Under the pieces are notes generated by a model. The model saw only the letters and a list, made by a program, of their open reading frames with translations. It was not told the DNA's origin and searched no databases. Both the position numbers and the translations under genes were made by a program. A stretch of DNA of 64,000 bases from Isoetes taiwanensis (taxonomy: Eukaryota; Streptophyta; Lycopodiopsida; Isoetales; Isoetaceae): NCBI GenBank assembly GCA_021234155.1, contig JAJEKV010000019.1:19777359-19841358 (forward strand). The letters run 5' to 3'. Shown piece after piece: positions 1-64,000 of this stretch. The stretch's first letter is position 1. Every line of letters begins with the position of its first letter.

Positions 1-1199
1 ATTATGGTAATCGCTAATGAGATCCCGGGCGCTTTTGAAGAGCAGGGAGGAGTGTTGAGCCCAAGGGCGTGGATCGGCGCAATGAGAAAATGAGAGCGCA
101 CTATGTCTTCAAGGGCGCATGGGCTTTAGAAGAAACAAACCGCACTCCATGAGGAGGCAAACCGAGACCGAAGCACCGACGCCGGCATTCGGATTGCAAG
201 AAAAGATGGGACGCCGATTTGAGGAGCTGATCGAGAGGCTCTTGAGAGCAGCACGTAAAACCCGCCTGACGGTGGACCGGGCGGGTCAGGGAGGTGGCAA
301 ATCTGTCGCAAGAAGGTGTCGAGGCCATAAATGGCATCCTGGTCGCTACAACCACGCCGCATTGGCAATATAGATCCAAAGTTGCGTGAGTGTCTAAGGT
401 GGCATTATCCTCCCCTGCCAATCGCCTAACGGCGGGGATCCCACCGGAGATCCGGCTCGAGATATGAGGCGGAGTGGATCCCGCTGCGGGCCATCCATGA
501 CCTTGGTCCGTAGGGAAGACGCCAATCGAAGTAAGAAAACCCGGGGTGGAGGGGGGCACCCAGAAGCATACCGAGAGGAGCCAGCCCGTGGGCGTGGTCT
601 GCCGAGCCCGCCCCCGAATTCACCGACAAGGGCGGGATCTAGAGCCTTGCACCAACGATCCCACTCAAGCGTGGAGCCGAGAGTAAACAGGAGGGCTATC
701 CCAACCCGTGGGAACCGCCTTTGCTATCCAGAAGAGCACGCAGTTGATTGTAACCTGCCAGGTGCTGCATGTAAACTTGTGCAAAGGGAAGATCCCGGGA
801 TGTCCCGGATACTTCCTTATTTGTTGCAAACTTCAAATTTGCCGAGAGAGGCAAATGATGAGCAAGCTCCCAAGATGTACTCTTGATGAAGAGCATGTGT
901 CTGATCATGATTAGACAGATAGGGGTTGTTATCCAAAAGCAACCATTGAAGTGTGGGGTCACCCTGAAAGTTCTGATGTGGCCCATCTCGAAATTTGTCC
1001 TGTGTATCTGCCAGATAGAAATCATGAAAAATGTATGCCATTGGCTGAACAACTCAAAGGTGATCATATCCGGATCGTTCACGGTGAATGAGATCAAAGA
1101 CTAAAAGGGCACAAAATAAACCTTTGTCTTCAACAGAGAGGTTGGGCCAGATCCGAAGAAAATCTCTGCGTCGCTAGGGAACATCAACGGACCATCAGC
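1..1199. other. Unassigned left edge
   Basis: The first 0.6 kb is GC-rich and the rest more AT-rich. Open frames exist on both strands, but none shows a recognisable domain, a splice pattern or a clear start context. A minus-strand frame near 696-1097 is open and lies downstream of the coiled-coil reading frames to the right, so it could be the decayed end of that ORF. I cannot support a gene here. Confidence 0.3.
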
Positions 1200-3080
1200 G
1201 CATGCCACTTCGGAAGAAAGAGGTGGCGGCGGCAACCACATAATCCGTGATAACCGGAAGGAATAGGGTAGTCAACAAAGCGTGGTTGAGAGCAATGGTA
1301 ATATAGCCTTCAAGTTTTGTCCGAGCCTCATCAGCCAGATCAATAGCTTGCTCTAGCCGTTGTTCGAGGTCACGGATCCCGTGGTCCTTTTCTAACGAAG
1401 GTGTGTCGGGTCACGGACCCGCTTTTGAGAAGTGTTAACCTCGTGGAGGAGGATTGCCCAGAGCATTGAGTCGGCACGGCAATCTCCGCGCGTCATCAAG
1501 AAGTTTCGCTTTCAACCTCCGTAGAAGCTGATCTTGGAGGGATGTTAGCCGAGAAGTCTCAAGTGGAGAGCCGAGCCAAAAGAGGCAATTTGAGCGCCAC
1601 GCTCAGTAAGGTGTTGAACTTGAGTGTTGTAATTGTCACAAAGCTCGAGTACAAAGCGCCGAGCTTAGCAATATCTTTCTCCTTGTCACTAAGGAGGGTG
1701 GCTTTGGACCGATTTTGCTCCAATAAGTCCTAAATTTCGGATTGAAGCCGAGCCCGTTGATCCGCAAGTAGGCTGGTCTGATCCTTTGCACCTGTTGAGA
1801 TCTATGCGGCCTGTAAGAGAGCCCCGCGGCTTTTCTTGAAGTTGGGCTTCCAAAGTTTGAACTTGTGCAAGGTGGCAGCTTGAAGGTCACTTGTGGACCG
1901 TGTCGGAGGCCTCCAGAGCCTTTTGAACCCCATTCATGAGAGCTTCTTGGGATTCGTGTAACTTGAGAGCAGCAGCTTGAGCATCCTGCTGATATTGATA
2001 TAAAAGCTGGCGAGGGTGCAGAGGCGGAGGGGCCTGCTTGCCGCCGTGTTTGAGACGCTTGTGAGACATGATGAGAAGCGAGGGCCTTGTTTCTCAGAGA
2101 GGAGGAGGAGACAAAGGACATGCGTGGTGTTATCTTTGGGCATGACCAGAAGGAGAAGGGCGTGAAGTGCCAACTGGCGGATTTTGAGGAAGGGAATGAA
2201 AGGACTGTTGAGTGGAAGCAGGAGAATGAGGAGGTGAGGGAGGAAAGTAATGACAGATGAGGGCTTGAAGATGGCCTCCCACGGAAGTTTCGAGAGGTAG
2301 AAGTGGCGGCCCAAGACGGTCAATTTCTTGGAGAAGACGGTAGAACAACAATTGGGGCCAATCAATGTGGTGGTTGGAGTGCGAAAGATGAGCACAATAT
2401 TATAGAAAGGCTTATTGATATGGGTGTTCTTGATAGAATACCCAAGGAACTTATGCCACGTAAACTTAACAAAAGTTTCATGGGGTTTGTCTAAATTTGT
2501 CAGGCGATGCACATTGGCGTGATAAGGAGGTGCACCAAACTTAGTGACATCTAGATCCCGTATGGCGGACCAAGATAAACAAGGGGTTTGCAAAGGAATA
2601 TGGAATACCTCGGAAATCGGATGTTGAGTCAAGAAATGGTGGTGCCATCGACCAATCGTGGTGTAGCCATGCGGGTCGTTGACGATGTTAGCGATGAACC
2701 GCTTCAACCGGGTCGATTTGGAGCCGGAAGTTCCATTTGAGAGAATTCGTAAAGTTTCTCACGTTCTGCGACTTCACGATTCGGGCCAACAAGGGCTTCA
2801 CGGAAAGTGGGCGTCAAGAAAGAGACAGACTCGAAAAGAGCCAGTTCCCTGGGAGCAGTAGCTTGAAGTGTAGAAAATTTTGGTGCCGCCATGGCAAAGA
2901 GCTGCAGAAAAGAACGGTGATGAAAAAAGGCGAGAGCGTGAGATGTAAGGCGAAGAACGAAGGACGAAGGCGCAGAGGGACGAAAAGGTTTAGGGCGCGC
3001 AAATGGAGGTGAAGAGGCATGATGAGGACAAAACGACAACCGTTGATGGTGCCAGGTGTTGAAAGATGCCAAGGAGGCGA
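1200..3080 (-). pseudogene. Decayed coiled-coil ORF, unrecognised, possibly a gag-like ORF of a non-autonomous element
   Basis: Several minus-strand open stretches follow each other in different frames and look like pieces of one protein. They are about 2704-3072 (starts MASFNTWHH, Ser/Pro/Phe-rich), about 2350-2707 (starts MKRFIANIVND), 2130-2351 (Pro-rich), 1887-2069 (an Ala/Gln/Leu-rich run with heptad-like spacing, QQDAQAAALKLHESQEALM) and about 1250-1400 (DLEQRLEQAIDLADEARTKLEG, then a hydrophobic stretch). Frame changes and stops separate them. The order Pro-rich head, globular part, coiled coil resembles ORFs of non-autonomous LTR elements, but I see no zinc knuckle, protease or reverse transcriptase next to it and do not recognise a family. 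It could equally be a host pseudogene. Confidence 0.3.
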
Positions 3081-3395
3081 TTGAGAGGCAAAAATTTGGC
3101 TAAGTCCCCAAACTACCAAGGGAGAAGCAATGAACGGTGGAGATTAGACGGGAGAGTAGGATCGAGGTGACAAAAATAAAGGACACATATTAATGTTCGA
3201 TGGGCATGAAAAGAAGGAATGGCAGTTAATGCTGGCAACTCGAAGTGGGATATCATTAAAAGGAATGTGTCAGAAGGTACCATGGCTAGATATGCGGCGG
3301 GAGAAAAGATTCTCATTTTTAGAAACAGCCTTGCATTGCAAACACGTTGGCGATTTTTGTGATTGGTCCACGTCGACAAGGAGGTCCTCAGTTGG

Positions 3396-3658
3396 CTATA
3401 TAAGACGAACCGGGAGTGAAGCGAAGGCATCCAATGGCGCTCAGCATGGCTGCTGCGGGTTTGAACGAGAACTGCACTATGCCCACGAACTGTCAGGAGT
3501 GGATTACCTGCAAGATGAATTGTCTGGACCTCTGGCGCTGCCACAATCGTGGCCTGAGAATGGACGGTTGGTGTGCCGGGATGGCTGAACATCCCGATCC
3601 GAAGACCAACGGGATGGAGGTGGTTCTCGCACCGTTCGGCTGGGACCCGAAAGCGTAA
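3396..3658 (+). CDS. Doubtful small cysteine-containing ORF with TATA box
   Basis: A TATA-like CTATATAAG at 3396-3404 lies about 30 bases before the first ATG at 3434, which opens a 74-codon frame ending at 3658. The product has six cysteines between residues about 14 and 48 (contexts ENC, TNC, ITC, MNC, WRC, GWC) but no signal peptide, so it does not look like a typical secreted Cys-rich peptide. An AT-rich tract at about 3808-3832 could hold a poly(A) signal. The same stretch could instead be a plus-strand LTR promoter and leader of an eroded element, which I consider at least as likely. Confidence 0.2.
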
Positions 3659-3841
3659 CCTCTACCACATCCTCAAGATCACCTCTCTCCCGAACCCGGA
3701 GTAGAGGGTTTTTCTTCTTAGGACTTAGTAGATAGGGCTCTGAGCCCGTTTTTGTATATAGGGCTGTGCCCATAGCGGAAGTAGCTGGGCGGCGCCCACA
3801 TTTTGTAAAAATTTCACCTATAATATAAATATGCCTCTGGT

Positions 3842-5062
3842 TTAGTCACTAGCTATTGTGTTTGTGTCTCGAACAGCATCTGTTTGTTGATGTTCACTTT
3901 CTGTGGTATGAAATGTTTTGAGGCGAAAGCCATTAACCAGTGTAGGTAATGGAGTTCCATCTAATTTGGCCAGCTGGAAAACGCTGGGTTTAACCACTTG
4001 AGCAATTCGATAAGGGCCAAGCCATCGAAACTTTAGTTTACCCGGAAAATTTTTGTACCGAGAGTCATAAAGAAGAACCAAATCGCCTTTCTTGAATGTT
4101 TTTTTCTTCAAACATTTGTCATGTAAAGATTTTTGTAACCGTTGTCCATGAAGAACACGAATATAAGCATCCCTTCGAAGTTCATCCAACTGTTCCAATT
4201 GATAAACCCTTTCTTGGAGTGCAGCAGGCGGATTATGGGCAGTAGCTAGTTGAAAACGGAGAGTTGGGAGAATGTACTCAAAAGGCATGAGAGCTTCTTG
4301 ACCATAAACCAATTTGAAAGGAGTGTGACCAGTAGCTATTTTGAAACAAGTATTGTAGGCCCAAAGAACAGTAGGAAGTTTGTTTTGCCAATCAGTGCGA
4401 GAAGTATCACAAATTTTTTTGAGAATTGTGACCAGAGTTTTGTTGGTGCTTTCTGCCAAACCATTCCCTTGAGGATAGTAAGGTGTGCTCTTGTGATGAT
4501 GTATCAGGAGATAATCCGTCAGCTCCTTGATGGTATGATTGATAAAATGGACACCACGATCACTGACCAGCTCCGTGGGGCAGCCAAACCGCGTGATGAT
4601 TTGTTGATAGAGGACCTTGGCTGTGCTGGCCGCAGTGTTGTCTGGAAGTGCGCAAGCTTCCGCCCATTTGGTAGCGTGAGTCGCTGAGAACTGAATGTAG
4701 CGGCACGGGTGTGCCGCTGCAGAGGATCGATGGGTCCCACAAAAATCCATTCCCCATTTGCTGAAGGGAAGTGGCGCGGGCGGCCGGCGCCAAGGGAAGA
4801 GCGCCACGGGCCGGGGCCGCCCCACACCGGGCAAGCATCACACGCGTCGGGCGTGGAGCGAGCGCCTTTGAAGAGCGTGGGCCAAAATAACCAAAGAAGA
4901 AGGATTTTGGCGCGCCGTGGTGTCACCATGAAAATGACCACCACCGAGCCCTTCATGGGCTTCTGACAATATCCGGAACCTCATGAGGGAGAACACACAA
5001 TCACCGAAGAATGGTATCCTTACCCTTTTTGTAAAGATGGCCTGCAACCATGGTGTAGTCAC
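3842..5062 (-). pseudogene. Ty3/gypsy integrase (element I)
   Basis: The integrase would insert element cDNA into chromosomes. The N-terminal zinc-binding part lies at about 4840-5062 in another frame (AHEGLGGGHFHG, then a CxxC about 40 residues on), followed by a 330-codon frame to 3842. The core shows WGMDF near residue 27, SDRGVHF near 94 (second catalytic Asp) and the YYPQGNGLAESTNK block near 118-131 holding the catalytic Glu. The C-terminal part has the GDLVLLYDSRYKNFPGKL and WLGPYRI motifs typical of Ty3 integrases. I see no chromodomain after it. The change of frame near 4.83 kb means the copy is broken. Confidence 0.88.
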
Positions 5063-5639
5063 GACCTCGCGAGAAAATTGATGTCGACGGATTGTCGCTT
5101 GGTCGAGAGAGAGCGTGGCGCCCTCCGGTGGAAGAGCTCGTGGAGGAGATATCGCTGAAAGTCATGGAACCAATGTGGTGTTGCCGTGACCGTAAAGAGT
5201 TGAGCGCCGTGAAAGGCGCCCGAGACTCCGCAGAGGGATCATCCGTGTGGATGCGTGAAAGATAATCCGGGACAACATGAGATTTGCCGGCCTTGTGAAC
5301 AATTTCAAAAGGTGCAAATTCTTGCAGAAGTAGGACCCAACGTGCAATGCGGCCCGTGGGCGTGGATTTGTTGATCAAATAAAGGAGTGCTTGGTGGTCA
5401 ACAAAGAATTTGATCTGACTGCCCAAAAGATAGTGACGGAAGCGTTGGACGCAGAAAATTAAACCCAAGGCTTCTCTCTCTGTGGCAGAGTAGTTGCGTT
5501 CAGCAGAATTGAGTTTCCTACCGCGAAGCGGTTTTGGTTTGTCGGTACACATCATATTCTTGAGAAAGAACAGCTCCAATAGCAAAGGCCGAGACATCGA
5601 CATGGACATGAAAGGGCTTGTCCCATTGAGGAGGAACAA
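5001..5639 (-). pseudogene. Ty3/gypsy RNase H (element I)
   Basis: This region degrades the RNA strand during reverse transcription. The frame contains LNSAERNYSATEREALG (the conserved ERNYS-TEREAL block), LIFCVQRFRHYLLG, FFVDHQALLYLINK (conserved DH) and GRIARWVLLLQEF, the usual order in Ty3 RNase H. It ends in the connection to the integrase zinc finger (VPDYLSRI). It overlaps the end of the RT frame at 5518-6000 in a different frame, so at least one frameshift lies near 5.55 kb. Confidence 0.88.
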
Positions 5640-7447
5640 GAACCGGGGCCTGAGTAAGCAAGAGCTTCAACTGTTGGAAAGCAGCCTCCGCCTGGGAATT
5701 CCAAGCCCAGGTGGATTCATCACCCGTGAGTTTATGAATGGGATCTGCAATGGCTCCTAGTCCAGGAATGAAGGTGGAGTAATAATTGACCTTACCCAAG
5801 AAAGAGCGTGTTTCCTTGATATTGGCTGGTGCTTGAGCCTTGAGCACACAGCTGATTTTGGCAGGATCAGTGGTGATACCTGCTTTGCTGACCACATGTC
5901 CCAACAGAACACCTGAAGTGACGCAAAAGGTGCATTTCTCGGGATTGAGACTAATGCCGGACTCATCACATTTCTGAAAGACAAGTTCCAATTTATCCAA
6001 ATGGTCACCATGGAATCAGAGGCGAGAAGTCATCTTGAAAAATTTGCAAGAAGGGATTTTCCTTCATAAAATCATGAAAAACTGAGAGCATGATCCGTTG
6101 AAACGTGGATGGAGAGTTTGATAAGCCAAAAGGAACCACCTTGTAGGCAAAAGTGCCCCACGGGGTGGTCAAGGTAGTCTTGAGTTGATCAGATTCTTTG
6201 ATTGAGATCTGATTGTAGCCAGAAAAACCATCCATGAAGGAGTACATCTCGTGTCCAGCAACCTCTTCCAGAACTGTTGAACCACAAGTGGTCCAACATG
6301 TGTATGTGGCGATTGAGAAGATATTATTTGGGGCAATGGTTAAAAAATGTAATTTGGGGCAATGTTAAAATATTATAATGAGGTATTGTATGGTGGAGAT
6401 AAAGAGGTGAAGAATTGAAGGGAGAAGATGAAGAGGTGCATCCAACGGTCTTGATAAAGAGGTGGATATTGGAGAGCTTAGATTTTGTTATGAAAACTAT
6501 AAACATTTTGAGGAGATTTATTCTCCTCCTCTTCCCTTCACGTACTTCATTGGAGCATGGTGGCAGTGCTCAAGGAGGGGTGTGGCAGCCCCCTCCATAT
6601 TTGTTGAAGGTCCCTTGCAAGGGGTTTTTCTGTTATATCAAGATCATGCTTTGTTGATGTTTATTGAAGAAAAGATTTCTTACTGTGCAAATTTTGTTGT
6701 CTTATCATATTGATATTCCATTGATCTTTTCTTGAGATTTTTATGAGTGTTGGCCTGGATGGGGAACCAGGTTCAACATTATGGCACTCTCGGTGGGACC
6801 CACCGAGAGTGCCATAATGTTGAACCTGGTTCCCCAAATCCAGGCCAACACCCATAAAATCTCATCTCAAGGAAAGATCAATTGAATAGTCACCAAGAAG
6901 CCAGATTTGTATCAAACTTCAAAACCCAGATTTATATCAAAACTTCAAAATCATATTCAATAAGAAGATAATATATAAAGAACTTCCCCTTGCAAGGGCC
7001 TTCAACATAAGCATGAGGAGGCTGCCACCCTCCTCATATGAGCATTGCCACTATGCTCTCTTTGTAAACGTGAAGGAAGAGGAGGAGAGAGTATCTCCTC
7101 AAATTATTTATGCTTTACATTGTTAATCCCCACCATTGTTTTCCACCTCTTCATCACAACCATCAATTTTGCCTCTTCATCTTAACCATCCACTTCCACC
7201 ACTTAATCCAAGCCCTTAAAACCTAACCATTATTATATGCCCCAAATATGCTCAAATGGTCTACAAAAACATGTTGAACCACTTGTGGTTCAACAAGAAC
7301 CTGGTCTGTGAAGGGAAGGGGAAAATGATCACGCTCCGTGGCCTGATTGAGTTTCCGGTAGTCCACGCAAACGCGGATCTTACCATTGTGTTTGAGTGCA
7401 ATGACGATGGGGCTCACCCACTCAGAATGTTTGACCTCATAGATCAA
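5518..7447 (-). pseudogene. Ty3/gypsy reverse transcriptase (element I), split by an insertion
   Basis: The N-terminal RT half is at 7301-7447 (WVSPIVIALKHNGKIRVCVDYRKLNQ). The rest is at 5518-6274 and includes MYSFMDGFSGYNQI, the LTTPWGTFAYKVVPFGLSNSPSTFQR block, a FQDDF catalytic box and the thumb-connection motif FLGKVNYYSTFIPG. Between the two halves sits the palindromic LTR dimer at 6275-7295, flanked by AGAAC on both sides; removing it brings the RT segments together. A frame change at about 6.0 kb separates the FQDDF part from the next part, so the copy was also damaged by small indels. Confidence 0.9.
6275..7295. mobile_element. Head-to-head inverted LTR dimer with AGAAC target duplication
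   Basis: The 1,021-bp insert begins TGTTGAACC and ends GGTTCAACA and is flanked by the direct repeat AGAAC (6270-6274 and 7296-7300). It is one large imperfect palindrome. The left arm 6275-6778 has LTR form (TG...CA). A perfect 39-bp palindrome follows at 6779-6817 (TTATGGCACTCTCGGTGGG, one A, then its complement), and then an inverted LTR-like arm at 6818-7295. The 39-bp centre looks like a primer-binding-site region and its mirror. TG/CA ends plus a 5-bp duplication fit retroviral-type integration. A fold-back DNA transposon is the alternative, but the internal TGTTGAACC/GGTTCAACA borders of each arm favour LTRs. Confidence 0.8.
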
Positions 7448-7522
7448 ACCTGCAGCAAGGAGTTTGTCAATTTCTGCCTTGACGCGATCACGGTAATTAG
7501 GGTTGAGCCGGTACTGTCGTTG

Positions 7523-8104
7523 CTAGACTGGACGTGCATCAGACTTGGTAGGAATGGTGAGTTCCCCCAAGGTTTTGTTGATCCCCCGAAGATCTCTGTA
7601 GCTCCAGGCGAAAATGTGTGTGAATTTTTTGAAGAGTGTGACGGCCCTGTTACGATAGGGTTTCGGAAGATTGGCAGCAATTCGGACAGGCTGATTGTTG
7701 CCTACATCCACAATCTCGACTTCAGGAGTCTGAATATGGGGGATAACATCCGTGTCCTGGACAATATGAGCAGGAGGTTGAAGCATAACAGGATGCGTGG
7801 CACCCTGCGTGGTGAAAAAGAGAGGTTGCTGAGTTTCATCAAGCAGAGGTTGCTTCATGACAGCGTGGACATCTACAGGAGCTGCAGGAGAGTCCACATC
7901 TGAAAAGTGATCAACCCGTTGAATTCGATTGCAAGGAGCCAGGTAAGGGTCAAGCAAAGCAGCCACAGCCTGGTCCTGATCAAGGGTCATTTCTCCCCAA
8001 GGATCAGCATATTCGGGGTAGGATGACAGAGGCAGACTCGCAGGTGGAGCCTGAACTTGATAGATATTCTCGCCCCCGGAATCGATGTCGGAGAGAGGGT
8101 TCAA
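7523..8104 (-). CDS. Polyprotein linker upstream of RT (element I)
   Basis: An open 193-codon frame lies between protease and RT. It is acidic and Pro/Val-rich, and near its end it contains NLPKPYRNRAVTLFKKFTHIFAWSYRDLRGI, the spacer found before the RT in plant Ty3 polyproteins ('F..F..IFAWS..D..GI'). It carries no enzyme motif of its own. The frame differs from the protease to its right. Confidence 0.7.
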   Translation of the reverse strand: MNPLSDIDSGGENIYQVQAPPASLPLSSYPEYADPWGEMTLDQDQAVAALLDPYLAPCNRIQRVDHFSDVDSPAAPVDVHAVMKQPLLDETQQPLFFTTQGATHPVMLQPPAHIVQDTDVIPHIQTPEVEIVDVGNNQPVRIAANLPKPYRNRAVTLFKKFTHIFAWSYRDLRGINKTLGELTIPTKSDARPV

Positions 8105-8173
8105 AGATTGTCAACGGAAATGATTTTGCCCGTTCCAAGTCCATGGTGGCATTGAGGTGACCATCCGTGATGA

Positions 8174-8674
8174 CTAACCGATCTGTGGGCCCAAGAATGG
8201 ATACTCTTGGCCCGGCGGAGAAAAAGGTCTCACGACCAACATTTCATAATCACCTGGATCTTCTCCAGCCTTCCAAACACCAAATTCCAAGGGAAATCTG
8301 AGATCACCAATGTTGATGTGAAGAAGAGGCGTGACGCCTTGAGGTCTCGTGATGTGGCCATTGGCCAATTTGATGTCATAGGGGGCACGATAGAGTTGTT
8401 TGATGCCCATTTGTTTGCGGAGTTTGTCCGTAATGAGATTGACTGCACTACCTCCGTCAATTTGAACATGGTTGACTTGCTGATTACCCACCGTGGCATG
8501 TACCGTGGGTGTAGAGGTAGCAACAGCCCCAACCAAAACAGTCGGGAGTGGTAACTGGTCCTTGAGAGCAGGACAGAGTTTCAAAATTGTGGCCAAGCTT
8601 AAAGGAATTTTGATTTTGGCTAGCTCCTCCTGGAGTTCCAGAGGCACATGAGAAAAAGGATCTGCTGGATCCAC
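8174..8674 (-). CDS. Aspartic protease (element I)
   Basis: This retropepsin would cleave the polyprotein. The catalytic motif appears as VQIDGGSAVNLIT at about residues 71-83; DGGS instead of DSGS/DTGS is common among plant Ty3 polyproteins. The flap and second half follow (IKLANGHITRPQGVTPLLHINIGDLRFPLEFGVW). The frame runs into the linker to its left after a break near 8.1-8.17 kb. Confidence 0.75.
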   Translation of the reverse strand: MDPADPFSHVPLELQEELAKIKIPLSLATILKLCPALKDQLPLPTVLVGAVATSTPTVHATVGNQQVNHVQIDGGSAVNLITDKLRKQMGIKQLYRAPYDIKLANGHITRPQGVTPLLHINIGDLRFPLEFGVWKAGEDPGDYEMLVVRPFSPPGQEYPFLGPQIG

Positions 8675-8990
8675 AGGTGCGGGAGTGCGTGGTAAAGAAG
8701 CAGCAACTTCTTTGAGTAGGTCAACCTCCGCAGCTATATTGGGATATGTCTGAGAGCGTGGAGGTTGAGGCGTGGACCGGTCGCGCCTTGTCTTTGTTGA
8801 GCTCTAGTGGTGGCATGGACATTAGCCAACGTGCGGCCTTCAGCAGCTTTGCATGAGATTCAAAATGCTTTGGCGAACTTTAGGCATGACATGCATGAGT
8901 TTCTCCAAGTCGTGCAAAATGGACCTTTTGTCTTACACGAGGAATTGCGTTGATTTGCAAAGGCGGGTTGCGTGCCATTAGGAATAATGG

Positions 8991-10812
8991 TTAAGGGACG
9001 TGGCGCCTGGTGCGCGTGAGACCAAACCAACCCAATTGGATGGCTTTGGACCGGAGGATTAAGAGCCCGAAAAATTTCTTCCCCGTGCTTGTTGATCCAT
9101 CCGAGGTTGATTGGCGTAAGCTGGTTGATAAGCGTGATTGCCGAGGCGCCAAAGGTGGCTTCCGAAGAACAGGACGCGGGCCTTGTTTGCCATTAGCAAT
9201 CCAGAGTTGGTAAGCCGTGAGGCGGACGGATGTGGTCTGATTGGTGCCAGGAAGCTGCACCTGAACTTGTGGGAGTTGAGGACACGCCGTGGTGGTATGA
9301 CCCCATTCTTGACAGTGATAACACTGAAGCTGGCGGATCAAAAGGAGGACGGTGTGTTGGGTCCCCGTTGTTGCTCCCCGCTGTCGATAGAGTTGATTGG
9401 GTTGCGCTGCAGTGGTGGTCACGATAGTGCGATTGGTGCTGAGGTGTTGTTTGCACTTGATAAACCATTTTGTGGCGGAAAGGTGTAGGATGAGTGCGAG
9501 TGCACTCTTCCGTGGCATGATTGCACATGTTGCAGCGTTTACAATGAGGCGGGCCATTGGTGGAGTTACACTCATTCGCCAAGTGGCCTTGATATTTGCA
9601 GATATGGCACCAGATCTGACTGCGCCCCGGAGTGGCGTGTTGAGGTTGAACAGCAGTCTGGGGAACCATGACGGGTGGAATGAAAGGGAGCTCCTGAAGA
9701 GCCACGCCACGGGAGGAAACATTGATCGAAAGTGATTGACAAGATCGATAGCCTTGCTCCAAAGTCTTGGCGCGCGGTATTCATCATGAGTCCGATAGCT
9801 GGAGGAAGTCCTTGGAGAAACCGCACCAAGATCCGGCTCGTGTGGGGTACTCCTTGAGTTTGCTTTGAAAGGTAATGTGAAGACGGTCCGCAAAATCCGG
9901 GCGCACTCAAGTGGGCTCTTGTTGAAGGTCATTGAGTTGCTTGAGATGAAGTTGATCATCATCCATGGTCCCATAGTGAGAAAGAAAACCAGTTTTCATT
10001 TCTGACCAATCTTGTTTCCAGTGGGTTTTGTTGGACATGAGCCATTGATGAGGGGAGCCACGTAATGTGGTGGAAAAGATGTGGAATTTCAGTTGAGGTT
10101 GCGCATGACCATTCAGGACAGCCAGAGCCTCAAATTCTTCCATGTGGGCCTAAGCACTTTGGTCTAAAAGTTTGCCTTTCGTGTTGCCAAAGGTGGGATA
10201 AGTCAGCTTAAGGGTCTGAAAGGTAGAGGTAACAGTGCTGGGCTGGACAGGAACATGATAGTGAGGATATTGAGGTGGCGTTGGAGGTGGTATGGTGCTG
10301 AAAAGACCCTGCTGAAGGGGTGGTTGATGTGGAGGTACTGGAGGTGCCTGATCATTTGTTTTGAGGTCTGTAAGAGCGTAAACAGGAAGAGCAGTGGGAA
10401 AGGTAGGGAAGGGAAATTCCTGGGGAGGAGCAAAAGAGACATGTGGATATCCCTGTCCCCCCGTAGGAGATGATGGTTGTGAAGGCAGAGGCGTATGGCC
10501 AGAAGAGTGATGGATGAAGGCATGTTCTGGGGTATGAAAGTAAGGTTGATGATCAGGAGCCGGATAGGGCTCCTGATAGTGATGAGGAGACTGAGGCTGT
10601 GAGCAATGTTTGCACGCTTGAGGCGGGGAATTTGGACGAGACATGACACGAGGGGTGGGTGGCGCCGACTGAGCCCGAGACCGAATGTGGCCTCCCTCAA
10701 TGTCATAAGCAGATCCATACATGTCACGAACAGCTTCCCTTCGATGATGGAGCTCCAAGCGAGACGCCGTCTGGGAAAGAAGTTCTTCTGGCGTGAAGTT
10801 TCGGGCAGACAT
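8991..10812 (-). pseudogene. Gag of Ty3/gypsy element I with three zinc knuckles
   Basis: Gag forms the particle and packages element RNA. The likely start is the ATG at 10812 (MSARNFTPEELL), opening a Pro/Gln/His-rich head of 220 codons. The capsid core continues at 9907-10143 in another frame (LKFHIFSTTLRGSPHQWLMS, the retrotransposon-gag pattern). Farther on are three CCHC knuckles: CHICKYQGHLANEC, CKRCNMCNHATEEC and CYHCQEWGHTTTAC, all C-x2-C-x4-H-x4-C. At least two frame changes (about 10.15 and 9.8 kb) show that the copy is broken. Confidence 0.85.
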
Positions 10813-10939
10813 TTCGACAGAAGAAAGGAAAATGGAATCAGACCCGGCAGCGGCGACAGTGTTTGGGGTCTGGGTTCGGGAACTCCTGCAAGACAGCCCT
10901 CTGTGAGGACCCTTGGATCTAACAGGAGAATCCTGGGGA

Positions 10940-11140
10940 CTATGTCACGCGGGATTTGCAAGAAAAGAACAAGAAGAAGAAAACAGAACAAGAGAGAACA
11001 GTGAGAGGAAAATGATAAGCTTCCTTGATATCACTGATGAACATACATGAGCTCTCGCAATCGAGAGAAGACTGAAGAGAGACAAGACTCAAAACTCATC
11101 TAAAAACTCATGTGCTAGTTCTAGTCATATATATAGTACA
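10940..11140 (-). promoter_or_regulatory. Likely LTR promoter and leader of element I
   Basis: On the minus strand a TATATATA stretch (about 11127-11135) is followed by a 300-base leader reaching gag at 10812. A small perfect stem CTCTCG-CAAT-CGAGAG lies at about 11055-11070. This arrangement fits the R-U5 part of a 5' LTR. I could not identify the LTR borders or a primer binding site. Confidence 0.4.
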
Positions 11141-11245
11141 ATGGCCTTTGGCCCAATATAGACACTCTGACTGATCTCGGTGCCGACTCCTGGAAGGAGG
11201 CCTGATTTGCAGGAATGTTGGCGGTGCCTCTTGAAGTGCCTAGAA

Positions 11246-13309
11246 TCACGCTGACGCTGATGCGGGCGGTGACGGGCCGCCATTTGTCCGAAGCGGCGCC
11301 TTTGTGGATCGGGACGCAGCTTTGATCAAGCGGGTCTGCTGCTTGGTCTTCTGGCGAGCCTTTGATGGCTGACCCGTGGCTGACTGTGGATCCTTGTTCT
11401 TGACCTGGTCCGTCGTATGCATGAATAGTCCTGTACCAGGAGGCACATGACTAACAACCACCTGCCACATAAGCACCCTAACCTTCGGTGGGGGAAGTGA
11501 GCTCCATGTCCACATCCAAACCGAGCGCCATCGAGAACCCTGAAAGTCGCAAAGACCACTTGCCCGGAAGGCAAAGGTGTCATGAATAGCCAAAGATCCC
11601 AGGTAAGACCGCACAAAGCAAGAAGACATAACATCCGGATGAACCTTCCAAACCTCGCCACCACATCATCCCGAGGGACTATAGGTATGTGTAGCGTATC
11701 AATACCCCACCACGTGCTCCCGTGATAGCCCTGGCCAATGCCTCTCAGTAAAGCGAGCTCGAAAGAACTCCCACGAAGCTAGCTGACCACCCCAATACCA
11801 ATCCTCCAAGGTGAGCACAGCAGCTCGCCTCCAACGGGCCTGCGTCCGAGCATGCACAGTGGTAGCGAAGAGAGGAACCCACAAGAACTGATCCCAAGCC
11901 ATAATCTAGCATAAACTGAGGCATAATCTAGCTGGAAAAGGACACGCACATGATCCCAAGCCCCCAACACTCCTGTGAGAAAAGGGGATGCATGTGGGAA
12001 AGGCCGGAGACCATACAACAGTGCCCAGGGCAACTCCACATGCACAGACGGCTTCCCAAACGCCACACAATGGCTAAAGAGACTCCAACAACAAATGTTG
12101 CCAAGACCAGGAGAAGATGCTCCATCCTGCAATGCTCCAAACAAACTTGGAGACCAACACCTTACTATGCGCGGCTAAATCCGCAATGGCCAAGCCCCCA
12201 TCCTCCCCCGGGGCGGAGACACTTCCACCAAGCCACTTTAACAACCGCCCCTTCATCATCCCCTCCCCACACAAAATTTCAACAATCTTATCCAAAGCCC
12301 GATCTTACCCTCGGAGCTAGCATCACAGATCTTTGTATACACATGAGTGCTACAAAGTCTTGACTTGGCAATAGTGATCCCTACCGCCATGGACAACTTG
12401 CTACCCTTCCACCAATTGAGGTGTTTCTGCAACCCCTGCAAAATCTCATCCCACACCCTCCCCATGGAAACATCCCCTCCAAAGGGAATACCCAACAGCT
12501 TAGTACATACATTACCTGGAAGCACCTCCCAAGGGAATAGAGCCAAACAAGGGGAGGCGGAGTCAGCTGGGCCCATAATACCTGAGAGCACTTACCCCAA
12601 TTCAGAAGAATGCCTGAGGCCAAGGAGAAAGTATGCAACAAACCCTTCACATTCCGCAAATTCCTCTCTTCTGCCACCAAGAAGAGGAAAGTGTCATCGG
12701 CAAACTGGTTAATTATCTGCTGGCTACCATCCCGCATCCAAGCCCATCCGCCACTCCCTCCTCCACCGCAGCCAAAAAAAATGAGACAAAGGTGCCTCCG
12801 CCACAATCGTAACAAAAAGCGGCCCAAAGGGCACCCTTGACGCACCCCTCTCGCCTAAGGAGAAAAGGCGGAGGGTTCACCCCGCACACCACCGTGGCAG
12901 TCTTGACCTATCGCGACTTCATGATCGTCAGAAAGCGTGGGACCACGCGATTAACGCTAACATCATGGCGCATAAGAACTCCCAACGGACACTATCGTAA
13001 AGCTTTGGCAAAGTCAAGCTTAAGATAGGCAATGCCCTCGTTCTTTTCCGCCCAATAAAGGCCCTCATAAGCTGCGGCAACATTAGTCAAAATGTTCCTC
13101 CCAGGGACAAACCCAGACTGCACCTTACTAATGGAAGAAGTCAACACCGGCTTCAACTTCTCTGCCAGGGCTTTCGCAATAATCTTATACACAGAGGACA
13201 ACAAGGAGATAGGCCTCCAATCATTAATAGTAGAAGGCTGCTTAACCTTAGGAATCAAGGAGATGCATGCGGTATTCAAGATCCTATCCATTTGAGAAGA
13301 CTGCAACAA
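11246..13309 (-). pseudogene. LINE (L1-like non-LTR retrotransposon) fragment
   Basis: RT pieces run right to left. At 12992-13309: ISLIPKVKQPSTINDWRPISLLSSVYK, then VQSGFVPGRNILTN and YLKLDFAKA (RT blocks 1-3). At 12381-12845: MRQGCPLGRFL and the catalytic FADDT. At 12256-12591: LGIPFGGD and the WKGSKLSMAVG post-RT region. At 11246-12144: C-terminal pieces in several frames. The 5' part (endonuclease and start of RT) is missing right of 13309, as in a 5'-truncated copy. Many frame changes show age. Confidence 0.85.
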
Positions 13310-14070
13310 CTCATTGAGGCTTTTGTAATGTTATTGAATGTTTTAGATTTAATATGCATTTGCACTTTTCTTTTCAAGATTAGTATGTCAAACAAACTAG
13401 AGTTTGCATTTGTAGGTTTGAAGTCTGCACATTAGTGCAATATACCAACATTCATTTAACAAGCCATAACAACAACTTACATCAGAGCAATATAATAACA
13501 TTCAAATCGAACACACTATAATTATAATACGCATGCATATTAGAGCAGTAAAACACCATAATAAGCCATAGTAAACAATATCTGAGCAACATCAACACCA
13601 AATGTGGTGAAGGCCTATCATCCTCTTCGTTCCCATTGTTGGCTTATTCGCTATATTTAAGGTCATTATTGACACGTTCTTAACTTATGCCTAGCAACGC
13701 TGGGCACCGTTACTAGTGATGTGATATTGTTGTGGTGATCCCTCCCTTCGAGGTGGTTATGTATTTGATGTGATGTTATGTGCTTATGTTTATGCGCTTC
13801 CACAGCTAGGTTGGTCCCGAGGGAGACGGGGTGAATGACAAGTCACTAATAGAATATATAATATAGTTTGTCATGTTTTTTGTAACAGAAAGTACGTTAG
13901 CGGGTATATTTTTGTTGGCATCACAAAATATGATTTGTCACGGGTTACCAACGAAAAACCACTTGTAGCATGTTACAAAATATTATTCTGTAACATGTTA
14001 GTAATATAATATTTGTGACGTGTAACAAATTTTGATTGTATTTGTCGCACGTCACAAAATTATAATTTTT
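13310..14070. other. AT-rich non-coding stretch with nested palindromes
   Basis: I see no gene. Between 13.86 and 14.06 kb there are two clear inverted repeats: CATGTTACA/TGTAACATG around 13969-13998, and TTTGTGACGTG/CACGTCACAAA at about 14012-14058. Looser copies of TTTGTGAC and TGTAAC lie to their left. Such stacked short palindromes resemble subterminal repeats of DNA transposons, but no terminal inverted repeat could be fixed. Confidence 0.4.
13689..13710 (-). repeat. Helitron-like 5' terminus, minus orientation
   Basis: Read on the minus strand, the sequence is ACTAGTAACGGTGCCCAGC followed by GTTGCTAGGC. It matches the hairpin motifs at 14071 and 50105 with one stem mismatch. If these mark Helitron 5' ends, this element would extend left from here. 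Assignment rests on the shared motif only. Confidence 0.35.
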
Positions 14071-14106
14071 ATACTATACTAGAAAAAGTGCCCAGCGTTG
14101 CTGGGC
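14071..14106 (+). repeat. Helitron-like 5' terminus with GCCCAGC-GTT-GCTGGGC hairpin
   Basis: ATACTATACTAGAAAAAGT is followed by a perfect 7-bp stem with GTT loop at 14090-14106. A near-identical motif follows ACTAGTTAAG at 50105-50147. Plant Helitrons of the 'TATACTA...GTGCCC' type start like this, and the segment to the right carries an orphan INTS11 exon, which fits gene capture. A canonical TC start and a CTRR 3' end were not found; the T/A-rich step near 18245 is a candidate right end. Confidence 0.4.
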
Positions 14107-15088
14107 TTTTCACGGGCATAAGTTCAAAATTAAATAAAATATAAATTATATTTTACAAAGGCTATGTTTTGACGGTGCCCATATAAAACTATATACTATG
14201 TTCACATTCAAGCTTTGACAACATTTTATGTACAAATAAAAATTCTCCTTTTTTGGAAAGACTATGTGAATGTTTGTATGAGATCTTTTTTGGGGAAAAA
14301 CTCTATGTTCTTGAAAGACTGTGTGAATGTGGGTTGGCATGATTTAGACTATAAGCCAATTACATCTAATATGTTCTTTTTCTAGGGATGACGTTCGAAG
14401 AAGCTAAATAACGCACTATAGAGGTTATTTGAAGGCCATGCAACAAATAGCTAATTCGATGTTCAAATGGACATTTAGCCTTAATCACGTACGTGTTTCC
14501 TTTTTATTGAAGGACGTCATTTTATTCATGTATGTGTTCTGTGTATAGACTTTTTTTATTAGGTTTTCAATACTTTAAAGGAAATGCTAGTCCAATTTCG
14601 TGTACATTTTCTTACAAACTGTACTTTTCCAAATTTATATCTTATGCATCTGCATATGTAATTAGAACAGTGGCATATGACGTCATTTCTATTTAAGCTA
14701 GATTTCTATATTTTCACAATAACTTGTAATGTACCCATTTGAATTTCCGCAGAGAGCATATCCACATGAGAGAGTTCCAACCAGCTTGATGGTATTACAA
14801 AATCATCTATGAGTAGGACCATTGTGTGTTGGTCATGACCTGATAACATTGTCGGAGTGCGTAAACCAGCTTGAGTATAAGTAGAACCACAATATCATAA
14901 TCATCTATAAATAGAACCACAAGACAATGCTTATAGCCAGATACAGTCTTTGTTCATCTATGCTAAATTTTGATATTAATTTATCGCTCAGTTGTTGATG
15001 TTCTTGGATAAGAACTCAATGAAACTGAAATGGCTTAGCTATTTACAGGGTTTCTTATGCTTGTCCACATATTCCTCTTATCATATAG

Positions 15089-15266
15089 GTGCAGGTCAAG
15101 ATGTTGGGAAAAGCTGTGTGATAGCGACGATAAATGGCAAAAGGATCATGCTTGACTGTGGAATGCACATGGGCTATGAGGATGATCGCCGACATCCAGA
15201 CTTCTCGTTGATTTCCAAGGATGGAAATTTCACAAATAAAATAGCATGTGTTATTATAACTCATTT
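15089..15266 (+). pseudogene. Orphan exon of INTS11/CPSF73-II (Integrator catalytic subunit)
   Basis: The 178-bp exon encodes [19 protein letters not shown], then [20 protein letters not shown] and ends CVIITH. This is the N-terminal metallo-beta-lactamase strand region of INTS11 (the RNA-cleaving subunit of Integrator; CPSF73-II in plants). The splice acceptor is AG at 15087-15088 and the donor GTAAGT starts at 15267, splitting the next codon exactly before the HxHxDH zinc ligand motif. Neither the first exon nor the HxHxDH exon is visible nearby, so this is a fragment. A Helitron-like terminus 1 kb upstream suggests capture by a mobile element. The exon itself is free of stops. Confidence 0.85.
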
Positions 15267-18245
15267 GTAAGTTATGATAAGAAGCCCTTGAATTCTACTA
15301 CGCATGTCATGTATGTATCAAATATGTCATATGTTAGAACATGCTGTTTGTAATTTCTGGGCAATTATTTGTTTACATAGTTGTATACATTATACACTCT
15401 TGTTTGCACGTGAGTTTCATAGCATACTGCTTTGCATCCCCTCAAGCTTCTCAAGTTATAAAACATTTCAAGCAATAAAATGCATCGGAATGGTACATGT
15501 ACTTAAGCATAACTACAGCAAGATTATGTGTATCAACTGCTGGTTGTGAAGGGCCAGGGTTATTAGGAATTGTTTGGTGAGAAACAATTACTTCCCAACA
15601 TATATCCTTCAATAGGCACAACCATAGAACTTGTGCCAACACGTTTGTCGAGCAATGAAGAAGATATCCACATCACAGCATTACTTGCATGCACCATATT
15701 ATAGAAAAATATGCTACAGCATAGGCTGTCCAAGTATAAGAACAGATATGTCATCTGCCAATTGTGGTCCAATAACAAGGAAAATGCAATCAAGGAGCAG
15801 ATAAGAGCTGTTTGTTCAGTGAGAGGTAAAGAAAAGACAAACAAATATGAACGTTCCATGTGCACTCATACTTATTTAACAGCAAAGATTCGGCATAAAA
15901 AGTTCATAAAACCTGTAGATTGCCATCATGTCTATTGCTTCGCCACTATGAGCTGGAGTCGGTTCTCCACTGTCATTTATAAAACCCTGCAACATGTGTA
16001 GAGACCATGCGAGACATGAAAAGACTTCCATAACTATGCAAATAAATATACACATAAAGCAGCAAATAAGCGACATCATGTCTCACTCTGCTTCTTCATC
16101 AATGAAGGGTTGCACCATTTTGAGTCGTTGCTTGCCTTTAAAAGAAAAAACTACATTTTAGAATAGTGATGAAGTAATGAGATGGCAAGCACGGAAACTC
16201 CATCATCCTTACATATTTGTAATGCATCTAACCCCAGATTTGGATTTGTTCTGCCCTTCTTCTTAACCAGCTGTCTTGGATGTGCATCTGGGCTTGTCAG
16301 CTCCCGTACTCGTCGTAAACGCTTTAACTTTCGTGGCTTACAGCTGGAGGCCAATCTTTCTGTAGTGCACATGTTGAGCATGATGGAAAGCTAATGGAGT
16401 TTTATTGCTTCCACAATCTGCAGCAGTAAGACATGCAGAGATTCAAAACAATGCAAGGCCCATTATTACAGTTTTTTTACGTTCCAAGCAGTTTCAAATG
16501 CCTCATATAGACCCATAGAACAATAGAAATAGAGGAATACTTTTGAAGCAAATTACTGAATAGCAAACTATAGAAGCTAAAACACTCCAACCGCCTCCCA
16601 TAACCATGTCTGTAATGAGCTGACAAAATTGTTATCACAATTTGGAGAAGTCAATTTGAAACATGCAAGTTAAAGAGCAAGACAGGAGACAACATGATGC
16701 CCAACCCACCAAGATAAGATTCTGCAGCAGAAAAGCAGATGTGTCAGTTCTTGTAGACAAATTCATGAAATGGATGGGTTAATTATGGTCTTACCTCTCT
16801 GCACCAAGACGTTCTCATCTCACACAAAGAAGAGTGCACAAAGATGTTCTCACACAATTTGCCAGGGTCTTTTGCAGAGATAGGGTTTGGCGTAATCAAC
16901 TTCTCAAAGCCACCATAATCAAGACAAAGATAGCTTCAACCTGTCGCCAAATTGTGGTGAAGCTGTGATCTGGAGGAAAGCACCCATCGCCACGAATCTT
17001 AGAATAACTACAACCATAAAATTAGTAGCCTCTCAGACAAGCTCCCAGGCACAACATCGAAGGCTATTTAAATCGACAAAAAATGCCTTGGCATCTCCAA
17101 AGCCAACATATATAAAGGCAACATCTACAAGCATCCCAACATAGTGCGTGTGTTGGCATGCACGAATGAAGAAGCCAGAACCTGCAAGCAAAGATATTGC
17201 TTTCTACTTTATAATTGTAAGGCTATGGTGGAGAAAACTGTGATGTATCTTACATGTGCAGGTTCTTCAATCTTGTGCACAATCCTGGCAGACATAGCCA
17301 TACTCTTCCATAACTGAAGTCTTATTTTAGAGCAGCTTTGTAATACTCTCTTTGGTGCATTTTGTCCTGTTAGTATCATTGTAAGTCTTGCAAACACCCA
17401 ATAGAGTCTTTCATGATGCCAGAGTTGGACAATGCATCATATTAATAAGTAAATCTTCTGATTCAGGGGCATCCGAGAAAACACACAAAGGCAGAGCAAA
17501 AATTCATACCTCTGCAAAGGGTTGCAACAATCATTTATCGCGAATAAGACCTACAACAACCCATGCTACGATGCCATACAATTAAAGCTGCACAAATGCC
17601 AAATGATGGATTTTAGTACAAAAGCTCCAGGAATGCAACATCAAATAAAATAAAGAATTTTGAACAGCACAATGCAGAGGCAAAATGCAAGACTCATAAG
17701 AACCCTCAATTGGGTACCACGAAGCCTGCAAAATCGGCCTTGCCTTTGTAACAGAGATTGCCAATACAAAAAGAGAATCTCCTCCAGCTTCCCAGATAAA
17801 CACAAGGATGATGCCACGAGGAGCCGAAACAGAAAACCGTGGAGATACACAGTGTATCTGCCGGAGGAGAATAGGTTTTGCAAAAGAATAAAGAAAGCGG
17901 AATCGTGCCAGAGGAAAATAATTTCAGACTCGAGGACACAAGCGATAAGCATTTGCACGGAAGTGAGTTAAGGAACAATTTCAGAATAAAGATGCGCACA
18001 GAAGCGCCAACATTCTTGTATACATGCTGATGCGAGAAAGGTCGCCATTACAAGTGATAACCCAGGTGTGATGCAGTGCAAAGAAGTACCGCATCCAGCA
18101 ATCCAGACAAAATCGTTCACACCGGTTTCTCGTCTGCATTGGCCTAGCCGAAAAGTCAAAATAATAACTAACAACTGAACGGCTCAAAATGAAAATTCTG
18201 GGAAAAAAATTGACGGCCGAGATGCTCTGCACACACTACATTTTG
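15267..18245. other. Non-coding stretch, perhaps captured intron/exon pieces
   Basis: There is no confident gene. Short open frames occur, for example a basic Lys/Arg-rich stretch on the minus strand at about 16190-16381 (KPRKLKRLRRVREL, then VKKKGRTNPNLGLDALQ) that looks protein-like and is intact over about 60 codons, but I do not recognise it. The stretch ends in TTATTACTATATATAGAAG and a GATA microsatellite at about 18264-18290. The base composition resembles plant introns. Confidence 0.35.
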
Positions 18246-20379
18246 CTTTTATTACTATATATAGAAGATAGATAGATAGATATATAGATAAATTTGGATT
18301 TATCATGCCATAATTTTTATACTACATGAATTTGCATTTGTCATCTGCATGATTATTAGTTGTACCATAGTTGGTTGTCATGGATGTCAATTGCAAATAA
18401 ATTAAATTAAATTGGAGAAGGAGAAATAAAAGAATGGACTAAAAATTTAATTATATCATAGAAAATAAAGTGTACAAAAAGTATAATTCAAAGTGTTTCA
18501 ACACATTTATGCAGCATAACTACTGCCCCTATCGTCATCTCTATCAAAATAACCATGGCACATACGCCAAGGGGAATGCTATCACTAGTAGAATCCATGC
18601 GCCAAATAGTACCAGCAATGTCCTATAAGCACACATTAATCAATTCCTCTATCCCCACGCCATGCGCCAAATAGTACCAGTAATGTCCTATAAGCACACA
18701 TTAATCAATTCCTCTATCCCCACGCCGCTTTATATATGTACGAGAGTACCCTAAATGCAACATTAAATGGGTCCTACAAAATCTCATCCATCTATACTTG
18801 AACTTTAACATATTAGCATATGCAAAATAAATAAAATCCCTTAACTTCAAGAACCCTTATATGCTGCAAGTCTACTAGCCATTCTACATACAAAAGGATG
18901 CAAAATCCCATCCATCTATATTTGAATTAAACACGTTAGCATATGCAAAGTAACCCTTATAGAGCTTCAAGTCTAGCCGTCATTCTACATACAAAAGGAA
19001 GCTTCTAGAGATGCAAAGGATCATGAAGATATTGTTTTCTAATGCCATGAAGATACTTTTAGAATATCTCAACTTTTATACAACACTAAAAAGGACAAGA
19101 GGAAATATGCATTTTAGGCTCTGTGACGAAGATATTATGGCATTTGCATTTCTTAAGATGCTGACAGGTGGACATGTAGTCTCAAAATAGGTTACTCGGA
19201 TGCAAGAGATTTAGGGTTTAGAGAAGAGAAGATTACCCACAAATTAATGCTATTACCTCAAGGCTCTGATATGGAACAACACATAACTTGCTAGTGTCAA
19301 ATCTATTTAGCACAATTTTAGTAAAGGAGATGCATGATGATTCCTTCTACCATTCCATAGATTTGTCAATTAGAAGACAGCTTGGTGGAGGTCGAGAGAA
19401 ACCGGAATAAAAGGTGTCAATTCTTCCTAGCAAAGTGCTTTTAGCGGGTCGATTTTGTAAGAACATCTATTGTATTCAAACTGGTCTTTCTGTACCTAAT
19501 GAGTTATTTCTTAGATCTGGTCAAGAACTTCTGTCTCAAATTTTGAGCAGATTATCTTAATCATTGCTTACATCTAAGCTTCTGAAAGGTTCCTAGCTTT
19601 GGATTTTGCCAACATCTTATTGTGACAAACCAATTGTGACAAACTAATTGTTTAGAATATGATAGTTAAAAATCCATGCTGCCAACAATTTGAATGCCCA
19701 AGTTCCATAAGCCCGATAACTGAAACAATATGGCTCTTTAACAAATCATATAAATCTTGTTTAAACAGAGAAATATTATTATACAACATGTTTTCATACA
19801 AACTAGAAATTCTGGGCATTTACAAAATGTTATATATCCTCAGATCTTGCCAAATATTGTAGATATTTATTTACACGCACAAAGCCAATACAAAAAACAC
19901 GCCTATCTCTTTGGATAACAAGAATAGACATCAGAGAAAATGATGAAAGATCTTTCGCTTTTTAAGCCTTGAAACATAAAAAACTCAATCAGATGCACAT
20001 AGACATCAAAAAAACATCCTAATGGTAAACTCATAAGAAGACTGCAACAAGAAAAAACATAGCAATAAATGGGTACCGAATTCGATTGTGCACAGAGCTA
20101 CTTGAACTATATGACTCTCGAGTTGAATCATCTCCGCTCAAACTGCATCTGGATAAACAGAGCCGCTTCACATGATCATCATTAGAGATGCCCATAATAA
20201 ATATAAATATAAATATATTGATCAAGCCATTTTGGGCTCCAGGCCTCTATGGCAAAAGGATACAAAATTTATTGTTCAAGATGCTCAATCCAGAGCACAT
20301 TCTAACTCAAAATCTTTCATGAACTCAAATAGATTCATTATATCTTTTCATTCTTTCCAAATAGCCTTCTCATACGAGC
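18246..20379. other. AT-rich non-coding stretch
   Basis: No coding potential was seen. It starts with a GATA-type microsatellite (18264-18290) and contains a near-perfect 65-bp tandem duplication at 18596-18725, plus a looser repeat of about 100 bp (contexts ATGCAAAATAAAT / ATGCAAAGTAA near 18.83 and 18.95 kb). Confidence 0.5.
18596..18725 (+). repeat. 65-bp tandem duplication
   Basis: The segment starting CATGCGCCAAATAGTACCAG occurs twice back to back (18596-18660, 18661-18725) with a single visible change (CAGCAATG versus CAGTAATG). It is probably a recent local duplication. Confidence 0.85.
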
Positions 20380-23300
20380 TTAAAATATGTGCTGGTATAT
20401 CAAAGAGATCTTTTAGAGAGGTTACCTGGATATCATAGACATCACGAATATGTGCATAAGAAGCACATCTCAGGAATGCATGCTCCTCTTTTTCAATTTC
20501 TAGCTCTAGACATGCAGGACACAACTCTGATTACGAGGAGTACCAGTCCACCTTCCAGTCTCTATATGGAGTGTATACGATGACAATCGTAGTTGAGAAA
20601 TAAGCATCCAGTTTTTCCTATCAATATTGGATAGGAGATACTTTTTTTCTTTGTATTCCTGCAAATCATTGACATTTGTAAGATAAAACTATTTTTTAAC
20701 CTCTTTTTCTTACTCCAATATCCACATTTTCTTGACAACTATTTCAGAAACCTGCGCGTGAACTTCCATGAACTTAAGCGAGACAGGCCAAGTTGCACTA
20801 CCCAGCCATCTTTTTGCCCAATGTTTGACCTCCGAATACCAATCTTTAACAATGGATTTCTCTAAAGCCAATCTAGGGTATCACAATCCATAGCAAGCAC
20901 CCTAGATATAGGTTATGGTCCTGCAAAGAGCTTCTACCTCAAGTGGAAGCATGCCTGCATCTGCCAACAACATTTCATATGGTGTTTCCCAAATTCTCCG
21001 AGTAAAAACCTCTTTTGGACCTTTTCGATTTCATCTCAGCTCTTCTTTGATAGGCATGCCCCCCAAATGGGACTACCATAAAGGATCACTAATTTCACTT
21101 GAACACCATATAGCAATCGTCTCAACTTCCAGTGATCGAAATTATTGATTTTACACTGATGAAGCATACTGTATAATGCCAGCATGCCCCCTGAAGCCCT
21201 CTTTTGGGCCGCCACATTCCATCTATAGTTCTGTGATACTTCAATACCAAGATATCTATACTCACTTACTTTCTGTAAAGGTATTCCTCCAATAGAGAAG
21301 ATTGCGGTATCATGCCCCCCAAACACCATAATTTTTGACTTATCTGTATTTATGGACAATCATTTTTCAACACAAAAAACATCCAAAACATTTAAATGCA
21401 GCTGTAAACCGCTTGTTGTTTTGGAGATTAGTACTATGTCATCCGCAAATAACAAAAGCTGAATAATATACTTCCCAAGTCTAACTCCAACACCACCAAG
21501 TCTGGCCAGCCAGCTCTCTAGCTCATCAATAAATAACCCGAAAAGGGTAGGGAAGCATGGACATCCTTGTTTTACACCAATTGTATTTGCAACTTTTTCT
21601 GTTCCAGCAAATGGAAAAGAGAGCTCTACTAGGACCTGTTTATACAAACAAGCTACCACATTTTTTCAATTCATCTGGGATACTAAGGTCATTTAGTCTC
21701 AAAGCAAGCTCTTTTCTACTAACCCTGTCAAATGCTTTTGTTAAATCAATAAAAGCCACATACCTTTTATTTCCAAAGCCTTTTGCTCCCCCTGCCATTA
21801 CTCACAAAGTAGCCAGATGATCTAATGTTGAGTGATTACTTCGGAAACCTGCCTATCCAATAGCTCTATTATCATGTTCATCAGTCCAAGAAGAAATCTT
21901 GTTCTCCAACATAGATGCAAAAAGTTAAGCAAAAACATTGCTTACCAAGATTGTTCGATAGTTCTTCACTTCATTCTTGCTTCCACATTTATAGATAGGA
22001 ATGGTCATATTAATACACCAATCACCTGGAAAATTGCCCTTTATAAGGCATTCATGTTAAGAGCATATGGAGTTTATCTCCTCCCCACTTAAACAATTCA
22101 ATCGAAAGCCCATTTGAATTGCTAGCTTTGCCATTGTTCATTTTCCGTAGAGCACATTCCACATCTGCCACGGAGAATATTTCTTTAGACTCTCCTGCAA
22201 ATAATATTTGCTCTACCTCAGGAGTACGATAGAGTTCCTTTATCCAGTTTAAAAGATCTTCTTTTGAGATGTCACCTACTGTCCCCATTTTTTTTTATGC
22301 AGTACTAAAATCGTTTAGGGTCTATCTTTTATGTGCATCATACTTTCCTGATGTCTTCTGCACCAGTCCCTTTTTTTACGTTTAACCAACACCCTATATT
22401 GCTTGATCTTGGCCTGGTTCCCCGATTTAATACACATTGTTTTAGCCGCAAAACATTCTGCATCAAACCATTTGCTTTTCCCCTAGCTGTTTTTCATGTT
22501 TTTCTTGGTCAAACCAAAAATAGAACTTGTTGTTTGCAGTATTAGATTGGTCAATACCTCATTCTTTTGCTCTAATGTGCCTGACAGCAAAGTCTGGAAA
22601 GCTTATCATCAAGCAAACGTCCATAATCTCCAGCCTTCTTATAAGTCACTCTTATTTTGGGCGGCAGTACCAATTTTGGTGACTTCTTATGCTTCAATGC
22701 AGCTAGGGTAAACCCAAGCGGAGCGTGTTCTGAGTCAGGGTTCCTTGCCAAGACTTTAAAATCTGAAATAATATCAATACCAGGGGGGTCTCCTATTAGA
22801 TAATCCACAACACTACTGCCATTGGGCTGGTGACATGTGAAATCCCCTGATCCTGGAAACTGTGTAATGCCATTGTATAAAACAAAGTTAAAGAATTCAC
22901 ACATAGTGATCATGTGTTTGCCCATCTTATTGAATATCATATCCACAGATTTATGAGACCAAGACTTTGTATCATTTGTTTGTTCTAGTAACCATAAAGG
23001 ATTACCTTCTCCAGAAAGGAGTGTCGCTTGCTTGGTGCCAGTATGACCATTAAGATCTCTGGTTATATAGACATGCCCATGCTCTTTAAAGCATGCAATA
23101 TCAGCCGATAAGTGTATAAAAGGATCCTCTCCATTTAATCCATCTATTGAATACACTGGTGCAGGATGTGGATCCAGAGGTGCAAATTAGACACATGCCA
23201 CATAGCATTCAAATCTAGAAGAAGCAATTTTTATCCACATAATTTGATTATATTTATCCTTACCTACAACTGTAACAGATTGTGTATGTCATCTTTCAAG

Positions 23301-23461
23301 TAGCACGCAATTCCACCCCAACCTCTTCTGCTAACACCTTGTAAATTCCAGACTGAATCAAGTAAAGTAAAACCTGGGATATCTAAAAACTTGTTAGACT
23401 CGTGTTCCCAAGTTTCAGTAAACAACAATATATCATAATCATAATAAAATGAATTACTCAA
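20380..23461 (-). pseudogene. LINE with endonuclease, RT and C-terminal zinc motif
   Basis: Right to left: an AP-endonuclease start at 23264-23461 (LLFTETWEHESN), its middle and end at 22572-23156 (ITRDLNGHTG, a GDFNAHxG variant, and NPDSEHAPLGFTL, the SDHxPL motif), then RT at 22052-22288 (ALRKMNNGKASNSNGLSIEL) and 21360-21659 (IGVKQGCPCFPTLFGLFIDE and catalytic FADDIVLIS). Post-RT sequence follows at 21036-21359 (YRYLGIEVSQNYRWN, LLYGVQVKLVILYGSPIWG). Near 20400-20530 is a zinc-like CPAC...EEHAFLRC motif. The same C-terminal layout is present in the LINE at 59.5-61.8 kb, so both belong to one clade. Stops and frame changes make the copy inactive. Confidence 0.88.
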
Positions 23462-23565
23462 AATTTTTTATTCATAGAAACCGTGTATATTCCGTACAAA
23501 CAACTTGAGGGCCTTGCTTCCATAATATCATGCAGGATATTAAATCCAAATAGTAATGGTGTATA

Positions 23566-24005
23566 CTAGATTAATAATGGCTCCATCTGGGGACTTGAAA
23601 TTTGGCAACACTCATAAATTCTTATTTTCTCAGTTGCAGGTTTTTTGTAACATTCTAAGCAGGTTTCGAGCAAAGCATTAGGAGGGCAATCTGGAAGAGC
23701 ACAGAATCTGGTGGCCAAGTTGGTCTTCCACCTCAACGTTACTGAACAATTCACAATCAACTGGCACATAGCCTAACATGCACTTAAGGACCAGATTCAT
23801 AGTAGACTACATGGACATTGAAATATGTGAAAAGTCATGGCAAACGTTCTTCATAGGGACTTTCTGTTATTAGATATATTCTGACATGATCTCAAAAGCC
23901 TTACAATATGCTCACATTAAACAACGGATGAAATAAGAATTATTCTTACCTCTTTACAATGGACAAAATAGGTATTGTTGCTTGATTCAAAGTGCTGCAA
24001 CTGTG
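23566..24005 (-). pseudogene. Possible RPA-like (Helitron accessory) fragment
   Basis: A minus-strand frame at 23566-23769 contains ETCLECYKKPATEKIRIYEC, which resembles the C-x2-C-x-K-K ... Y-x-C zinc ribbon of replication protein A large subunits. To its right a putative exon near 23950-24005 (LAQLQHFESSNNTYFVHCKE) ends in a good GTAAGAA donor. Plant Helitrons often carry RPA genes, and a Helitron helicase-like fragment lies 0.8 kb to the right on the same strand. The match is weak, since only part of the zinc ribbon can be seen. Confidence 0.3.
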
Positions 24006-24787
24006 CAAGGAGTTACATTGCTGTAGCATGTTAGAGATAGAACATAACATCATCAATTCCCACTAGAAAAAGCAAATGCAATACCATCCACCGATGAGAG
24101 CTGTAGGGCACACTTACCTACTTACTTCTAGAAAAGCATGTTACGCAAGTGCCTCCTGTTTCGTTGCAATTTCGTCTATGATTCTCCAAGCAAATCTTTG
24201 AGAATTGATATTCAAAGGTCTGCAACTGAAGTTGAAATTTGCATGTTGGGATAAACATATTATGAAGGTGAGAGGGCAATAGAATACTTCTTGTAGCAAA
24301 TTTCTTGGGAATTATTTATAATACAGAGATATTTTAACAAATACACTAGGCATTTTTAAAGTTTTTCAAAATTATAATCTCATACCTTTTTCAAAAATAA
24401 GCGCATGATACTCCACCGATTCTACAAATGATTGTACCTTATAGTTGATAGCGTTTTCTATGCGGATTCATAAGATAACTAATGAGATTTTATATGCAAC
24501 TTCGACAGAAAATTTACCATACCTAGGATTGCAAACAACCACCAAGGAACCTCCTAACGTAGGATTTCTACCTGAATAGGCATGCATTTACAAGGATCCA
24601 AATCTAAGAGCAATAAAATAAAATAGATAAAAACAGAGACAAGGGCGCATGCATTAATTTTAGACTAGATGTGAATGATCAGAAATATCTGGAAGGATGA
24701 TCCTACACACAGCTTTTTGGAGGCCAAATAATACATAATTGCTAGCGACCAAATCTTACAACTCCTAAAAACAAATTATGCCACTGC
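24006..24787. other. No gene seen
   Basis: This is an AT-rich interval between the RPA-like fragment and the Helitron helicase-like fragment. No open frame with family resemblance was found; it may be intronic or decayed Helitron sequence. Confidence 0.4.
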
Positions 24788-25375
24788 TTAAAGTGTCCTC
24801 CTATATTCTTTCATGTCCTTTTCCAAATAACATTTGTTTAGTGAACTTGCTACAAGCGAAGCCTGTCTGACCTGGTACATCAGTAGGAGATATGGCTTGT
24901 ACAAAGTGTATACTGAGAACATGCAGCTGATTCGATGCTTTAAGTATTCAAATATGTCTTCTTTCCCACCATAACTTCTGGTGCCATGTGGGAATAAAAA
25001 AGGAAACATGCACATTTCTATTGTCAATGGCAACTCAGATACTCTATTATCTATTGTTGTACCAGTTAATGTCATGTATCTTAAGGATTGTATTAGATTG
25101 CCCCCATCTCTCCTTGACAATATCGAGAGCTCATATGTCTCATGTTTTGAGAAAGTGTTTGATGACACATTTTGCGTTACATCTTCCAATATTGAAAATC
25201 CCCTTGTATTTGTTGTCTCCATTGCAATGTATGGCCTTGTGTCAGCATATTGGTCAACAATTTTTTGTATTACATTGACTGACATAATGTTTATTCTGGT
25301 TGTTGGATTTGGTCTTTCATACAATGTTAGGAAATTTTTCACAAAAGGATTGTGTTCCAATAGGTATCCCAACAA
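24788..25375 (-). pseudogene. Helitron helicase-like N-terminal (Rep-proximal) domain fragment
   Basis: A 195-codon frame contains ELSILSRRDGGNLIQSLRYM, then ELPLTIEMCMFPFLFPHGTR with SYGG and FEYLKHRISCMFSVYTLYKP, and then LLLMYQVRQASLVAS. The P-x-LFP-x-G block, R-x-S..., and a final 'mYqvRqasLv' segment are the signature of the Helitron_like_N domain that precedes the Rep (HUH) nuclease in Helitron transposases. The HUH motif and PIF1-type helicase that should follow on the left are absent within the frame, so only a piece remains. Confidence 0.75.
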
Positions 25376-27244
25376 AGATCATATGCTTGCTTCATTGGCA
25401 TCCACTGGAAGATCAATCACGTCACCCCATGCCATGAGTGGGTTTTTCTAGCAATGATCTATTCCAACGAGTTCCAAATGCACTGTCATTGCAAAACATT
25501 GCATGCTGCAGATGCAGGCCAGATCTATATAATTTTTTTCTAATCTGAAATGCCCAAGGCTATGCAGTATGATTTCTTGAAATTTCTTTATGTTATGATC
25601 GAGTTCCAGTAGGCCGATGTGTAAAGACAACTTATTGATGAGTTCACATCAGAAATGTCACTATTATTTTACTGTCACAATTATATCCGTCATATTTATT
25701 TACTCTTTTTTGCTGTTCTACAGGTACAAAGGTTTACAGTAGAAACAGATACAAACAGATACATTTTTTTCCAGTCTTTCTCGGCCATGGAAACTAGAAC
25801 ATGTTATAAGTGATTGCCATCTTTGATCGTTCTGGCATCTAATGCCAATGATGGGTTCTACAGATTTATTTGTAGTTGATGTTACAAGTAACTTGATGGC
25901 ATCAATATGAGACAGATGTTCAAGCGGCTGAAGAATGTCCCTGTTTTTAAAATAAGACACCACCTTGCAGAATTACAAAATTATAAACTTTTACAAAAGG
26001 CCTGAACTCTTGCTCTAGCTATTTATGGTCTGTCATGATCTCTTTCAGGCTTCTTCCATGTATTTTCGATTAACAAAATCAGGAATCTAATGGAGTAAAG
26101 TTACAAACGCTAAGCTAGTTGTCAATATGAATAAAAAATCAATACTCAACCTTAGATGGTAGAATGACTGCCCCAGTTTTTTAAGCAACCTACATAGTAA
26201 GCAGGGAAACCATTCTAGAATATACAACCTCAGATCCATTCATTCTTCTCTATTGGCAATACTATCAATTAATGATTTTTGCTTCAGTACATTGATGGAT
26301 TGCCGGAACACCAATAGCCATTGGATATACCTCTGTTATGGTCTTCCTTTTTTATGGGCAAGAAGAAAAGCTAGATTCTGCTTCAATTTACAAACTCAGT
26401 GCAAAGAGCAAATAGAGAGTGCAAATCGTGCAAAAAATTAGCCTTCCCGTACTCTTTTTTCTGCAACACGCCTTCGCCAGAGCCCCAAGCCATGCAAAGC
26501 ACCTTCGTTTTCCCTATACTTGATGGCTTGCTAAAACTTGAATTTGGTTTCTATTTTTCTCCTCCATATTTCGATAAGGTGGAGCACAAGATCACCCCCC
26601 CTCCCCGGGGGCCTGTATCCCAACTTCTCAATTTCATTATACAATGCCTTTCGAAAATAATCTTTTGCTTTTGTATGCATTAGAATAACATGATGCTTCA
26701 AGATTTCGAAGCCCTTTCCTTGTACTAAAAGAAACAAGAGAAATATATTGAAAAGAAATGCTAAGCTACTGATATAAAGATCATACTGTTTCGACCATGA
26801 CAGCGTATTTTTCCAAGCCTTTGAATATAAAAACATTACAATTTTTAACACTTCAGCTACTAGCTACTGGTGTTGAAAGACTAAGGCTTAAACTTGACAA
26901 ATCAGTCAGTGTGGCTCTTGTGCTTATTTGGGCCTGCAAACCACAGTTGGCCAAACCGCAGTTGGCATCAAGGAGTACAACCATCAAACTTTCTTGATAC
27001 TAAAGAATCGTTGTAGAGGTTGTTGTAGCCAAATCTAATAGCATCATAACTTGCATACCTCTCAACATCTTTAGCCAAATCTAATGGCATTATAACTTGC
27101 ATACCTCTCAACGTCTTTAGCCATTTTTTGAATTGTTCCATAAGAATCCACGATTGTTTTATGAAGGCATTCATGGCATTCTTTCCACTATGCGATACAA
27201 ATGTGTTCCTCACCCTTGCCTCAAGCCTGCACTACTGCACTACT

Positions 27245-27245
<1 letters not shown>
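25376..27245. other. Mostly non-coding, possible captured exon near 26.5-26.7 kb
   Basis: There is no confident gene. The minus-strand stretch at about 26531-26700 (EILKHHVILMHTKAKDYFRK, then ALYNEIEKLGYRPPGRGGD) reads like a folded-protein exon, but I cannot assign it. At about 27015-27120 a 45-50-bp segment (GCCAAATCTAATAGCATCAT...) is tandemly duplicated. The right end abuts the T run of the LINE tail. Confidence 0.35.
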
Positions 27246-27289
<44 letters not shown>

Positions 27290-28985
27290 AAGGAAGGAAG
27301 GAAGGAAGGAAGGAAGTTTATTTTAACGTCCACGGAGGCCAGAGGCCTATGAGACGGCACAGACGAAAACCAACAAATTTGTTAATCAGATATAAAAAGG
27401 ACAAAATTTACATGTCTCATCTAATTGTAAGCACAAAAAGATGCCACAAGAGCACGAGCCTGGAGCACAATGTAGTTACTCCAGAATAGGAGACTAATGA
27501 TAAGAATCAATTTGAAGATACTGAATCCAAATACGTTCCATCATTTCTGACTCAAGGGAGAAACACTCATAAGCCGTCAGCATCATTTTCTGGGCCACTG
27601 TAATAACATCATGTGCAGATGAATAAATGCCTTGAAAATGTGGCGTCTGCGATGCTCCCATATCGACCACAGGAACCAACCAGAATCAAGATGGAATGCC
27701 CTCTGTTTAGCTGGGGGCCATGCATTGGAATAGAACGCCAAGAGGATGCATCGGCGGTCCAATGCACTATTAAACAAACCTTGTAGCCAGGACCATGTCA
27801 GCTGAACCTCTGGACAATAGAAAAGATTGTGCTCAAGAGTTTCAACATCTGAAAGGCAAAGCGGGAATAGTGCAGATATGCGAGGATCATAACAGTGACG
27901 GAAAGCATTAACACGCACGCACCTGTGAATAACATGCCACCAAAGTACAAAAACTTTTCCCAAGGCCATCGCCATGTATGCCGTAGAGTGGGTTGTGGAA
28001 CATGTAGGTGCCATCCATCTGGCAGGGGGAGGGGCTATGGTGCTAAGAGAAGGCGATATACTGATTTGACAAAGTGCTTGCCTTTGTGAATATTTTCATG
28101 ACAGTCCCAAGGCACCCGTGCGACAACACCAACCTGCACCATAAGTGGCAAATTTTTTGGGACATTCTCCCATACAGACACATCCCAATGGGAGAGCAGG
28201 AACTTTGCCTGAAATGTAGGCCAAGACAATAGGCGACCAGCTTCATACCATGCGTGAATAGAGTCAACACCTGCAAGAACCCACCATCTTTGTGTAAGGG
28301 AATGAACTGATGCAGCCGGTGGAGGTGCTGAGGGATTTGGAGGCTGTGGTGCCCATCACCATGGAGTCTCCAATAAGGTGTAGATGGAAGGGCATGGCCA
28401 AAAGAGGTGTTTGACTGCATCCCATGCTGTCAACAATCCACGCAAAAATGGAGAAACATTTGAAAAAGGCTGGAAATGCCGAAATAATGCTCAAGGTAGG
28501 ACTGATTTGACTGTCTTCTTGCCTAGTGGAATACAGTGAACAAGAGCTTGTCTAAGAAGGTGTAAACTAGGAGAGTCATCTTCACTATTCAGGGGTCTCC
28601 AAATGAACTTTGAAATAAGGACTTTGCTTTGCAGTAAGAAGTCCATCATACCCGGACCACCTGCCCACTTTGGAAGGATGCATTTCGACCAAACCACCTT
28701 AATCACAATACGTTCCTCAGTTTTCCATGCATTTTTTATTGCTAAGTGGCTATGGCGAATTTTCTTTCTTCTACGGGATGCCAAGTTCTTGCATTTTGTT
28801 TTTAGGTTAATTTTGGGAGCTCGTGAAGCCTTGTTTGCTGTGGATGAAATCAGTATGGCAGAGATATGGCATTTGGAAAACACAAAAACACAAATCGACC
28901 TCCATAGCCACAAAGCAAAACTTTACGTATTGGCAGAGGCTTGGCGGCCACGAACTTTCAAAAACAGCTTCCAGCGATGGCTTTC
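27246..28985 (-). pseudogene. 5'-truncated LINE with A tail and CTTC repeat
   Basis: On the minus strand the sequence ends in a CTTC microsatellite (27289-27316) followed by about 43 A (T run 27246-27288 on the plus strand). Coding remnants are at 28491-28913 (WSKCILPKWAGGPGMMDFLL and SKVLISKFIWRPLN, the LINE post-RT region) and 27583-28014 (VFVLWWHVIHRCVRVNAF and LSDVETLEHNLFYCPEVQLTWSW), the reverse-transcriptase zinc-binding domain with C-x6-H-x4-C spacing. No RT catalytic core is left, so it is a 3' fragment. The last 60 bases before the tail resemble the end of the LINE at 59.49 kb. Confidence 0.85.
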
Positions 28986-29702
28986 AATTTTAACTCGAAA
29001 ATAAAAAAACCTTCTAGAAGTTTCTTGGTGGGACTTTGCCAGAATAATAAGCAAAGTTGGAAGATAATCAAGTTTTGGAATTCTTTAATATTAAAATTGC
29101 AACTGCTTTATCTATGAAAATATCTAAAGATTGATATACATAGTGTTCTTGAATTCTTTATTAACGATTATAAAGATGTCAAGTTCTCTAAGTAAATTGA
29201 GGCCATTTCTAATATAACTGAAATGACAGCCTTTATCGAACAATAAATTACTGGAAATTTTTAGCCTAAAGGGCTGAACTTGGAAATTTTTAGCCTAAGG
29301 GGCTGGCTTAGAAATTTTTAGCCTAAAGGGCTGGAGTTGAAAATTTTTAGCCTAAAGGGCTGGAATTGAATATTTCTGGTTGTGGATTAAATCAGAGTTG
29401 TAACCATGGACTTGGTTATGTTAATTTTCCATATAATTTCTTGATCGAGGACGATCAATCCCGGGAAGGGGAGGAATTGATATGGTGGTGCTCGGGGGAG
29501 TGGTTTGGAAAGCAAGAACAAGTTAGTTACATGGGAAATGAACATAAGACTCGCACCATCGAGATATTTATGGAACCTTGGAAAAGGTTGAGATCCTATA
29601 ATTGGCCCACATACCTTTACCTTTTTCCCAAAAGGCTCCTTATATAAGGGGAAGAGGCACGCTTATTGGATTCAGATCCATCTCTATCCCTGTCTGCTCC
29701 CT
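28986..29702 (+). mobile_element. Left part of an older LTR element (relative of the 38-46.8 kb array)
   Basis: The stretch at about 29040-29477 matches the end of the internal region of the array units (TTATTAACGATTATAA, ACTGAAATGACAGCC, TAGCCTAAAGGGCTGG, the ATTTCT-GTTGTGGATT motif) and ends in a polypurine run. TGATATGGTGGTGCTCGGGG at 29478 is its LTR start. That LTR is cut at 29702 by the giant Ty3 element and resumes at 58194. Four copies of a short GAAATTTTTAGCCTAAAGGG unit lie at about 29256-29365. Confidence 0.75.
29698..29702. repeat. Target-site duplication TCCCT (left) of giant Ty3 element
   Basis: TCCCT directly precedes the LTR start TGTGACG. The identical TCCCT follows the other LTR end at 58189-58193. 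A 5-bp duplication is the norm for Ty3 integrases. Confidence 0.85.
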
Positions 29703-31253
29703 TGTGACGTCCCCTATTTCCTCTATGATGCTCCCATCGTATCAGAAGGCGGAGTTCATCCCCCTGGCAACCAAACTGACAGGGGCCATCCACCTGACAC
29801 CAATCCTTGACAACGGATCAATGAGGAAGAATGGATGGGTCATTTGCCCCATCTTCCCTCGGGGTCGTCCTAGCTGCGAAAGCGTAAGTAAACATAAGCA
29901 CATGACATCAACATACATCAACAAAGTCACCTCGAAGGGTGACCACATCCTAACATACATGTAATAACATATCAATAACATCAGCATCACATGGGAGATC
30001 CTACCCAAGGGCTCAGACTCCAAGGTATAGACTGACGGCTTGGGCCTCCAGAAGTCAATGCAGACATAATTCATAGCAAATGGATTGGGCTGGCATAGAA
30101 ACATGGCTGTAGTCCACTCCATCTGCCCCTCCTATGCACACTTTGCAGAGTAGGTTGAAGAGTCTTAGGACTGGATCGTAGCCTACTGGGTGCATAGCCA
30201 AAGGGGCTATTGCTGGGTTGCATCTCCCAGTCCCGATGAGGCAGAAGGAGAGTCTCCTCCCCTCCAAAGGCATGCATGCCCATCACAGGCGGCTAGGGGC
30301 CACTACCCATATTCGACTTGAACCTCATTGAAGGTGACGCATCACCCAAGAGGTGTCGAGCTCATGCCTTACCCACACGCAGTAGTAAACCATTAAGCCT
30401 AGCCAGCTTAGATCCCCGGTAGGCTTTACACACCAGAGGGATCAGTCAGTGATGGGACAAGTCCTTCTTATTCCACCGGTCTAGCCCCGCCACCCACAAC
30501 TAGGCGGGCTCTTGTACACGGGCCGCATTAATTGGGAATTAATGAGGTTAACTAGGACCATCTGCTACTGAAGGTTTCAGGGTCTCTACCCCCCTTCCCA
30601 CATACACAGGAGAGCATAGAATGGGGCATCAACACATCAAAGATCAATACCAAATACTGAAATACTGAATGAGATCTAATCTATCTTACCTAATCATACA
30701 AGGTTAGGTTCTTTCGTTATGGCTGGTGATCTTAGGATCTACAAGGCTGATCAGACTGATCTAACATACTATCCTAGCTCATTGCCGGGCTAAGAGGTAG
30801 CTTTGCACAATAGAATTGCAAGTTACCTGATCCTTGGCTAGCTCCAACTCCCCAGATTGCGTCCATGGCTTCGAACTTGCTGAAGACTGCTGCTCTTGCA
30901 TTGGCGAATCTAATGTGCAAGGGCGGCTCAGCGGCATCTGGCAATGCGAAATGGCAGCTTGCCTTAGCCGGAATGGCTTAGGGAAGCCCAAAAGGCGAAA
31001 GAAGAAAGGTGTAGGGTTCCCCTTTGGTTCCTTATATGTGAACTTTTAGGGTTAGGTTAGAAGGGACCAAATGGAGTATTGCCACTTGGCAAGGGGGGTT
31101 TTAATTGCATATGTATAATATACATGCGCAACATACGAGGTTGCCCCCTAGGTGCAACTCTTTACGGCTCTCAAGTACTTGTCGTGATGACATGTACGTG
31201 TGGTGGCAGTATAATATACGTATTCGGATCGCATGTTATGCTGGAACGTCACA
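29703..31253 (-). repeat. 3' LTR of giant Ty3 element II
   Basis: The 1,551-bp LTR begins TGTGACGTCCCC and ends GAACGTCACA, so the two ends are inverted repeats of TGTGACG. From 29959 on it is nearly collinear with the copy at 56936-58188. On the minus strand it holds a telo-box-like AACCCTAA (about 31048) and a TATA-like CATATAAGG (about 31035), a plausible LTR promoter. Short open frames within it are not genes. Confidence 0.9.
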
Positions 31254-31268
31254 ATCTCCCCACCTTGA
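31254..31268 (-). promoter_or_regulatory. Polypurine tract of element II
   Basis: On the minus strand AAGGTGGGGAGATT lies immediately before the LTR start TGTGACG, the expected place for plus-strand DNA priming. This fixes the element's orientation. Confidence 0.8.
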
Positions 31269-31900
31269 ATTGATGATGTCCTCAACATCACGCGTCTCCC
31301 CACCTTGGAACCCTGCATACCCTGCAATTATATTTGATACATATAGTTTTACAACATAATTACCCCAAGGTAATATTTTGATTTATCATAACGCATCCTT
31401 GTTTAATATCATACTATGATAAGAGGTTCTTTCGCCCTCTTATTTTATCGTCTATTATTCACAAAATTTTATGGTTTACACCATTAACATCAACATAGCT
31501 CCAAAATTTTCTAATTAAGGTTTCTTATTGTCTCCTTGCAGCGCATTATGACAAAACATGTGTTGCAAGTCTTCGCAGTGCGACCTTCCTGCCACTAGAC
31601 TCTCCTATTGGCCTGCAGGTCCAACACCACGTCAGTATACATTTAATTATTTAAAGTTGGTTGTTAGGGAACCACCCATTAATTACAATTTATATGGATG
31701 CAAGGCTAATCTCCCGGCGTAAGAAGATTATGTTTCTTCCATCTTGGCCATGGAGACAGCGCCCTATCATGCCTAAGATGATCACTCATACCTACACCTT
31801 TAGTTGCCTTAGGCATGAAGGGTGGCGTCCTTCCCATGACCTCTTATCTCTCAAGGTCGTCTACTTCCGTGGGATGGAAGTAGACTTTTTAATCTACCTC
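31269..31900. other. 3' untranslated part of element II
   Basis: No coding signal was seen between the polypurine tract and the end of the integrase. It probably is the element's 3' untranslated sequence. Confidence 0.5.
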
Positions 31901-33532
31901 CCATTCACCTATCGGTTCGGTGTCGACTACTTCGGTGACGAGCCGACCCTTGCATTGCTCCATGAATTGGGGGTACTGCTTCTCCAAATCTGATTGTAGT
32001 ACCCACGTAGCATCTTCCACAGGTAAGTGCGTCCATTTTGGGATCTTCTTGTCTTCTTATGGGCCCTGTCAAGAAGAACCTTTGGGACAATTTCAAGCTG
32101 GTCATCCGTCATTTCCAGTAACTCAGTTGTCTCCAATACTTCCTCTGGATTAGGAGTGTGCCTCTTCAAGAGACTTACATGGAAGACTTACATGGAAGAT
32201 TTTGAGATGTGCCGGCAGGTCCAACTTGTAGGATTGGCTACCTACTCTCCTGAATGGCCCAGCCCATCTTGGAGCAAGCTTCTTGCAGTTGCCAATGCGG
32301 AGCTTGGCCTGCTTGACTTTGATCTTCAGCCATACATTGTCTCCAACCTGGAATTCCCTTACTGTTCTGTGCTTATCGGCTATGCTTTTCTGCCTACTTC
32401 TCACTGCTAGAAGGTATCCTCTTACCTCCTCCACTAGTTGCTGCATATTTGATAACATCTGCTGGAAGACTTTCACTTTTGACACTGGATTGTGCCATGT
32501 ATATGGGGTAAGACACTGATACCCATAATTAATCATGAAAGGAGACATCTGGGATGACTCCTGCTTGGTGCTGTTGTAGGCGAACTCTACTAAGTGGATG
32601 AAATCATCCCACTTAGATTGTTTATTCCAAACATAATTCCTTAGCATGTCTTCAATGATTCGGTTGGTTCGCTCCGTCTGACCACCCATCTGCGGATGAT
32701 ATGCTGTGCTCATAGAGAGCTTCGTCTGAATGGTGATATGCCAGAATGCACTCATAAATTTAGAATCTTTATCCGAGATTATTTTCGTCGGCATCCCATA
32801 GAGTCTAAAGATCTATTTGGTGAACAATACGACAGTGTTCTGTGGTCCTACACGGCACGAAATGTGCCATCTTTGACGTCTTATCCACCACCACCATTAG
32901 GGCATCCTTAAATCCATATTTATGACTTCCCATTTTGCATTTGGCACTGGCAATGGCTCTAAGGCTCCTGGAATTCGGAGTTGCTCCGCTTTTGTCTGCT
33001 GGCATAATTGGCACTCTCGAATGTACCTGGCTATCTGCTTCTTCATGCCAGGCCAGAAGTAGCTGCTTCTGATCTTGAAATAGGTCTTCATGAATCCTGC
33101 ATGTCCGGCTATGGGACTATTGTGTGTATCGTGGAGTATCAACTTCCTTACTCCCGAAGATTCTGGTACACACAATTTATTCTTGTGATATAGTAGGTTA
33201 CCTTCCTTCTTATAATGCTTGAAGGTCTCCCTTTCCTTATCTATTCTTGCCTCTTTAGAAAGGCTTGCCCACACTTCCTTGAAGTCTCGGTCTAGAGGCA
33301 ACGTCTCTTCTATCTTCTTGCCAAACTCACTGGTGAGTGTTGATATGGCGTTGCTGTGGACTCTTGTCGTCAATGGGTGCCTTGAGAGCGCGTCTGCAAC
33401 CACATTGAGCTTGCCTGGCTTGTACACTATGACAAAGTCATACTCTTCCAGGAACTCCATCCATCTCCTTTGCCTCAAGTTGAGATGTGGTTGAGTGAAG
33501 AGATATTGTAGACTCTGATGGTCCATATCCAA
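31901..33532 (-). pseudogene. Integrase with chromo-like tail (element II)
   Basis: The zinc-binding part is at 32897-33300: LHDTHNSPIAGHAG, FKIRSSYFWPGMKK and CQLCQQTK (HHCC). The core has VVVDKTSKMAHFVPC at about 32.85-32.95 kb (first Asp), KIISDKDSKF (second Asp) and STAYHPQMGGQTERTNR (Glu) at 32.66-32.79 kb. After the GDNVWLK and APRWAGPFR motifs comes LEIVPKVLLDRAHKK and, in a shifted frame, a VEDATWVLQSDLEKQYPQF-like tail, as in the C-terminus of chromovirus integrases. Frame changes near 32.80, 32.90 and 32.05 kb break the gene. Confidence 0.88.
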
Positions 33533-34952
33533 TTCTCCTTCCTAATAAATAATGTCTCCATATTCTCAGTGCTCTCACCACTGCTAACAACTCTTGATCA
33601 TGGGTTGGGTAGCGCGTTTCGGCGTCGTTCATCTTCCTTGAATCATATGCTACTACCCTGCCTTCCTGCATCAAGACCCCTCCTATTGCAATCTTGCTGG
33701 CATCTGTTGCCACCAACTTATCTTTCTCTGGGTCTGGCAAGACTAAGACTGGCGCAGTCATTAAAGCTTCCTTCAACGTCTCAAATGTTGCATGAGCCTT
33801 CCTTTGCCAATGACTCGCCCAATCTTTTATCTTTTCTGCTTTAGTGAGGTCCGTCAATGGAGCTGCCACCTTTGCAAAGTTCTTGACGAACTTCCTATAA
33901 TACCCTGCTAAGCCGAGAAAGCTCCTCACTTCATGGATGTTCTTTGGTGCCGGCCAATCAATTACCGCTTCAATCTTTGCAGGGTCGGTGAAGATCCTTT
34001 CTGCTGTGATTACATGCCCGAAGTACTCCACTCTTTTTGTCGCAAAGTGATACTTGGATAGCTTCGCATAAAGCTGATGCCCCCTCAACTTTTCAAGTAC
34101 TTTTCTCAAGTGCTGGGCATGCTCCTCTAAGGATTTGCTATAGACTAGAATGTCATCAAAGAAAACTATGATGAATGCATCTAGGAACTCGTGGAAAATA
34201 TCATTCATGAGCCTCATGAAGATTGCTAGAGCGTTGGACAATCCAAACGGCATCACTATGAACTCATAGTGGCCATACCTCGTCCTGAATGCAGTCTTAT
34301 AGATGTACTCTTTCTTGATTCTGATTTCGTGATAGCCTGACCTCAAATCTCTCTTGGAAAAGACCTTTGCTCCCTGCAGTTGATCCATCAAATCATCTGA
34401 TCGAGGTAAAGCATATTTGTTCTTGATGGTGTGCTTGTTCAATTGACGATAGTCAATGCACATTCTGAGACTTCCATCCTTCTTCTTGACGAAGAGTATT
34501 GGCGCTCCAAATGGGGAGACACTAGGTCTTATAAACCCTATGTCTAGCAACTCCTGCAATCGCTTCTTCAATTCCGTCAACTCCTGGGTTGACATCCTGT
34601 AGGGCGTCTTGCTTGTTGGCTTAGTTCCTGGCTCAAGTGCTATTTCACACTCGACTCCTCTGTAGGGTGGAAGTTGCTTAATCTCATCTGGGAACAAATC
34701 ATGGAATTCCTTCACCAACTTTGCTATAGGCTTTGGGAGCGTGCTCAATGCTTTGGCCTCTTTCTCTTGGGTTGTCTCTTGCTCGTCAACTTCGAGTTTA
34801 AAGACATAGGCCACTTGCTCCTTCCTTATGCAATTAAGTAACTTCTTACTAGACATGCATTGCATGAATGGGGTGACTTCTTTACCTGTTATCTCAATGA
34901 TCTTGCCCTCTGGCGTTGTTAAGGTTACTTTTCGCTTCCCACAATCAATCAT
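33438..34952 (-). CDS. Reverse transcriptase-RNase H, copy 1 (element II)
   Basis: An open frame of 504 codons runs from the protease-RT spacer ([20 protein letters not shown]) through the RT blocks [60 protein letters not shown] and the catalytic [10 protein letters not shown]. It continues into RNase H ([19 protein letters not shown] and [20 protein letters not shown]). RT type and wording are those of plant chromovirus (Tekay/Reina-like) lineages. The end is frameshifted into the RNase H tail near 33.5 kb. The frame is strikingly well kept compared with the other retroelement genes here. Confidence 0.9.
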
Positions 34953-35434
34953 GGCTCCAGCCGGTCCAAGTTATTCCATGCCTATGATCAAGTCGTACTT
35001 GCCTATGTTCATCACTTCTGCTCCCATTCCAACATTGATACCTGGCAACTCCTGAGGTGACATCGTGTAGGGCGCCTTACTTGTTGGCTTAGTTCCTGGC
35101 TCAAGTGTTATTTCACACTCGACTCCTCTGTAAGGTGGGAGTTGCTTAATCTCATCTGGAAACAAATCATGGAATTCCTTCATCAACTTGGCTATCGGCT
35201 TTCGGAGCTTGCTCAATGCTTTGGCCTCTTTGTCTTCCTCTGCCTCTTGCTCGTCAACTTCGAGTTTAAGACATAGGCCACTTGCTCCTTTCTTATGCAT
35301 TTAAATAGCTTCTTACTAGACATGCATTCTATGCTTGGGGTGACTTCTTTACCTGTTATCTCAATGACTTCTTTACCTTTCCTTATCTGTTCTTGCCTCT
35401 TTACAAAGGCTTGTCCATACTTCTTTAAAGTCAC
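34953..35434 (-). pseudogene. Chimeric joint between duplicated polyprotein copies
   Basis: Protease-end sequence ([20 protein letters not shown]) at 34.96-35.05 kb is fused to a third copy of the spacer before RT ([15 protein letters not shown]-like, 35.05-35.33 kb). That is joined at about 35.37 kb to sequence matching the RNase H-integrase junction (as at 33.23 kb). So a third, internally deleted piece of the polyprotein lies between the two larger copies. Confidence 0.75.
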
Positions 35435-36531
35435 AAGGTCTCTTCAATCCTCTTGCCATACTCACTTGTGAGGGTCAATATGGCGTTGCAATGGGTCCTT
35501 GTCTTCAATGGCCTCCTGGAGAGCGCATCTGCTACTACATTTAGCTTGCCTGGCTTGTAGACTATTTCGAAGTCGTACTCTTCGAGAAATTCCATCCACC
35601 TCCTTTGCCTCAAATTCAGGAGTGGTTGCGTGAAGATGTACTAGAGGATTTGATGATCTGTATCTAGTTGGAACTTTCTTCCCAACAAGTAGTGTCTCCA
35701 GATTCTCAAGGCACTTACAATGGCCAAAAGCTCTTGGTCATGAGTCGGGTAGCATTGCTCTGCATCATTCATCTTCTTGGAGTCGTATGCGACTACCCTT
35801 CCCTCCTGCATGAGGACTGCTCCCGTTGCTATCTTGCTAGCATCAGTCGCTACAAGCTTATTCTTGCTTGGATCTGGCAAGACTAAGACTGGCGCAGTCG
35901 TTAAAGCTTCCTTCAACATCTCAAATGCTGCATGGGCCTTCTTTTGCCAATGACTTGCCCAATCTTTTATCTTTCCTGCCTTGGTGAGGTCCGTCAATGG
36001 AGCTGCCACCTTGGCAAAGTTCTTGACAAACTTCCTATAATACCCTGCTAAGCCGAGGAAGCTCCTCACTTCATGGGTGTTCTTTGGTGCCGGCCAATCA
36101 ATTACCGCTTCAATCTTTGCAGGGTCAGTGGAGATCCCTTCTGCCGTGATTACATGCCCCAAGTACTCCACTCTTTCTGTTGCGAAGTGACACTTGGATA
36201 GCTTCGCGTAAAGTTGATGCCTCATCAACTTTTCAAGTACTTTTCTCAAGTGCTGGACATGCTCCTCTAAGGATTTGCTGTAGACTATAATGTCATCAAA
36301 TAAAACTATGATGAAAGCATCTAGGAATTTGTGGAAAACATCATTCATGAGCCTCATGAAGGTTGCTGGAGCGTTGGACAATCCAAACGGCATCACTGTG
36401 AACTTATAATGGCCATATCTCGTCCTGAATGCAGACTTATGGATGTCCTCTTCCTCGATTCTGATCTGGTGATAGCCTGACCTCAAATCTATCTTAGAAA
36501 AGACCTTTGCTCCCTGCAGTTGATCCATCAA
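35435..36531 (-). pseudogene. Reverse transcriptase-RNase H, copy 2 (element II)
   Basis: This is a second, nearly identical copy of the RT palm-to-RNase H region. It has [40 protein letters not shown], catalytic [27 protein letters not shown] and [19 protein letters not shown], then RNase H ([17 protein letters not shown] and [20 protein letters not shown]) and, at 35431-35613, [19 protein letters not shown] stop at about 36540 cuts it from its N-terminal half. Its wording (GYHQIRI, APATF) is closer to the family norm than copy 1. Confidence 0.9.
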
Positions 36532-36540
36532 ATCATCTGA

Positions 36541-37344
36541 TCAAGGTAGAGCGTATTTGTTCTTGATGGTGTGCTTGTTCAATTGACGATAGTCAATGCA
36601 CATTCTAAGACTTCCATCCTTCTTCTTCACGACGAGTATTGGCGCTCCAAATGGAGAGACACTAGGTCTTATGAACCCTAGGTCTAGCAACTCCTGCAAT
36701 CGCTTCTTCAATTCCGTCAACTCCTGGGTTGACATCCTGTAGGGCGTCTTGCTTGTTGGCTTAGTTCCTGGCTCAAGTGCTATTTCACACTCGACTCCTC
36801 TGTAGGGTGGAAGTTGCTTAATCTCATCTGGGAACAAATCATGGAATTCCTTCACCAACTTTGCTATAGGCTTTGGGAGCGTGCTCAATGCTTTGGCCTC
36901 TTTCTCTTCGGTTGTCTCTTGCTCGTCAACTTCGAGTTTAAAGACATAGGCCACTTGCTCCTTCCTTATGCAATTAAGTAACTTCTTACTAGACATGCAT
37001 TGCATGAATGGGGTGACTTCTTTACCTGTTATCTCAATGATCTTGCCCTCTGGCGTTGTTAAGGTTACTTTTCGCTTCCCACAATCAATCATGGCTCCAG
37101 CCGGTCCAAGGTATTCCATGCCTATGATCAAGTCGTACTTGCCTATGTTCATCACTTCTGCTCCCATTCCAACATTGATACCTGGCAAGTCTATGTCGAA
37201 GTTGATCCTCTTCCCTGCTGTGTGTCGGATTGCCCCACTTGCCAACACAACTGGTCTAGGCTTGGACTGCAAAGGCTTCAGCTTCAACATCTCTATCATC
37301 CTTGGCGAAGCAAAATTGTGGGTACTCCCTATGTCTATCAGCAC
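36541..37344 (-). CDS. Protease and RT N-terminus, copy 2 (element II)
   Basis: A 267-codon frame begins inside the aspartic protease. The active-site motif reads [12 protein letters not shown], so the usual DSGS/DTGS is DIGS. Isoleucine in place of the conserved Ser/Thr would be expected to impair the enzyme. It continues through [16 protein letters not shown]-like and [20 protein letters not shown] into RT blocks ([32 protein letters not shown]) and ends at the stop near 36541. Confidence 0.88.
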
Positions 37345-37565
37345 TATGAAGGACTTGGACCGGACCTTCCCAATTGTCGAAATGACTTGGTATTGACTCT
37401 CAGCATTCTCGGAGTCAATAACAGCAAAGATGTGGCACTCACCCTGGATGTGGTCATGAGCATCTTCTTCGTCGATCTCTATCCTCCTAGCTCTGCTAAT
37501 GTCGCATTCATCACAAATGGGCAGTTATGTGTCCGATGTCCTGGCTGGAAGCATCTAAAGCACAA

Positions 37566-37991
37566 CTACTTTTCAATACATTCCTGCCTCTTCTCCTTGG
37601 GGATAGACTGTAAGAACTGCTTCACTGCTTTGGAGTAGTTTGAACCACCTCCTTGCTCCTTGAAGCTGACCTGCTTCTTGTCCTGCTTGCCGGAATTCGT
37701 GTTGGTTTGCTTCCCGTAGCTTGTGTTGTACTGTGGTCTGGTAGCTGCTGGGCGTGTTGCTCTTGGGCTGTAGCTTCCTGTAGCCTTCCCCTTGTTCTGA
37801 TAGTACTGTTGCCTCGACCCACTCCCTTGAGGTCCTGTTCCTTGCAAGCTCACTGCCTTAGACTCTGCTTCTGACACTGTTGTGGGGTTTGTTGCTCTCA
37901 CCAGCTTCCTGATCTCCTCATTTAAGCCTTCAATGTACCCCTCTACTAAATGTCTTTCACTCAATTTCGGCACATAGAGTCTCAGCCTCAT
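37566..37991 (-). pseudogene. Gag C-terminal half (element II)
   Basis: The frame starts MRLRLYVPKLSERHLVEGYI and goes on to EGLNEEIRKLVRATNPTTVS, as in Ty3 gag capsid ends, then a Gln/Thr/Ser-rich basic spacer. Reading upstream it continues as SVQKYTEEF at 37992-38015, where the tandem LTR array begins. A CCHC-like knuckle may lie left of 37566 (contexts ECIEK, then [12 protein letters not shown] in another frame near 37.53 kb). Confidence 0.82.
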
Positions 37992-38015
37992 GAACTCTTC
38001 GGTGTACTTCTGGAC

Positions 38016-38652
38016 TGATATGGTTTAAGGTTAATAACTAATGATGGTGCTCGGGGGAGTGGCCTTGCATGGAACAATATTTATTGATATGATCAAGTAA
38101 GAAAGCCATTCAATATGTCTAAGTCTTGATATTATCAAGGAGAGAGCTAAAAATAAACCTTGACCTTTATTTAGAAGCAAAAAGGCAAAAAATGTATTAT
38201 TACCTATAAATAAAAGGACAACTTTGCGACGTGATATCTCCCCGACCACAACTCAGAAATCGGCGATCCTTACCTTGCTGGAAAGCCCTTGAAGTATAGT
38301 TTCCAGATTGGGCCTATAGATTCCTTACGGTGTGCAAGTTATGCCCAGAAAGGTGCATAGGGGTCTAAGCTGACTGCACAGCTAAATCTGCTTCTTCCTA
38401 TGTTGTTGATGTGCCAAGCCTTACCTTCTAGTATCTTCTCTTGTTCCTTGCTTGATCATATCATTAGATAAGTTCCTATAACACCAGTGGTTAGTGGCTA
38501 GAGAGAGCTTGTTCTTATACAGTCTTGCGGAGTAGCTTGACTTGATGATATCTCTTCTAGTTGGTCCGGTTGGGTGGTAAATCGAGTATCATATGGTGTT
38601 TTACTTTCTAACATGTTGATGAATTTGCAGGAAGAATATAGCATTCATAACA
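38016..38652 (+). repeat. LTR 1 of array, primer site deleted
   Basis: This 637-bp LTR begins directly at the gag junction. After it, ATTGGT is joined to CTTTACCAGC; the other units have 19 more bases holding most of the primer site. The deletion lies between two GGT triplets. Confidence 0.85.
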
Positions 38653-39445
38653 ATTGGTCTTTACCAGCGGAGCTGTGGGTGATGGAAGAGTTGGAAATTT
38701 GAGTGGCTTAGCAGCACTCAAGATATCTTAAGGAAATAGGTTACCTCTTGTCTGGTATGAAGTTGATGTTTAAGGATTGTGATTAGAATCTTTAGAAATT
38801 TCTTATTGCATCCCGAGGAGGGGGAGGAATTGATATGGTCTGTGGGGTATGGGATAAAGCCTGGAAAGGTTGGGGCCCATTGGATAACGATTTCCTTGAA
38901 GGATCCGCCCTTTTGGCGTGTTGGTTAGTACTATGGAAAAATTTACCCTTAAAACCTTGTTATAAGCTTTGAATTTTGTCTAGATGGACTCGGGAAGAAC
39001 TATTCTATATTTAGTTGTGGTATAGCAACGAGTGAGTTTTAGGAACTGATGTATTTCTATGAGGAATGACCAACAATTAAGTTCTAATTTTAAAAATCTA
39101 AAACCGAAAAAGCTTGATGGTAATGGTTCAATGCTAACTAAGTTCACTTTGGCATATTGGGTGGAAAATTTTCGTGAACTTATGTTAGGTGATACGTCTG
39201 CGATTAGCGATTCTTCTTGGGTTTTGCGTGTTCTAAAGTTGTGATTGAGTTTTCGCAGAACATGGATATTACGATGTAAATGAGACTTGCGCAGGAGTAT
39301 GAGCGAACTTTGCCAGAATTCCTTATTAACGATTATAAGGATGTCAAGTCCTCTAAGTAAATTGACGCCATTTCTAATAGAACTGAAATGAAAACCTTTG
39401 TCGGACAACGGATTACCAGAAATTTTTAGCTTAAAGGGCTGGACT

Positions 39446-39700
39446 TGAATATTTCTAATTGTGGATTCAACTAGGGTTGCAACCATGGATTTGGTTGTGG
39501 TAGATATTTCTAGTTGTGGATTCAACTAGGGTTGCAACCATGGATTTGGTTGTGGTAGATATTTCTAGTTGTGGATTCAACTAGGGTTGCAACCATGGAT
39601 TTGGTTGTGGTAGATATTTCTAGTTGTGGATTCAACTAGGGTTGCAACCATGAATTTGGTTGTGGTATATATTTCTGATTGTGGATTCAATCAGGGTTGT
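39446..39700 (+). repeat. 55-bp minisatellite within array unit 1
   Basis: A 55-bp period (AGATATTTCTAGTTGTGGAT ... ACCATGGATTTGGTTGTGGT) is repeated about five times, with the last copies diverging (ATTTCTGATTGTGGATTCAA). The same block recurs in the other three internal regions (about 41.89-42.15, 43.79-44.05 and 45.70-45.97 kb). Confidence 0.9.
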
Positions 39701-39891
39701 AACCATGGACTTGGTTATGTTATTCTGCCATATAATTCTTGATCGAGGAAATAAGTTTATTCCTAAGAACAGAAAGACTAACACGCTTTCCAAAAATTGA
39801 TTGAAGATCAATTTTGAAAAGGGATCTTCGATGGTTTCCTTTCAGGTTTAATGATGATCGAGGACGATCATGTTTTGAGAAGGGAAGGAAT

Positions 39892-40529
39892 TGATATGGT
39901 TTAAGGTTAATAACTAATAATGGTGCTCGGGGGAGTGGCCTTGCATGAAACAATATTTATTGATATGATCAAGTAAGAAAGCCATTCAGTATGTCTAAGT
40001 CTTGATATTATCAAGGAGAGAGCTAAAAATAAACCTTGACCTTTATTTAGAAGCAAAAAGGCAAAAAAGGTATTATTACCTATAAATAAAAGGACAACTT
40101 TGAGACGTGATATCTCTGCGACCACAACTCAGAAATCGGCGATCCTTACCTTGCTGGAAAGCCCTTGAAGTATAGTTTCCAGATTGGGCCTATAGATTCC
40201 TTACGGTGTGCAAGTTATGCCCAGAAAGGTGCATAGGGGTCTAAGCTGACTGCACAGCTAAATCTGCTTCTTCCTATGTTGTTGATGTGCCAAGCCTTAC
40301 CTTCTAGTATCTTCTCTTGTTCCTTGCTTGATCATATCATTAGAAGAAGTTCCTATAACACCAGTGGTTAGTGGCTAGAGAGAGCTTGTTCTTATACAGT
40401 CTTGCGGAGTAGCTTGACTTGATGATATCTCTTCTAGTTGGCCCGGTTGGGTGGTAAATCGAGTATCATGTGGTGTTTTACTTTCTAACATGTTGATGAA
40501 TTTGCAGGAAGAATATAGCATTCATAACA
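39892..40529 (+). repeat. LTR 2 of array
   Basis: The 638-bp LTR runs TGATATGG to CATAACA. A TATA-like CCTATAAATA near 40080 is a possible promoter. The intact primer site follows at 40532-40543. Confidence 0.88.
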
Positions 40530-41010
40530 ATTGGTATCAGAGCTCAGTTCCGGTCTTTACCAGCGGAGCTGTGGGTGATGGAAGAGTTGGAAATTTGAGT
40601 GGCTTAGCAGCACTCAAGATATCTTAAGGAAATAGGTTACCTCTTGTCTGGTATGAAGTTGATGTTTAAGGATTGTGATTAGAATCTTTAGAAATTTCTT
40701 ATTGCATCCCGAGGAGGGGGAGGAATTGATATGGTCTGTGGGGTATGGGATAAAGCCTGGAAAGGCTGGGGCCCATTGGATAACGATTTCCTTGAAGGAT
40801 CCGCCCTTTTGGCGTGTTGGTTAGTACTATGGAAAAATTTACCCTTAAAACCTTGTTATAAGCTTTGAATTTTGTCTAGATGGACTCGGGAAGAACTATT
40901 CTATATTTAGTTGTGGTATAGCAACGAGTGAGTTTTAAGAACTGATGTATTTCTATGAGGAATGACCAACAATTAAGTTCTAATTTTAAAAATCTAAAAA
41001 CTGAAAAGCT

Positions 41011-41559
41011 CATTAGGGTTTTTTTGAGATTAAAAAAGGGCCTTCAAAACATGCCAACTAAGCCAAATGAAGATAAATGAACTACCAATCAGAAATCAGA
41101 GCTTGACGGGTCCAGTCAGCAAAACTGTTATAACTAACTCACTGGATCACATTTTCTAGCAAACTATTGATAGAAAAGTCAAAATGAGCTCTCGTTTAGT
41201 GCAATAGATAGATCTCGTTGAGATCTTTCCAACCTTAGGTGCTTTGCACATATTTTAACCACTTATGATTGTCAAAACGCCAAAAAATATTGTTTTTACC
41301 ATTTTTTACTATCCTACGGGGCTAAAAGATATGCAAACCACCCAAGGTTGGAAAGATCTCAATGAGATCTATCTATTGCACCAAACAAAAGCTCATTTGG
41401 ACTTTTCTATCAACACTTATGCTACAAAATGTGATCCAGTGAGTTAGTTATAACTGTTTTGCTGACTGGATTACCAGTTCTATTTTCTGATTGGTAGTTC
41501 ATATAGCTTAGTCAGCAGTTCTTAGAAGGCCCTTTTATGATCTCAAAAAATCCCTAATG
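41011..41559. mobile_element. MITE / fold-back element with ~220-bp terminal inverted repeats
   Basis: The 549-bp insert starts CATTAGGGTTTTTTTGAGAT and ends ATCTCAAAAAATCCCTAATG. The arms at about 41011-41237 and 41341-41559 are inverted copies (for example TAACTCACTGGATCACATTT in one and its complement in the other). The other array units give the empty site: AAAAGCTTGATGG against AAAAGCT[insert]TTGATGG, so only one extra T separates filled from empty. No coding capacity was found; the superfamily is not clear because no 2-, 3- or 8-bp duplication is seen. Confidence 0.88.
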
Positions 41560-42341
41560 TTGATGGTAATGGTTCAATGCTAACTAAGTTCACTTTGGCA
41601 TATTGGGTGGAAAATTTTCGTGAACTTATGTTAGGTGATACGTGCAGTTAGCAGTTACTGGGTTTGCAGGTTCTAAAGTTGTGATTGAGTTTTCGCAGAA
41701 CATGGATATTACGATGTAAATGAGACTTGCGCAGGAGTATGAGCGAACTTTGCCAGAATTCCTTATTAACGATTATAAGGATGTCAAGTCCTCTAAGTAA
41801 ATTGACGCCATTTCTAATAGAACTGAAATGAAAACCTTTGTCGGACAACGGATTACCAGAAATTTTTAGCTTAAAGGGCTGGACTTGAATATTTCTAATT
41901 GTGGATTCAACTAGGGTTGCAACCATGGATTTGGTTGTGGTAGGTATTTCTAGTTGTGGATTCAACTAGGGTTGCAACCATGGATTTGGTTGTGGTAGAT
42001 ATTTCTAGTTGTGGATTCAACTAGGGTTGCAACCATGGATTTGGTTGTGGTAGATATTTCTAGTTGTGGATTCAACTAGGGTTGCAACCATGAATTTGGT
42101 TGTGGTATATATTTCTGATTGTGGATTCAATCAGGGTTGTAACCATGGACTTGGTTATGTTATTCTGCCATATAATGCCATATAATTCTTGATCGAGGAA
42201 ATAAGTTTATTCCTAAGAACAGAAAGACTAACACGCTTTCCAAAAATTGATTGAAGATCAATTTTGAAAAGGGATCTTCGATGGTTTCCTTTCAGGTTTA
42301 ATGATGATCGAGGACGATCATGTTTTGAGAAGGGAAGGAAT

Positions 42342-42979
42342 TGATATGGTTTAAGGTTAATAACTAATAATGGTGCTCGGGGGAGTGGCCTTGCATGAAA
42401 CAATATTTATTGATATGATCAAGTAAGAAAGCCATTCAGTATGTCTAAGTCTTGATATTATCAAGGAGAGAGCTAAAAATAAACCTTGACCTTTATTTAG
42501 AAGCAAAAAGGCAAAAAAGGTATTATTACCTATAAATAAAAGGACAACTTTGAGACGTGATATCTCTGCGACCACAACTCAGAAATCGGCGATCCTTACC
42601 TTGCTGGAAAGCCCTTGAAGTATAGTTTCCAGATTGGGCCTATAGATTCCTTACGGTGTGCAAGTTATGCCCAGAAAGGTGCATAGGGGTCTAAGCTGAC
42701 TGCACAGCTAAATCTGCTTCTTCCTATGTTGTTGATGTGCCGAGCCTTACCTTCTAGTATCTTCTCTTGTTCCTTGCTTGATCATATCATTAGAAGAAGT
42801 TCCTATAACACCAGTGGTTAGTGGCTAGAGAGAGCTTGTTCTTATACAGTCTTGCGGAGTAGCTTGACTTGATGATATCTCTTCTAGTTGGCCCGGTTGG
42901 GTGGTAAATCGAGTATCATGTGGTGTTTTACTTTCTAACATGTTGATGAATTTGCAGGAAGAATATAGCATTCATAACA
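42342..42979 (+). repeat. LTR 3 of array
   Basis: This 638-bp copy is nearly identical to LTR 2. The primer site is at 42982-42993. Just upstream, at 42165-42185, the 11-bp segment TATAATGCCAT is duplicated only in this unit. Confidence 0.88.
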
Positions 42980-44231
42980 ATTGGTATCAGAGCTCAGTTC
43001 CGGTCTTTACCAGCGGAGCTGTGGGTGATGGAAGAGTTGGAAATTTGAGTGGCTTAGCAGCACTCAAGATATCTTAAGGAAATAGGTTACCTCTTGTCTG
43101 GTATGAAGTTGATGTTTAAGGATTGTGATTAGAATCTTTAGAAATTTCTTATTGCATCCCGAGGAGGGGGAGGAATTGATATGGTCTGTGGGGTATGGGA
43201 TAAAGCCTGGAAAGGTTGGGGCCCATTGGATAACGATTTCCTTGAAGGATCCGCCCTTTTGGCGTGTTGGTTAGTACTATGGAAAAATTTACCCTTAAAA
43301 CCTTGTTATAAGCTTTGAATTTTGTCTAGATGGACTCGGGAAGAACTATTCTATATTTAGTTGTGGTATAGCAACGAGTGAGTTTTAGGAACTGATGTAT
43401 TTCTATGAGGAATGACCAACAATTAAGTTCTAATTTTAAAAATCTAAAAACTGAAAAGCTTGATGGTAATGGTTCAATGCTAACTAAGTTCACTTTGGCA
43501 TATTGGGTGGAAAATTTTCGTGAACTTATGTTAGGTGATACGTGCAGTTAGCAGTTACTGGGTTTGCAGGTTCTAAAGTTGTGATTGAGTTTTCGCAGAA
43601 CATGGATATTACGATGTAAATGAGACTTGCGCAGGAGTATGAGCGAACTTTGCCAGAATTCCTTATTAACGATTATAAGGATGTCAAGTCCTCTAAGTAA
43701 ATTGACGCCATTTCTAATAGAACTGAAATGAAAACCTTTGTCGGACAACGGATTACCAGAAATTTTTAGCTTAAAGGGCTGGACTTGAATATTTCTAATT
43801 GTGGATTCAACTAGGGTTGCAACCATGGATTTGGTTGTGGTAGATATTTCTAGTTGTGGATTCAACTAGGGTTGCAACCATGGATTTGGTTGTGGTAGAT
43901 ATTTCTAGTTGTGGATTCAACTAGGGTTGCAACCATGGATTTGGTTGTGGTAGATATTTCTAGTTGTGGATTCAACTAGGGTTGCAACCATGAATTTGGT
44001 TGTGGTATATATTTCTGATTGTGGATTCAATCAGGGTTGTAACCATGGACTTGGTTATGTTATTCTGCCATATAATTCTTGATCGAGGAAATAAGTTTAT
44101 TCCTAAGAACAGAAAGACTAACACGCTTTTCAAAAATTGATTGAAGATCAATTTTGAAAAGGGATCTTCGATGGTTTCCTTTCAGGTTTAATGATGATCG
44201 AGGACGATCATGTTTTGAGAAGGGAAGGAAT

Positions 44232-44865
44232 TGATATGGTTTAAGGTTAATAACTAATAATGGTGCTCGGGGAGTGGCCTTGCATGAAACAATATTTATT
44301 GATATGATCAAGTAAGAAAGCCATTCAAGATGTCTAAGTCTTGATATTATCAAGGAGAGAGCTAAAAATAAACCTTGACCTTTATTTAGAAGCAAAAGGC
44401 AAAAAGGTATTATTACCTATAAATAAAAGGACAACTTTGAGACGTGATATCTCTGCGACCACAACTTCGGAAATCGGGATCCTTACCTTGCTGGAAAGCC
44501 CTTGAAGTATAGTTTCCAGATTGGGCCTATAGATTCCTTACGGTGTGCAAGTTATGCCCGAAAAGGTGCATAGGGGTCTAAGCCGACCGCCGCACTAAAA
44601 TCTTCTTCCTATGTTGTTGATGTGCGAGCCTTACCTTCTAGTATCTTCTCTTGTTCCTTGCTTGATCATATCATTAGAAGAAGTTCCTATAACACCAAAG
44701 TGGTTAGTGGCTAGAGAGAGCTTGTTCTTATACAGTCTTGCGGAGTAGCTTGACTTGATGATATCTCTTCTAGTTGGCCCGGTTGGGTGGTAAATCGAGT
44801 ATCATGTGGTGTTTTACTTTCTAACATGTTGATGAATTTGCAGGAAGAATATAGCATTCATAACA
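44232..44865 (+). repeat. LTR 4 of array, more diverged
   Basis: This 634-bp copy has several small indels (GGGGAGTGG with one G fewer, AAAAGGCAAAAAGG) compared with LTRs 2 and 3. The primer site is at 44868-44879. Confidence 0.88.
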
Positions 44866-46148
44866 ATTGGTATCAGAGCTCAGTTCCGGTCTTTACCAGC
44901 GGAGCTGTGGGTGATGGAAGAGTTGGAAATTTGAGTGGCTTAGCAGCACTCAAGATATCTTAAGGAAATAGGTTACCTCTTGTCTGGTATGAAGTTGATG
45001 TTTAAGGATTGTGATTAGAATCTTTAGAAATTTCTTATTGCATCCCGAGGAGGGGGAGGAATTGATATGGTCTGTGGGGTATGGGATAAAGCCTGGAAAG
45101 GTTGGGGCCCATTGGATAACGATTTCCTTGAAGGATCCACCCTTTTGGCGTGTTGGTTAGTACTATGGAAAAATTTACCCTTAAAACCTTGTTATAAGCT
45201 TTGAATTTTGTCTAGATGGACTCGGGAAGAACTCTTCTATATTTAGTTGTGGTATAGCAACGAGTGAGTTTTAAGAACTGATGTATTTCTATGAGGAATG
45301 ACCAACAATTAAGTCCTAATTTTAAAAATCTAAAAAAAGTCAAAAGCTTGACTTTGCAATGGTTCAATGCTAACTAAGTTCACTTTGGCATATTGGGTGG
45401 AAAATTTTCGTGAACTTATGTTAGGTGATACGTGCGATTAGCGATTCTTCGGGTTTGCTTTAGTCGTGTTCTAAAGTTGTGATTGAGTTTTGCTAACTAA
45501 GTTCACTTTGGCATAACATGGATATTACGATGTAAATGAGACTTGGGGCAGAGTGAGCCGAACTTTGCGATGTAATTCCTTATTAACGATTATAAGGATG
45601 TCAAGTCCTCTAAGTAAATTGAGGCCATTTCTAATAGAACTGAAATGAAAACCTTTGTCGGACAACGGATTACCAGAAATTTTTAGCCTAAAGGGCTGGA
45701 CTTGAATATTTCTAGTTGTGGATTCAACTAGGGTTGCAACCATGGATTTGGTTGTGGTAGATATTTCTAGTTGTGGATTCAACTAAGGTTGCAACCATGG
45801 ATTTGGTTGTGGTAGATATTTCTAGTTGTGGATTCAACTAGGGTTGCAACCATGGATTTGGTTGTGGTAGATATTTCTAGTTGTGGATTCAACAAAGGTT
45901 GCAACCATGAATTTGGTTGTGGTATATATTTCTGATTGTGGATTCAATCAGGGTTGTAACCATGGACTTGGTTATGTTATTCTGCCATATAATTCTTGAT
46001 CGAGGAAATAAGTTTATTCCTAAGAACGGAAAGACTAACACGCTTTTCAAAAATTGATTGAAGATCAATTTTGAAAAGGGATCTTCGATGGTTTCCTTTC
46101 AGGTTTAATGATGATCGAGGACGATCATGTTTTGAGAAGGGAAGGAAT

Positions 46149-46779
46149 TGATATGGTTTAAGGTTAATAACTAATAATGGTGCTCGGGGGAGTGGCCTTG
46201 CATGAAACAATATTTATTGATATGATCAAGTAAGAAAGCCATTCAGTATGTCTAAGTCTTGATATTATCAAGGAGAGAGCTAAAAATAAACCTTGACCTT
46301 TATTTAGAAGCAAAAAGGCAAAAAAGGTATTATTACCTATAAATAAAAGGACAACTTTGAGACGTGATATCTCTGCGACCACAACTCAGAAATTGGCGAT
46401 CTTTACCTTGTTGAAAAGCCCTTGAAAGATCTTTTCCAGATTGGGCTCGGTTGCCTGTAGATTCCTTACGGTTTGAAAGTTATGCCCAGAAAGGTGCATA
46501 GGGGTCTAAGCTGACTGCACAGCTAAATCTGCTTCTTCCTATGTTGTTGATGTGCCGAGCCTTACCTTCTACTATCTTCTCTTGTTCTTGCTTGATCATA
46601 TCATTAGAAGGAGTTCCTGTAACACCAGTGGTTGGTGGCTAGAGAGAGCTTGTTCTTATACAGTCTTGCGGAGTAGCTTGACTTGATGATATCTCTTCTA
46701 GTTGGTCCGATTGGGTGGTAAATCGAGTATCATGTGGTGTTTTACTTTCTAACATGTTGATGAATTTGCAGGAAGAATA
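46149..46779 (+). repeat. LTR 5 of array, 3' end missing
   Basis: The copy starts TGATATGG and stops at GGAAGAATA, without the usual TAGCATTCATAACA end, and passes straight into gag of element II (minus-strand FYRLE). It has private changes near 46393-46470. Confidence 0.85.
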
Positions 46780-47524
46780 GCTACTCCAACCTATAGAACT
46801 GTTGCATCATATGGCACTTGTGTTCCCTTGGCACATAGTGTCGCTTGAATCCTTTGGCGAACTTCTTAAACCTGCAGCTATCTCTGCTTAACCCATGGGC
46901 TTTGGCATAGCCTTTTCACCAAATCCTGGCTGCTCCCTTGAGGTTGGCTGTTGCTACCCTGCCCTTGTCCTTATCCTTCGTGCTATAAGCATTCCCATAC
47001 TCCCTCATTTCATTCAACCATGCCTCGGCTTCCATTCCAGACCTGTTGTCCCCTGAGAACTGTTCTAACTTCCTGGCTTTCCACACGTTGCTCAGCGCCG
47101 AGTCGACTTTCTTCTGATAATCTGCTTCCATTCCGCCCCTATCACGGTTAGGACCCTCCCGGCGGTCCTGTCGATTGTTCTCATACTCCTAAAATTCGGA
47201 GTCGGAGTCGGAACTAGAGTTGGAGGGATCCGCGCTAGGTGATCTCCTTCTCCGGCTTCTCTTCTTTGCTTTGACTGCTCGGCTGGCCAGTGTTTCCGGT
47301 AGTTGGACGTTCTGGTCTGGTGCCATTGCTGCCGTCCCGCCAGCAAGGCTCTTATTTCATGGATATCCGATCTTATCTGCGATATTTCTTCTTCTGGGAT
47401 TGGTGCCTCAAACTCCTGGAATAGGTTCCTTGGCTGAAATTGCCTTACAGGTGTTTGATCTTCCAGAGGTTGTCTATCGTGTTCCACATTTCTGGATGCT
47501 CTGGCTGCATACACATGAGATTGC
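46780..47524 (-). pseudogene. Gag N-terminal half (element II)
   Basis: The frame at 47092-47524 holds ARASRNVEHDRQPLEDQTPV and EEEISQIRSDIHEIRALLAG. A shifted frame continues with NVWKARKLEQFSGDNRSGME, AEAWLNEMREYGNAYSTKDK and LKGAARIW at 46916-47131, the start of the retrotransposon gag domain. It is then open to FKRHYVPREHKCHMMQQFYR at 46780, where the LTR array cuts it. Frame changes at about 47.1 and 46.9 kb break it. The right side is cut by the L1 insertion. Confidence 0.8.
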
Positions 47525-50039
47525 ACTCTGATGATTTTTTTTTTTTTTTTTTTTTGAGTGAATGGGGTTTTTTTCATTAATTATAGAAAAAGGTACAACA
47601 TAGTGAGTGAACCTTTATAGATAGGCTACTCATGATAAAACAAGCACATGAACATAAATGAAATAGGTGCTGCTGTAAGCACATAGTAATGTAATATGTA
47701 ATATGTTAACAAAAGCAGTAGTGAACTGTAAAAGTAGATGGGATATATATTGTGCTGCAACTAAGTGTGTTGGCAGCATAAGTGAACACACTTATCAGAG
47801 CAGTTCCTGCAGAGAAAAAGTAGATGTTAATAAGCTGTAGATGTTATATGCAAGTCTGTTTCAAGCCAGAAGGGATAAGTGCAGGTCACTGATTTGTGAG
47901 GGTGGGATGATTTGTGTGAAAGTGATAGGAGTTTAGGAATTCATAGTGAGCTCGAAAGTTTGGCTGAAGTATAAGAGTTCTGCCATTTCCCCAGTTTAGC
48001 TCAGTGATCAACCTGTCTGCATTGGTAGTGGACATCAGAATTATTAAAGTGCCATATGCATCTGCCAGTCCCCTATGATGGTAGTAGCATTCCCTGTAAT
48101 ACTCAAACTGCTGATTTGTCATTCTTCTACTGTTACTCTCCATGAACCACCATATCTCATGCATTAGGTATGTGCTTCTACAGAACTCCATAGCCCAATC
48201 TAATTCTTCATCTGGTATGTCAATGATGTCTATACCGTGATCCCTCTAACTGTGCCTGTCCATATATCATGTGTGTATTGTATGTCATGTACCAGCCTCT
48301 GCCCTGGAAAGTCTGTACTCTGCAGGCTCCACTGAAGTGCCAAAGTCTCTGCTAAGGCTCCTCATGTAATCTAGGAGAAGTGCATTAAGTGTCAGTAAGT
48401 AAATCATGACAATTTAGTTTGAACAGTCTATGAGCTCCTATGAATTGGCCTATATTTAACCATTGTGTATCCAAATCATCTTTGTGCAAGTGTTTTTGAC
48501 TGGTGGCAACCATCTCAATGTCATATATAACTTGAGATTTAATCCAGAACATAGATATTTATTTTCCTCCATATTGGCACCTGTTTCTATGCTTCCAAAC
48601 ATTCTATAATGCAATGCAACATTAAGTATTCTTATAAGCATCATCATTCATCATAAATTCAAGTAAAGTAGCAAGACAATTTATATGAAAAGTATTTTCA
48701 AACCATGCCCAAAAACTAGTAAGCTTTACACAGCCAAATATGTGCTCCATAGATTCAACATAGTTGCATCCAAGAGGGCAGTAAGGATTAACTGAATTTA
48801 TTGTAGAATTGGAGTGCCTTGAGATAGTTTCCAGACATGGCACACTCTTATTTGCAATTAACCATGCAAAATAAGAAATTTTGGGGGGCAAGTAGGAAAG
48901 CCAGATATTCTTGCACAATCTGAATGCAGTGTCATCTGAAAGGTCCCAATAGAGCTTAGATTTGGAAGGTGCATGAGGCTTATTTAAACAAGTATAAACC
49001 TTGGATACATTGTAGCTGGGTTTACCACAGAGGGTCCATTGGGCAGTGATAGGATTGTGGTGAACGTTGACATTGCCAATTCTTTGCATGATGAATCTGT
49101 ACATAGTTTTATCTGAAGCTCTGATTCGATTTTTCAGATTGGTCCAGGAGATCCACCTTGTGTGATCCCAGAGATCACCAAGATGTAATATACCATAAGA
49201 CATCCATTTTTTATAGAGCTTTGGGTGGTTTATGGCCAGAGGAGTAGTATTATCCCTGGAGAAATTGGGATTCCAGAATAAACTTGTGTTGGAGTGACTG
49301 TTCTCAATAGCAGAAATATCAAAGGTTTTGTGAACCTTATTCCAAGCCAGAATGAAGCTTTTCATGAGAGGGGAAGTATTAGGGGCAGGTTTCAAAGTTG
49401 TGAAAGCTGAGGAAGGTAAGCTATGGCTGATGGAAGGATGCCCCTTGGGATGACTGCAGGACAGCCAATATTTGATGAAGACCATGGCTGGATTGTTGTG
49501 ACTGAATAATGATTTCCAGATGTACTTCCCAGCTAAAGCATAGCCCTGAAGGATCAAGTTTTTGCATCCAAGGCCACCATGTATCTTGCTTCTGGTGATA
49601 GTGTTCCAGTTAACCATGTGATGATTCTTCCAGATAAAGTTTCTTACAATTCTCTCAATTTGCTGGTAAATGCATTTGGGAGCCAAGAGAGCTGAGGAGT
49701 AATAAATGTGAGAGGCAGCAATGACTGAGTTAGCAATTATTGTTCTCCCTGCAAGAGAGAGACAATTGCCATAATTGCCTAATTTCTTTCTGATTCTTGC
49801 AACTATTGGAGACCATAACTCTTTTAAACTGGGATTGAGTGATAGAGGCATACCTAGTAGGCTTGTTGTCTCAGTTGATCTAATGCATTTGATACCTGCA
49901 ATGCTATCAGTGTCCATGTCCCCAATGATAGTACATTTATTTAGGTTCAACTGTATGCCAGAAGCAGCTCCAAAGATGTGAATGATGTGGAGGAAATTGG
50001 CAATGATGCTAGAATCATTCTTGAGAAACTCTGATGATT
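47525..50039 (-). mobile_element. 5'-truncated L1 LINE with 12-bp target duplication
   Basis: The direct repeat ACTCTGATGATT occurs at 47525-47536 and 50028-50039. On the minus strand the element ends in about 19-21 A (T run 47535-47555). A 442-codon frame at 48622-49950 starts inside the RT thumb (NLNKCTIIGDMDTDSIAGIK). It continues through LGMPLSLNPS, LSLAGRTIIANSVIAASHIY and KIHGGLGCKNL and closes with the zinc-binding domain PYCPLGCNYVESMEHIFGC. The endonuclease and RT catalytic core are absent, as in ordinary 5' truncation. The well-kept frame and exact duplication point to a fairly recent insertion. Confidence 0.92.
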
Positions 50040-50104
50040 AGCTTTTTGTTCGTTATTGCATTTGTTTGTTTGATGATATAGTTGTGGAGACAAAATATAT
50101 CAAA

Positions 50105-50147
50105 AGAACATACATAACTAGTTAAGGTGCCCAGCGTTGCTGGGCAC
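50105..50147 (+). repeat. Helitron-like 5' terminus with perfect 9-bp stem
   Basis: ATAACTAGTTAAG precedes a perfect hairpin GTGCCCAGC-GTT-GCTGGGCAC at 50127-50147. It is the same motif as at 14071. It may open a Helitron running right to about 53.2 kb that carries the PPR fragment and the gene start at 53066. Confidence 0.4.
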
Positions 50148-51689
50148 AGGTTGGAACTCGTAATGTTGGAGATCTGGAAATAATAAGGTTGATTGTAAAA
50201 TGACGCTGCCTAGCATTGTTGCGCTATAAGGTGGTTCGTGTCCTGACATTTGTAGGATTGGACCTGAATTGCTATGTCATTGTTATGGGGTAGAATTTGG
50301 TTCTAGCAACTTCTTGGGTATCGATAATTTTAAATGTCTTTATCTTGTGACATCCATTGTGTGCAATTGAATACATCCAATGCACCATATGGAGTTTAGA
50401 TTATTGAAGTAAGTCTCAATAGAAGAGTTGTTGTTGGGAATAAGTTAAATCAAATCAATGGCATAACATTCATGGCAGCTCACACATTTTACAACTATGT
50501 ACAAAAAATTATAGGCCTATCACTATGTAGCATTTGTTTCAACTTCCAATAATGCACAACGACGTTGAAATGTTTATATTTGTAGACATTTCTCAATTGC
50601 AGTATTGTTGAGATGCTTGTACTTGTGTAACCATACGATGTTGAGATGTTTATATTTGTAGAAATTTCTCAATGGCAGTACTGTTGAGATGCTTGTATTT
50701 GTGGAACCGTCTTAATGTAACACTATATGCTAGCTTAATCACTTCACATTCAAAAATCAAGTTGAAATAAATAACTTAAAAGAAAAAACATTATATGAAT
50801 CTCAAACTTGAGTTTTAGTGTCGTTTTTGTTTCAAGACTATCATTGCAAGTGTAAATTGACTTGCAAATTTGAACTTTTTGAGTCTTGTTTCAAGACTAT
50901 CATTGCAAGTGTAAATTGACTTGCAAATTTGAACTTGTGTAGTTAAACACTGCATAAACCCATTTATGCAACATGTCAACATTAAGTTCTTATTGAAATA
51001 AATAGATGATGGATCTGTCTACCTTGCTTAAAACAATGCCCTTGCTATTGTTCTTTAATTTTTTCTTTCCAACCATTTCCAGCCATATCATATCGTCAAT
51101 TGAATCTTATGTCAATTTAATAATGCACTTGAATGTGACCTGCAAATACATGGATTTAGAGTACCATTTTGATGCTCCCTAATAACATACATGTTTTTGT
51201 AATATAAAGCATTTCAGAATTATCCTCTGCAAAAAAATGCAGCCAATCCTAACTTGTAGTTTCATAAATTTGTTCCAAATGCCACTTTTATTCACATACT
51301 ACATGAGAGTGAATGGCAATGGTCCTTCTAGTGCAATTGCTATCTGGCGGTCTAGATGGCCTAATCAAACCAATTTGATACTGTATATATCACAAAACAT
51401 GAAAACACACTATTCAAATGGACAGGGCAAGCACATGCAAACCATTCCACAATTTTATGTATCATGATGCAATGATGGTTCTTGCAGCTTAATGAACCTA
51501 CTAACTTGCACACATGAGATACAAAGACACATCTGCCAAGATAAATTTTTGTAGAGCCGTGTTTAAATTATACTGCTTGGATGTAAAAAATACAAAAGAA
51601 TTGTCATTGTGGCATAGCCTCGCTAATAGCTATTTGATAGAGGAATGTGTAAATGGAGGATCTGAGCATACCTTGAAAGAAAGCTTTTG

Positions 51690-51822
51690 CTGCAAAGAAT
51701 AAGGCTATAATATAATGGCCTGCAATAGCTTCATAACCCAGTTGTTGTGCACATGCAGCAATCATACTGTTCCATGATGGCACATCGTGCAAAAGGCACG
51801 CTTTGAAAATCAGCGGCGTCAT
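51690..51822 (-). pseudogene. Pentatricopeptide-repeat (PPR) gene fragment
   Basis: The frame reads IFKACLLHDVPSWNSMIAAC and AQQLGYEA, matching the plant PLS-type PPR repeat (a basic or His residue, DV.SWNSMIAACAQ.G...A). PPR proteins bind organelle RNA. Only about one repeat is left before the match fades, so this is a captured or decayed fragment. Confidence 0.6.
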
Positions 51823-52919
51823 CCCGCCTCCCCTCCGTATTTGAGAAACATATCAACTCATAAACTTAAGACTAATGGCTCCAAGCATTATGGTACTTTC
51901 ATAACATATACATATACATGGATCAGCTTACCATGTAAGGTGAAGGTCCAATGCACATTCCAAGATACAACATGATGTAATTGATTAGGGAAGCTTCCCC
52001 CGAACAAAACACGGTTTTCTACTCATATTGTTGATCCTAAAAACCAAAAGACATAAAACTCAGCCACTCACAACGTAGGGCATACCTAAGCTAAGCAAGT
52101 ATGACTACCAAAGCTATGAATGGACCAACTCATACACAAAAGATGGTAACAAAGATAAAAAAGGTGCAACGCGTTTAAAAAAAATTGTTGCAAACGAAGA
52201 AAAAGCTTATCATTAAAAAACATTTTTAAATGTTTCTCTTCTGGAGCAATGTGGAGAGGCTCGAGGCTCTGTTTCAAAAGGAAGAGGTGTGCAAACATGA
52301 GAAGAAATATCATTACCTCTGCAAATAGAAGTTCCAGAAAGATGCCTAACATCAACAGAAGCTAGGTTACTGATTTTTGGGACGACCACCTAGCAGAGTT
52401 GGATCCACATAAGTTCTTGCAGTATCTGGATCATGGAGAAGCATACTTATTGTGTAACATGATCACGGAGAAGAATACTTATTGTGTAGCATGCTCTGGA
52501 ACCAAAAAGAAAAGGTGTGCCACGCCAGCTTTTGAAACATTGTCTGCTCTGCTCCAGAAGGGCTTTTGATCCAGTGAATCTCGAAAGGAAAATAGATGTA
52601 AATTTGTACATTATGCCGTCAAAATCTGTAACTGTTCTTCAAGACTTTGAATCATGTTCCGAGTTTGAACTCCAAGATATAGCCACACCCTAGCCATCCG
52701 GATTCCGGAAACAAAAGCCTGGCCAGCTCTGCTCTTACATATGGCAGAAGGATCTCCAGGAAGAGGGGGAGGGCACGCGATCTGCTGGGCTCGGGCTTCT
52801 TACCAGTGTACTGATTTTCGCATGTATCCAGCGGTAGTTTGATCCCAAAACTAATATCCAGTGCATGACAGTTCGTTGCAGCTCTACCTTTATCCCGAAG
52901 AGAGTCCTTTGCCATTTGA

Positions 52920-53066
52920 GGGTTCCTGGAAGAAAAAACATATCAGGCAAATCCTCTTTGCGCTAACATCTCTGGACATCTGCCGAGCAAATCTTTTCTT
53001 TGTATCTCCTGGCCAAAGCACCTCCAGGCCATTCCTGGGGCAAGTACCAGCCGCAACTCGCTCCAT
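52920..53066 (-). other. Possible first exon of an unrecognised gene
   Basis: On the minus strand the telo-box-like AAACCCTAGCCCTAAACC (about 53120-53138) is followed by a 50-base leader and ATG at 53066 (MERVAAGTCPRNGLEVLWPG). The frame stays open for about 50 codons to a TTTTTTCTTCCAG acceptor-like site. I do not recognise the product. It may be a captured gene start. Confidence 0.25.
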
Positions 53067-53312
53067 AGCTCTTCTCTTCTACCCTCAGTTGGGGCCTCGA
53101 AGGATCTGAGTCTCCCGGTTTAGGGCTAGGGTTTAGCCCTCAATTCGATGGTGAAATCTCAGCCGTTGGATCTAGGGCTGGATCCAAGAATTACAGCAAA
53201 ACATTATAATATAAGATACCATCACTTATATTCATAAGATATAATATTTTTATATTCAATAATAGAGATAGAGAATTATAAAGTTTAATTCTATTCCTGG
53301 AATGCCGACTGT

Positions 53313-54858
53313 TCATCCCAAGTTCCTAAGGATGTTGGTGGCCGTGCCTCCTTGGAGTGCTGTCACCAAGTCTTCGACCCTTCTCTCCGATGTGTAGGCT
53401 GCAGTGATGGCCAACCTGCCCTGTCACCTATAAGGGACTGTAAAGTCGAAGATGCTTAAAGCTATTGTCCTCTCGACAAGGATGACTTGGTCGATGTTTG
53501 GGGGCATCCGCGCATGTCTTCCGAATCCTGAGAGGGCAATCAGCATAAAAACCCCTTCTTCTCCGCGTGGCTGAATTGGCAGTGTATGACTGCTATCCTA
53601 CCATCAGTGAGCAATGGCAAGTAGAACCTGAGGGCTTTGTCGTGCCCTGCCTCCCCTGCCTCCTCTCCAGTTCTGATTGCAGCCCTGTGTCTTCCCGCTT
53701 ATCCGTCCACCGGTATTGCTATCATCTCCCTGTAGTCGCCAAACATAGACCTAGAAGAGGTCAAGTTGATACCGCCTGTTTCCTGTCCGGCTGGTGCTAC
53801 TGCAGAGGTGCTGGGTAGGAGTGCACTCGTTGTTTTCTCCCTGATTCCCATTCGCTCTTGGAGTGCTATGAACTCCTCCTCCGTGGGTAGCTCCTGCTGT
53901 GCCATCATCTGCCTAATGCCAGTGTAGGCTTCTATATATCTGTTGATGACTGGCCAGTATACGTGCAAGCCTCCCTGATACTAATGGAAAAATCTTGGGT
54001 CTCCCGGTCGATGAAGTCATCGAGGTCGGGCTGCTGGCGTAGGAGGTGTAGGAGTTCATCTATCCTGTAACCCCTGTCCTTGCACTCGGGGAGGTTCTTG
54101 ATGTCGTGTAGGGTCAGGTATGCTTCTCCTTGAATGATGACCGGGTTAGGCTCATGATGCCTAGCCCAAGTGGTAGAGCCGTCCTTGTCGCTCTTAACCC
54201 TTCTTCGAAGCTCGGCAGGTCTTGTTCGGCTTGCTACCTTTTCTGTGTGGGGTCGATGTCGATGATGTCATCCACGTCAGACCCACGTCCTTCCTCTTCA
54301 TCCTGCTTTGCCTCTTCGTACTCCAGAAGCATCTGCTCCTCTTCACCTTCTTCCATGGCCATGGGCTCAAGGTCTAGGGGTTGAACAGAAGGTTCTCCTC
54401 TGGGTTTGGGCTCGTTGGGACAAGAATATAGCTACAACTACAGTGTAGGAGAAATTCCTCCTATTTACAACTACAGACATGTAATTGGGCATGCGGGTAG
54501 CCTTATTTTCTAGATACTTGTCTATCTTTGGAATGTCCTATAGAGCTGCACGAAGAGCTATGCTAGGTGCAAAGTATCATATGCAAGGGGGACGTTCTAC
54601 GAAAGAGGTCCCTATCTTGGCATAGAACTCGGTCAAGATCTCTTGGTAGTAAGGAGTAGCATTGATGGTGGCATCCACATCGATATCCATCTGAAAAACA
54701 GCGAAGACCGAATCGATGTCAGCTTCAACCACATGAGCAGTGGCGTTGTACCATCGTCTGAATGCAGAGGTTGCCATGATACTAGAGCTGCTGGGGTTAT
54801 CAAACAGATGTGAAAGCGCCTCTGGGTGCTGAAAAATTGCCTTGGAGTGAGGCGCCAT
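53313..54858 (-). pseudogene. Unrecognised ORF2 of the H3-like module (about 500 codons, broken)
   Basis: Minus-strand coding segments follow in order. They include MATSAFRRWYNATAHVVEAD (54777), an acidic run EEGEEEQMLLEYEEAKQDEE (about 54.3 kb), NPVIIQGEAYLTLHDIKNLP and CKDRGYRIDELLHLLRQQPD (about 54.1 kb), then HVYWPVINRYIEAYTGIRQM (53.95 kb). The rest reads FYLPLLTDGRIAVIHCQF (53.6 kb) and LVERTIALSIFDFTVPYR up to ILRNLG-stop at 53313. The first ATG, 54858, lies too close to the TATA box (about 54890), so the ATG at 54777 is the better start. Several frame breaks exist. I do not recognise a family; it has neither zinc knuckle nor enzyme motif, and shares promoter design with the H3-like gene. 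Confidence 0.5.
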
Positions 54859-54887
54859 AGAGTAGGGTACAAATGAGGGTTGCGGTC

Positions 54888-54930
54888 CTATTTATAGGCA
54901 AAACTCTAATTTGGAAAATTTTAGGGTTTG
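54888..54930 (-). promoter_or_regulatory. TATA box and telo-box of ORF2
   Basis: On the minus strand CAAACCCTAAAATTTTCC (about 54930-54914) is followed by CCTATAAATAGG (about 54898-54887). The same pair occurs in front of the H3-like gene. Telo-boxes (AAACCCTA) are known from plant histone and ribosomal-protein promoters. Confidence 0.6.
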
Positions 54931-55064
54931 GGGATATCTATCAATTTGAGATGCTGCTATGCAATTCATAGGCAATCTAGTTAGAGAGTGCATCCTAAGG
55001 GTTTTATTGCAACAAATTTCACCTAATTTGGAGGTAGTTGGGATGAGTTAGGGCCATTTTGGTC

Positions 55065-55140
55065 TGACCACTCACACAGTGCGCGAGAGCCATTTTCAAA
55101 AAGTTTGGAAGTGCTCTTGGCACACTCTGTGAGGGGTGGG
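55065..55140 (-). repeat. Promoter-proximal hairpin repeat, copy 1
   Basis: A 75-bp unit begins CCACTCACACAGTGCGCGAG and ends CACACTCTGTGAGGGGTGGG. Its ends are inverted repeats (CTCACAcAGTGCGC against CTCACAgAGTGtGc) around a loop of about 45 bases. It lies upstream of ORF2; two more copies are at 55267 and 56845. Confidence 0.8.
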
Positions 55141-55266
55141 CTCCTGTTCGGGTCCAAGATAGCTCAAAATTTACAATCTAAGGGTAGAATCCTACCTATC
55201 TCGGCGAGTAGGGCGGATTGTGCTCTTACTTTCTACATTTGGCCAAGTCTGGACAGAGATCAGTGG

Positions 55267-55343
55267 CCGACCACTCACACAGTGCACGAGAGCCATTTTC
55301 AAAAAGCTTGGAATTGCTCCTGGCGCACTCTATGAGGGGTGGG
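55267..55343 (-). repeat. Promoter-proximal hairpin repeat, copy 2
   Basis: This is a second copy, 125 bases from the first, with CCACTCACACAGTGCACGAG and GGCGCACTCTATGAGGGGTG at its ends. It lies between the H3-like coding end (55486) and ORF2. Confidence 0.8.
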
Positions 55344-55485
55344 GTCAAGAACACTGACTTTTGGTCCGAATTGGGTAATTCCAAATGGACATATCATCAA
55401 TATAGTCTTATTACTTACAATTTTGCACTTTAACATGATGAAAACATATTTTTATATTTATAAAAAGTTCTGTAATTACAACAGG

Positions 55486-56626
55486 TTAACAATCTTCCTT
55501 CTTAATAAACCTAGCCAATTTCATATCCCTAGGCATACAAGTTACTCTCTTTGCATGGAGAGCATATGCTAGAGAGTCTTCAAAGTGCTGGACCAGCTTT
55601 TGCTCTGCTGCCTCCTGCAATGCGGGTAATATATCGTCTGTTACTCTCTTCGTGCTGTCGAACTCTTGTAAGATTTCTCTGGTCAATCTTGCGAAGACAG
55701 CTCTTAGTATTAGCAGTTTGTAGCTCCTCTGAAAATGACGGATCTCCCGAGCAGCTCTCACAAAATAGGAGTCCGCCTTTCTCTTCATCGGCTTCTTTGG
55801 GGGTGTGGGTCTCTCCGGGGGCGGCTTCAACGTGTTTTTCTTAGATGGCCTTCCTCCCTCCACATATGTTACCTTGTGTTCTTCATAATATTTGGAGTAC
55901 TCCTCGTACATTTTCATGTACTCGTTGTACTCCTTCAGCTTTTTCCTGTAGTCTCGCTCATGCTTGAGTACATAAGACTCTCGTGTTGGCCTGCTCTTTT
56001 TCGGATCTGTTGTTGGCTTCGGCCACTTGGGGTATAGGGGCGCTGCTGCTGCCGATTCCTCCTCAGCATCCACATTTGAAGGTCCCGAGCCTTCTGTTGG
56101 GCGGGGGACCCTTGACTCATCTTCATCTGACTCAGTGCTTGATGACGATGATGGCGGCCTGTCGGGCTCCCGCTCACTTATGCTGACCCCCGTTGCCGGT
56201 GTCGACTTTGTCTTGCACCGGGGTTTCTTGGGCACCTCGGGATCCTTTCCTTTATCCTCCTTCAATTTTTGGCGCTCCTCCCTCAATCTCTTCCGCTCCA
56301 GCTTCTCTGCAATCCTCTTCCTCTTTGCCACTCTCTTCCTCTTTCCCATCTTCTTCAGCTTACGTACCAGCTCCTCTGGTAGTGCTTCGTCCTCGTCATC
56401 CTCGTTTTCTCCTCCATCGCCCTAATTCTCGGGGTTTTCATTGGGCATGTTCCTCCTCGTCCTGCTGCTCGTGATCCTCCTTCTCAGCATCAGGATTCGT
56501 GTCCGGGTTCTCTTCTTGCCTGGCTCACTCTAGAGCCTCTTTGGCCTTCTGTTGAGCTGCGAGGATCTGGGCGCTGACATAATCGTCTGGTACTACCATC
56601 CGAGCGGTTTGTTTGGTGCGGGCCAT
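55486..56626 (-). pseudogene. Histone H3-like gene with very long tail and methionine at the H3K9 position
   Basis: From the ATG at 56626 the product starts MARTKQTARMVVPDDY: residues 1-8 of mature H3 are identical, and Met replaces Lys9. A TGA follows at 56525-56527 (codon 34), then a frameshift and a TAG at 56422-56424. A clean 287-codon frame runs to 55486. It is Lys/Arg-rich, then Ser/Asp/Glu-rich, then has a YNEYMKMYEEYSKYYEEH coiled stretch. Residues 197-287 are an H3 fold: AREIRHFQRSYKLLILRAVF (alphaN/alpha1), LPALQEAAEQKLVQHFEDS (alpha2) and HAKRVTCMPRDMKLARFIKK (L2/alpha3). Loop 1 is not lengthened as in CENH3. H3 is normally about 135 residues; this would be about 380. Introns could remove some lesions, but none is obvious. 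It lies inside giant Ty3 element II. Confidence 0.85.
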
Positions 56627-56730
56627 GTTTTGAAATAAGTTGATCGCCTTCCGAGCATCTAAAAATCGCCTTGTTGGACGGAGAGCAGCTAGCTGGAGAA
56701 GGAAAGTGAAAATGAAGAATCCTAATGGAC

Positions 56731-56760
56731 TATTTATAGGTCTGGGGATTTTAGGGTTTG
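56731..56760 (-). promoter_or_regulatory. TATA box and telo-box of the H3-like gene
   Basis: On the minus strand CAAACCCTAAAATCCCC (about 56760-56744) is followed by CCTATAAATAG (56740-56730), about 105 bases before the ATG. The leader is Cys-codon-free, CT-rich plant-like sequence. The arrangement matches that of ORF2. Confidence 0.65.
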
Positions 56761-56844
56761 GACCTTCAATTTCATGTCATACCATTCTGTAAAGCATTAA
56801 TGCTTGTAGGATCAATACATTGGGTTTGTTTAGGCAAAAAGTGC

Positions 56845-56918
56845 CCACCACTCACACAGTGCGCGAGAAGCATTCTCAAAAGTTTTGGAAATGCCCAGGG
56901 CGCACTCTGTGAGGGGTC
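56845..56918 (-). repeat. Promoter-proximal hairpin repeat, copy 3
   Basis: The unit starts CCACTCACACAGTGCGCGAG and ends GGCGCACTCTGTGAGGGGTC, a 14-bp stem with one mismatch. It lies upstream of the H3-like gene and 17 bases from the border of the truncated 5' LTR. Confidence 0.8.
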
Positions 56919-56935
56919 ACACCTTATGTAATAAC

Positions 56936-58188
56936 ATATCAATAACATCAGCATCACATGGGAGATCCTACCCAAGGGTTCAGACTCCAAGGTATGGACT
57001 GACAGCTTAGGCCTCTAGAAGTCAATGCAGACAGAATTCATGGCAAATGGATTGGGCTGGCATAGAAACATGGCTGTTGGGTAGTCCACTCCATCCGCCC
57101 CTCCCGTGCACACTTTGCAGAGTAGGTTGAAGAGTCTTGGGACTGGACTGTAGCCTGCTGGGTGCATAGCCAAAGGGGCTATTGCTGGGTTGCATCTCCC
57201 CAGTTCTGATGAGGCAGGAGGAGAGTCTCCTCCCCCCCAGAGGCATGCATGCCCATCACAGGGGGCTAGAGGGCCACTGCCTGTATTCGACTTGAACCTC
57301 ATTGAAGGTGACGCATCACCCAACAGGTGTTGAGCTCATGCCTTACCTACACGCAGCGGTAAACCATTAAGCCTAGCCAGCTTAGATCCCCGGTAGGCTT
57401 TACACACCAGAAGGATCAGTCAGTGATGGGACAAGTCCCCCTTATTCCACCTGTCTAGCCCCGCCACCCACAACTAGGCGGGCTCTTGTACACGGGCCGC
57501 ATTAATTGGGAATTAATGAGGTTAACTAGGATCATCTGCTACTGAAGGTTTCAGGGTCTCTACCCCCCTTTCCACATACACAGGAGAGCATAGAATGGAG
57601 CATCAACATCAAAGATCAATACCAAATACTGAAATACTGAATGAGATCTAATCTATCTTACCTAATCATACAAGGTTAGGTTCTTTCATTATGGATGGTG
57701 ATCTTAGGATCTGCAAGGCTGATCGGACTGATCTAACATACTATCCTAGCTCATTGCCGGGCTAAGAGGCGGGTTTGCACAATCTCCCCCGATTGCGTCC
57801 ATGGCTTCGATCTTGCTGAAGACTATTGCTCTTGGTGAATCTAATGTGCAAGGGCGGCTCAACGGCACCTGGCAATGCGAAATGGCAGCTTGCCTTAGCT
57901 GGAATGGCTTAGGGAAGCCAAAAATGCGAAAGAAGAAAGGTTTAGGGTTTCCCATTTGGTTCCTTATATGTGAACTTTTAGGGTTAGGTTAGAAGGGACC
58001 AAATGGAGTATTGCCACTTGGCAAGGGGGGTTTTAATTGCATATGTATAATATAAATGCGCAACATACGAGGTTGCCCCCTAGGTGCAACCCCTTTATGG
58101 CTCTCAAGTACTTGTCGTGATGACATGTACGTGTGACGTGGCAGTATAATATATGTACTCGGATCGTATGTTATGCTAGAATGTCACA
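56936..58188 (-). repeat. 5' LTR of giant Ty3 element II, inner end missing
   Basis: From ATGTAATAACATATCAATAA (56936) to the end GTCACA (58188) it is nearly collinear with 29959-31253. The 256 bases that would follow at its inner end (as in 29703-29958), and the primer binding site, are replaced by the H3-like module. A telo-box-like and a TATA-like site are present as in the other LTR. Confidence 0.88.
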
Positions 58189-58193
58189 TCCCT
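58189..58193. repeat. Target-site duplication TCCCT (right) of giant Ty3 element
   Basis: TCCCT follows the LTR end GTCACA and matches 29698-29702. Confidence 0.85.
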
Positions 58194-58436
58194 CAACTGC
58201 CTCTTGCCACCTTCCATAAACCCTGTATTTGTTTCTTGGAGAGGATTCTCTAAGGGTTGATGATCCTAAAACCTCTTCTAGCTTGACATAAGTTGCGCAT
58301 GGACTATCTTGGTGACTCTTGTTTTTTGCGAGACCGGTTGGGTGGGCTTTGGGCTGAAGGCCTGGTTTGGAAATCCTTAGTGTTTTTTAGTGTTGGTTTG
58401 ATCTTTTGATTACTGGCTATCCTTTGATTCGTAACA
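58194..58436 (+). mobile_element. Right part of the older LTR split by the giant element
   Basis: The sequence resembles the 3' part of the array LTRs (AGACCGGTTGGGTGGG against GGCCCGGTTGGGTGG; end GATTCGTAACA against CATTCATAACA). It therefore completes the LTR begun at 29478. After 58436 no primer site follows, so it is a 3' LTR. Confidence 0.6.
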
Positions 58437-59486
58437 GTCCATTTCACTCATAATGCTTTCTCTGTCCATTTCACATCATATTAGTACATACTAGAATCAA
58501 AGTCCATGGGCTGCATATTGGAATCAAAGTCCTTTTACTGATATTGTCCCTGGATACATGCCTGCCTGCAATGTGGCCTATGTAGTATGACCTATAGTTT
58601 GTGTTGCGAGATATTTACCTGCAATAAAATGGATCATCATACAGCGATGTAGCTTAAGCTCTAGAGTAAATGGGGTCCTTGGCATTAGCAAATTGGGCGC
58701 ATCCAGTAGAAATTGTAGACACTTTGTCTCTTACTGCAAGGTTGCCTGCAGTTGCTTTTGCGTAGCTTGACCATATGTGGCAACTCAAAGGCAAGGTTTC
58801 CTGCAGTTGCTTTTGCATTCCTTTGACCATCTGTCGTAACTCAAAGAGAGGAAGATCTTCACATCCAGGTCATAACTGGCGTTGCAAACAGAGAATGATA
58901 ACAAAGGATAAAAAAAGGAGATATGATAATTGGGCCTCTTTCGGAGGTGCGTATCTCTCTTTGACCTTCCTTTGGTGAGAATCCAATGTAGGATAGAAAA
59001 GGATTCATAGCACTACAAGAAGGAGATTCAAGGCACTCATGAAGTCATCATAATGCCAAAAGCTCAACTTCTTCCTCTGGAAAATTAATTTGTGGCAGTC
59101 TTACAACAAAAAGCTCCTTTCAAAAAGCTCTGATAGCTGTCACCTTCTCAAGAGGTGAAGAGGTTACATACATTGCTCCTGCCCAGATCAATTCTTCTGC
59201 AAATCAGAGTGACTCAAAGCCCTACGGGGCTTTCCAGATAGATATGTTCTTGCTATTCTAGGATCGACTTCTTCAAGGCATCTGGCTTGAAGCAAGTAAT
59301 AGGACTTAAGTCGTCTGCAATCGCCATCCAGAGGAAAGGAATATGTCCTACTCAGATACAAATCTGCAAAATAGAAACACAAAAGAAAAAAAAGAAGTCA
59401 TTTGTCATGCAAAGCAACACGGTTGTTGCCTTCCAGCTCATTTGAGAGTTTATTTGCAATTTCTCATCATGTAACCCTAGAAAGGA
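58437..59486. other. No gene seen
   Basis: This is non-coding sequence with a two-copy repeat of about 60 bp around GGTTGCCTGCAGTTGCTTTT and GGTTTCCTGCAGTTGCTTTT (58739 and 58796). No open frame resembles a known family. Confidence 0.45.
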
Positions 59487-61820
59487 AGGAAGGAAGGTTC
59501 TTTTATCGTCCACAGAGGCCAATCGGCCTATGGGACCCAAATTACACGGGTGCAGCAAGCCCGTTGCTACCCGGATTAAAAAACCCCTCCTTACGAGGGA
59601 AAAATCGTCGCAGCAACAAGCCTGCTGGCAGCTGTACAAATATACATATACACATGAATTCCCGGCATCTCAGGTAGGCGCCCGGGGGCAGAGGTGAGTC
59701 CGCAGATCCAAAACCTTCTGGATGTAGGAGCCAAGGGATCGAACTGAAGGCGTACTGAGTAGCTCGTGCAGGGGCAGACCAGGTCGCACCAAGAGAACGT
59801 AGCGAGCCCAAATCTGACTATAGGCTGGACAGCTCTGGAAGGCATGGCTTTCATCCTCAACAATCCTCAGCGGGCAACACTGACAATGCCTGTCCTGGCG
59901 CGGCTCTCCAACCCACCGACCCGTCTCAAGCCGAAGATGGTGGGCCCCTGTTCGAATGGACGCGATGATCCTGTGCTTCTTCATGGGCAACTGAGAACGC
60001 AGGTAGAGCTGTGGGCCTCGAACCAGGGTGGGGTTTATGTGCTGTTTGTAGTGTGCCATCTTTACCTGTTCCAGAGCATGGTGGTCCCAGAGCTTCCCCA
60101 GGAAACAAGAGTCCAAGTACCCCCTCAGGCTATCCCGGCCGGCATCTGTGTGCACCTGGACACACCTATGTGTGTCTACGTTCCAGCGCGCCAGCCACTG
60201 GGCTCTCTTGTCCTTCCAACAAGCCCCGAGTCGTTGCGGGCTCATCGCCACAGCGTAAGCCAAGTGCGGGAGCCGAGTGTCGCCCATGCTGGCCACCTTC
60301 TTGAAATAAACAATGTGTCTATCGAGGGTCGCATGCTGCAGGGGCATGAATCCTGTCTCCTGCAACAAGATTTGATATGGAACTGAGGACTTGACCCCAA
60401 GTGCCCGCGTCAAAAATGCCTTCTGGACCTGCTCTAAGTCGTTCTAAGTCGCCAAAGACACCACTGGGCCCCACAACTCGACCCCATACAGAAGAACTGG
60501 CTCCACCAGTGCCCGGAACAAATGCGACTGGTGGCATACAGCTCTGCCCTGTGACTATTGTTTTGCATTGCGTACAACGCCTTCCAACCTGCGGTCACCC
60601 GAAGGCGAATGGACGCATTCCAATACATTGAGGACGGAAATTCCACCCCCAGGTACTTGTAGCTGGGTGTGACCTCTACCATCTGCCCCTGATAAGTGAG
60701 CTCCGGAGGTGCTGGATGACGTGAGGAGGATATGAGGACCATCTTAGTCTTAGCCAGGTTGACACGCATGTCCATCGCCTGACAGAATGTGTCCAGGGCA
60801 TCTAGGTGTGCCTGCATGCCCTTGGGTGTATGGGCCAAGAGGTCCACATCATCCGCATAGATGAGCTACCGGATGACCTGGTGCAAGAGCTGTATACCGT
60901 CCCCCCATTGGCAGCAAGCCAAGCTTCCAACTGGTCAATGTAAAGTCCAAAGAGTGTGGGTGAGAGAGGACATCCTTGCCTAACTCCAATGCTGCTGGCA
61001 AATGACTGTCCTTCCGGTTGCATGCGGCCTGTGCAGCTCTCTTACAGTCTGTACACTGCATTCTACAGATCCATAGGGAGTCCCAGATGGTGCAATCTCG
61101 CCCACAACTTTTCCCGGGGTACTGTGTCGAAAGCTTTTGCAAAGTCCACAAAACAGCAGTAGAGGTCCTCCCGACGGTTCTTGCTGTCCTCGACCAGGGC
61201 CCTGAGTGTGAAGATGTGATCAATGGTCGAATGTCGGGATCGGAAGCCTGCCTGGGTAAGTGCCCTGACTTCTGCTGCCTCTGCCCATCTGATTACCTGC
61301 TGTTCGAGAATGCCCGGGCACAACTTGGCAAACACTGAGCTGACTATGATGGTTCGGTAATTGGCTGGACAGTGTGGATCCCCTGCTTTGTAGATCGGAA
61401 CAACCCTGCTTGTGGTCCATGACCAGGGAAAACCCTCTTGCAGCGCCCTGTTGAACAGTGCAGCAAGGACGAGCACCATGGGCTGTCCTGCCCACTTGAG
61501 CAACTCCGCTTGCAGGTCGTCTAAGTCTGCTGCCTTCCCATTAGCCAGGCGCTGCAGCCCCTCTTCGACATCCTCTTCTGTGATCACCAGCGGTGGGCCA
61601 TGTTGCGGGGGCACATCTGTCCGTGTTCCGGGGGATCATAAAGCTGTTGCAGGTACTGCTCCCATTGCACCGCCATGATATTTCCCGTAGGCTGTGCTGG
61701 CCTGCAGAGTACCCTGCGCCAGAAAGTTCTCGGGTGGGCGTCTAGTAGGCCGAACATTTCTCCTTGGTGCCTTGCCAGGTACCTTGCTTTTGTTTCCTTG
61801 AGGAAAAGGTCGATATTTCT
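59487..61820 (-). pseudogene. LINE with RT and C-terminal zinc motif, CTTC-type 3' tail
   Basis: RT starts at 61063-61614 (DLQAELLKWAG, VVPIYKAGDPHCPANYRTI, TQAGFRSRHSTIDHIFTLRA, CCFVDFAKAFDTVPREKLW). It goes on at 60802-61023 (IGVRQGCPLSPTLFGLYIDQ), has a catalytic YADDVDLLAHTPKG with a TAG three codons before it, then YKYLGVEFPSSMYWN at 60434-60847. The C-terminus at 59670-60413 ends in RTGAHHLRLETGRW and CQCCPLRIVEDESHAFQSC. On the minus strand the 3' end is a (CTTC) repeat (59487-59503) without a long A run. It is the same clade as the LINE at 20.4-23.5 kb but GC-rich. Frame changes make it inactive; the endonuclease is missing. Confidence 0.9.
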
Positions 61821-62587
61821 AGGTCCATTTATACTAGAGAAATATTAAAAATTAGAATATTGAAAAAAAAACCTATGGTGAATCATTGGATTAAGAAGTC
61901 ATCAATCTGGCCATTGAGAAGGGTAAAGGGAAAGAGTCCATGCAAAAAATAGGGCAAAAACCATTAAGAATGTGGGGTTAGATTGTTTAAGATAATTTAA
62001 ATCAACGCTCAAAAAGAGACACACTCTAAAAATACTATTTAGTATGCCCCAATAAATATAGCACTAAAATCATAGGAAAACCATGCCAAAAAATGTATAA
62101 AACTATAAAAATAACCCCCTGTTATTATGTATGCTAGATATTCCGCCGATACTAAGAATAAAACATGGGAAAAAATTTGTGGGAAAGAGATGTTCCAAAT
62201 GCTTTCCAAAGCAGGAATGAGAAAGAAGAAAAAAGTATATTATTATGGCACTCAACTTTACACCACTCCTCAAAGGCAAAGCCTCAACACAAAAATGATT
62301 AAGAGAATGATTCATGGTTAATTTTTTGGTTTGGTAACATATGCTCCAATGGCCTAGCACATTGCATATATACCACCTACTCTCCTCTTCCATTTTAGAT
62401 ACGACTAAAACCGCTCAACTTTGGAACATATGCCAACATTTCTTTCCAGTTTACAAAATCGTACAATAGCCAGCCATTCATTCAAGGACATTAAATATAA
62501 TACGCGAAGGAATACCAAATGGCTTTTGAATATTGAACAGAGTTATGAATGACCTATATGGATCTTGCATCACATATGAACTATAGT
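61821..62587. other. No gene seen
   Basis: This is AT-rich sequence between the LINE and the DUF7869-like gene. It may hold the 3' end of the latter (minus strand), but no conserved motif continues. Confidence 0.4.
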
Positions 62588-63942
62588 CTATTGAGTGCTA
62601 AGAAGTCCACCAAAAAGAGGGATTCGAGCAAGACGTTTGGAGAACCTACTAAACATCTGATCAATTTGATCGTGTGTGTGCCCAACAAGAAGAAAACCAA
62701 TCTTCACTTTCTTGAAAATCTGTTTCTCAACAAGCATAGCACAGTACGTAACTAATGCTTGGTTCTTATTCTCTCTCGTTGTGTTGTCAAGCTGGAGGTA
62801 CAGAACTGGTGGTAAATGCTCCAGACTAGAAAGAATCTTGTGCAAGGTTGTAATAGTGAGATTAGGATCAACATGAATGTTTGGATAGTTTAAGAAAGTC
62901 TTGCAAGAATGTTTTCCATTGAAAACCATAGCACCAACAACATGCAAATGTACAAAGTCTTCTTCTGGAGCATCCTTGCACATTGACAAAGTGTGGCAGG
63001 GTTGTTTTTTTTCTGGCCATTCCATCAATGACAACTGATACACAGCTGAGAGGATGTTCAAGTGCTTTTTTCCTGTGTTTTGTCAGCTTTCTCCTCTCAA
63101 GAGATTGTTGTTCTCTGTGATTGTTAAGCTTCTCTTTCAATGCATCTGAGAAGAAAAACATGGTTAGGAAAGGAATCTAATAGTATAGGCAACCAGAACT
63201 CTCGGAAGCTTACTTTTAATGTGTTGTGTCCTCGCATTCTGTTGTTCCGCTTTCAATTCAGAACATGTAGCACAAACAGACATACGTTGCTTTCTAGGAA
63301 TTGTTACCCGTGAGAATTCCTTTTTCCACAACACAGTGAATTAAGAGTAGCATACATGCCTTTCACCAACTTCAACACACAAGTCTTTGTAGTTGTTATA
63401 AACCTCATGTTTAGTAAAGTTATCACTTAAATGGTACATTGGGCTGTTAGGTAGTTTCTCGCAAGAATCTTTGAAGAAGCTTTCCATCCAAGAAACACAT
63501 TGAAGTGCATGAATTCTTGAGACACTTCCTGTGTGGCAGTAGTCGTTGATGCCTAGGTCCTTGTCTAGCTGTTTCTTCAATGTATGAAGTCTTCTGCTGC
63601 CTAAAGCATGAATCATTTTAAAGGCTGCTTGACAGACACTCGCCCACCAGCTGTGTAAGAAAACTTGTCACCTACGTCTGGTCTAATGTTCATTGCTAAG
63701 TAACCTCTTTGTTCTAGTAAGGTCATGGAACTGTAGTTGTCACGTAGTTGTCTTAATTCTCGGAGACCAATCTGTAGTAAACAGCGCTGCGAGCAACAAT
63801 GTTTTGTATGAGTTGCTCTCAAGTGCCCCTCGTCCATCAATTTCCTTCGTCTTTGTGAGGTACAAGCCTTCTTGCGCAAGTCTCGTAAAGGGGCTTTGAA
63901 CTCGAACAAAGTATCTTTTGAGCGCGCTATGTCCTCATCCAA
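62588..63942 (-). pseudogene. DUF7869-like protein gene, frameshifted
   Basis: The N-terminal part is at 63613-63942 (HTKHCCSQRCLLQIGLRELR, then SSMTLLEQRGYLAMNI) and the middle at 63341-63616 (VSRIHALQCVSWMESFFKDS). A TTTTTCTTCTCAG acceptor at about 63150 opens another exon (LKEKLNNHREQQSLERRKLT, VSVVIDGMARKKTTLPHF), continued in a different frame (VHLHVVGAMVFNGKHS, LTITTLHKILSSL, LYLQLDNTTRENKNQ, GFLLVGHTHDQIDQMFSRFS). The motifs IDGM, LQLDN-x-x-RENKN and GHTHDQID mark the large, uncharacterised DUF7869-type family of plants, animals and protists. Its spaced acidic residues suggest an RNase-H-like fold, but that is inference. The frame slip near 62.97-63.0 kb, at an A run, is either a mutation or an assembly error. 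The gene may start beyond the right edge. Confidence 0.7.
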
Positions 63943-64000
63943 AAGATCTACACGAGGTGTTCACGAGAACTACACGAGGTGTTTCTTCATCAGACACGAG

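Follow-up and report, generated by a model that had tools for sequence, protein, structure and literature searches.

Histones carried by selfish replicons are known from bracoviruses (histone H4) and from giant viruses, and the ARSK tail of influenza NS1 imitates the H3 N-terminus over a short stretch and engages chromatin factors. In the genome of the lycophyte Isoetes taiwanensis we find a histone H3 gene carried by LTR retrotransposons, and we know of no other retrotransposon with a core histone. The bracovirus and giant-virus cases involve another histone and other replicons, and are without the exact H3 N-terminus and long linker described here; the NS1 mimic is C-terminal, comprises four residues and has no histone fold. 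There are precedents for viral histones and for short H3 mimics; what is new, in that we have not found it elsewhere, is an H3 borne by a retrotransposon. Our literature search, limited in extent and short of establishing absence from print, returned no transposon-borne H3, and the word "histone" is absent from the main text, in the portions available, of the I. taiwanensis genome paper (PMC8566536) and of the Isoetes sinensis paper (PMC10541799).

The elements themselves share with plant chromoviruses their LTRs, a gag with a CCHC motif, protease, reverse transcriptase (RT), RNase H, integrase and chromodomain, but add two 5' ORFs, one of which is an H3. Extra forward ORFs of at least 250 codons located 5' of the polyprotein (eORF-5'F) have been described in plant LTR elements (Neumann 2019, PMC6317226); in the available part of that survey these ORFs are highly heterogeneous, whereas the Isoetes ORF is an H3 conserved across subfamilies, and "histone" occurs there once, as a chromodomain ligand. 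The transposon protein shares with H3 of the host (L134 and L135, same genome) residues 1-8, identical in most copies, together with the bundle residues and the loop-1 arginine. It differs from host H3 in having a long charged linker in place of residues 10-40, Lys, Met, Ile, Val or Leu at residue 9, Ser10 only rarely, and changes at R63, K56, K79 and F84, and in being borne between LTRs.

The H3-like gene and the elements that carry it

The window, by which we mean the whole stretch of 64,000 nucleotides analyzed, contains the H3-like gene on its minus strand (56626-55486), as determined by sequence reading and ORF translation; the initial annotation named no strand. The gene opens with an ATG at 56626-56624, and the protein starts with MARTKQTARMVVPDDY. 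Its first nine codons (56600-56626) specify Met followed by ARTKQTAR, identical to H3 residues 1-8, and the codon for H3 position 9 (56597-56599) is ATG, so that the frame beginning MARTKQTARM, with Met at position 9, is where the initial annotation had seen it. This copy was described there as broken by a TGA, a frameshift and a TAG, and all three can be placed: the first in-frame stop, TGA, at 56525-56527, a frame change near 56450, and the TAG just above 56421. From that point a 311-aa stop-to-stop frame (55486-56421, minus) comprises a basic/acidic linker, a conserved charged module (SYVLK..KKPMKR, 55789-55977, minus) and the histone H3 fold (55507-55821, minus). Within it, a 287-aa ORF runs open from an internal ATG at 56349 down to 55486, and residues 177-281 of this ORF match the Pfam Histone family PF00125 (E 3.7e-20); the top PDB chain is histone H3.3 (E 2.3e-19). 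The proposal that the same gene ends in an H3 fold is thus upheld. When the 287-aa ORF was searched against proteins, three with a histone domain were returned and no transposon relative, and a scan of viral contigs found no relative.

The gene lies within an element of 28.2 kb end to end, delimited by a direct repeat of 1.26-1.30 kb. Comparison of the window with itself by blastn identified the 5' LTR (56926-58188, minus), with TG..CA ends by eye, as about 93%-94% identical to the 3' LTR (29959-31253, minus). The polypurine-like tract GGTGGGGAGAT is found just inside the 3' LTR, and no target-site duplication was seen by eye at this element or at the second element described below. Proceeding along the minus strand, the H3-like gene is followed by broken remains of ORF2 (53699-54891), which in related elements encodes an acidic protein after the H3 ORF, then by gag remains (46791-47580), which share 72.6% DNA identity with the region of the gag ORF in the second element, and by a broken pol (32150-38022; pol pieces at 32150-37524) with protease, RT, RNase H, integrase zinc finger and Tf2-type SH3; of the chromodomain only broken remains can be made out by eye. 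Since the gag homolog is found at about 47548-46791 on the same strand, the H3-like gene sits between the 5' LTR and gag, the position originally assigned to it. The window shows further structure of its own. Within pol, a 1.8-kb stretch is duplicated (33230-35048 and 35376-37188, 90% identical); between gag and pol (38016-46926) there are direct repeats, comprising four to five similar units spaced about 1.8-2.4 kb apart, four of which each contain a 55-bp minisatellite; and LINE-type pieces with zf-RVT are located at 48622-50037, inside the element, and at 59670-60443 (weak, E 0.0085).

A second element, around locus L028, was assembled from pieces read separately rather than in one continuous read. 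Along its strand the order is LTR, H3 ORF, ORF2, gag, RT, RNase H/integrase, chromodomain, LTR, over a span of about 20 kb. Its H3 ORF is open (397 aa) and has Lys9. The LTR is a 2.4-kb direct repeat, 94%-98% identical to the downstream copy, and thus of a different length from the 1.26-kb 5' LTR of the window. Its gag (457 aa) matches Retrotrans_gag (E 6.5e-15) and Ty3_capsid (E 1e-14) and has a zinc knuckle. The RT was recognized by its DNA match to the RT of the window; pol is not intact here either, with about 5 kb separating the RT piece from the RNase H piece. ORF2 (L028:2-1096, minus) encodes an acidic protein of at least 365 aa, for which neither a Pfam match nor a PDB profile match was found and the structure model was useless (pLDDT 38). 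Pieces of ORF2 were present 3' of the H3 ORF in Lys9, Ile9 and Met9 loci among the 15 inspected, a set outside which the L069 family lies. Both this element and that of the window have an LTR pair around gag-pol in Ty3 order, and the layout of the L028 element, with LTRs, gag, RT, integrase and chromodomain in addition to the H3 ORF, identifies these elements as chromoviruses carrying an H3 gene. The sequence thus shows the H3-like gene to be a regular constituent of one clade of Ty3/gypsy elements with chromodomains.

The chromodomain after the integrase of the L028 element (L073:6339-6572, minus) is recognized by PF00385 with E 1.1e-10. By eye, it is without the first and third residues of the aromatic cage (type II); the available part of PMC6317226 gives the cage as retained in chromoviruses of non-seed plants. 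The presence of this domain would suit a targeting device, in which the H3-like protein ties either the pre-integration complex or the chromodomain of the integrase to chromatin and thereby steers insertion. The plant type II chromodomains are given without a known partner in the same part of that survey, and repeats and genes are evenly spread in the Isoetes genome according to the sections of PMC8566536 at hand, both of which would also fit. The H3 ORF is however separate from gag-pol and 5' of gag, and a tether does not require an exact H3 tail; we consider this explanation unlikely.

Extent of the family and linkage of tail, fold and LTR

The genome searched comprised 1,658,258,908 bases in 1,110 contigs; in the sections of PMC8566536 at hand, the assembly is given as 1,658.30 Mb in 204 scaffolds and 909 contigs, with an N50 of 17.4 Mb and Gypsy elements accounting for 10.7%. 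A degenerate MARTKQTAR pattern, which also admits Ser codons at both Arg places, had 1,888 matches in the genome and none in the reversed control, and on this count, together with the Pfam and PDB matches of the fold, chance resemblance to H3 was rejected. We read 90 tails, the first 90 in order among the matches listed. They come from contigs C1-C224; 30 were read together with their flanks, the other 60 in short stretches. The sequence was exactly MARTKQTAR in 88 and had Ser at residue 8 in the other two. Only two tails (L084 and L085) belong to host H3; the other 88 do not.

When the 287-aa ORF was compared with the genome, at least 137 matches were listed, many in open frames (136 were scored, of 12,685 first-look candidates). 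From these we took 40 loci by their fold, not at random: the best 20, and 20 more picked mostly for long open frames and for a spread of identities. The best match to MARTKQTAR had all nine residues in 27 of the 40 and at least seven in 39, with none in L002. Among the 30 loci selected by their tail, a match to the fold profile was found 0.68-1.22 kb downstream in 24, searching the strand of the tail only; one of the 30, L069, is also in the profile, and some hits are fragments in broken frames. No fold was found on that strand in L051, L055, L058, L061, L066 and L067. LTR sequence of the window was present upstream on the same strand, with both strands searched, in 31 of the 39 fold-selected loci with a tail (a count that includes the window's own copy and L006, with a 72-base match only) and in 20 of the 30 tail-selected loci, although the identity of the upstream matches as LTRs is established for the window and L028 only. 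The relatives of the gene are therefore not confined to places outside LTR elements, and the initial proposal of an H3 mimic borne by a Ty3 family stands. The same counts, and the repetition of the order in the L028 element, led us to reject a nested or accidental insertion by an LTR.

MARTKQTAR also heads tails of another type (V/M-PG..GP..; L051, L055, L099, L111 and L136-L139), some of which continue FAEAxAxExARTEEEKxLFAGIQVVP. At L051 and L055, with 1.5 kb of flank, no H3 fold was found on the strand of the tail, and loci of this kind may join the H3 tail to a protein body other than a histone.

Evidence of purifying selection on the tail and the fold

Open ORFs were found at 20 of the 40 fold-selected loci, spread over several subfamilies. 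We aligned 17 unbroken ORFs, namely 16 of these 20 and L069, leaving out L010 (a near-copy of L008), L022, L035 and L038. They encode 379-421 aa with a common layout: H3 residues 1-8 at the N-terminus, a long charged linker, the conserved module and a C-terminal H3 fold. Residues 1-8 are exactly those of H3 in 13 of the 17, L032, L021, L036 and L006 departing at residues 2, 7 or 8; Lys4 is present in all. The rates of nonsynonymous and synonymous substitution, which are pooled Nei-Gojobori values from open ORFs only, with dS saturated between subfamilies, differ substantially along the protein. For tail codons 2-9, pS is 0.63 and pN 0.045 (omega 0.03), and for codon 10, corresponding to H3 position 9, pN is 0.31. 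Omega is then 0.41 for codons 11-36, 0.24 for the middle of the protein, 0.12 for the module preceding the fold and 0.08 for the fold itself. The comparison of dN/dS on tail and fold for which the initial annotation had called thus yields low values for both. When L069 is compared with the other 16 ORFs, pS in the tail reaches 0.83 with a pN of only 0.05 (against a pN of 0.46 in codons 11-36), which argues that the tail is kept by selection and not by recent copying alone. Counter to this, the tails of the four Met9 ORFs, compared with one another, show a single replacement but no synonymous change. Overall, the substitution patterns point to purifying selection on the tail (H3 residues 1-8) and on the fold, and the best-preserved part of the protein is residues 1-8, the Lys4 side.

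These values bear on two further explanations. The first is that a host gene was captured, has no function, and is carried along while decaying. In its favor, the copy in the window is broken and many others have stops; the low omega of tail, module and fold (0.03-0.12) over deep divergence, and open ORFs in several subfamilies, speak against it, and we disfavored this explanation as extremely improbable. The second is that the product is a histone-like nucleic-acid packer, condensing RNA or cDNA in the virus-like particle. Its highly charged linker and histone fold would suit such a role, as would a gene adjoining the 5' LTR; gag, however, already has a zinc knuckle, and packing provides no cause for the maintenance of ARTKQTAR at an omega of 0.03, so a particle protein seems very improbable to us.

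The profile built from the 17 ORFs matches H3 in the PDB with E 2.7e-27. Among the 70 loci, 45 folds could be read in one frame, broken copies included; their identity to host H3 is 44%-57% (median 51%). The residues of the H3-H3' bundle, C110 (43 of 45), H113 (41), R116 (45), D123 (43) and L126 (45), and the loop-1 arginine R83 (43) are retained, as are K115 (44) and T118 (42). Other positions have changed: R63 is Pro in 42 folds and F84 is Val in all 45, while K56 is lost in 44 and K79 in 43; taken together, these four positions are changed in 43-45 folds. Since these are DNA-contact or modified residues, stable incorporation into nucleosomes is uncertain. We also considered a centromeric histone: no insertion at residues 78-88, and hence no longer loop 1, was found in any of the 45 folds, and the N-terminus is that of H3 itself, so CENH3 was rejected. 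The AlphaFold model of the protein is weak (pLDDT 60.7, pTM 0.28) and a Foldseek search with it found no PDB match at E 0.001; what is said here about structure therefore rests on sequence.

In a tree of the 45 transposon folds, to which a canonical H3 and two histones from the database were added as the only other entries, the transposon folds form one side of a branch supported at 100/99. This separation from H3 makes a single capture likeliest. Lys9 prevails in the deepest rows, which also include two with Val9 (L053 and L054). The Ile/Val/Met group of the window (24 rows, of which one has Ala and one is unread) is nested (97/80), and many of the inner branches are weak. The simplest reading of this sequence tree would be one capture from an H3 gene, followed by repeated loss of Lys9.

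Residue 9 and a possible role in chromatin silencing

The state of residue 9 varies widely across the family. The 39 fold-selected loci have Met (18), Lys (11), Ile (5), Val (4) and Ala (1), and the 90 tails have Lys (51, two of them host H3), Ile (16), Val (15), Met (3), Leu (2), Thr (2) and Glu (1). Lys9 is thus the commonest state and probably, judging from tails and tree, the ancestral one, and Met9 is a minority state. Yet Met9 is not confined to the decayed copy in the window, a possibility that the initial annotation had left standing: 18 fold-selected loci have it, several of them in open frames, and the tail pattern followed by ATG has 80 matches in the genome. There are also unbroken sister subfamilies with Lys9. 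Because the copies of a transposon do not arise independently, recurrence of Met9 was counted by sequence context, and at least five contexts could be told apart by eye: MVVPDD, which is that of the window; MPGYGP, with the sister IFGYGSG; MV[RS]NDDR, with the Lys sister KVS[KN]DD; MFGERP, with the Lys sister KFGERP; and MHPGG, with the Ile sister IHPGG, the last two Met contexts each read in one copy. The pattern followed by ATH (Ile9) has 314 matches. Beyond residue 8 the H3 tail is absent: the residues after position 9 are unrelated to H3, with no K9-S10, K14 or K27, and Ser10 occurs in three of the 90 tails, two of which are host H3.

Proteins of the H3K9M type inhibit H3K9 methyltransferases, and the initial annotation had proposed trapping of this kind for the gene in the window. 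That Met9 mainly serves as a poison for the host enzymes would agree with its recurrence in those 80 matches and at least five contexts, and with the aliphatic character of most other replacements (Ile, Val and Leu in the tails, Ile in the 314 matches), Val requiring two base changes from Lys. To our knowledge, Val and Leu are not established as SET traps. Further against such a poison, Lys9 is the commonest and probably ancestral state, Ser10 is missing from nearly all tails of the transposon type, and the copies do not represent independent events; as the main function it appears distinctly unlikely from these sequences. Lys9 is present in unbroken sister subfamilies, in most of the deepest rows of the tree and in most tails, so that trapping covers at most some lineages; and as it is also the state of the subfamily with most open frames, loss of Lys9 is unnecessary for the success of the element. 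A reading based on Met9 alone was accordingly rejected as a general rule, while trapping is retained as possible for some lineages. It draws partial support from the 39 non-Lys tails, of which 36 are aliphatic, a bias more easily explained by a trap, or by a residue that cannot be methylated, than by drift.

We put at about an even chance a reading in which a chromovirus-encoded H3 imitates the tail on its H3K4 side and uses its fold for docking, with a residue at position 9 that in some lineages is unmethylatable or traps SET domains. The fold would pair with host H4 or with itself, placing the protein in or on chromatin, and the tail would show ARTKQTAR as a ligand to the readers, writers and erasers of H3K4 in the host, as substrate or decoy, and so engage factors for which a free H3 N-terminus and Lys4 are the recognition features. 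With residue 9 relaxed or aliphatic and residue 10 almost never Ser, H3K9 silencing would be blunted; in the lineages with Met, Ile, Val or Leu, residue 9 would be unmethylatable and might fill the SET channel. Since it has lost the remainder of the H3 tail, hardly ever has Ser at position 10 and usually has Lys or an aliphatic residue at position 9, the protein would carry the activation-side signal while weakening silencing based on H3K9. The likeliest net effect would be element chromatin open enough for transcription. The conserved tail and fold suggest that the elements interfere with the plant's marking or silencing of their chromatin, and we infer an anti-silencing role for the H3-like protein. 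Tentatively, and with more doubt than belief, we also raise the idea that the clade may have domesticated H3 as a dedicated chromatin weapon, in which a K4-side tail on a nucleosome-competent fold would mark the element's own copies as active and repeated swaps of Lys9 for aliphatic, unmethylatable residues might jam SET enzymes, with H3K9 as the object of an arms race.

Should the tail act as its sequence suggests, transposons could oppose silencing at the nucleosome itself instead of hiding from it. The occurrence of Lys, Met, Ile, Val and Leu at position 9, behind nearly fixed H3 residues 1-8, amounts to a natural series on blocking or escaping H3K9 methylation, and the H3 gene is also relevant to the abundance of these elements in this lycophyte genome.
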